Virus record (IMG/VR): IMGVR_UViG_3300034092_002030
Coordinates: 1 to 36,097 of that record
DNA from: a virus
DNA: 36,097 nt
Reading direction: 5' to 3' (one strand)
Part shown: piece by piece, positions 1 through 36,097 of the stretch
How the letters are laid out: each line of letters opens with the position of its first letter
Numbering within the stretch: position 1 is the stretch's first letter
Notes under the pieces: model-generated
Seen by the model: the letters and a program-made list of their open reading frames with translations, nothing else
Databases searched by the model: none
Told to the model about the DNA's origin: nothing
Made by a program: the position numbers and the translations under genes

Positions 1-709
1 AAGAACCATCGGTTCCTGATGTTCCGCTAGTACCTGATGTACCACTTGTTCCTGAAGAACCATCGGTTCCTGATGTTCCGCTAGTGCCTGATGTACCGCT
101 TGTTCCTGAAGTTCCACTAGTTCCTGAAGAACCATCGGTTCCTGATGTTCCGCTTGTTCCTGAAGTTCCACTAGTCCCTGAGGAACCATCGGTTCCTGAA
201 GTACCGCTAGTACCTGAAGTACCGTTTGTTCCTGAAGTTCCACTTGTTCCTGAAGAACCATCGGTTCCTGATGTTCCGCTTGTTCCTGAAGTACCGCTAG
301 TTCCTGAAGTTCCATCTGTACCGCTAGTTCCTGAAGTTCCATCTGTACCGCTAGTTCCTGAAGTTCCATCAATACCCGAAGTACCACTTGTTCCTGAAGT
401 TCCACTTGTTCCTGAAGTTCCACTTGTTCCTGATGTTCCATCTGTACCGCTAGTTCCTGAAGTTCCGCTAGTTCCTGAAGTACCTGAAGTACCATCTGTA
501 CCGCTAGTTCCTGAAGTTCCACTAGTTCCTGAAGTTCCATCAATACCCGAAGTACCGCTAGTTCCTGAAGTTCCATCTGTACCGCTAGTTCCTGAAGTTC
601 CATCTGTACCGCTAGTTCCTGACGTTCCATCAATACCCGAAGTACCACTAGTTCCTGAAGTTCCATCAATACCCGAAGTGCCACTAGTTCCTGACGTACC
701 GCTCGTTCC
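1..709 (-). repeat. Gly-Thr-Ser (Gly-X-Y) coding repeat array
   Basis: On the minus strand this stretch is a degenerate tandem array of 9-base units, roughly GGAACTTCA / GGAACTAGT / GGTACTGAT. It encodes collagen-like triplets with Gly at every third residue, Thr mostly second, and Ser or Asp third. The units are close to identical and often pair into 18-base blocks. The array runs off the left edge. It has no proline, so any triple helix would lack prolyl stabilisation. The repetition also leaves the other frames open, producing a long spurious frame on the plus strand. Confidence 0.9.
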
Positions 710-1477
710 TGAACCACCAGTAATACTTACTGTTATATTACCACCACCATCATCGATGACAGTTGCACCACTAAATGTAATACCCGTAACAGATGTGATT
801 GGTGTACCACCATCTCCAACACTAAGAGTACTCGACCCACCACCACTAGCAGTAATACCTGTAACACTTATGGTACCACCTGTTGAATTATAAAATTCTA
901 AAGTACTTGTTCCTGAGAAATATGTGGCTCCTGTAATTGCGGGGTATGAGCCAGGAAATACTCTCCAAGTTGCTCCACTCCAAGAAGCATTATACCCATC
1001 AATTGTTGATGCAGTAAAGGCGTTAATAAAATTTTGACCAGCATCTGAACGATTATTTACTAAAGACGCATAATCGGTAAAAGTTACCGCAGATATACCA
1101 GTCTGACCTGTCGCGGCATTCCAAAGAGACTCATAATTAGGTATGGTAAATTGATAAACAAGTCCGGTTTCATGGACATAAACCAACATACCTAACCTTC
1201 TTCTACCTGAAGATATATTATCACTACCGAGTGTTAAAATATCAGGAGCGAATGTCTTATTAATACCTTTGTTAAACTGAATAGCAATTGTTGAACCTTC
1301 AATTAAACCAGTACCTCCCGTATAATTCCAAATAAGGTCTGTGAGGTTATAAACCTCCATATAACCACCCGTATTTAATACACTGTAAGATACCCCAAAT
1401 ACAGAGTTCCTCGACAAAGAAACCTGTGTTGATGCTTGATTGGAACTCAGGGGATTTTTGTATTCAAAATTGCTCAT
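1..1477 (-). CDS. Collagen-like fibre protein, 3' end outside window
   Basis: This frame opens with ATG at 1477 (MSNFEYKNPLSSNQ...) and has no stop before the window's left edge, so the C-terminus is missing. About 255 N-terminal residues are non-repetitive and rich in Gly, Thr, Ser and Asn, with beta-type sequence such as SVTGITFSGATVIDDGGG. From about base 709 leftward the protein becomes an unbroken Gly-X-Y array (GTS, GTD, GID, GSS) of at least 75 triplets. Such Gly-Thr-Ser arrays are known from phage tail fibres and would form a trimeric collagen-like shaft. It lies 26 bases after the 1819-aa adhesin at the end of the baseplate operon, which suits a receptor-binding or whisker fibre. The N-terminal part may attach it to the baseplate or to the neighbouring adhesin. 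The exact role is inferred, and the missing C-terminus would decide it. Confidence 0.8.
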   Translation of the reverse strand, partial: MSNFEYKNPLSSNQASTQVSLSRNSVFGVSYSVLNTGGYMEVYNLTDLIWNYTGGTGLIEGSTIAIQFNKGINKTFAPDILTLGSDNISSGRRRLGMLVYVHETGLVYQFTIPNYESLWNAATGQTGISAVTFTDYASLVNNRSDAGQNFINAFTASTIDGYNASWSGATWRVFPGSYPAITGATYFSGTSTLEFYNSTGGTISVTGITASGGGSSTLSVGDGGTPITSVTGITFSGATVIDDGGGNITVSITGGSGTSGTSGTSGTSGIDGTSGTSGTSGIDGTSGTSGTDGTSGTSGTDGTSGTSGTSGIDGTSGTSGTSGTSGTDGTSGTSGTSGTSGTSGTDGTSGTSGTSGTSGTSGTSGTSGIDGTSGTSGTDGTSGTSGTDGTSGTSGTSGTSGTSGTDGSSGTSGTSGTNGTSGTSGTSGTDGSSGTSGTSGTSGTSGTDGSSGTSGTSGTSGTSGTSGTSGTDGSSGTSGTSGTSGTSGTDGS

Positions 1478-1482
1478 CTATA

Positions 1483-1489
1483 ATAAATA
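1483..1489 (-). promoter_or_regulatory. TATTTAT element upstream of fibre gene
   Basis: The minus strand reads AACTATTTATTATAGATG, with TATTTAT ending five bases before the fibre ATG. The same heptamer, in the same orientation, lies upstream of four other genes in the window (19500, 21880, 26379, 31117). It may be a phage promoter element or simply AT-rich leader sequence. No transcript data support it. Confidence 0.25.
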
Positions 1490-1503
1490 GTTGCCTTCAT
1501 TTT

Positions 1504-4500
1504 TTATATTATAGTGTCACCCTTAAAATATATCGTGTTACCACCATTATTAATGTAGAATGCCAAGTCGGCAAATGTTGTATATACCCTATATGTTCCT
1601 GTAGGTATTGTTGTACCTGTATAATTGAACGTATCTGAATAAATGCTACTATCCATAATTAATGTCGTCATTGAATTAGGATTACCATTTATACTGTAAG
1701 CAATTTTTTGTTGTATTCCGTTATTTGTAGCCCCTGTAGGTATAATCCATGTAAACCAAGCAGAACCACCAACTGTGTTAACAGGTACTTCATGAGTTGT
1801 AAAGTTGTAAATAGATATTGCATTACCAAATGAATCAACACCACCTGAAGATTGTGGAACCGTCTGAGTTCTAACAGATGGGAACGTACCACCCGTCCAT
1901 CCTGAGAATGTTATGTATTCATTCATATCAATATTGAACAACGATGGGTTTGTTCCGTTAGGTACAGAACCGTTTGTAAATCCAAAGAATGTAGCACCTA
2001 AATCATACATGTATTGTCCGATATCTGTTGAGCCAGATTGAGGTTCGATAAATAGATACGCAATACCCGTCGACGGTGTACTACTTGGTGTTAATGTCGG
2101 AGTTGGAGTTTGAGTTGCGTTAGGTGTAGGTGTATTCGTAGGTGTTGGTGTCTGTGTAAGACCAGGTGTTGGTGTTTGTGTCGCAGTTACTGTATTTGTA
2201 GGTGTTGGTGTCTGTGTAAGACCAGGTGTTGGTGTAGAAGTTGCCGTTACTGTGTTTGTCGGCGTTAATGTTGGAGTTGGTGTTTGTGTAGGTGTTAATG
2301 TTGGAGTAGGTGTTGCACCAGTTGCACATGTGATGTCATAATCGATATTCAGACCTAAACCAAATACAGTATTTCTTAAAGGGTCTTCATCACCCGTACA
2401 ATCCGACAATAATGAAATTGTATTGTCAACCAAATTAATAGTATACGATTGAATTGGAGATGGTGTTAAACCACTTAATACATTATCAATAGTATCAACC
2501 CAAAGGTTGTCTGATGGATAATCATTTAATGTTGTACCGGTGTAAAATGGTCCTGAATATGTTATACCACTGATTTCAATGTCATAATTAAACACAGCAG
2601 TATTCAAAGTACATGCTGTAGCACCCGTACCTACCAAATCAATATACCCCTCGTTTAACATTTCATACATACCACGTTTTGTTCCGTAGGTTGTAATGAA
2701 CTCTCTCTCACAAATGGTAGCCAACTGATATCCCGAAACGATAGATGCTCCACAAACAATTGTTGTTGTGGTGGTTGCGGAACATCCATTTGAATCCTGA
2801 ACCGTTAAGTTATATGAACCACCTGTTAATCCAGTAATTGTTGTTCCTGTCTGTCCAGAAGGAACATTATTTGACCAATAAAGATTATATGGCGATGCCC
2901 CTTGTAATATTGTTGCGGTTATCTGACCATCATTACCATAAACACAGTTCGTAGGTGTTAATACAAACTGTACCCCTGTCGAACCCGTAATATTAAAGGC
3001 TTCATTAATACTACAACCGTCAGAGTCTGTAACACTTACCGAGTAAGTGCCAATCGACATATTACTAAAGGTAAATGCCGTTGCGGTGGTATCAAGAATC
3101 TGCATTCCGTTACTCACCACATAGTCTAATACCCCTGTGTATCCACTACCAACAGCAACATTTACGGAACCAATACTTTGTCCGCATGTAGCCCCCGTAG
3201 TTGATAATGTTAAATTAAATTTAGGAACCGCGTTAATAACGACAGTTTCGTAATAGGTACAACCGTTAGCTGTGGATACAGCAATTAAGTATGTATCTCC
3301 ACTTAGGCTTGAAAATAGGTAGTTGTTACTATTAGTGGTTGCACTTGATGATACACCACTCGATTGACCTGAATATGAATAGGTATATGGTGGGGCACTA
3401 CCATTGACAGATATGTTAATAAATCCATAACTACCACAAGAATTTAGACCTGAATTTACATTAACAGAGATAAGACCACCCTGACTTATAATCTGATTTG
3501 AACCGAAAACGGTACATAAATTAGCATCCCTAACAAAAAATCCAAAGTCACCAGCAGAAACACCCGTAAATGTAAATGAGTTTGATGATACACCCGATAA
3601 TGACTGACCCGTACTACCCGAATAGTAGAACGGCGCAGTCCCCCCCGATGTAGTAACAGTTACTTGACCATTACTTTGTAAACAACCAGGTTGTATTACG
3701 GTTATAGTATTAACGGCAAAATTTGAAACATTCGGAACAATGGCACTTTTAACAACCACACAATTGTTTGAATCTGTGACCTCAACAGAATATGTGCTAG
3801 CAGAAAGACCCGTAATTGTATCACCCGTTTGTCCGTTAGACCAAAGATATGTGTATGGCGCAACACCTGTCTCACCCGTCACTTGGAGAGCTCCTGCATT
3901 AATACCACAATTGGGATTACCCGAGATTGAGAATCCGTAGTCAAATCCTGTAGACGCGCTAACGGTAATTGTTGCTGTGGTTGCACTCGCACCACCAAAA
4001 TCAACAACCTCAGCATAATAATCGCCCGGACTTAAATTGGTGAACTCATAAGGATTTATAGAGTATGGCCCTTGTGATATCTGTACAGTATCTTGATATA
4101 ATGTTATAGTATATGGTAAAGAACCTGAATCACCACTAACATAGAAACTTCCATTGTCTAACCCACATGTAGTATCTTCAACGTCAACAATTACCGCGTC
4201 CAAACAACCTTCAAGTACAATATTAATATATTGCTCACTGTTAAAACCACCCGAAGAATCGTTTAACCTGAATACATAGGTACCACCGGTTAATCCAGTG
4301 TACTCAACAGTACCTGTAAAACTAACATAACTTGGTAAAGTTCCAGGTATGTCATTATCCAACGTATATGGTGGTACACCACCCAAAGGTGTGAATACTA
4401 TTCTACCACCATTGGGGTCTGCACAAGTTCCAGTTATACTAAAGGAATACGACAACTCATTAATAGGTAGTGTCGGTGTCGGTGTCGGTGTTGTAGTAGG

Positions 4501-6963
4501 AGTGATTGTGTTAGTTGGAGTATTTGTTGGTGTTTTTGTGGGAGTAATTGTGTTAGTTGGAGTATTTGTTGGTGTTTTTGTTAAGGTAGGTGTTACTGTA
4601 GGTGTTTGTGTATTAGTTGGTGTATTAGTTGGTGTCGGAGTTAGACATGGATTTGCACTTGTACAAACAACACAATCAACATATTCTATGAATGAAACAC
4701 CAATTGCAGAATATGTAGGTCCGACACCTGAGTATGGGATTACAGTTGCACAACCTGTAAAGTCTAAAGAACCTGAAATATTATATGCATTCCCCTCAAT
4801 TAAATAACCAGCCACATTCTCAAATCTAAACAAAGAACCATCACAACAACCCGATAACAAATAAATGTCGTATGGTTCAGTTGGAGTAGGTGTTTGAGTG
4901 TTCGTTACAGTTGGGGTAGGAGTTTCTGTAGGCGTATTGGTTGGAGTCTCCGTAATAGTTGGTGTCGGAGTTGGGGTTGGAGTTGGTGAGGAACAACAGT
5001 TATAACTATTAGACCATGATGATGTACCACTAAGTGGCGCATTATCTTGATAAAAAAATATGTCTGTCAATACACCAATTTGACTTGATAATGCACAAAC
5101 AGTATGTGTATATGCCGACGCTACTGAATATTCAACTTGAGTAAGTAAGTTATTACAGTCGGTATAAACTAAATAAACTTTTCCATCTTGTGATGGGTCA
5201 AAAGTATTCCCCGTGGCACTTAATAAATCTCCAGATGTTACAATAACATCTAAGAAGCTACAAACACAAGTTGTTGGAGTAGGTGTAACGGTCGGTGTGA
5301 CTGTTGCGGTTGCAGCAATTGTCGGTGTTAGTGTTGGTGTAACTGTAGGCGTTACAGTCATTGTAGGCGTGGGTGTCGGTGAAGGACATGGGACAATTGT
5401 TTCACATTCATCACAGTCATTAAAAATGTTAAATGATGGTATGAATGTAGTTCCCGCACCCCCCACTTGAACATTTTGTACCTCATAACATGTTCCCGTA
5501 TAGTTTATTACTTGTCCATTAGTTGGTACTGTACATCCAGCACCTTCTATTGTAGTTGTAGTTGCATCACAACAATTAGTTAAATCAGCAGTCCAATTAA
5601 AACATGGATTTTCTACCAAAGTACAATCTGTACAATCAGTATAATAAGTGGTTGCTGACATTATACCTATTTCAGGAGCGACCGCCATAATTTCATAACA
5701 ACAACCCCCCACTTCATACACTAAACCAATCGCAGAATTTGCTAATGGAACACTTAGATTTAATTGAAAAGTATGTGTACAACAATCTTCAACTAACATA
5801 TCAACAAAAACGACAGATTCTGTCGGTGTGATTGTTGGAGTGACTGTTGGAGTAGTGGTTATAGTCGGAGTAACCGTAGGCGTAACCGTAAGTGTAGGTG
5901 TTGGTGTTGGTGATGGGCAAGGATTATCAACAATACATGGGCCACACGCACTTTCACCACCATACCACGTTACAGGTGTTACTGCACTTGCAGGTCCCGG
6001 TACAGTTTGACCATCTATATCATAACATTGTCCGTCACTACCCTCGAATACAGTTCCCGGTAAAAATGAAACTCCTTCACCTATAGAATTACCAGTTAAA
6101 ATTGATATTGTAATTGGTGTACCACCACAACAAGGAGTTGCGGTATAATACCAAACTTCACTGGGATTTGTAGTTGCGGTACAAGTAGCACATGAGACAA
6201 ATGTCGCACCAGACGTAATTACAGCACTGCCAGTAGATGCCGTATATGGTGTAGCACAATCAGGAATTTCTAAACATCCACCGTATTGGGTGGATATAAC
6301 TTGTCCTGGTGGTATACGAGTACCGACAATTTCATAAGTTGTGTACGGACTTCCTAATATATTACCAAAACAATCTGTAGTTGCACTATATACCCATCTT
6401 ATACCAGGTAACAAATTGGATTCATTTACTGAAGTTGATGCCGACCAAGGTATTGCTCCATTACAATCATTTGCAGTAACACTAGAACCCACATATGTAC
6501 TAAAAGATGTGTTACATAACCCATTGTTTACCAATGCTAATTGTACTGCCACATTGGGTAAATAAACCGTACTATTATAAACCACCGAATTGTTAACCAA
6601 AAAGTGCGCAGATGTATCACCAGTTAATATATCACTAGCAGTATAACCTGTTAAAGTTGATTCCCATAAGAATGGCACTAACGGTAACTTATTTGAACAA
6701 CACGCAGTGCTAAATACAACAAAATTTATATTGAATGTATCACTATTAGATAAAGTGTAATCCGCAGCTGATGGTGTTGTTGTTACCGACGTAACATCAA
6801 AATATCTACTACCAAGTTGTAATGTTGTGTAGGTACCACCTGTCCAAAAAGAAAGTGAGGTCGCATCATTGGCACCAACTAAATTATCAGGCCATGCTAG
6901 TGTATAACTATACGCAGTTCCTGATGTACATTTTTCTGTAAGTCCTAAATACCAAATAGCCAT
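1504..6963 (-). CDS. Giant mosaic adhesin with SprB-like repeats and Pro/Thr linkers
   Basis: This 1819-aa protein is probably a virion-attached adhesin or fibre. It starts with ATG overlapping the stop of the gp7-like gene (TAATG). In order it has an N-terminal domain (about 1-190), Cys-rich repeats with CC, CxxC and PCPSPTPTPT motifs (about 195-350, 385-520, 695-770), Pro/Thr linkers between them, and seven SprB-like repeats (about 838-1407). These are followed by a module also found at the C-terminus of the gp7-like protein (about 1448-1545), another Pro/Thr linker, and a C-terminal domain (about 1630-1819). The clearest SprB-type unit contains GVAPYTYLWSNGQTGDTITG and ends YSVEVTDSNNC. 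SprB repeats are known from Flavobacterium gliding adhesins. There is no obvious signal peptide, which fits a phage particle protein. A role in binding the cell surface is inferred from domains and position. Confidence 0.8.
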   Translation of the reverse strand: MAIWYLGLTEKCTSGTAYSYTLAWPDNLVGANDATSLSFWTGGTYTTLQLGSRYFDVTSVTTTPSAADYTLSNSDTFNINFVVFSTACCSNKLPLVPFLWESTLTGYTASDILTGDTSAHFLVNNSVVYNSTVYLPNVAVQLALVNNGLCNTSFSTYVGSSVTANDCNGAIPWSASTSVNESNLLPGIRWVYSATTDCFGNILGSPYTTYEIVGTRIPPGQVISTQYGGCLEIPDCATPYTASTGSAVITSGATFVSCATCTATTNPSEVWYYTATPCCGGTPITISILTGNSIGEGVSFLPGTVFEGSDGQCYDIDGQTVPGPASAVTPVTWYGGESACGPCIVDNPCPSPTPTPTLTVTPTVTPTITTTPTVTPTITPTESVVFVDMLVEDCCTHTFQLNLSVPLANSAIGLVYEVGGCCYEIMAVAPEIGIMSATTYYTDCTDCTLVENPCFNWTADLTNCCDATTTTIEGAGCTVPTNGQVINYTGTCYEVQNVQVGGAGTTFIPSFNIFNDCDECETIVPCPSPTPTPTMTVTPTVTPTLTPTIAATATVTPTVTPTPTTCVCSFLDVIVTSGDLLSATGNTFDPSQDGKVYLVYTDCNNLLTQVEYSVASAYTHTVCALSSQIGVLTDIFFYQDNAPLSGTSSWSNSYNCCSSPTPTPTPTPTITETPTNTPTETPTPTVTNTQTPTPTEPYDIYLLSGCCDGSLFRFENVAGYLIEGNAYNISGSLDFTGCATVIPYSGVGPTYSAIGVSFIEYVDCVVCTSANPCLTPTPTNTPTNTQTPTVTPTLTKTPTNTPTNTITPTKTPTNTPTNTITPTTTPTPTPTLPINELSYSFSITGTCADPNGGRIVFTPLGGVPPYTLDNDIPGTLPSYVSFTGTVEYTGLTGGTYVFRLNDSSGGFNSEQYINIVLEGCLDAVIVDVEDTTCGLDNGSFYVSGDSGSLPYTITLYQDTVQISQGPYSINPYEFTNLSPGDYYAEVVDFGGASATTATITVSASTGFDYGFSISGNPNCGINAGALQVTGETGVAPYTYLWSNGQTGDTITGLSASTYSVEVTDSNNCVVVKSAIVPNVSNFAVNTITVIQPGCLQSNGQVTVTTSGGTAPFYYSGSTGQSLSGVSSNSFTFTGVSAGDFGFFVRDANLCTVFGSNQIISQGGLISVNVNSGLNSCGSYGFINISVNGSAPPYTYSYSGQSSGVSSSATTNSNNYLFSSLSGDTYLIAVSTANGCTYYETVVINAVPKFNLTLSTTGATCGQSIGSVNVAVGSGYTGVLDYVVSNGMQILDTTATAFTFSNMSIGTYSVSVTDSDGCSINEAFNITGSTGVQFVLTPTNCVYGNDGQITATILQGASPYNLYWSNNVPSGQTGTTITGLTGGSYNLTVQDSNGCSATTTTTIVCGASIVSGYQLATICEREFITTYGTKRGMYEMLNEGYIDLVGTGATACTLNTAVFNYDIEISGITYSGPFYTGTTLNDYPSDNLWVDTIDNVLSGLTPSPIQSYTINLVDNTISLLSDCTGDEDPLRNTVFGLGLNIDYDITCATGATPTPTLTPTQTPTPTLTPTNTVTATSTPTPGLTQTPTPTNTVTATQTPTPGLTQTPTPTNTPTPNATQTPTPTLTPSSTPSTGIAYLFIEPQSGSTDIGQYMYDLGATFFGFTNGSVPNGTNPSLFNIDMNEYITFSGWTGGTFPSVRTQTVPQSSGGVDSFGNAISIYNFTTHEVPVNTVGGSAWFTWIIPTGATNNGIQQKIAYSINGNPNSMTTLIMDSSIYSDTFNYTGTTIPTGTYRVYTTFADLAFYINNGGNTIYFKGDTII
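2087..2310 (-). repeat. Pro/Thr linker with 60-bp tandem repeat
   Basis: This encodes a TPTPTNT / TVTATQTPTPG type linker between the shared module and the C-terminal domain of the adhesin. At DNA level a block containing TGTCTGTGTAAGACCAGGTG recurs with a period of 60 bases (around 2150 and 2210). This is a low-complexity flexible or rigid stalk and a likely site for repeat-number variation. Confidence 0.8.
2745..4450 (-). repeat. Seven SprB-like repeats of the adhesin
   Basis: These are protein-level repeats of about 70-85 residues. A typical unit has an early Cys (NxxCG or TxCG), then NG or GS, a G-x-PYxY core, a TGL(S/T)xGxY segment, and VxDSNGC near the end. The units are divergent, with the third and seventh closest to the SprB repeat family (GVAPYTYLWSN; GASPYNLYWSN). 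They form one uninterrupted block flanked by Pro/Thr linkers. Repeat boundaries were judged by eye. Confidence 0.75.
4468..4640 (-). repeat. Pro/Thr linker with 42-bp direct repeat
   Basis: This encodes TPTNTPTNTITPTKTPTNT-type sequence just before the SprB-like block. Two adjacent 42-base copies lie at 4501-4542 and 4543-4584 and differ at only a few positions, consistent with recent tandem duplication. Confidence 0.8.
4880..5000 (-). repeat. Pro/Thr linker in adhesin
   Basis: This encodes CCSSPTPTPTPTPTITETPT and similar sequence up to PTEPYDIY. It separates two Cys-containing domains of the 1819-aa protein. Low-complexity spacer. Confidence 0.75.
5270..5395 (-). repeat. Pro/Thr linker in adhesin
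   Basis: This encodes PCPSPTPTPTMTVTPTVTPT and continues to TPTPTTCVC. The PCPSPTPTPT entry into the linker is the same as in the linker at 5820-5920, which suggests that a Cys-rich domain plus linker unit was duplicated. Confidence 0.75.
5820..5920 (-). repeat. Pro/Thr linker in adhesin
   Basis: This encodes PCPSPTPTPTLTVTPTVTPT and continues to TITPTESV. It is the first Pro/Thr spacer of the adhesin and follows a CGPC motif and a PCPSP junction. Confidence 0.75.
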
Positions 6964-9935
6964 TAACTACAGTATATTGTTATATTAATCCCTACATTTA
7001 ATTGTAGAGTTTTATCAGTAAAGTCTGCCATACATCCCGTGTTACTTACAGTAATTACTCCGTTAGTTATAGAATAGTTCAATCCCCATACATATAAATC
7101 AGAAAAATTAGAATTTAATCCATCAATCCATTGTTGGTCGGTTGGTGCGTCGGTTGCCGTGTATCCTGTAAAGAAAGGTTCTTGAACTAATATGTCGTTG
7201 TCTAATCTTAAATCCGTAAACCAAATAGATGTTACAGAATTTAAATCACATTGGCTTGTAGTAAAACCACTCAAACTAATCAAACTATTAATTTGATTAT
7301 ATAATACTTGTTGGAATGTGGTTCCCGATGTTTCAGATGTGGATTCTGTCCAGGGATATATTCCACACTGTAGTGTTTGGTCAATACAATCATAACCAAA
7401 CAGTTGCCCTTCAACAGTACATGGAATACATGGAATTGGAATAATTTCACAACCACGTTGTCTTCTCCATACAACTTTTTGTCTGTGAAATTGTGAATTT
7501 TCAAACCTTGTACCTGTATTCCATAGTGTGGATGCAGGTATCATTTGTTCCACCAAACGTACCCAATAGTTACCTAAACCTAAAGTAAAATCAATCATTT
7601 TTTGGTAGGTATATTGATTAGAAGGTATGTTTACCGTTTCTTGTGATTGTAGATAGTTCCAATAGATTTGTTGTAAAGTTGGATATCCACCACCTTTACC
7701 ATCCGTAATAGTTTGTCTATTACGAACATTAATCATATTTTTCCAAAATGTTTGTGCAAACTCAAAAAATGTTTTTTGTTTTGGATTTGGCTGAATTATA
7801 GTAGAATCAATACCACCGACACCGGTTGTCAATCCCGTAGCAGGTATTGGGTAATCATATTTTCTACTCATATCCCAAACATCATACTCCAAACCTTGAC
7901 CCATGTTCATAAACAAATCAACGTTTTTAGCATTTAACACCAACTTTTCATTTGACACGAAGTAATAAGCATTAAACCCACCTTGAGTTTTTCTCAAACC
8001 TATTTCATTATCCGTCCATGACTTTTTATTATCAATAGTTTGGGTTAAATCAAAACCCAAAGTCATATATGGGAATTTTCTAAATCTTTCGAAGTATTTT
8101 TGTCCGTAAGTGTATGGTTGTAAGACAGTTTGAACATTAGGGTTTTGACCCGTAAATGTCGATTCGGTTACAATGGTATCTTGTTCAGCCCTGTGTTTTG
8201 GTGTTTGCTCAAACCAACCTGAACCTTTTTCAAAAAAATAATTGTCGTTGTCAATAGGTGCTTTTGGATATCCCTCTATATCAATTGGGTAATCCTCCCT
8301 AATTGGTTCCACATCTTCAATTTCATAATCTATGGTAAATGCTGTGTATATTATACCTTGAATCTTGTATGTATTTTCAGGGTCTAATACCAGTACTTCT
8401 TGACTAAATGTTCCGCCCGTTAACTGAATAAATTGTTCAGTAAATTGCTCCATATTAATTTTTGAATCAGCTAAATAAATTGTCTCATTAAACTCAACAA
8501 GTGCTTGTGGAGCACCTACCATTCTCATTATAAATTCAACAGATTTTCTTGTACCTTTAGACCTAAATAACCAACCAGAATTAATAATTAATTTTCTGTA
8601 ATATTCATAGTTTAACTCACTTGGAGTCAAGTCTCTAGTCAAACCAGTGTATATGGATTGATTTTTAGTTCCAAAAACAGAGCTTAAAAAATCATCATTT
8701 GTTATCGGAGATATATTAACCTGATATCCCAATGTGTAGGCTAAGTTTACCAATAATTGAGACGGAATGTCGTCTTTAGGTATGTAGTTCACTGATGTCA
8801 TATAGGCTAAAGCATCAATGAATTTTTTAGTTTCATCATAAGCCCTACCATATACTTGAATAACTTTTTCAACCCTTTGGTCTTCAGTATCAAACTCTTT
8901 GAAAGAACCTGTTATTAAAAAACGACTTATTAAATTCGTCTTAAAACTATCTAAAGAAACAGCAACCTCATTGACTTCCTCCAAATAAGTGTCAAAAGCC
9001 CTTGTTCTAATATCTAAATTCCAACTACCCTCTAATGGCCACGTAACCGTTTTATTAGCAACATAAGTTTGTCCATTATCGTTTTCTCTTGGATATTTAA
9101 AATAAGCGGTATATTTCGGTGTAACTAATCGGTTCAACAAAAAGTCTTCAACTTCATCAAATGGCTCATCAAACGCAACCTCAACATAAAATTTATTAGG
9201 TCTAAGTATTATCTGTGAAGTTGTTGAACTACTACCCAAAAAAGGATTACCTTCAACAACAACTTGTATTGTACCAGCACTTAAAGATGATGATGGTGTA
9301 AAATCAATAACTTTATATTCTATTTCACCATCACCAGCAACAAACAAAGCGTATTTTAGATACTCTTGTGTGAAATTTCTTAATGGTGAAAATTCAAAAG
9401 GTCTTACCTCTAAGTTTCTATTAGCATTTGTTGAATAATCAATGTCGAATGGGTTTTTTATTCTAGTAACATCAATATCAAAAGTTGTTTCATTTTCAAC
9501 CGCATTGTATGAAATATTATTAGCAGTGTTAGCTGTAGTATAATCATAATAAACTCTATCAACTTCTAACGCCGCTGGAAAATAATTAATAATTTTAATT
9601 ATTGATATCTCTAATCTTTTCGCTAATGAACCGTAAAGAGAAAAGTTTGTTACTACCGATATATCATAATTTGGATATACAGAATACTGTTTTGCCAATA
9701 TCGCCCTTGATTGAGCAATGTCATCAATATTTAAAGTCTCTAATGTAAATGGGTCAGAAAATACACCAATATCAAACTTTCTGTTTACCTTCTCAACAAC
9801 TGAGGTTGTAAACTCAAAGTTAGCCTGTGTCAAACCACCACCATTAACGAGTTGGAATCCAACAATGTCCGGTGAAAATGTTTGGTCACCTGAATTAGGC
9901 GCTGGTGGGTATCTGTATTTTAGAGGACTCGCCAT
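6963..9935 (-). CDS. Baseplate wedge protein, gp7 / tail protein I-like
   Basis: This 990-aa protein is close in length to T4 gp7 (about 1030 aa). Residues about 350-480 resemble tail protein I of P2-type phages: a region containing LLVNLAYTLGYQV is followed by GTRKSVEFIMRMVGAP, the characteristic small helical segment. In contractile tails this protein pairs with gp6/gpJ in the wedge, and gp6 and gp25 are encoded upstream in the same operon. The C-terminal part has a CxxC-containing stretch (CEIIPIPCIPC, about 830) and then a module of about 95 residues (about 895-990) that recurs in the adjacent adhesin. The start ATG overlaps the upstream stop (TAATG), and its own stop overlaps the adhesin ATG in the same way. 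The gp7 assignment is inferred from the motif and context, not from full-length similarity. Confidence 0.65.
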   Translation of the reverse strand: MASPLKYRYPPAPNSGDQTFSPDIVGFQLVNGGGLTQANFEFTTSVVEKVNRKFDIGVFSDPFTLETLNIDDIAQSRAILAKQYSVYPNYDISVVTNFSLYGSLAKRLEISIIKIINYFPAALEVDRVYYDYTTANTANNISYNAVENETTFDIDVTRIKNPFDIDYSTNANRNLEVRPFEFSPLRNFTQEYLKYALFVAGDGEIEYKVIDFTPSSSLSAGTIQVVVEGNPFLGSSSTTSQIILRPNKFYVEVAFDEPFDEVEDFLLNRLVTPKYTAYFKYPRENDNGQTYVANKTVTWPLEGSWNLDIRTRAFDTYLEEVNEVAVSLDSFKTNLISRFLITGSFKEFDTEDQRVEKVIQVYGRAYDETKKFIDALAYMTSVNYIPKDDIPSQLLVNLAYTLGYQVNISPITNDDFLSSVFGTKNQSIYTGLTRDLTPSELNYEYYRKLIINSGWLFRSKGTRKSVEFIMRMVGAPQALVEFNETIYLADSKINMEQFTEQFIQLTGGTFSQEVLVLDPENTYKIQGIIYTAFTIDYEIEDVEPIREDYPIDIEGYPKAPIDNDNYFFEKGSGWFEQTPKHRAEQDTIVTESTFTGQNPNVQTVLQPYTYGQKYFERFRKFPYMTLGFDLTQTIDNKKSWTDNEIGLRKTQGGFNAYYFVSNEKLVLNAKNVDLFMNMGQGLEYDVWDMSRKYDYPIPATGLTTGVGGIDSTIIQPNPKQKTFFEFAQTFWKNMINVRNRQTITDGKGGGYPTLQQIYWNYLQSQETVNIPSNQYTYQKMIDFTLGLGNYWVRLVEQMIPASTLWNTGTRFENSQFHRQKVVWRRQRGCEIIPIPCIPCTVEGQLFGYDCIDQTLQCGIYPWTESTSETSGTTFQQVLYNQINSLISLSGFTTSQCDLNSVTSIWFTDLRLDNDILVQEPFFTGYTATDAPTDQQWIDGLNSNFSDLYVWGLNYSITNGVITVSNTGCMADFTDKTLQLNVGINITIYCS

Positions 9936-10840
9936 TATTGTATAATACTATTGAAATTTTTACTAAAATCGATGTTATCACCTCTATTTTGACGAACTTC
10001 ATAAAGTAGGTTGTTGAACTCATCACGAACTTCAAACAAGTTGTATTGTTGGTAGATGTTGTTACTAGTATCATAAAGAGTGTAGATACCATCTTCAATA
10101 CTTTTAGTTTGGTTACCATAAAGAGCAATTGCTAATGTATCTATGTCGTATTGAGCCATCTCAATTTCAACAGTTACAGGATTAAAATATGTGTTTGTGA
10201 ATATAATATTTTGGTTTGGCTGACCAATATATGGAGTCGCTGATGGTTTATTGGATGGTGCACTTGAAGGTGATAACGTACAAAATAACAAATCACTTCC
10301 AGCTTCAACATACCTATAACGGATTTGTTTTTGTTGTGTGTTTACCAAGTTTGTTGTTACAGGTTCACAAAAAAAAGAAGATGTAACAATTCTAAAAAAG
10401 TTTGGTATTTTTGAACCGTCTTCATTTAGATATTCTACTCTGAAACCAACCATGCCTTGGTTTACAAATTTGTTTCTATATTGTGGGTCAACATTATTCA
10501 AATCAATAATGATTCCTTTTACATTTGGAAGTGCTGACAATATCCCACAATCAGTGATAACCGTTCTAATTTCGGCAGGTCTGATATACAAAGTGTATAT
10601 TCCGAGAGCATTAAATTCTGATGCCGGTAATTTTAGATTATATAATCCACCTAAAATTTCATTTGTGTTTCCACCGGTTTCGTTATTGTTGAAATATGGT
10701 GTCAACAATGAGGCCGCATCCAATTTTTTTAATACAAAGTTTTGTGTTACATCTCTACTTGGAGTGTAATTCATAATAATCTCCACATCTTCAGGAGACA
10801 TGTCTGCTGGTCTTGTAATACCGTAGGTTCCTAGTGCCAT
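9935..10840 (-). CDS. Unrecognised baseplate-operon protein (301 aa)
   Basis: I do not recognise this family. The protein starts MALGTYGITRPADMSPEDVE and has no visible signal peptide, membrane segment or enzyme motif. Its Tyr-, Asn- and Thr-rich composition suits a virion structural protein. The last 60 residues (YTLYDTSNNIYQQYNLFEVRD...) include predicted beta and short helical stretches. It sits between the PKD-domain protein (ATG three bases after that stop) and the gp7-like gene (TAATG overlap), so it is almost certainly co-translated with the baseplate set. A baseplate or tail-fibre connector is a reasonable guess from position only. Confidence 0.75.
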   Translation of the reverse strand: MALGTYGITRPADMSPEDVEIIMNYTPSRDVTQNFVLKKLDAASLLTPYFNNNETGGNTNEILGGLYNLKLPASEFNALGIYTLYIRPAEIRTVITDCGILSALPNVKGIIIDLNNVDPQYRNKFVNQGMVGFRVEYLNEDGSKIPNFFRIVTSSFFCEPVTTNLVNTQQKQIRYRYVEAGSDLLFCTLSPSSAPSNKPSATPYIGQPNQNIIFTNTYFNPVTVEIEMAQYDIDTLAIALYGNQTKSIEDGIYTLYDTSNNIYQQYNLFEVRDEFNNLLYEVRQNRGDNIDFSKNFNSIIQ

Positions 10841-10843
10841 TTT

Positions 10844-11929
10844 TTATATTGTTGTGTTAATCTTGAAAAATCCGTAACCGTATCGAGCTAAGTCTCCTAA
10901 GTTATCGACTTCTCCAAGTCGTTGTAGTCCTTCGAATGCCGAAATCTTACCCCTATCAATAAATATTTCAGTTTGTATTTCTGGCGAAGAAACTATATCA
11001 AGTAGGACTTCTTGTTTAGTAATTGCATTTGCAATAATATCATTTGATGTTAATCCGGATGATGCCGTAAAAAATATTGTATTACCGTCAGGATAATCGT
11101 AATAATCAACATCATTAATTGTGTAGGCTGTATAACTTGAACTGATTTCATTGATTACACCATAAACCTGACCGTTTTTGAATATTGGCACATTAGTGGC
11201 GTACTTAATACTTCCGTAATTTTTTAGGTCAGTTATTTGTGATTTTGTAAATCCAGACACCATAAAAGGTACATTTGTCCATGTACTAGACACCTGAGCT
11301 TCTACAGTATTTTCAGAATCACCAGTAAAAATAAAATTAGCATTAATTGGAATACCCGACCAATTACCCAAATTTTGTGTGAAAGTACATGTTCCTTCGG
11401 GGTTTGGGATGGTCGCTCCTGTCACGGGTACAGGTATTGTTTTGGTAACTTGAGTAGTGCCCCAGGGATTTGTTTGAGTTAAACTTATTTCAAAATCACC
11501 CGAAAATGAATATGTATGTGATAAATACTGTGGTGCTGTTTCATTTAATACTTGTAATGGTGAACCATCACCCCAATTCAAAAGATAATTAGATAAACTC
11601 AAAAATTTTCTAAACTCAATGTCTGAAGTATTATAAACCAACACAGTATATGGACTACTTGTTGAGGCGGTAAAAATAAAATTATTTATAACTTCTTTTT
11701 GTAAAATAAACCCATCAAATGGTGTAAAATATCCTAAATCATTAAAACTATTTTGAAAAACAATATCAACGGTAAGACCTGTAAGTAAACTCGAGCCGTT
11801 AGTACCCCCCGATAAAATACTTGTCATCGCAGAATAAACACCAAAAGTATTTGTCTGGTATGTTTCAGAAACAATATCAGTACTTAACACCTCAGGAGAT
11901 ATTCTTATTTTATATATTTCACTATTCAT
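10844..11929 (-). CDS. PKD-domain structural protein (361 aa)
   Basis: Residues about 86-170 look like a PKD (Ig-like) domain. They contain NWGDGSPLQV, then LSHTYSFSGDFEISLTQTNP and a closing beta strand (TTQVTKTIPV), matching the WGDG...HTY...G pattern of the family. PKD domains mediate protein or polysaccharide contacts on surface proteins and also occur on phage virions. The flanks are beta-rich and unrecognised. The gene starts with an ATG that overlaps the upstream stop by one base (TAATG) and ends three bases before the next start. In this operon it is probably a baseplate or fibre-associated structural protein. Confidence 0.75.
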   Translation of the reverse strand: MNSEIYKIRISPEVLSTDIVSETYQTNTFGVYSAMTSILSGGTNGSSLLTGLTVDIVFQNSFNDLGYFTPFDGFILQKEVINNFIFTASTSSPYTVLVYNTSDIEFRKFLSLSNYLLNWGDGSPLQVLNETAPQYLSHTYSFSGDFEISLTQTNPWGTTQVTKTIPVPVTGATIPNPEGTCTFTQNLGNWSGIPINANFIFTGDSENTVEAQVSSTWTNVPFMVSGFTKSQITDLKNYGSIKYATNVPIFKNGQVYGVINEISSSYTAYTINDVDYYDYPDGNTIFFTASSGLTSNDIIANAITKQEVLLDIVSSPEIQTEIFIDRGKISAFEGLQRLGEVDNLGDLARYGYGFFKINTTI

Positions 11930-12732
11930 TATGGGTTAATATATTGATACCATTTTATAGGGTTACCTTGATTGCCAATTCTAGTACCATTATCTGTTGT
12001 TACTAAGTATTCATAGTTTATATAATCTATATCAACTTTGTAATAAAAATACTTTGATTTATCAAAATTAAACTCCGTAGGTAATACACTTTGCGGTGTA
12101 TTCATTAACCTAATAAACTCACCAGTTTTTGCATTAAAAAACTTAGCAGACATAAAAAACCTTGTAGTATTAACATATGTTGGATTTTTTATCCAATACA
12201 CAAAATAACCTTCCTTATCACCAACATAATCCAAAGTAAAAGACGGTTTATTAATGTTAATATTTTGAGTAGTTAGTCCAGTACCTAATAAAGCCCCTTG
12301 TTCATTACCCTGTTGTGTCGGAATAATGATAGTTGCCATAATCTTTTGATTTTCAGTATTTGGTGTGTCGTATAAATCTATCTTAAAGAAACTACGTTGG
12401 AATGCTGCAGAATAATAATATATCTCAGGAACAGTAAATGATGTTCCTGTATAGCTACAAACCCAATCATTTGTTGTTGCTGCAGTTACTTGATAAATTC
12501 CAGGTAAAAAATAAAACTCATAATTGGTCGATGTTAAACCACCACTATATGGGACGTGAGCATATCTTGTAACTTCAAAATCTTCAGTAGGATTTATAAT
12601 TTGCTCCAAAACATCGGCTTCAAATTGGTTCAAACCGTCAGTGCGTCCAGCATTATCCCATGTTAATTCAATAGGAATATTAATTTGATTATCTTTGACT
12701 ATATTTGGTAGTCTAAATTTATTCACATCCAT
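11929..12732 (-). CDS. Unrecognised baseplate-operon protein (267 aa)
   Basis: I do not recognise this family. The frame can be extended one codon to a TTG at 12735, but the ATG at 12732 (MDVNKFRLPNIV) is the more likely start. It overlaps the end of the 574-aa gene by 14 bases, implying translational coupling. The stop overlaps the next ATG (TAATG). The sequence is beta-rich (PIELTWDNAG..., FFKIDLYDTP..., GYFVYWIKNP), without Cys clusters or hydrophobic segments beyond normal core strands. Tail or baseplate structural protein by context. Confidence 0.75.
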   Translation of the reverse strand: MDVNKFRLPNIVKDNQINIPIELTWDNAGRTDGLNQFEADVLEQIINPTEDFEVTRYAHVPYSGGLTSTNYEFYFLPGIYQVTAATTNDWVCSYTGTSFTVPEIYYYSAAFQRSFFKIDLYDTPNTENQKIMATIIIPTQQGNEQGALLGTGLTTQNININKPSFTLDYVGDKEGYFVYWIKNPTYVNTTRFFMSAKFFNAKTGEFIRLMNTPQSVLPTEFNFDKSKYFYYKVDIDYINYEYLVTTDNGTRIGNQGNPIKWYQYINP

Positions 12733-14443
12733 CAATAAATGGGTCTATAATGTATTCGACTAATGGTCTGTTTATGTTTCTATAGAACGAAGTTGGTAAT
12801 TGTAAAAATAATATGTCGGAAAATGGATAATGAGCATCATTCAAAAATGGAGAATCAACACCAACACCATCAGTGTCAATATATCCGTATGGGTATAAAT
12901 CCCTCCACCTCCATTGTCTTTCCGTTTCTGAGTAAAATGCCCAATCAGGTATATTATCCACATCATCTTTAAGACCAACTTCTATATATGTTGAAAAAGC
13001 CCTAATTGGTACCGAAAAATGGGGTTGATAAAAATATCCCGATTCAAAATTAATTGGCGAGTCATTTGTAAATAATAAAGGATTATAACTAAACTTATGA
13101 TTTTGTTTTGACAACACAGTTTCTGTCATTGTAAATTCATTCCACTCACAAAAATCACCAGTTATTATATCACCAACGTTTAATGGTTGATTATAATAAA
13201 AAGTATTCCCTGAAAAATTATAACTCGATGTTTGTAATGCCAAATCTTTATTTGATGGATTTGTATTAGACCACCACGTGTCAATCTTACCATCTAATAA
13301 ATTTAAATCCCAACCCATTAATAAACCAGGATATCCGTTAGCATATGGTTTGTTAAAATAACCCATATAACCTTTTTGGATAATTGTCACAAAAAGTTCC
13401 GATAACGGTCTACCTTGATTATCAATAAGTGTTGTCGTATCAATATCTTTTGTAATACTAAAACCACAAGTTTGACTTCCGTCTTTTACGGAAACTCTTG
13501 ACACACCATTAAATGTTAATGCGGAATATTCTAATTGCTTTTTGTTTGAAAAGGCATTATTTTCGAACCCAAGTTTTGTTAAATCATAATCAGATTCATT
13601 AGTCAAAATCTTGTGTCTCCTTACATAATATTGTGATGTAGTCTCACCTGTGTTATTTATGTCTAAAACACGTTTAAATGTCCCCACAGTACCATCTGTG
13701 AAGTTTGTATAACCTATATTATATATTGAAAATATTTTTTCACTTGAGCCATAATATTGGTCACCCAAAGATTCAACTTGAAAATAATTTTGTCCGATTG
13801 AAGATATTGATAATTTAACAAACTCACCAACTTGTAAGTTGTGTGGCACACCACAATAAAAAGTAATTAAAGATTTACCATCTGGATTTGTATTTTGTAA
13901 TACAAATGGAATCCCGTCACCTGATTGAAAATATGTTGAAGCTGAAAATTGTGTATTTTCATAACTCATAATTTGCTCACTATCACCACTAACGGGGTAC
14001 GACACATAAACATTCCAATTATAAGTTGATGCACTTTTATTAAAGAACGGAATATGTCCAGAAATACCTTGTGTTCTGTAAAATGTAAATTCATCAAATT
14101 GTACATATCCTCTCCAAGCACTTATTTGTGGTGGATTTTGATTCGCATTTATTTGTTTTGCCTCAATACCATTGATATAAAATAAATTATTACCATATGG
14201 CGTGTAAGATGTAAAACCACTAATACCATTATCAAATATATTAACAATTTTACCTGATATTCTAAAAACATTACTTGATTGTCTTTCCTCCTCAAATTGA
14301 CTTTCTTGTGATAAATAAACATTCTTATCACCTTCAATGATTTCTCTACTTTGTTCCTCTAAAGCAATTTGTAAAAGGTAATCCTGTTCAGGAGCACCTT
14401 TAAACCTATCTTGGTTTCTAACTATCTTTACATCAAAACTCAT
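12719..14443 (-). CDS. Unrecognised structural protein (574 aa)
   Basis: I do not recognise this family. It starts MSFDVKIVRNQDRFKGAPEQ, with an ATG that overlaps the stop of the 1686-aa gene (ATGA). A charged, helix-prone N-terminus (about 20-60) is followed by long Tyr-, Asn-, Ser- and Gly-rich beta-type sequence and a Trp- and Tyr-rich end (RQWRWRDLYPYGYIDTDG). Length, composition and place between the 1686-aa protein and the gp7-like wedge gene suggest a baseplate periphery or fibre-attachment protein. Its similarity to T4 gp8, gp9 or gp10 cannot be judged by eye. Confidence 0.75.
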   Translation of the reverse strand: MSFDVKIVRNQDRFKGAPEQDYLLQIALEEQSREIIEGDKNVYLSQESQFEEERQSSNVFRISGKIVNIFDNGISGFTSYTPYGNNLFYINGIEAKQINANQNPPQISAWRGYVQFDEFTFYRTQGISGHIPFFNKSASTYNWNVYVSYPVSGDSEQIMSYENTQFSASTYFQSGDGIPFVLQNTNPDGKSLITFYCGVPHNLQVGEFVKLSISSIGQNYFQVESLGDQYYGSSEKIFSIYNIGYTNFTDGTVGTFKRVLDINNTGETTSQYYVRRHKILTNESDYDLTKLGFENNAFSNKKQLEYSALTFNGVSRVSVKDGSQTCGFSITKDIDTTTLIDNQGRPLSELFVTIIQKGYMGYFNKPYANGYPGLLMGWDLNLLDGKIDTWWSNTNPSNKDLALQTSSYNFSGNTFYYNQPLNVGDIITGDFCEWNEFTMTETVLSKQNHKFSYNPLLFTNDSPINFESGYFYQPHFSVPIRAFSTYIEVGLKDDVDNIPDWAFYSETERQWRWRDLYPYGYIDTDGVGVDSPFLNDAHYPFSDILFLQLPTSFYRNINRPLVEYIIDPFIDGCE

Positions 14444-17400
14444 AATACTTCTTCATTGAATATATATTTGTTTATATACTTATTCATTGCGGATTTACCA
14501 TTTCTTAACCCAAAATAAAAATGGTATGGTGAACCAACACCAATAATTGGTGGTGGCGGTGTTGTTGTTGATTTAGGAGTTATTGTAGGACTGACACCAC
14601 CAGTACTTTGTGAATTGTATATAAATCCTGGTTTTTCAAATGTTGGTACATCAGTCTCAGACGGGAATGTTGGTTGACCTGACGCTATGTTACCACCCAA
14701 TAATCTATCAATAGATTGATACTTGTATGTGTAAATTTGACTCGGTACTGCCTTTTTTACTTCCCAATCGTTTGTCTGTGAACCAAAAATTAAATTACCA
14801 TTATTCTGAATTTGCCAAGGCCAATAAGGGACTTCTTGGTCTTCAAAACCATAATAGTTTGTCAAATATATAATTGTATTGTCTTCAAATGTTGTTCTTC
14901 CCGGTGTAATCAAATCCCTATTTTCGGTATTAGCTGAAAAGAATACTCCTAAAACAGGTCCCTGTCCTGTTGAATAGTATTTAATTTGACTTTGCCCGTA
15001 ATTGTCACCCAAATATGGACTAACACCAAATTCTGAGTTTATACTTAATAATTGTGTTACGTCACCATCTAATCTACTATTTGTTCTTGAGAATAATTGA
15101 GTGATTGACGCATCACCTGATTGTGTTAGTTGTGATAAAAAGTTAGAATCCGTCAATCTACTTATCACAAATAATTGTAATAAATCAGATGTATCATTAT
15201 AAGATGTTGATGGTATTTTATCTATAATAAAACCTTCATAATCAGGATTTAAAGAAATCTCTTGAACAAATTGGTCTCTTGGTCCTAAATCAATCATAGT
15301 AGTCGGACTACCCAAAAGTCTTTTATTCAACGCAGCACTATCGGGGTACGGTGTGTTATCTATTTTTCTTGGTGATTGTTTACCTATGAAAATATTACCA
15401 TTATAAGGTGAGCTTCTGTAGAAAAAAGAATTATTAGTTTCTTTATATACTAAAGTGTCCGTACAATATCTATAAGTAACATCACTATTAAATGTTGAAG
15501 CCGATAGTGGTGCTAGATATAGTGTATCTTTTTGAAATGAATACATATATAAAGAACCATTAATCCAATTGTTTACAAAGGTTAATGAAATTACATTTCT
15601 ACAAAGTGCAAAATTGAATCTGAATCTAGCCTTCCACTCTGAAAATAACAACAAATCTTTTTGAAATTTAAATGGTTCTTGAACCAAGTAATAACAACCG
15701 TCATACATATTCCTAATGTTATCTTCTCTATTGTAGTAGTAACAATCATCATTTAAATTTTTAACACCAATATTCTCTCCGTCACCTGAATAACATTTTA
15801 AAGGAACCATACCTTCACAAGAAAAAGTTTGTTGAATTTTAACACTCAAATTACCTCCAACATCCTCTAAATAATCATCGGCTGGGTCTGAAAAATTATC
15901 GGTACCTGTATTGTAACTGCCCGTTACACCTTGAATTTCACTTGGACTATTAATCGAATAAAGTGAAAAATTTGAATTTTGATGTAAAACAAGTCTGCCA
16001 TCTAACGCGTCTGATGATGGTAAACGGTCAGTTCTCATAACCAAACGATTACTGTTAGACATAGACATTGACCCCGCAGACCCATTTATGTATATCGGAG
16101 AGTAATTTGTAAAGTCATACCCAATTTGAGATGAACCATCTGCAGCCATATACGTTCCACCCTCAACAACTTCGTTGGATAAGTAACCATTTCTGAATCC
16201 ATCTTTAACGTTACCATTATTAATCATTCTGTTCCACGTATTACCACCAGCAGCAATCGCTTGGTTATACCCTGAATTCACAAAACCTTGACCTGAATTT
16301 GCTTGGTTAATGTCCCACGCACTATTTACTTGGTCTAAAGCAGAATAATAAAGATGATTCTTTGTCGTCCACGACGCTAAATAATTTGTTACACTAAAAT
16401 TATATGATGGGTAAAATATATTTTGATTCAAGTTTGTTGAACCGTTATTCACAAATTGGTTGTGTCTCGGTATTCTCCAATCAGTATTACTCTGATATTT
16501 TTGAATAGGAATGTTCAACAAGTAAGAACCCCTCACTTTTTTATTACCGAATGAATTATACCCATAAAGTTTAGACATGTCATATTCGATATCTTGTTTG
16601 TCTGAATTGGGGTCAACACCTCTTGCTAAGAATATAATTTCGTGATTTCTATAGTCTTGTATCAACTGTATATTTGGACCCGTAGTTGACCACCCACTAT
16701 CATCAGGATAAATGTCAGGATTGTTACCACCACCCTTTTTAATTCTTTGGTATCCAAATAAAAATCTTTGTAATAATGTATTGTTTGGACTACCATAACT
16801 TGTTTGTGGTAGTACCGCAGGACTACATATTTGTTGAAACTGTTCAACGGTGTGACCAGTTATTATTTGAAAATATTCAACATCCGAAGGATAAAGATAT
16901 TCTTTAACGTTATTAGTCGAACCTGTTATAACATACGTCGCTGTTTGATTAACACTAACATTACTTGGGTTCATCGAGTTAACAACAATTGATATGTTAC
17001 CAACGGCTGAAGTACCAGTACTTGAAAAATTACCAAACCCATTTTCTATTGTTTGACCTGTTATATTAGGGTCTTTTGAGGCGTTTGGGTTTTGAAAACT
17101 TAAAAGTTGACCCGTCGGTAAATTTTCCATAGTTCCAGGGTCAACTAATAACACTAAAACATTATCATAGTGAAACTGTGAACTATTACTTGGATTTGTA
17201 TAACCAAAAGTAACTTTCATTTGATTATACCCACCGTTATCGTGAAACTTCGCCTTTACATTGAATAGATTCATCCTCTCAGATAGTGGTATATCCCAAG
17301 ACCAATTATTATAATTAGTAAACGGGTTTTGTGCAGAACCCTTTAAATAAGGAGTCCTTAACCCTCTATCCATATTTTGATTGTAGGTTCCGTCGGTTTT

Positions 17401-19500
17401 TCCTGTAAATGGATTTCCTGCCATGGTAGTTTGAAATCCGTAACCAAACTTATTTACCCAATCTTGGTCAACAGCACCGTCATTATCTAAAACACTAACA
17501 CCATTATACATCGTATATTGATTTGTGTTTGCCAAAATAGATGAATTAGAAACTTCGACAGGACCTAATACGTTGTTAATTTTTTTTGGTCCACAGTCAC
17601 ATGCATTACATTCAGGATATGCATAGTTAGGTAACGGTATCGCGTATAATTGTAGATTCTGTAATTGTTTAAAATTTTTAATTACCAAATATGTAACTAA
17701 CCCCCAAGCTATTAATGATAATGAAGCTATAATTATTGCCCCCCAAGCAGCAGTAGAAATACCAACCGCTAATGCTGTGAGGCTAGCGTTAATTTGAAAA
17801 GTAGCAATACCAGCAAAAACGACCGGTAAAACATTTTTTATAAATGGATATAACCCAACAAACGCACTATAAATAAAAGCGATAATAATTAATGGAACTT
17901 GTAAAATTGTGAATAAAATATTGAACACAAAATATATTGCATCAAAATTTCTAACACCATCATTCACAGGGAATTTATTATTTTCACTCTCACAAGTCCT
18001 GTCTAATATTTCTTTTACACCTAAAAATCTTGCACGACCACGACCCTTTCTATATTCTTCAATAAATTGTGATGTAGTATAAACTTTATTAAACTTCATC
18101 TGATAAAAGAAGTCTTCACAATTTATGGCGGCTTGTTTATTTGCATAATCATCCCAATTTAAAGAAAACGCGTAGCTTTTTTGAAACAATTGCCAATTTG
18201 TGTTACCAGTAAAATTTGGGTCGTAGTGTGGACTAGTATCTAATGCGTATAATGCGGGGTCAACACCAGGATTTGCTGTGGTAGTTCCTGTCCATCCATA
18301 TTCCCTAATGTTTGGTACTAAAAAATTACCTCGTTGTATTTCACCCTGTATTGGAAATAATGTAGTACCTTCTCTTGTAGGACCATTTGTCTCTGATTGA
18401 TATTTTATTTTAAACCTATACTTACCATTTGTTGGTATACCAATTCTTGGGTCTTTGGAAAATACTATTTCACCGTATTCGTTTGTTACGACATAATCCA
18501 AATTCATCGGTACATCAACTAAAAACGTACCATCGTCATCGATAACTTTACCACTATTTTGTAATCTATATTGCTCAAGAATAGGATTACCATCCACATC
18601 AGTATTAACGGTTTGTCTAATTGCTAAAATCTCACCCGGACCTGTTATCATACCACACAAGTCACCTTGTTCTGTTTTTGGCTTACAATTTTTCTTTAAC
18701 ATTTGAGTATCCTGTGAGCTCATAATTGAACCCATGAATATTGCTGTTGGTTGTATATCAACACCCAACTCTCTAAGGTCAAAATCGGCTCTGGTAATTC
18801 CTATACTACATTGAGACCCGTCTCCCCAAAATGATGAAACATCAATATCTTTTTTTGCATTAATAATTTGTGGTAAAGAATCTAAATCTGTGGATGCCAA
18901 AAATTGAGTTCCATTGACCTCTTCAGAAGTCGCCAATCCCATCCTAACTAAGTCTTGAGGTCTAAGTGAAAATTCACCCATATTTGATAGGTCTAAATCC
19001 ATTGTAAGTGTCTGTATACCTAATGGCACACCCACAATCATAAAATCACCCGATTCGTTAGTTTTTACGGTATACTTATAATATTTTTCATAAATTTCTA
19101 ATACCTCTTGTCTTGTTAGTAAATCTTCTCTGTTTGGGAAAGTACCCGTAGGTGTGTGTCCACCATATTCTTGGTCATAAGGTAATAAATTATATCGGTA
19201 CCCATCTTCATTTTTCTCTGCGGGGCTTTTATATGGATAAAGTGAGGATATAATTGGATTCAATAAATCAACATCTTCAACAGGAACAAAAACAGAAATT
19301 CTTGCATTTGGTACTCCATACCCCCCATTTGCTACGACACGACCAACAACCACACCATAGTCCGCACAGAAACGAGTATAAGCATCTCCTTGAGTTAATT
19401 TCATGGATAATATTTCCAAGAAATCGAAATCCTGTTCAACATTTAATCTGATTGTTTGGTCAACACCTAATTGTGTACGTAGACGATATGATTTGGGCAT
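14440..19500 (-). CDS. Very large baseplate-operon protein with membrane-like segments (1686 aa)
   Basis: The function is unknown. Residues about 48-185 resemble a carboxypeptidase-regulatory or transthyretin-like Ig fold (VGRVVANGGYGVPNARISVF... and SGDFMIVGVPLGIQTLT). At about 515-605 there are three long hydrophobic stretches (FNILFTILQVPLIIIAFIYS, NVLPVVFAGIATF..., WGAIIIASLSLIAWGLVTYL). Then comes a Cys-rich CNACDCG motif at about 631-637, with more paired Cys later (GCYYLV, CYYYN). The rest is long, Asn-, Tyr- and Ser-rich beta-type sequence, ending in a Pro/Thr patch and a basic tail. It follows gp6 after 71 bases holding a palindrome, and its stop overlaps the next ATG. Its place suggests a baseplate component. 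The membrane-like segments suggest insertion into a membrane during infection or a buried hydrophobic trimer core; neither is shown. Confidence 0.75.
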   Translation of the reverse strand: MPKSYRLRTQLGVDQTIRLNVEQDFDFLEILSMKLTQGDAYTRFCADYGVVVGRVVANGGYGVPNARISVFVPVEDVDLLNPIISSLYPYKSPAEKNEDGYRYNLLPYDQEYGGHTPTGTFPNREDLLTRQEVLEIYEKYYKYTVKTNESGDFMIVGVPLGIQTLTMDLDLSNMGEFSLRPQDLVRMGLATSEEVNGTQFLASTDLDSLPQIINAKKDIDVSSFWGDGSQCSIGITRADFDLRELGVDIQPTAIFMGSIMSSQDTQMLKKNCKPKTEQGDLCGMITGPGEILAIRQTVNTDVDGNPILEQYRLQNSGKVIDDDGTFLVDVPMNLDYVVTNEYGEIVFSKDPRIGIPTNGKYRFKIKYQSETNGPTREGTTLFPIQGEIQRGNFLVPNIREYGWTGTTTANPGVDPALYALDTSPHYDPNFTGNTNWQLFQKSYAFSLNWDDYANKQAAINCEDFFYQMKFNKVYTTSQFIEEYRKGRGRARFLGVKEILDRTCESENNKFPVNDGVRNFDAIYFVFNILFTILQVPLIIIAFIYSAFVGLYPFIKNVLPVVFAGIATFQINASLTALAVGISTAAWGAIIIASLSLIAWGLVTYLVIKNFKQLQNLQLYAIPLPNYAYPECNACDCGPKKINNVLGPVEVSNSSILANTNQYTMYNGVSVLDNDGAVDQDWVNKFGYGFQTTMAGNPFTGKTDGTYNQNMDRGLRTPYLKGSAQNPFTNYNNWSWDIPLSERMNLFNVKAKFHDNGGYNQMKVTFGYTNPSNSSQFHYDNVLVLLVDPGTMENLPTGQLLSFQNPNASKDPNITGQTIENGFGNFSSTGTSAVGNISIVVNSMNPSNVSVNQTATYVITGSTNNVKEYLYPSDVEYFQIITGHTVEQFQQICSPAVLPQTSYGSPNNTLLQRFLFGYQRIKKGGGNNPDIYPDDSGWSTTGPNIQLIQDYRNHEIIFLARGVDPNSDKQDIEYDMSKLYGYNSFGNKKVRGSYLLNIPIQKYQSNTDWRIPRHNQFVNNGSTNLNQNIFYPSYNFSVTNYLASWTTKNHLYYSALDQVNSAWDINQANSGQGFVNSGYNQAIAAGGNTWNRMINNGNVKDGFRNGYLSNEVVEGGTYMAADGSSQIGYDFTNYSPIYINGSAGSMSMSNSNRLVMRTDRLPSSDALDGRLVLHQNSNFSLYSINSPSEIQGVTGSYNTGTDNFSDPADDYLEDVGGNLSVKIQQTFSCEGMVPLKCYSGDGENIGVKNLNDDCYYYNREDNIRNMYDGCYYLVQEPFKFQKDLLLFSEWKARFRFNFALCRNVISLTFVNNWINGSLYMYSFQKDTLYLAPLSASTFNSDVTYRYCTDTLVYKETNNSFFYRSSPYNGNIFIGKQSPRKIDNTPYPDSAALNKRLLGSPTTMIDLGPRDQFVQEISLNPDYEGFIIDKIPSTSYNDTSDLLQLFVISRLTDSNFLSQLTQSGDASITQLFSRTNSRLDGDVTQLLSINSEFGVSPYLGDNYGQSQIKYYSTGQGPVLGVFFSANTENRDLITPGRTTFEDNTIIYLTNYYGFEDQEVPYWPWQIQNNGNLIFGSQTNDWEVKKAVPSQIYTYKYQSIDRLLGGNIASGQPTFPSETDVPTFEKPGFIYNSQSTGGVSPTITPKSTTTPPPPIIGVGSPYHFYFGLRNGKSAMNKYINKYIFNEEVL

Positions 19501-19513
19501 AGAAAATATTTTA

Positions 19514-19533
19514 AGATAAATAGTTATTTATCT
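19514..19533. other. Perfect 9-bp inverted repeat in gp6 to 1686-aa gene gap
   Basis: AGATAAATA and TATTTATCT are separated by GT, all within the 71-base gap. On the minus strand both a TATTTAT and an ATAAATA element are present, 14-36 bases before the ATG at 19500. It is too AT-rich and lacks the T tract expected of an intrinsic terminator. A binding site or promoter core is more likely than a hairpin. Confidence 0.4.
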
Positions 19534-19571
19534 ATTTTCAAAATAACTTAGTAAAAATCTATGTAAATGAA

Positions 19572-21410
19572 TTAAGAGAAATCAACCGTTTTTAAGTTCT
19601 TAACCCTTACTTTAATATCTTTATTTGGGAACCTAACTTGGTAAATTTGTGAAGGTTCAGCAAATACCGTATCATCAATTAATAAAATTTCTTTTGTTGC
19701 ACTATTAACATATCTTTGTGAAGTTTCTGAGGATGAATACTGACCACCAACTTTATTATATACTTTAAGGTCTGTAATAGAAATCACACCAGGAACATCT
19801 TGTACCTGACTTCGTAATTCGGATATATAAACATTACCACCCATTTCTCTAAAAACGGGACTCATTATTGTTTGCACTTTATCAATAACTCTAGTAATAA
19901 CTTCTCCCTGATTTTGAGCACCATCTATCACAACAGATATGTCAAATTCTAAATCAACAACTTGAGCAACATTGATTGATATATAATCATTAATCATCCT
20001 ATAATTTGATAGATAATTTGCCAAATTTGTTTTTAAAGTATTTGACACTGATTGTGTCAAACTACCAGTTGAATCATAAGAAACAATATTAATATTAATT
20101 TTGTTATCTTCTTCAGTAATTGCTACTTTGGCAGGTGCACCAAATTTACCTGGCATTTTTCTAATTAATGCATAATAATCATTAACTGTTACGGCTCTGT
20201 TTTGTGATGCAAAGTTAAATGTTACCATGTTTCTAACTTCTTCTATGTTTGGTTGATTTGCACCACCAATAGCTGCAGTCACGTTATTAACTCTTAACGA
20301 ATTAACAACCTGTTGATTAATATTTGCTGAAGGCCCATTAACAAAAAAGTTAACAGTACCAACTTGGTTAATAGAATTAACACCAATATTTGAAACGGTT
20401 CCACCACCAATTCTATATTGGACAAACAGTGTCGTATTAGCCTTTACCGTCTTACCTAGCCCAATATTATTTTGGTAATCTTGAACTCTTAATGGTACAC
20501 CAACTCTTGAAAATTGAGCTAATTGTTCGTCAGCAGTAACTGTTGCATTACCAAACTGAACTCTTAAGAATCCTTCAGGAGTATATTCTGTTATAAATCT
20601 TAATTCCGTTTCAATGTATCTACCAACTTTAATACCGGGTCTGTCTGCCGGTTTTGTTGGGTCTTCAATAAACACACTACTCTCAGCCAAAGAATCAACC
20701 TCGAACCATCTATCAGGTGAACTTAAAAATTCAGATGATGTTGGTACTGATTGATATGATGTTCCATCTTTTTGAATTACTGACGTAACACCGATAATAT
20801 TTTTTTCAGGTAAGAAAAACTCAAAGAATGGTTTTACATCTGCAGGTGTAATTATTTTTTTGAATACCTTAGTAATACCATTAACAACAACCTCCCTTTT
20901 AGTGATTGTGTAGTTTAATAGTTTACCATTGGAATCAAAATTAGGTATTTTAGTCTGATTCGGAAATCCTTCACTATTATATTGTGAAGAGAAATCAATA
21001 TCATATACATTCTCAAATGTTTGTCCTGCACCAACCACTTGTGAACCCGCTCTTAATATTCCTAAATAACGAGTATCTTCTTGGTCACCAAAGGCAGGTA
21101 CCGTAATTGAAAAATCACAAAGTGATACTGAAGGTCTATTACCGGGTATTTTTAATCCGTAAGTTCTGGCTATGTTAAAAATTGATGAACGTTGTTGAGC
21201 ATATTGAAGAACAGTTTCTTGAATACTCCTATCCATGTGATAATGTAAATTATCACCGATAGCTGCGTTTAAATCTAAAAATACAGAATATACCGACGCA
21301 TCATTAAAATTATCAATTAATTCAGGATAATACTCCTGAGTGTAGTTAATAAGGTCTTGACGTAACGCCTCAAAATCCCTATCTGCGTATGAAATTCTTC
21401 TTTGTGCCAT
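19572..21410 (-). CDS. 6: Baseplate wedge protein gp6 (baseplate J-like)
   Basis: This 612-aa protein is close to T4 gp6 (660 aa). The N-terminus (SYADRDFEALRQDLINYTQE...) and the stretch DNFNDASVYSVFLDLNAAIGDNLHYH match the opening of gp6/gpJ wedge proteins. The central gpJ-type segment is also present (VTFNFASQNRAVTVNDYYAL, IRKMPGKFGAPAKV). gp6 dimers form the inner ring of the contractile-tail baseplate and hold gp7 and gp53-like partners. The gene begins five bases after the gp25 stop, which is the usual pairing of these two genes. It probably shares the late transcript of the whole left operon. Confidence 0.88.
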   Translation of the reverse strand: MAQRRISYADRDFEALRQDLINYTQEYYPELIDNFNDASVYSVFLDLNAAIGDNLHYHMDRSIQETVLQYAQQRSSIFNIARTYGLKIPGNRPSVSLCDFSITVPAFGDQEDTRYLGILRAGSQVVGAGQTFENVYDIDFSSQYNSEGFPNQTKIPNFDSNGKLLNYTITKREVVVNGITKVFKKIITPADVKPFFEFFLPEKNIIGVTSVIQKDGTSYQSVPTSSEFLSSPDRWFEVDSLAESSVFIEDPTKPADRPGIKVGRYIETELRFITEYTPEGFLRVQFGNATVTADEQLAQFSRVGVPLRVQDYQNNIGLGKTVKANTTLFVQYRIGGGTVSNIGVNSINQVGTVNFFVNGPSANINQQVVNSLRVNNVTAAIGGANQPNIEEVRNMVTFNFASQNRAVTVNDYYALIRKMPGKFGAPAKVAITEEDNKININIVSYDSTGSLTQSVSNTLKTNLANYLSNYRMINDYISINVAQVVDLEFDISVVIDGAQNQGEVITRVIDKVQTIMSPVFREMGGNVYISELRSQVQDVPGVISITDLKVYNKVGGQYSSSETSQRYVNSATKEILLIDDTVFAEPSQIYQVRFPNKDIKVRVKNLKTVDFS

Positions 21411-21415
21411 TTATA

Positions 21416-21880
21416 TTAAATATTGATAATAACAAAATCCTTATTGTTGAAGGTGCTATCTGTTATAGTATAGTCGATTCTTATTTTTGCTGTATAGTCC
21501 GCAACACCTGTACCGGGTACTCTGTAAATACCACCAACACCAATGTTTTCCATATTAATATTACCAACTAATTCAAGTTCATCAGTATATGGCGTTATAG
21601 TAATATCATTTAAAACTAAATTTGGTAAAAATTCATCAACCGATTGTCTTATATCTGCCTTGATAGCTTCAAACGATAAACCATCCATCGGTTCAAAAAT
21701 AAATTCATAAATTCTTGTACCAAAATTTGGTAAATAATATCTACTACCCTTTCTCGTAAGAATAAGGTGTAACAAATCTGTTCGTATTTCCTCTTCAGGT
21801 GTTTGTGATAATGATAGATACTTTCCGTCCTGACTCTGTCTGAAAGGAAAATTAATACCATATGTTTTACCATCTGCCAT
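21416..21880 (-). CDS. 25: Baseplate wedge protein gp25 (GPW/gp25 family)
   Basis: gp25 is the small wedge protein that links the baseplate to the sheath. Residues about 25-75 of the chosen form carry the family signature: EEEIRTDLLHLILTRKGSRY, then LPNFGTRIYEFIFEP and a helix (IKADIRQSVDEFL). I chose ATG 21880 (MADGKTYGINFPF, 154 aa). A longer frame starts with TTG at 21919 and would begin inside the terminator, so it is unlikely. T4 gp25 is 132 aa. The gene is first in the baseplate operon, directly behind the nrdA terminator, so it needs its own promoter. A TATTTAT element lies five bases before the ATG. Confidence 0.9.
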   Translation of the reverse strand: MADGKTYGINFPFRQSQDGKYLSLSQTPEEEIRTDLLHLILTRKGSRYYLPNFGTRIYEFIFEPMDGLSFEAIKADIRQSVDEFLPNLVLNDITITPYTDELELVGNINMENIGVGGIYRVPGTGVADYTAKIRIDYTITDSTFNNKDFVIINI

Positions 21881-21885
21881 ATTAC

Positions 21886-21892
21886 ATAAATA
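21886..21892 (-). promoter_or_regulatory. TATTTAT element upstream of gp25
   Basis: The minus strand reads GGAATATATTTATGTAATATGG just after the nrdA terminator. Because that terminator should end upstream transcription, a promoter for the baseplate operon is expected in this short gap, and this is the best candidate. If it works as a -10 element, the transcript would be nearly leaderless. Confidence 0.3.
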
Positions 21893-21917
21893 TATTCCTA
21901 TTATTTTTTTTGAAAAC

Positions 21918-21950
21918 AAAAAAACCCGACAAAATACTTGCCGGGTTTTT
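21918..21950 (-). terminator. Rho-independent terminator after nrdA
   Basis: On the minus strand AAAAACCCGGCAA pairs with TTGTCGGGTTTTT around a 5-base loop, a 13-bp stem with one G-U pair, and continues into a T tract. The G-U pair becomes a C-A mismatch on the other strand, so the hairpin is oriented for minus-strand transcription. It closes the replication/RNR transcript just before gp25. Confidence 0.85.
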
Positions 21951-21976
21951 CACGCATTATTGTCGTTTTTTACGTC

Positions 21977-23683
21977 TTATGCCTCACAACTCGTGCAAAC
22001 TAAATCATTAAGATTAAGTTTTTTTCTTGAGAATGCCTGAGCTGAGTTCATTGAGTGTTGATAATAAAGTGTTTTAACACCTAACTGCCAAGCATCTATA
22101 AGAAGTTTATTAACATCTTTAGTTGGCATGTCAGGTGAAATCATTAAGTTCAATGACTGTGATTGGTCAATGAAATCTTGTCTAATTGCCGCTTGGTTAA
22201 TGATAGTTGATTGATTAATTTCGGCAAATGTTCTGAACACATTTTTTTGTTCTTCTGTTAAAAACTCTAAATGTTGAACTGAGCCATCGTGTTTTTTAAT
22301 ACTATCCCACGTCGCCTTGTTATCTTTCTTTATTGATGCCAATAACTTCTGTAGTACAGGATTCTTAATAGTCACTTTTAATTTAGCCACATCTTTTACA
22401 TAAGCGTTTGACCAAATTGGTTCGATTGATTGTGATACTTGACCCAAGATAAATGCTGAAGATGTTGTAGGAGCAATTGCGTTTAGTGTCACATTTCTTC
22501 TACCATATCCGACAAGAGTTTCAGGTTCGCCGAACATTTCCGCTAATGTTTCAGACGCTTTGTATGACTTATCTTTAATAAGTTTGAACGCCTCAATGTT
22601 TAATCTTGCACTATCCTTACTGTCAAAAGCTAATCCTTTAGACTGAAGAAGTGAGTGCCAACCCAAAACACCTAAACCAAGAGCCCTTTGTCTTTTAGCA
22701 AAATTGTAAGCCTTTTCAAGGTAAAAGAATGCTCTGCGTCCTTCGATGGTTCCACTGTTTTTTATGTCATCAATTTTAGTGATAAACTCAGTAACGACTG
22801 CATCAAGGAAATAAACCATCATCTCAACCGCATCGGTATCTTTCCACTCATCATAATGAAGTAAGTTCATAGATGACAATACACAAACAAAAGACTCTTC
22901 TTCTGAATTGTGTAGAGCAATTTCAGAACAAAGATTAGAGTTGTAAATCTTCATGTCTTTATCTCTATAAACTTCAGGTGCTTTTTTATTCATAGTGTCA
23001 GTGAACATAATATATGGATATCCAATCTCACCTCTACGTTGAATTACTTTAGCCCATATCGCTCTCTTTTCTTTATCTCCATTTACCATTTGTTCCATGA
23101 ACTCATCCGTAACTGTAACCGCATGTGTTAAATCTTGAATTGGGAAACCTTCAGTTCCAATTTCCAAAAATTCCATAATGTCGGGATGTTCAACAGGAAG
23201 GTATGGTGAAAATCTTCCTCTACGCGTTGACCCTTGTGAAATATTGTCTACAACACTTTGGAATAGGTTCATGAAATGGACTGCTCCTGGCGCGTGTCCG
23301 TTGTCTGTAATTGTGGCACCTCTACCTCGAAGGTTACCAAAATAACCTGAGGTTCCACCACCCATTTTACTCATCTCACCAACTTCAGCTTGAGTATAAA
23401 GAATTGATTCAATATTATCACCAACATTAGAACCGAAACAACTAACAGGTAGTCCCCTCTTTTTTCCAAAGTTAGCCCAAACAGGTGAAGATAGTGAATA
23501 CCAACCTCTACCCATATAATCATAAAATTTTTCAGCAAATCCTTCCATGCCTAATATTTTTTCAGCATGTTCAGCAACTGTTCTAATTCTATCTAAGGGT
23601 TGTTCACCCTCACTCAAATATCCTCTACGAAGAAATATTATTGACTCTTCGTTTATCCATTCAAAAGGTTCTCTATTTTCCAT
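21977..23683 (-). CDS. nrdA: Ribonucleotide reductase class I large subunit, no ATP-cone
   Basis: NrdA reduces ribonucleoside diphosphates to deoxyribonucleotides together with NrdB. Visible catalytic features are the redox pair C82 (PVSCFGS) and C267 (FVCVLSSMN), the active-site segment SNLCSEI with N250, the thiyl C252 and E254, the radical-transfer pair Y540-Y541 (KTLYYQHS), and the C-terminal shuttle cysteines C563 and C566 (CTSC). At 568 aa it is far shorter than E. coli NrdA (761 aa), because the N-terminal ATP-cone is missing: the protein starts directly at the catalytic barrel region. The ATP-cone is instead on the adjacent NrdB, which starts upstream with a 19-base gap. It is the last gene before a strong terminator. 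Confidence 0.95.
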   Translation of the reverse strand: MENREPFEWINEESIIFLRRGYLSEGEQPLDRIRTVAEHAEKILGMEGFAEKFYDYMGRGWYSLSSPVWANFGKKRGLPVSCFGSNVGDNIESILYTQAEVGEMSKMGGGTSGYFGNLRGRGATITDNGHAPGAVHFMNLFQSVVDNISQGSTRRGRFSPYLPVEHPDIMEFLEIGTEGFPIQDLTHAVTVTDEFMEQMVNGDKEKRAIWAKVIQRRGEIGYPYIMFTDTMNKKAPEVYRDKDMKIYNSNLCSEIALHNSEEESFVCVLSSMNLLHYDEWKDTDAVEMMVYFLDAVVTEFITKIDDIKNSGTIEGRRAFFYLEKAYNFAKRQRALGLGVLGWHSLLQSKGLAFDSKDSARLNIEAFKLIKDKSYKASETLAEMFGEPETLVGYGRRNVTLNAIAPTTSSAFILGQVSQSIEPIWSNAYVKDVAKLKVTIKNPVLQKLLASIKKDNKATWDSIKKHDGSVQHLEFLTEEQKNVFRTFAEINQSTIINQAAIRQDFIDQSQSLNLMISPDMPTKDVNKLLIDAWQLGVKTLYYQHSMNSAQAFSRKKLNLNDLVCTSCEA

Positions 23684-23702
23684 TTTTTTTATATTATTTT
23701 AA

Positions 23703-24986
23703 TTAAAATAAATCATTCATCGTAATCGACTTTGATTTCTTGCTATAATTGATACTTCTTTTATTGAAGAAATCAGTGTGTTTTGTTGTTAAAATTTCAT
23801 CATCAAACCACTCAGTTGTTTCCAACAAAGGTTGATTAATTTCAAATATATTATCAATTCCAATTGAATTTAAAGAGATATTAAATCTATGTTTGATGAA
23901 CTCTAAAGTTTGTGCTTTTGTTAAAAAAGTCAAGTCGCCCATTTCAAAAATCCAATCAACAATTTCCTCTTCAGCTTCGTAAGCATCTTTAGTTGCTTTA
24001 ATTAAATCTTCAACTAATTGCTCAGACCACCAAGAAGGGTTTTCTTTTTTTATTATGTTTACCAAATCAAAACCAAATCCTGCGTGAATATTCTCTTCTT
24101 TGGATGTTGCCTCAACAGCGTTACTAATACCTTTTAATACATTCTTATATTTGTTAAATGACATGATTACCAAGAATTGTGAAAACAACGATACGTTCTC
24201 AACAAACATTGAAAACAATACAACAGATTCAAAGTAATCTTGGTTTTCCACAGTTTTAGAATTTGAAATTGTTTTTTCCAAATACTTAATTCTTCTACGA
24301 ATTGCAGGAACCTCTAACAAATTTTCAAATTCATTATTTAATCCAAGTAGTTGAATTAAGTGTGAATACGCATCTGCGTGTCTTACTTCCGATTCTGCAA
24401 AAGTTGCACCAACATTACCAATCTCAGGTTTTGGTAGTCTTTTGTAAATGTCACCCCAAAACGATTTTACCGCAATTTCGATTTGTGAAATCGCCAACAT
24501 AGCTCTTTGTACCGCAGTTTGTTCTTTCTCAGACAAGTGTACTTTAAAGTCCTGTATATCAGAAGTAAAGTTAAACTCAGTATGAACCCAATATGAATGT
24601 CTAATAGCATCCACATATTCACTTAAATTTGGATACTCGTAAGGTTTTAAATTGGTTCGTTTATTAAAGATATTTGGTCGGTGTTTTGAGCGGTAAATGA
24701 TATATTCTTTAGCAACATCATTTAGACCATTATCCATAAGTTTATTTTCCACCATGTCATGAATTTCGTCCACATGAGGAACTCGGTCTTTATCACCTTT
24801 AAAAATACCTTTTGTTGTTAGTCTTGCGATTTTGTCCGCCATTTCAACATCAATCTTATCAATCGATGCCATTGATTTAATAATCGCATTTTTAATCTTT
24901 TCAGATTCAAATAAGACTGTCTCACCGTTTCTTTTTATGACATATCGGTGCTCTTTTAGTGCCATGCTAAAAATATAATTATCCAT
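23703..24986 (-). CDS. nrdB: Ribonucleotide reductase class I small subunit with N-terminal ATP-cone
   Basis: NrdB carries the metal and radical centre for NrdA. Residues about 14-105 are an ATP-cone (VIKRNGETVLFESEKIKNAI ... AKEYIIYRSKHR), normally an NrdA domain. The ferritin-like domain follows, with apparent metal ligands E170, E200, H203, E263, E298 and H301. Y207 is in the place of the E. coli Tyr122 radical. This layout is known from Leeuwenhoekiella blandensis and other Bacteroidetes, where the cone on NrdB switches activity with dATP and ATP. Such enzymes can use dimanganese, so the Tyr alone does not prove a tyrosyl radical. The first ATG at 24986 has the AATTATG context. An internal ATG at 24965 (MALKEHRY) is an alternative. 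It begins ten bases after the helicase stop. Confidence 0.93.
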   Translation of the reverse strand: MDNYIFSMALKEHRYVIKRNGETVLFESEKIKNAIIKSMASIDKIDVEMADKIARLTTKGIFKGDKDRVPHVDEIHDMVENKLMDNGLNDVAKEYIIYRSKHRPNIFNKRTNLKPYEYPNLSEYVDAIRHSYWVHTEFNFTSDIQDFKVHLSEKEQTAVQRAMLAISQIEIAVKSFWGDIYKRLPKPEIGNVGATFAESEVRHADAYSHLIQLLGLNNEFENLLEVPAIRRRIKYLEKTISNSKTVENQDYFESVVLFSMFVENVSLFSQFLVIMSFNKYKNVLKGISNAVEATSKEENIHAGFGFDLVNIIKKENPSWWSEQLVEDLIKATKDAYEAEEEIVDWIFEMGDLTFLTKAQTLEFIKHRFNISLNSIGIDNIFEINQPLLETTEWFDDEILTTKHTDFFNKRSINYSKKSKSITMNDLF

Positions 24987-24996
24987 AATTTTTTAT

Positions 24997-26379
24997 TTAA
25001 TTTGTTGTGTTTTGTCTTTGTTGTCTTCTATTCAACAAGTCGTTAATTCTACTTTTATTTCTTTCTTCTTTTTGTTCTTCAAGACCCAAGAAAGTAACAC
25101 TTTGTTCAGTATCGATAACTAAAAATTCGTTATCAAATTTACAATTCTCAAATACAACTCCATCTTTACCTAAACGTGATTTTGTAATTGCAATTGTTGC
25201 CAAGTTCATTTCTTTTTGTTGTAAAGTTTTAGCCACAGTGATAATTACGTGACCAACCTGAGCCTTCTTAATAGAACCACCCATTTGGTCTGTAGTAACA
25301 ACCTCTGATGATATGGATGAACGATTACCCTGAGTTGCTGTCCAACCCACTATTTGTAATTCATGGCAAAGTGCCTCAAATGCCCTCATAACAGAACCCT
25401 CACTCTTCCATTCATCTTCTAGTTTCCTATCCGGTACCACACAATCAATGTAGTCTAAAACAATCATATCAACTTTATTACCTTCAGCCGTCATTTTCCT
25501 AACCTGATTTTTAATCTGATTCATAGTCATAGTGTCTGATGGTAACTTCTTCAAAGTTAATTTATTTTTTGTGTTAAGTTTAATTTCTTTAACCTTTTCT
25601 ATAACAACATCCCTATGATTTGATAAGTCATCAGGTGCTATACCAGTCCACATTGTGAAGTGTTTACGTTGGATGATTTTTGGATTGTCTTCAAAAAATA
25701 TTTGTAACACACTATAACCTAAATTGAACGCGTTATTTGCTAATTTAGTTAATATAGTTGTCTTACCAACCCCCGTAGGTGCCAATATTACACCAATCTC
25801 ACCTTTAGCCAAACCACCTTTTAGTAGGTTATCAATACCTTGAATACCCATAGGTATTGGATGTCTATAATCATCATCTAAAACCTCGTCAAGATTTGAG
25901 AATACATCCGAAGTACCAATTTCAACCTCACCAACTTGGAGAGCTTCACGTACCATTTCTTCAAGATGGTCGTAACTTTCAAAGTCTCCTTTGTCGATAA
26001 TTTTCTGAGCCTTAGACATAACCTTTTGAAGTTCTTGTTGTTTACAGAATTTCAAAGATTTTTCTTGAACGTAGTCAGAACCCTCAATTGGTGATTCTTT
26101 TACTTGTTCAAGCATATCCATCACCATTTTTTGTGCCATTGGTGATGAAATCTCAGATTTGGTCATTTGTTCCAACGTGTTATAGGTTGGGGCGTGTTCG
26201 TATTTTATATAATACTCCCGTATCATTTGCATGATTAGACGGAAATATTGATTATCAAAATACTTGGGGTCTAACACGTCAACGATAGAAGTGGCAAAGT
26301 CCTTGTAGAGAATAATATTATTTAATAATTGAATTTGAAATGTGTTCCCTAAATAACCGAAATTTTTATCGTTTGACAT
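24997..26379 (-). CDS. 41: Replicative DNA helicase, DnaB / T4 gp41-like
   Basis: This 460-aa protein has a helical N-terminal half and a RecA-type ATPase domain. Walker A is APTGVGKTT at 200-208, preceded by GIDNLLKGGLAKGE. Walker B is MIVLDYIDCV at about 305-314, and a TATQGNRSS motif in the sensor/arginine-finger region follows. This order is typical of DnaB-family helicases, which unwind the lagging-strand template as hexamers. The length matches T4 gp41 (475 aa). The C-terminal tail is basic and Gln-rich (RINDLLNRRQQRQNTTN), possibly a primase or loader contact. It starts ATG in the AATTATG context. No primase or loader gene is recognisable in the window, unless the 151-aa neighbour serves such a role. 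Confidence 0.88.
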   Translation of the reverse strand: MSNDKNFGYLGNTFQIQLLNNIILYKDFATSIVDVLDPKYFDNQYFRLIMQMIREYYIKYEHAPTYNTLEQMTKSEISSPMAQKMVMDMLEQVKESPIEGSDYVQEKSLKFCKQQELQKVMSKAQKIIDKGDFESYDHLEEMVREALQVGEVEIGTSDVFSNLDEVLDDDYRHPIPMGIQGIDNLLKGGLAKGEIGVILAPTGVGKTTILTKLANNAFNLGYSVLQIFFEDNPKIIQRKHFTMWTGIAPDDLSNHRDVVIEKVKEIKLNTKNKLTLKKLPSDTMTMNQIKNQVRKMTAEGNKVDMIVLDYIDCVVPDRKLEDEWKSEGSVMRAFEALCHELQIVGWTATQGNRSSISSEVVTTDQMGGSIKKAQVGHVIITVAKTLQQKEMNLATIAITKSRLGKDGVVFENCKFDNEFLVIDTEQSVTFLGLEEQKEERNKSRINDLLNRRQQRQNTTN

Positions 26380-26413
26380 AATTTTTTTTAATTTTTAATG
26401 TGTGCTTGGATTT

Positions 26414-26420
26414 ATAAATA
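26414..26420 (-). promoter_or_regulatory. TATTTAT element upstream of helicase gene
   Basis: In the 44-base gap before the helicase the minus strand reads ACAGTATTTATAAATCC, 34 bases upstream of the ATG. Read on the plus strand it is TATAAATA, the T4 late -10 sequence, but nothing on the plus strand would use it. Weak candidate. Confidence 0.22.
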
Positions 26421-26423
26421 CTG

Positions 26424-26879
26424 TTAAGCGAGCTGATAATTCAAGTATCTATAAGTTAAATCTTCATCTGAAAAAATGTCAGTCAGTCCAGTAAGTATGC
26501 TTTTTAATTCTGGGCGTATGTCTACGGTATATCTGACCTTTGGAGGGTACAATTTAGCATCTACAATTCTATGACAAATTGTCTCATCTCCTATTCTAAC
26601 ATAGATGTTAAAGTACTCAGGAGCATCCGTATTTGATGTCTCTAAAATTTTAGGGTCTATCATAATTTGGTCTTGGTTATCTACCATGTAGACCAATGAT
26701 TTTATTTTAAGATTGTTTTCAACAATTTCACCAACAATTCTTAAAAGATTAGAAACCTCCAAACTCCTACGAGCCTTTGGGTTATAACCTTTTACGTTGT
26801 AAAATCTTTGCACAATGATGTTGTTGTTCAACGTCATTAAGAACTCCATCTTGGTCGTGTCTTGCATTTGTTCTTTCAT
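26424..26879 (-). CDS. Unrecognised replication-module protein (151 aa)
   Basis: I do not recognise this family. The protein starts MKEQMQDTTKMEFLMTLNNN in the AATTATG context, four bases after the nuclease stop. It has basic patches (GYNPKARRSLEV), alternating strands and helices, and an acidic end (DIFSDEDLTYRYLNYQLA). There are no membrane segments, and its two Cys-poor halves show no metal motif. It lies between the 5' nuclease and the helicase, where T4-like phages may carry helicase loader or accessory replication genes. That role is only a positional guess. Confidence 0.8.
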   Translation of the reverse strand: MKEQMQDTTKMEFLMTLNNNIIVQRFYNVKGYNPKARRSLEVSNLLRIVGEIVENNLKIKSLVYMVDNQDQIMIDPKILETSNTDAPEYFNIYVRIGDETICHRIVDAKLYPPKVRYTVDIRPELKSILTGLTDIFSDEDLTYRYLNYQLA

Positions 26880-26883
26880 AATT

Positions 26884-27891
26884 TTAGTTTTTTATATTAA
26901 ATCGTTTTTTTTCTTTTCTTGTTAATTTTAAAAATGGTTGTAAAAATTCCACCCACATATCATCTGTTTTTGGTAAATATTTAAAAATTCCATCATCATT
27001 CATCATTCTCATAAGATTCTTGTGACCCCTACCATCTGGGTCCAATTCCTCACTATAATAATCTTCAACTTCTTTTTTCCCTTCTTCAGATATTAAAGGG
27101 TTGGACAAATCAACAAGTCGTTTGTTGATTTCAAAAAATTCTTGACCGAGTGAACCTCGTTTTGTTTTTCCTTCAAGTATGTTGGATATCGATTTTTGTT
27201 TCTTTTCATCTTCAGTCAAATTATTGATTGTTGTTAAAATATCAGAAACAGAAACCGTTTTTTCAAGTATCTCAGGAAATAATTTTAAAACTGTTTTTTC
27301 ACCTAACAAGTAAATACCATCAACATTATCTGATTTATCACCTGTTAAAATTTTATAAGTGACAACATTTTGATGTGGAATATATAAATCACCGATTTTA
27401 ATCTTATCACCATTACGGTAATATTCGTGTTTAATTGGTGAGTATATTTCAACATCATCCGAAATTAATTGAGTTAAATCTTTATCCGATGAAAAAATTG
27501 TTTTTTTCTCGTCATTTGAAATTTGACAGTAGTAAGCAATTAGGTCATCACTTTCGGTATTGTCAACACACACCTGACGTATGAACATTTCCTCCATATA
27601 TTGACGCACACGAGACTTTTGCCACTCATACGACTCTTTCTTCAACTCGTTGGTTTCGGTCCGTCTATTGTCTTTGTATTGAGCAAAAATAAGTCGTCTT
27701 TGAGACGAGTTATTAACCCCATCCCAAAAGACGACCACTTTATCATAATTGTGTTCTTGTAGGAAACGTCTAAGTGTGTTAACAAAATGGAAGATGCCCC
27801 CAATATGATTTCCATTGTGGTAAAATTCCTTTACCCCGTGAAAACCAATTTTAAAGAGATTATCAGCATCAACTAATAGTGTTCTATTCAC
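26884..27891 (-). CDS. rnh: 5'-3' exonuclease, T4 RNase H / FEN family
   Basis: This nuclease should remove RNA primers and 5' flaps from lagging-strand fragments. The FEN/PIN acidic residues are visible: D8 and D10 (LLVDADNLFK), D57 (VVVFWDGVN), then YKDNRR, E113 with D115 and D116 (TESDDLIAY), and D136 and D138 (SSDKDLTQL). The helix-three-turn-helix metal motif follows (ILTGDKSDNVDGI, about 181-193). Length 335 aa compares with 305 for T4 Rnh. The start is GTG at 27891 in an AATTGTG context that mirrors the AATTATG of neighbouring genes. It is four bases from the next gene, and 15 bases separate it from uvsX upstream. Confidence 0.9.
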   Translation of the reverse strand: MNRTLLVDADNLFKIGFHGVKEFYHNGNHIGGIFHFVNTLRRFLQEHNYDKVVVFWDGVNNSSQRRLIFAQYKDNRRTETNELKKESYEWQKSRVRQYMEEMFIRQVCVDNTESDDLIAYYCQISNDEKKTIFSSDKDLTQLISDDVEIYSPIKHEYYRNGDKIKIGDLYIPHQNVVTYKILTGDKSDNVDGIYLLGEKTVLKLFPEILEKTVSVSDILTTINNLTEDEKKQKSISNILEGKTKRGSLGQEFFEINKRLVDLSNPLISEEGKKEVEDYYSEELDPDGRGHKNLMRMMNDDGIFKYLPKTDDMWVEFLQPFLKLTRKEKKRFNIKN

Positions 27892-27906
27892 AATTATAGT
27901 TTTATG

Positions 27907-28914
27907 TTATTCAATAACTTCTTTTTCCTCTTTCAACACAAAATCACCATCTGACCCAATGATTTCTTTCCAATAGTCAGAATACTCTTTCTTGTACGCT
28001 TCAATCGAAGCCTTCTCTTCAGTAGTATCCTTACCCGCCAAGAAACCATGTGGTGTGACAATAATCTTACCATCTTCATAACCCAAACCATTAATGTGGT
28101 TTTTCATTACGGATATTTTGGTACGAGAAGCAAACTTCACAGTTCTCTTGTCCTTAGTCGCAGTAATCTTAGTCGTACCTGCACCTTTTTGATTACCAAA
28201 TAAAAACACCAACGATGAGTTAAGCCAAACAGACTCACCACCCTTAGCCTTGATTTTTGGTTGTCCAAACGGATTGTCAGGAAGTTCAACCCAAGGCTGG
28301 TTTACAATAATCAAAGTATTTTCATACTTTGAATCTGCTTTACGAGAACCTGAAATACGTTGGTTGATACCCATACCAATCTTGTCAGATAAAACCGACG
28401 CATTATGTTGTTTGCCGCCTTTGCCATCGTAAGTCATCTTACAAGGTACCGAACCCACAGAATCCCAAAGAAAACATAAACTGTAATCCAATTCACCTTT
28501 TTCTTGAGCATCTAACAAACTGTTAATGTAGTCTGTAATTTGTTCAATGTAATCAAAGTTGTTGTTAAAGATAAAGAACCCGTCCCAATCCAATTCACCC
28601 GTCTCTTGGTCAACCACCTCTTCACATTGAAGACCCATCAACTTTGAGTGTTCGAAACTCCACTTTTGTTCCGTGATAATAAACACAGGTAGAATCTCTT
28701 TATTTTGAGCATCTACCGCAGTTTTAATCATTGCTGTTGTTTTACCTGTGTCTGAGTGACCCAAGAACATATTGATATGTCCAATAGCCGGACCAGGTAA
28801 ACCCACAGCGTCTAAGAAATCAGAACCACAGTCAAAAAACCTTTGGGGTTTGTATTTGGCTGAAGTAGAGAATTTCTTCTTTACCGAATTAAAATCATTT
28901 TTTTTAATTGCCAT
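27907..28914 (-). CDS. uvsX: UvsX-like RecA-family recombinase
   Basis: It forms filaments on ssDNA and drives strand exchange for recombination-dependent replication. Walker A is GHSDTGKTT at 52-60. The catalytic Glu is probably E82 in FIITEQKW, and Walker B is SLCFLWDSVGSV at about 145-156. The RecA-type loop and strand KGGESVWLNSSLVFLFG is also present. The C-terminus is acidic (VLKEEKEVIE), as in RecA proteins. At 335 aa it is slightly shorter than T4 UvsX (391 aa). The ATG has the AATTATG context and overlaps the upstream 73-aa gene by 11 bases, suggesting coupled translation. gp32 is nearby, as its functional partner. Confidence 0.92.
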   Translation of the reverse strand: MAIKKNDFNSVKKKFSTSAKYKPQRFFDCGSDFLDAVGLPGPAIGHINMFLGHSDTGKTTAMIKTAVDAQNKEILPVFIITEQKWSFEHSKLMGLQCEEVVDQETGELDWDGFFIFNNNFDYIEQITDYINSLLDAQEKGELDYSLCFLWDSVGSVPCKMTYDGKGGKQHNASVLSDKIGMGINQRISGSRKADSKYENTLIIVNQPWVELPDNPFGQPKIKAKGGESVWLNSSLVFLFGNQKGAGTTKITATKDKRTVKFASRTKISVMKNHINGLGYEDGKIIVTPHGFLAGKDTTEEKASIEAYKKEYSDYWKEIIGSDGDFVLKEEKEVIE

Positions 28915-29125
28915 AATTGTATTTGTAAAATTCTTTTAAATTTTCTAACTTGTCATTTGCATTTGCCAATTTCTCAACAAACTTATCCATCTCTTCCAAG
29001 TGTTGTGGATGTTCTCCAATACCTACAGGATTTTCCATGTACACCATCAAAGTCGCTTCTGATTCTGCAATCTCACTCTCATATTTCTTTACAAGAGCAT
29101 CATACATTAATTTTCTAATTTTCAT
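28904..29125 (-). CDS. Small coiled-coil protein upstream of uvsX (73 aa)
   Basis: This is a short, charged, mostly helical protein: MKIRKLMYDALVKKYESEIA... then a break at NPVGIGEHPQH and a second helix (LEEMDKFVEKLANANDKLEN). It looks like a helical hairpin. It overlaps the uvsX start by 11 bases and follows the gp32 terminator, so it is first in the uvsX transcript. An internal ATG (MYDALVKK) is a less likely start. I do not recognise the family. A partner of UvsX or gp32 is possible from position only. Confidence 0.75.
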   Translation of the reverse strand: MKIRKLMYDALVKKYESEIAESEATLMVYMENPVGIGEHPQHLEEMDKFVEKLANANDKLENLKEFYKYNYGN

Positions 29126-29149
29126 TGTCTATGTATATTAATTTTTTTT

Positions 29150-29198
29150 GATAAAAAGAAAGAGCTTGGACACTATGTCAATGTAAGTGTCCAAGCTC
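29150..29198 (-). terminator. Rho-independent terminator after gp32-like gene
   Basis: Minus-strand GAGCTTGGACACT pairs with AGTGTCCAAGCTC (13 perfect base pairs) around an 11-base loop, then TTTCTTTTT. It starts only a few bases after the gp32 stop, so gp32 may be expressed as its own short transcript, as is usual for abundant SSBs. Confidence 0.85.
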
Positions 29199-29205
29199 AG
29201 TTAAA

Positions 29206-30057
29206 TTAGAATGGTAAGTCTTCGTCTGGACCCATATCAGTCTGTGGGTCGTAACTCTTTTCAGGTTGTGATTGACCACCCATACTTGTTTCGAAACTAT
29301 CACCGTAAACAAACTTTTTCAAGTCAGAGTCCCAACGTGGAACATCACCACGAGATACCGCCTCAAGATATTCTACTGGTTTTTTAGCGTAAACATCATT
29401 CCATGTCAACTCATCATCTAACCACTCTTTTTTAATACTCTCATCGGTGTGTAGTGGTGTTGGGTCATCATACATAATAGTCTGAACTACTGTGTATTCT
29501 TTTCCCGCAGGTGTCTTTGATTTGACCATCTCAATAATCAAATCGCGACCTGTATCAGCGTTTGTAATATTACCTTTTTGTTTCCAAATTGGGATGATTT
29601 TATCTAAAATCCCTTCTTGCTTGTAATTGTCTTTGAATCTCCAAAATTTTACACCATCGTCTTCCACATCACGGTCAACAACTTTAACAATGTAAAATTT
29701 ACGTGAACGGTATTGTTGTGCCAATTTTTTATCGGACTCTTTACCGGTCGCCATCAACTCCTCGTATACTTCGGTAAGTGGTGAACGGTCTCCGTCATTT
29801 TTACCCGGGTCGTACAATTTAACCCATTTTCCATCCACTTGGATTTCGTGATACCACACTTCTTTAAATGGTGATGAACCATCAGAAGTTGGGAGGATAC
29901 GTACACGTTTTTGACCTGTACGCGAATTTTTGTCCAAAAGGGTTGTGAAGTATTTCTTCAAACGCTCATCTTGTGACATTTGGTTACTCGTTCCTTGAGA
30001 ACGGGTGGTATTTTTCTCATACTGAGATAATACCGCATCTAAAACTGAATCTGACAT
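29206..30057 (-). CDS. 32: Single-stranded DNA-binding protein, T4 gp32-like
   Basis: This 283-aa protein (T4 gp32: 301 aa) would coat ssDNA and coordinate replication and recombination proteins. Features are an N-terminal helical segment (about 1-40), a central OB-like core (TGQKRVRILPTSDG, KFYIVKVVDRDVEDDGVKFW, KFKDNYKQEGILDKIIPIW region), and an acidic C-terminal tail ending DPQTDMGPDEDLPF, as expected of an SSB. The whole protein has no Cys, so the gp32 zinc site is absent. Where T4 has the Cys ligands, this one has LYDPGKNDGDRSPLTEVYEE. It starts ATG in the AATTATG context and lies between two terminators with a candidate promoter just upstream. Confidence 0.85.
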   Translation of the reverse strand: MSDSVLDAVLSQYEKNTTRSQGTSNQMSQDERLKKYFTTLLDKNSRTGQKRVRILPTSDGSSPFKEVWYHEIQVDGKWVKLYDPGKNDGDRSPLTEVYEELMATGKESDKKLAQQYRSRKFYIVKVVDRDVEDDGVKFWRFKDNYKQEGILDKIIPIWKQKGNITNADTGRDLIIEMVKSKTPAGKEYTVVQTIMYDDPTPLHTDESIKKEWLDDELTWNDVYAKKPVEYLEAVSRGDVPRWDSDLKKFVYGDSFETSMGGQSQPEKSYDPQTDMGPDEDLPF

Positions 30058-30106
30058 AATTTTTTGTTTTTTTTTAAAGTTTAAAGTATCTCTTATTACT
30101 CATCTA

Positions 30107-30137
30107 TAAGTATAGGTAAACAAAAGTCTAAGTCAAA
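30107..30137 (-). promoter_or_regulatory. Candidate promoter for gp32-like gene
   Basis: Minus-strand TTGACT (30131-30136) and TATACT (30109-30114) are separated by 16 bases. Read as a Bacteroidetes-type promoter, TTTG is followed after 19 bases by TATACTTA, a partial match to TAnnTTTG. It sits right after an upstream terminator and about 50 bases before the gp32 ATG, the expected place. Not proven. Confidence 0.45.
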
Positions 30138-30146
30138 CTTGAAAAC

Positions 30147-30177
30147 AAAAAAGGACACCTTTCGATGTCCTTTTTTT
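30147..30177 (-). terminator. Rho-independent terminator upstream of gp32-like gene
   Basis: AAAAAAGGACA pairs with TGTCCTTTTTT around an 8-base loop, flanked by A and T tracts so it could act on both strands. On the minus strand it ends the transcript of the 221-aa acidic protein and insulates gp32. Confidence 0.8.
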
Positions 30178-30195
30178 ATTAGAGAAATTATTTTA

Positions 30196-30861
30196 TCAAT
30201 AATTGTTATTCTTTGGGTATTGGTCTGTAAATTTGTTAAATGTCTTTTTAATTTCGTTCGGTGAAAAGTTTTGAACTTCATCATCCGTTAATACATATTC
30301 GTTTTTACCAGACATTTCCATATCTTCTTTTTTATCTTCAAAGAAATCTGTTAATTTCTGATTAAAAGGGTACGAATCCAAACTTCTTAAGTGTAATCTT
30401 TCTTCAGGTGTCTTTTCACGATACTTTTCAATCTTGTTTTCCAATGAATTGATTTTTTCAAAAATTGAGTCCATCGCAGATAGCTTACTTGTTAAGTCAT
30501 CTAATTTTTCAAACATTGTTTTCATATATTCATCCTGTTTAGTTTGAATATCTTTTTGTGAAGTTACTAATTCAGTGATGTCCAACTCTTCAGTTGAAGT
30601 ATCTGTTGAATCTTCCATAGATTTACCTTTATCGTCGATTTTTTCAACATCGGGGTCAGTCGTAGTATCTATAGGTTCAGATATCTCTTCAGCACCTGTA
30701 TCGGCTGGTGGTGTATCTACATCAGGTGCAGGTAAATTTACATCTGTATCGGCACCTGTGAAGTCAGCTAATGGGTCGGATGTGGCATCTTGTTCAAGAA
30801 TATAATTATTAATTTTATTATATCTTTTAACTTCTTCTAATATTTTTTTTTCTAATGACAT
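30196..30861 (-). CDS. Acidic coiled-coil protein (221 aa), unrecognised
   Basis: I do not recognise this protein. Residues about 25-95 are a disordered, very acidic Asp-, Pro- and Thr-rich stretch (GADTDVNLPAPDVDTPPADT...). Residues about 95-150 form a coiled coil (YMKTMFEKLDDLTSKLSAMD ... INSLENKIEKYREK). The C-terminal part is charged, with a helix near the end (SPNEIKKTFNKFTDQYP). Composition recalls phage scaffold or head-core proteins and also adaptor proteins. No membrane or catalytic motif is seen. The ATG lies 13 bases after the 80-aa gene, and a terminator follows its stop. Confidence 0.75.
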   Translation of the reverse strand: MSLEKKILEEVKRYNKINNYILEQDATSDPLADFTGADTDVNLPAPDVDTPPADTGAEEISEPIDTTTDPDVEKIDDKGKSMEDSTDTSTEELDITELVTSQKDIQTKQDEYMKTMFEKLDDLTSKLSAMDSIFEKINSLENKIEKYREKTPEERLHLRSLDSYPFNQKLTDFFEDKKEDMEMSGKNEYVLTDDEVQNFSPNEIKKTFNKFTDQYPKNNNY

Positions 30862-30874
30862 GTTTTTTTTTTAT

Positions 30875-31117
30875 TTATCCATTCAATAAAGTCTTAACAC
30901 CGTGTAATGTCTCAACTTTAAGGGTTCTATTTATTTTCAGACTGTTGTCTACTCTTTCAATAAGTCCGTCTTTCATTCTTACTGTGTAGCAATCACCAGT
31001 GTCCAAGTCACAAACCTCTTTGTAACCGTTACCCGCTTCTTTTTCTGTAATTCTTGTATCTTTAGAAAGATAGTTGTCTAATAATGATTTAATTTCCATA
31101 ATAATGGTTTTTAACAT
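30875..31117 (-). CDS. Small conserved-looking protein (80 aa), unrecognised
   Basis: A short protein with a helical start (MEIKSLLDNYLSKDTRI) and a strand-rich core (YKEVCDLDTGDCYTVRMKDG) that has a Cys pair in CDLDTGDC. It ends KVETLHGVKTLLNG. Two starts are possible: ATG 31117 (80 aa) and ATG 31099 (MEIKSLL, 74 aa). The second has a better A-rich leader. It sits between the giant hub-like gene and the acidic coiled-coil gene. Unknown function; possibly a small structural or regulatory protein. Confidence 0.65.
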   Translation of the reverse strand: MLKTIIMEIKSLLDNYLSKDTRITEKEAGNGYKEVCDLDTGDCYTVRMKDGLIERVDNSLKINRTLKVETLHGVKTLLNG

Positions 31118-31124
31118 ATAAATA
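31118..31124 (-). promoter_or_regulatory. TATTTAT element upstream of 80-aa gene
   Basis: In the 27-base gap after the giant gene the minus strand reads TTGATATATTTATATGTTAAAA. TATTTAT touches the first possible ATG (31117) and lies 18 bases before the second (31099). If it is a promoter, the 31099 start is the one used. Confidence 0.25.
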
Positions 31125-31144
31125 TATCAATATATACTAATTTT

Positions 31145-34100
31145 TTAATTTAGACCCAAAGCTTTAGCCCTTTTTATTGCACTTTCAAATATACCCACCG
31201 TTACTGTCCACGGCAAACCTTTAGAAATTCTTTTATTTATTTCTTCGGTAATTCTTTGTTCTGCAGATAACGCACCATCTCCAGGTCTCTTCATACCAAC
31301 ACCTAAATTCCACCAACCTAACCAAATTCTTGCTGCAGCCTCACCTTCACTTCCATATCTAACTTTATAGATATTAAACTTATTATTAAATGCTGTCGTA
31401 TTAAATCTAGCCAATACAAAGTTTATTGCCCCCTCGTAAGAACTGAATATCGCCAATGGTCTATACGGTCTTCCAACATCATCGACTTTTACACATTCTT
31501 GTCCTATTACATATTCCATCATATTTGATGGCCATCTTCCATCTGTATGAATACCATATAGGTCATAACCCACACAACCAAATTGATTTTGGTTTTTGTT
31601 TTGTTCTTGAGTTGCCATTGCGAATACAAGTTTTTTGATGTTCAAAGGTACGTCAGTTCTTGAATTTAAGAACGTTACAACATCTTTTTTCCCAATCAAT
31701 GTGTATTCAGCATTCACAAATGGTAACGTTGGATACGATGTTTTACAGCTACCTTGAACTGACTTCACAGGTGTTTTAGACACATTACCATTTGTTTTAC
31801 CAGTGAGCGTGATTGTCGATGTTGTTGGTGTTTCAGCGGTAATCGACACAGGAATAACTTCTTTTTTCTTTTGATACCTTCTAAGTAAGTCTGTATTAAC
31901 ACTCATAGTTAACTTACTAAAGTTAGGGAAAGCGTATTTAGAAATTCTGACACCTGAGAATGAAGTTGTAAAATCTTGTGGTGAAATAGTATGAACAACA
32001 CTGGTAATCCAATAAGCTCCGGTAAACATTGGAACATATCTTAGATTAAAGTACATCGTTGGTTGAAGCATGGCATTACCCATAGATTCTACATCACAGG
32101 TATAACTTCTTGTTTTATAAAGATTATATAGTGATGTACTTTGTTGAAACGCTTTTTGTCCTTTATTTTGATTGGCTATATCAACCAATACTGAAAAAGT
32201 TTCAGATGTATTTTTATATTGTGACTGATTTAAATTTATAGATTTAAACATGTTTTGATTTCTGATACCAAAATCAACATTGAACGCAACAACTTTGTTA
32301 GAACTTCCATAATCATCTTTGTTCGGATTTGACTCTCTCAAAGGATTATCTGAACATCTTCCAATATCAAAACTATCAGAGTTAAATCTGTAATCTATAT
32401 TATTTTTTTGTTGTGTGTGTTCAGATAATTTATCAGTATATAAACAAATAAACTTTGGCTTTGATTGTTGATAATCAACTTCCAAATAAGTTCCAAAGGC
32501 ACTATTAGGTATATCCAAATTAGTGGGCGTACCACCCTTACCTGTTTGTTGTACACCATAAAAGTTAACATAAGACGGAAGTGCCATAAACAATAAATTA
32601 TTCTTACTTAATAATTCACCAATTAAACTATACACCGATAGTTTATCATTTGTTCCACTTAAATAACCGGTGAGTGTTGTTACATCAACAATTAATTTAT
32701 CACCAATGTCTCTATTAGCCCTATCTAAAAACATAAAATCTTCAAATAGACTTCTATTTTTGAAATCACCACCAGCTATCCATTTATCATTCATAGCCTT
32801 AAAGGTTTCCCATATTTCAATTTTGGCAACCTCACCATCTAATGCACTTACCCTTCTTTCTTTTACTTCCGTAATATTTGGTAAATTTTGATTTAAGTAT
32901 CTAAAAACATGATTAAGGACATTTGATTGATATTTGTTTAAATCTGAAAGATATGTGTTGAATGATGTTAAGAATGAACTTGGAGTATAACCTGAACCAT
33001 TTTCAACTTTCTGAGTGGCGTACATTTTAACAATTGGTGCCAACTGAATTACATTATTAGCGGTAAATTCAATATTAAAATCAATAAAAAAATCAGTTAT
33101 ATACGACCCACTATTCTTATATTGTAATGATGATAGTTTGTATTCACCAACATTTAATTTTAACTGTTGCCAAGCATCTGAATATTGGGATTGAGATTGT
33201 GCTAAGGTAATCCCTCCTGACGATGAAGGTAACGAATTAGTTACATAACTTCCAAAATCAACAGGGTCTAACGGCTTTACTGTGGTATTTGTTGAAAAAG
33301 AGTTCCAAACCCTTCTATTAAAATTTGTTGGGTTACCTCTTTTAAAAATTACCTGATAAGCTAAGAAATTATCAATACCAAAGGCAAAAGAACTTAATTG
33401 TTTTTCAGCAATAAGTGGACCATCCTTGTCTTCATCACCCGTTAGTGGTAAATCATTTATAACAAATAATTTATTTAAAACTTGTATAATGTTTCTATTC
33501 TCCCAAGAACTTAAAATATTTGGTGTAAAGAAATCCAAAGCAAGTTGTTCACCCGCCAATGCAATAATGGTATCTGTTGGTTTTTGAACAAATCTTAAAA
33601 ACTCTGTTTCAAAATCATCTAAAATTTGTTTTGTGAAAACACCAAATAACTCCTCAATATTTGAATATTCACCTTGATAAGTTATATCAAAAGGATTTTG
33701 AAATTCTTTATTTGGGTCAACAATTTTTAAGTATTCATTATATGTCGGTTTCTTTGTTAATGAATTATCATAGTACCCATAGTTTGAAGAGTTCCATAAT
33801 GTTCGAACAGAACCATCATAAAGAGTTTGGTCATTTTCAATTTGTCCCGATGTTTTTAAAAATCCACCCAACAATAAATTTGAATTTTCAAATTTATATT
33901 GACTAAACCTTAAACCACCCGTTGAGGGAATTACAATAATTTTGGGTTTTGGTCCCTCATCTAAGTAATAATCTTCTGTCTTTATATATGAATACCAGTT
34001 TCTAATTTGAACCGTATTAAGTGGGTCTGTTGGCATCGACCCCAATCCCAAAAACACTGAAGATTGATTTGTTTTTCCAAGTCTTAATCCGTTGTTATAT

Positions 34101-36097
34101 GCCTCTGTCCAATCATCCTGTGAATAACCTTTAATAATATCTTCCTCATTGAACATGTAATTAACGGCATTAATTAATTCAGGGTACATACCAATGTTTA
34201 TTCCTAAATTACCAAAACCAGTTGTGTTTAGATTAAAATTATAATCTAAACCTGAATAATTTTTTATTTGATATGTTGTGGTTGCCGCACTTGAAGTTGG
34301 GTCGTAAGCTTCTGAGTAATCAAAACTCTTCCAAACACCATCTAATATGTCAGTATTTGACTCTACATATGTTTTATATCTATGCCAAATTGAACCATAT
34401 TTTAGAATGAATGCATATGGTAATTTGTGAACCGCAGACACCTTATTAAAGATACTCGACAAATAATTGTTTTGATTTTCTTTAATTATTGTGTCCGTTA
34501 ATTCAGTCGATAAACTTTTCTCCCTTAGTGTTGATATTGGTAATGAATTTAAAAATAGATATCCCAAACTCTTATATGGGTATTGGTTACCACTTTTCAG
34601 ATTATTAACACCCTCTATAATTGCATTTACAAAATAAGGTGTGTTAAGTAACGAGGTTGTTTGTTTTGATAAGACCGAACCTTCGTAATCACTACCATAA
34701 TCAATTACCGACTCTGTTATTATTAATTTACTATTGTTTGTTGTTTTTTCTAAAAACAAAGCATTTAATTCTAAGTTTGTTTGTATTTGTGGTTGAAAAT
34801 TGTCTTGGTCAACATTTTGATTTAATGACGTATTTTTCCATGTAACTGTCGTTAACGGAACATCGGCTGTTGGGTTTGTAATTCTTTGTGGGTTAAATGA
34901 AACAATAGATTTTTTAGTGTCCAACCAATATAGTGACTTTGTGGTGTCATTTGCATTTTCAACACTTGATATGTTAACACCGTAAGCCATGTTAGACTTC
35001 AACCAACTTAAACTCGTAAACGGATATGTGTCGGTAATTGTTACCGATGATGAGTCACTACTTTTTAGATATTTAATTAAATTATTTTCACTTTCTTGTG
35101 ATTCATCAATCGTTAAACTGTCTGCATTGAATTGCTCAATAGAGTATATCGCAGAGTCTTTTTCAATATAATTTCTAATATATGGGGTTACAAAGTAATC
35201 TCTTTCATAAAGAGCCCAACTCTCACCTTTACCATCGTTAGATATATTTTGTAAAAACGGAATAAAATTAGTGAAATTAAATCCATAACGTTTTAATTGC
35301 ATCATTAAGAACGGGTCAGAAGCTATACGTTCTTTAATGGTATACGCTTCGAAATCACCTATGGTTGCAAATAAATCTAACTTTGATTGTGGTGTTTTGA
35401 ATAAATTTGAATAATTTGTAGCCAAATAAGTTCTTTCAAAAATTTCATAGTAGAATGGAACCGCAGAAGTATTTCCGTATGGTATAATACTATAGGGAAA
35501 TTCTATTGCGTTATTTGGAATAAATGGCGCACTTTGTTTTTGATTTGGAGATGTTAACGGCTCAGGTAGTGTTTGTCTTAATAAAGCACCGGTAATATAT
35601 TCTTCAACAAACTCGACTTCTGGCCATTTGTCGTATAAATAACCTTTGGTTCGGTTGGTACTATTAGGGTCACCAATATATTTTAATACAAAACTAGAAT
35701 TACCATTTTCATCTATTTGAGATTCAAAATATTGTGGCCACGGATAAATGAAATTCTCCTCACCGGTTTGTGTGCCAGGGACAGAATCCTTAGTATCAAC
35801 ACCATTGGCTTCATTATTACTTAAAACAGCATCCAACCTAACAGGGTCGGCCCTTAACGCCCATGAATTGGTGTGGACATCATCCATCAAAGAATAAAAT
35901 CCATCAACACTTGCCATAATAACCGCCATTATATTTCTAATGGTCGGTTTAAATCCAAGACCAGTCTCAGAACTTTCAATTTTTTCTAATAACGCATCCG
36001 ATAATTGTCTTTCAATTTTTTCTTCAAGTTTACCGAATCTTGACTCAAGGTCAGCCAATGTATTTAAAAAAGAATCTTTAACAAACTTACTACTTTG
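31145..36097 (-). CDS. Giant virion protein, baseplate hub-like with C-terminal lysozyme-like domain, 5' end outside window
   Basis: The frame is open to the right edge (QSSKFVKDSFLNTLADLESR...), so 1650 residues are visible and the true start lies beyond. A TTG at 36058 can open the frame but is internal. Near 31980-32110 the sequence KTRSYTCDVESMGNAMLQPT followed by MYFNLRYVPMFTG and ITSVVHTISPQDFTTSFSG resembles the last part of gp27/gpD-type hub proteins. The final 150 residues contain FAMATQEQNK, YDLYGIHTDGRW and a Trp-rich helix, like a lysozyme or transglycosylase domain with Glu in TQEQ as possible acid. The rest is Asn-, Tyr- and Ser-rich and unrecognised. A hub with cell-wall hydrolase, serving the roles of T4 gp27 and gp5, fits but is inference. 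Alternatives are a tape-measure-linked or other tail protein. Confidence 0.6.
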   Translation of the reverse strand, partial: QSSKFVKDSFLNTLADLESRFGKLEEKIERQLSDALLEKIESSETGLGFKPTIRNIMAVIMASVDGFYSLMDDVHTNSWALRADPVRLDAVLSNNEANGVDTKDSVPGTQTGEENFIYPWPQYFESQIDENGNSSFVLKYIGDPNSTNRTKGYLYDKWPEVEFVEEYITGALLRQTLPEPLTSPNQKQSAPFIPNNAIEFPYSIIPYGNTSAVPFYYEIFERTYLATNYSNLFKTPQSKLDLFATIGDFEAYTIKERIASDPFLMMQLKRYGFNFTNFIPFLQNISNDGKGESWALYERDYFVTPYIRNYIEKDSAIYSIEQFNADSLTIDESQESENNLIKYLKSSDSSSVTITDTYPFTSLSWLKSNMAYGVNISSVENANDTTKSLYWLDTKKSIVSFNPQRITNPTADVPLTTVTWKNTSLNQNVDQDNFQPQIQTNLELNALFLEKTTNNSKLIITESVIDYGSDYEGSVLSKQTTSLLNTPYFVNAIIEGVNNLKSGNQYPYKSLGYLFLNSLPISTLREKSLSTELTDTIIKENQNNYLSSIFNKVSAVHKLPYAFILKYGSIWHRYKTYVESNTDILDGVWKSFDYSEAYDPTSSAATTTYQIKNYSGLDYNFNLNTTGFGNLGINIGMYPELINAVNYMFNEEDIIKGYSQDDWTEAYNNGLRLGKTNQSSVFLGLGSMPTDPLNTVQIRNWYSYIKTEDYYLDEGPKPKIIVIPSTGGLRFSQYKFENSNLLLGGFLKTSGQIENDQTLYDGSVRTLWNSSNYGYYDNSLTKKPTYNEYLKIVDPNKEFQNPFDITYQGEYSNIEELFGVFTKQILDDFETEFLRFVQKPTDTIIALAGEQLALDFFTPNILSSWENRNIIQVLNKLFVINDLPLTGDEDKDGPLIAEKQLSSFAFGIDNFLAYQVIFKRGNPTNFNRRVWNSFSTNTTVKPLDPVDFGSYVTNSLPSSSGGITLAQSQSQYSDAWQQLKLNVGEYKLSSLQYKNSGSYITDFFIDFNIEFTANNVIQLAPIVKMYATQKVENGSGYTPSSFLTSFNTYLSDLNKYQSNVLNHVFRYLNQNLPNITEVKERRVSALDGEVAKIEIWETFKAMNDKWIAGGDFKNRSLFEDFMFLDRANRDIGDKLIVDVTTLTGYLSGTNDKLSVYSLIGELLSKNNLLFMALPSYVNFYGVQQTGKGGTPTNLDIPNSAFGTYLEVDYQQSKPKFICLYTDKLSEHTQQKNNIDYRFNSDSFDIGRCSDNPLRESNPNKDDYGSSNKVVAFNVDFGIRNQNMFKSINLNQSQYKNTSETFSVLVDIANQNKGQKAFQQSTSLYNLYKTRSYTCDVESMGNAMLQPTMYFNLRYVPMFTGAYWITSVVHTISPQDFTTSFSGVRISKYAFPNFSKLTMSVNTDLLRRYQKKKEVIPVSITAETPTTSTITLTGKTNGNVSKTPVKSVQGSCKTSYPTLPFVNAEYTLIGKKDVVTFLNSRTDVPLNIKKLVFAMATQEQNKNQNQFGCVGYDLYGIHTDGRWPSNMMEYVIGQECVKVDDVGRPYRPLAIFSSYEGAINFVLARFNTTAFNNKFNIYKVRYGSEGEAAARIWLGWWNLGVGMKRPGDGALSAEQRITEEINKRISKGLPWTVTVGIFESAIKRAKALGLN

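Follow-up and report, generated by a model that had tools for sequence, protein, structure and literature searches.

Why would a virus encode a protein built around repeats like those of a Bacteroidota gliding adhesin? The question is raised by a window of 36,097 nucleotides (the whole stretch of DNA analysed, IMG/VR record IMGVR_UViG_3300034092_002030), in which a 1819-aa ORF had been read, from its letters alone, as a phage adhesin carrying seven repeats like those of SprB, a 669-kDa gliding adhesin (PMC7807042). Our analysis points, with a probability of roughly 0.6, to an ancient phage module serving as a rigid stalk in a tail adhesin or tail fibre near the baseplate of large contractile-tailed phages, which probably infect Bacteroidota.

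The features of the locus are collected in Table 1. We use the term cassette for the seven repeats (R1 to R7) together with the phage-only terminal domain of about 140 aa, the cap domain. The repeat block, residues 838-1407, corresponds to window positions 2743-4452 on the minus strand, at most two bases from the 2745-4450 at which it was first placed, and the count of seven was right, in that an alignment of 39 non-redundant cassettes gives seven units of 72-85 aa. The window protein is a fused form; in several relatives its last 185 aa are found at the end of a gene of their own. The numbers of TPTPT linkers and Cys-rich modules (window 4453-5916 and 2062-2322) differ widely among relatives, and gene fusion or fission is seen near the TPTPT linkers.

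Table 1. Features of the adhesin gene and its neighbourhood, in window coordinates; for R1 to R7, bits are best-domain scores on the profile of Bacteroidota repeats, and percentages refer to the 39 non-redundant cassettes.
Feature	Position	Strand	Basis
1819-aa tail adhesin/fibre protein (putative), carries cassette	1504..6963	-	ORF; Pfam SprB; PHROG Hoc-like matches
Variable N-terminal region (aa 1-349)	5917..6963	-	homologues in two relatives share a stretch at 25-29% identity
Cys-rich modules with TPTPT linkers between (aa 350-837)	4453..5916	-	sequence; missing from stand-alone relatives
R1 (aa 838-922)	4198..4452	-	22 bits, on a par with generic Ig
R2 (aa 923-1007), divergent, one conserved Cys only	3943..4197	-	28 bits
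R3 (aa 1008-1079), canonical SprB repeat	3727..3942	-	75 bits; Cys pair 100%
R4 (aa 1080-1163)	3475..3726	-	50 bits; Cys pair 100%
R5 (aa 1164-1246)	3226..3474	-	32.5 bits; Cys pair 100%
R6 (aa 1247-1328)	2980..3225	-	43 bits; Cys pair 100%
R7 (aa 1329-1407), near-canonical SprB repeat	2743..2979	-	65 bits; Cys pair 87%
Phage-only alpha/beta cap domain, ~140 aa (aa 1408-1547), always after R7	2323..2742	-	cassette alignment
TPTPT linker (aa 1548-1634)	2062..2322	-	sequence
C-terminal domain (aa 1635-1819)	1504..2061	-	ends separate gene in relatives G001, G006, G026, G037
990-aa protein, no known function, directly before cassette gene	6963..9935	-	adjacent in 77/77 relatives
Collagen-like tail fibre gene, cut by contig end	2..1477	-	Pfam Collagen 8e-34; PHROG tail fibre
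Baseplate wedge genes: gp6-like 19572-21410, gp25 21416-21919	19572..21919	-	domain matches

Are the repeats really of the SprB family? The Pfam model PF13573 matched the whole 1819-aa protein at E 1e-7 and 31.9 bits, above its gathering score of 28, and a translated SprB search gave four separate matches in this protein and none in 14 control genomes. However, the same Pfam model also fires on a neck-whisker protein of a Klebsiella phage with 39.6 bits (L291:1641-2642) and is therefore not enough on its own to rule out a generic Ig domain. It could accordingly be argued that the block consists of the Ig-like decoration or whisker domains common to phages (T5 pb10, neck whiskers), which merely resemble SprB repeats, and the weak matches of the cassette profile to phage decoration and whisker structures agree with this. 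We therefore scored the repeats on a profile made from the repeats of Bacteroidota proteins found in a genome scan; as these were collected with a profile of phage R3 and R7, the comparison is tilted toward those two repeats. On this profile the whisker Ig domains reached at most 25 bits, T4 Hoc 2 and shuffled repeats at most 13, whereas R3 to R7 reached 32-75 bits, which places them nearer to the SprB repeats of Bacteroidota than to Ig domains in general; R1 and R2 do little better than the whisker domains and would, by themselves, be taken for generic Ig-like units. In addition, a crude test finds the Cys pair that R3 to R6 keep in all 39 cassettes in 95% of the 1663 bacterial repeats. We regard the generic origin as quite unlikely for the block, and the claim of SprB-like repeats at these residues holds. 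The motifs quoted for them (PYxYxWSNG, TGLxxGxY and VxDSNGC) apply less evenly: the PYxYxWSNG / GTYxVxVTDxxGC core of the tandem units, each about 75 aa long, is complete in R3 and nearly so in R7, degenerate in R4 to R6 and weak in R1 and R2. A gene taken as T5 pb10 for the Ig control turned out to encode a head completion protein, which made that control void.

The single odd protein of the sequence-only reading is part of a clade-wide system. A scan of IMG/VR for relatives of the baseplate gave 533, and in 11 of the 43 records searched for SprB there were matches, each in the gene following the 990-aa neighbour. Every baseplate relative with a contig long enough to include the site carries them (11/11); seven further records that we inspected stop ahead of that gene or shortly after its start, and none is therefore a clear absence. 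A search with a cassette alignment found 340 viral relatives, the best 80 of which supplied 77 full cassettes in addition to that of the window, and 39 of these are non-redundant (<85% identity), with a mean identity of about 41% and a minimum of 32%. Each of the 77 cassette ORFs abuts or slightly overlaps a homologue of the 990-aa gene on the same strand. In 39 ORFs no more than 40 aa precede the cassette, and half of the copies nearly stand alone, from about 710 aa in length, while the rest are fused to TPTPT-linker modules in ORFs of up to 3009 aa. Repeat number and order are unchanged across the 39 non-redundant cassettes. The cap domain was found in 78 phage ORFs (among the best 80 of the 340 relatives, with the window) versus none of 93 bacterial ORFs.

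How old is this arrangement? The best bacterial matches of the repeats are, with two exceptions, Bacteroidota by title, and R3 and R7 lie nearest to bacterial repeats in a 104-row tree. Both observations are what would be expected if a fragment of a host SprB gene had recently been captured, for mimicry of or competition with the host adhesin, as the sequence-only reading had allowed. Against this, the repeats group by position across phages that share only about 41% mean identity. With position profiles made from half of the phages, 139 of 140 held-out repeats were placed at their own position; R1 to R4 each form a single group in the 104-row tree, as do R1 to R6 in a second sample, in which a single clade of all phage repeats was not rejected (AU p 0.67), although deep branching and the direction of transfer are beyond the reach of such trees, with their roughly 80 columns. 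The phage repeats are not nested among host repeats in the way expected of recent copies, and the phage-only domain is always fused to them. A recent capture is therefore highly improbable, and the block is, judging from these comparisons, an old and stable phage module rather than a fresh host theft. The phage and Bacteroidota repeats may well share an ancient origin, with transfer in either direction. One SprB-type match lies in a metagenome-assembled genome titled Rickettsiales (L155), which is possibly mis-binned.

Structure prediction was in agreement with an Ig-type string. AlphaFold2, run on the cassette alignment, gave a string of beta-sandwiches followed by an alpha/beta domain (pLDDT 77.6), with a pTM of 0.31, so low that the model does not give the overall shape. 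The best PDB matches of the cassette model were fragments of Aureispira grappling hook protein A, GhpA (E 4.6e-19), followed by many other Ig-string proteins, and this match therefore supports the type of fold and not a function; multi-Ig Foldseek matches are permissive. GhpA (PDB 9fly, 9flp) also weakly matches the SprB-repeat profile in sequence, but it is a huge host protein (a chain of 5898 aa) with 15-18% identity and a long-range shape that is not comparable. Modelled alone (pLDDT 76.1), the cap domain had no PDB fold match below E 0.01 and a single significant viral match, to a 714-aa protein of an uncultured Caudovirales phage named 'SprB repeat' (A0A6J5LD72; E 1.6e-12, 30% identity). 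A stand-alone cassette would have about this length, but 'SprB repeat' is a database name only, and we found no description of its array or clade.

Where would such a protein act? The adhesin gene lies in a single operon, with baseplate genes on one side and a collagen-like tail fibre gene on the other, and those neighbours to which a function could be assigned are all phage genes (gp25, gp6-like baseplate wedge, helicase, recombinase, ssDNA-binding protein and ribonucleotide reductase). By a crude hydropathy test, neither the window protein nor its relatives have a signal-peptide-like N-terminus, and Pfam and NCBIfam scans found no T9SS domain in the window protein; the signal peptide and T9SS sorting signal that mark a whole SprB adhesin are thus both missing from it. 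The description as a phage adhesin can accordingly be narrowed to a probable component of a tail adhesin or fibre, its place at the tail of the virion being suggested by synteny and by the missing signal peptide. A protein that the infected cell exports, perhaps as a coat on the host surface, has a precedent in a 642-kb uncultured phage record, the SprB protein of which starts like a signal peptide and has a T9SS sorting domain, but the N-termini and the baseplate/tail-fibre operon found here make this a most improbable explanation for the window protein. The protein of that record (LR756502.1, L107:5589-10598) has 1669 aa, 14 SprB stretches and a T9SS type B sorting domain, and is a secreted protein of host type. 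Two large proteins of the window, of 1637 aa (31145-36058) and 1686 aa (14440-19500), have no Pfam match, and the latter is conserved beside the baseplate gene across relatives.

The repeats, the cassette, its fixed order, the synteny and the phage-only cap are observed, whereas we infer the location on the virion, the stalk role, the host and any binding. In the model that we favour, the seven SprB-family Ig-like domains, most of them with a conserved and probably disulphide-bonded Cys pair, and the phage-specific domain of about 140 aa behind them would form a stiff stalk that holds specificity modules outward, possibly making weak surface contacts as well. Host specificity would more likely be set by the fast-changing surroundings, namely the TPTPT-linked Cys modules, the C-terminal domain and the collagen-like fibre. 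In the stand-alone forms, one end would anchor the protein and the other reach out, and either end could serve for either. The closest relative with the whole locus is consistent with this model, in that its cassette is 76% identical to that of the window, its flanking modules 43-45% and most neighbouring proteins 84-96% (the 1686-aa protein, 65%). Because the cassette thus changes more slowly than its flanks and faster than most core genes, an exposed stalk fits better than a specificity-setting tip.

It is also conceivable that receptor or glycan binding falls to the repeats themselves, which would then stick to the same polysaccharides or surfaces as the host adhesins. Their kinship to Bacteroidota surface proteins would speak for this, as would the conservation of R3, the most conserved repeat at 53% mean identity, and the reported adhesion to epithelial layers mediated by Ig-like domain proteins of other phages (PMC13370021). 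The fixed number and order of the repeats and their slower change than the flanks, however, fit a scaffold better than a determinant of specificity, no carbohydrate-binding family was found, and our literature search found no report of SprB repeats themselves binding glycans. We consider this reading unlikely.

Which hosts would phages with such a stalk infect? Shine-Dalgarno (SD) sequences are lacking in Bacteroidota (PMC6847099). SD-like sites precede 0 of 16 genes in the window, 0-1% in the clade (n 265 and 114) and 3% in Bacteroidota loci, compared with 4% in immuto, 12% in Mel-JY01, 19% in S-PM2, 33% in HTVC008M and 71% in T5, a set that includes a cyanophage and a Pelagibacter phage (19-33%). 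A cassette-bearing contig of 140 kb (G045) encodes, among phage genes, a 621-aa protein with a signal-peptide-like start (L298:6605-8470, minus strand) and a T9SS type A C-terminus that is sub-threshold at 20.8 bits (cut-off 23). By baseplate protein, the nearest isolates are the Microcystis phage Mel-JY01 and the Flavobacterium phages immuto, at about 26-28% identity. The scarcity of SD-like sites, the T9SS-like secreted protein of a relative and the presence of Flavobacterium phages among the nearest isolates together suggest that the hosts of the clade are probably Bacteroidota. Further searches gave no signal: the Bacteroidota promoter motif TAnnTTTG shows no excess in the window (60 versus 58 expected), the major paralogous domain (PF09603) was not found in 22 cassette-bearing records, and the 301-aa neighbour, which has no known function, had no match in the phage collection or, in a search made uninformative by the lack of a positive control, in 395 Bacteroidota genomes. 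Ribonucleotide reductase was uninformative as a host pointer, with best matches in Sporosarcina and Staphylococcus phages. The cassette is absent from the Mel-JY01 and immuto regions and from every record of the phage collection. In Mel-JY01 (L129), positions 12044-12685 are annotated as 'major paralogous domain', which we take to be a domain of Fibrobacter/Bacteroidota type; the stated cyanobacterial host of this phage may be questionable.

A close parallel in evolution is provided by the BACON arrays of crAssphage, as described in part of the published account (PMC6949934): a tandem Bacteroidota-associated domain in a tail-associated phage protein, in which each array position forms its own clade and one repeat lies near bacterial ones. 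The assignment of held-out repeats and the single groups of R1 to R4 or R1 to R6 reveal the same fixed array here. The two differ in that BACON is not of the SprB family, crAss-like gut phages are set against large contractile-tailed phages, and that part of the account describes no phage-only cap domain of this type. With SprB of Flavobacterium johnsoniae and other Bacteroidota SprB-repeat proteins, the phage array shares the repeat family, the spacing of about 75 aa and the Cys pair. Those proteins, however, are mostly large, with up to 49 mostly canonical repeats, whereas the phage array is limited to exactly seven divergent repeats, with R3 and R7 alone close to the canonical form, lacks a signal peptide and carries the phage-only cap. 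Phage Hoc, pb10 and neck whiskers place Ig-like beta-sandwiches on virions, as the window protein probably does, and are remote profile matches, but they occupy other gene positions and have lower SprB-repeat scores, T4 Hoc giving no match. In the full-text literature on SprB repeats and phages, outside which most subscription papers lie, we found no such array described.

Seven repeats and a cap directly after the 990-aa gene should serve as a diagnostic module for a widespread uncultured phage clade and indicate its likely host phylum. They would represent a second case, after crAssphage BACON, of a Bacteroidota-associated domain turned into a fixed tail array. Gliding proteins have been proposed as phage receptors in Flavobacterium (PMC7345892); any link to the window protein would be hypothetical. 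In phages of gliding bacteria, in which such proteins are suspected receptors, it can now be tested whether Ig-like arrays act only as stalks or make the first contact as adhesins. We speculate, as a possible and tentative extension, that a major group of large Bacteroidota phages has long used SprB-type repeats as a building block of the virion, and that this domain was exchanged or co-evolved with host adhesins in either direction, including from phage to host. In several cassette phages, a further downstream gene contains one or two SprB-like stretches (L209:17053-18120 and similar loci).
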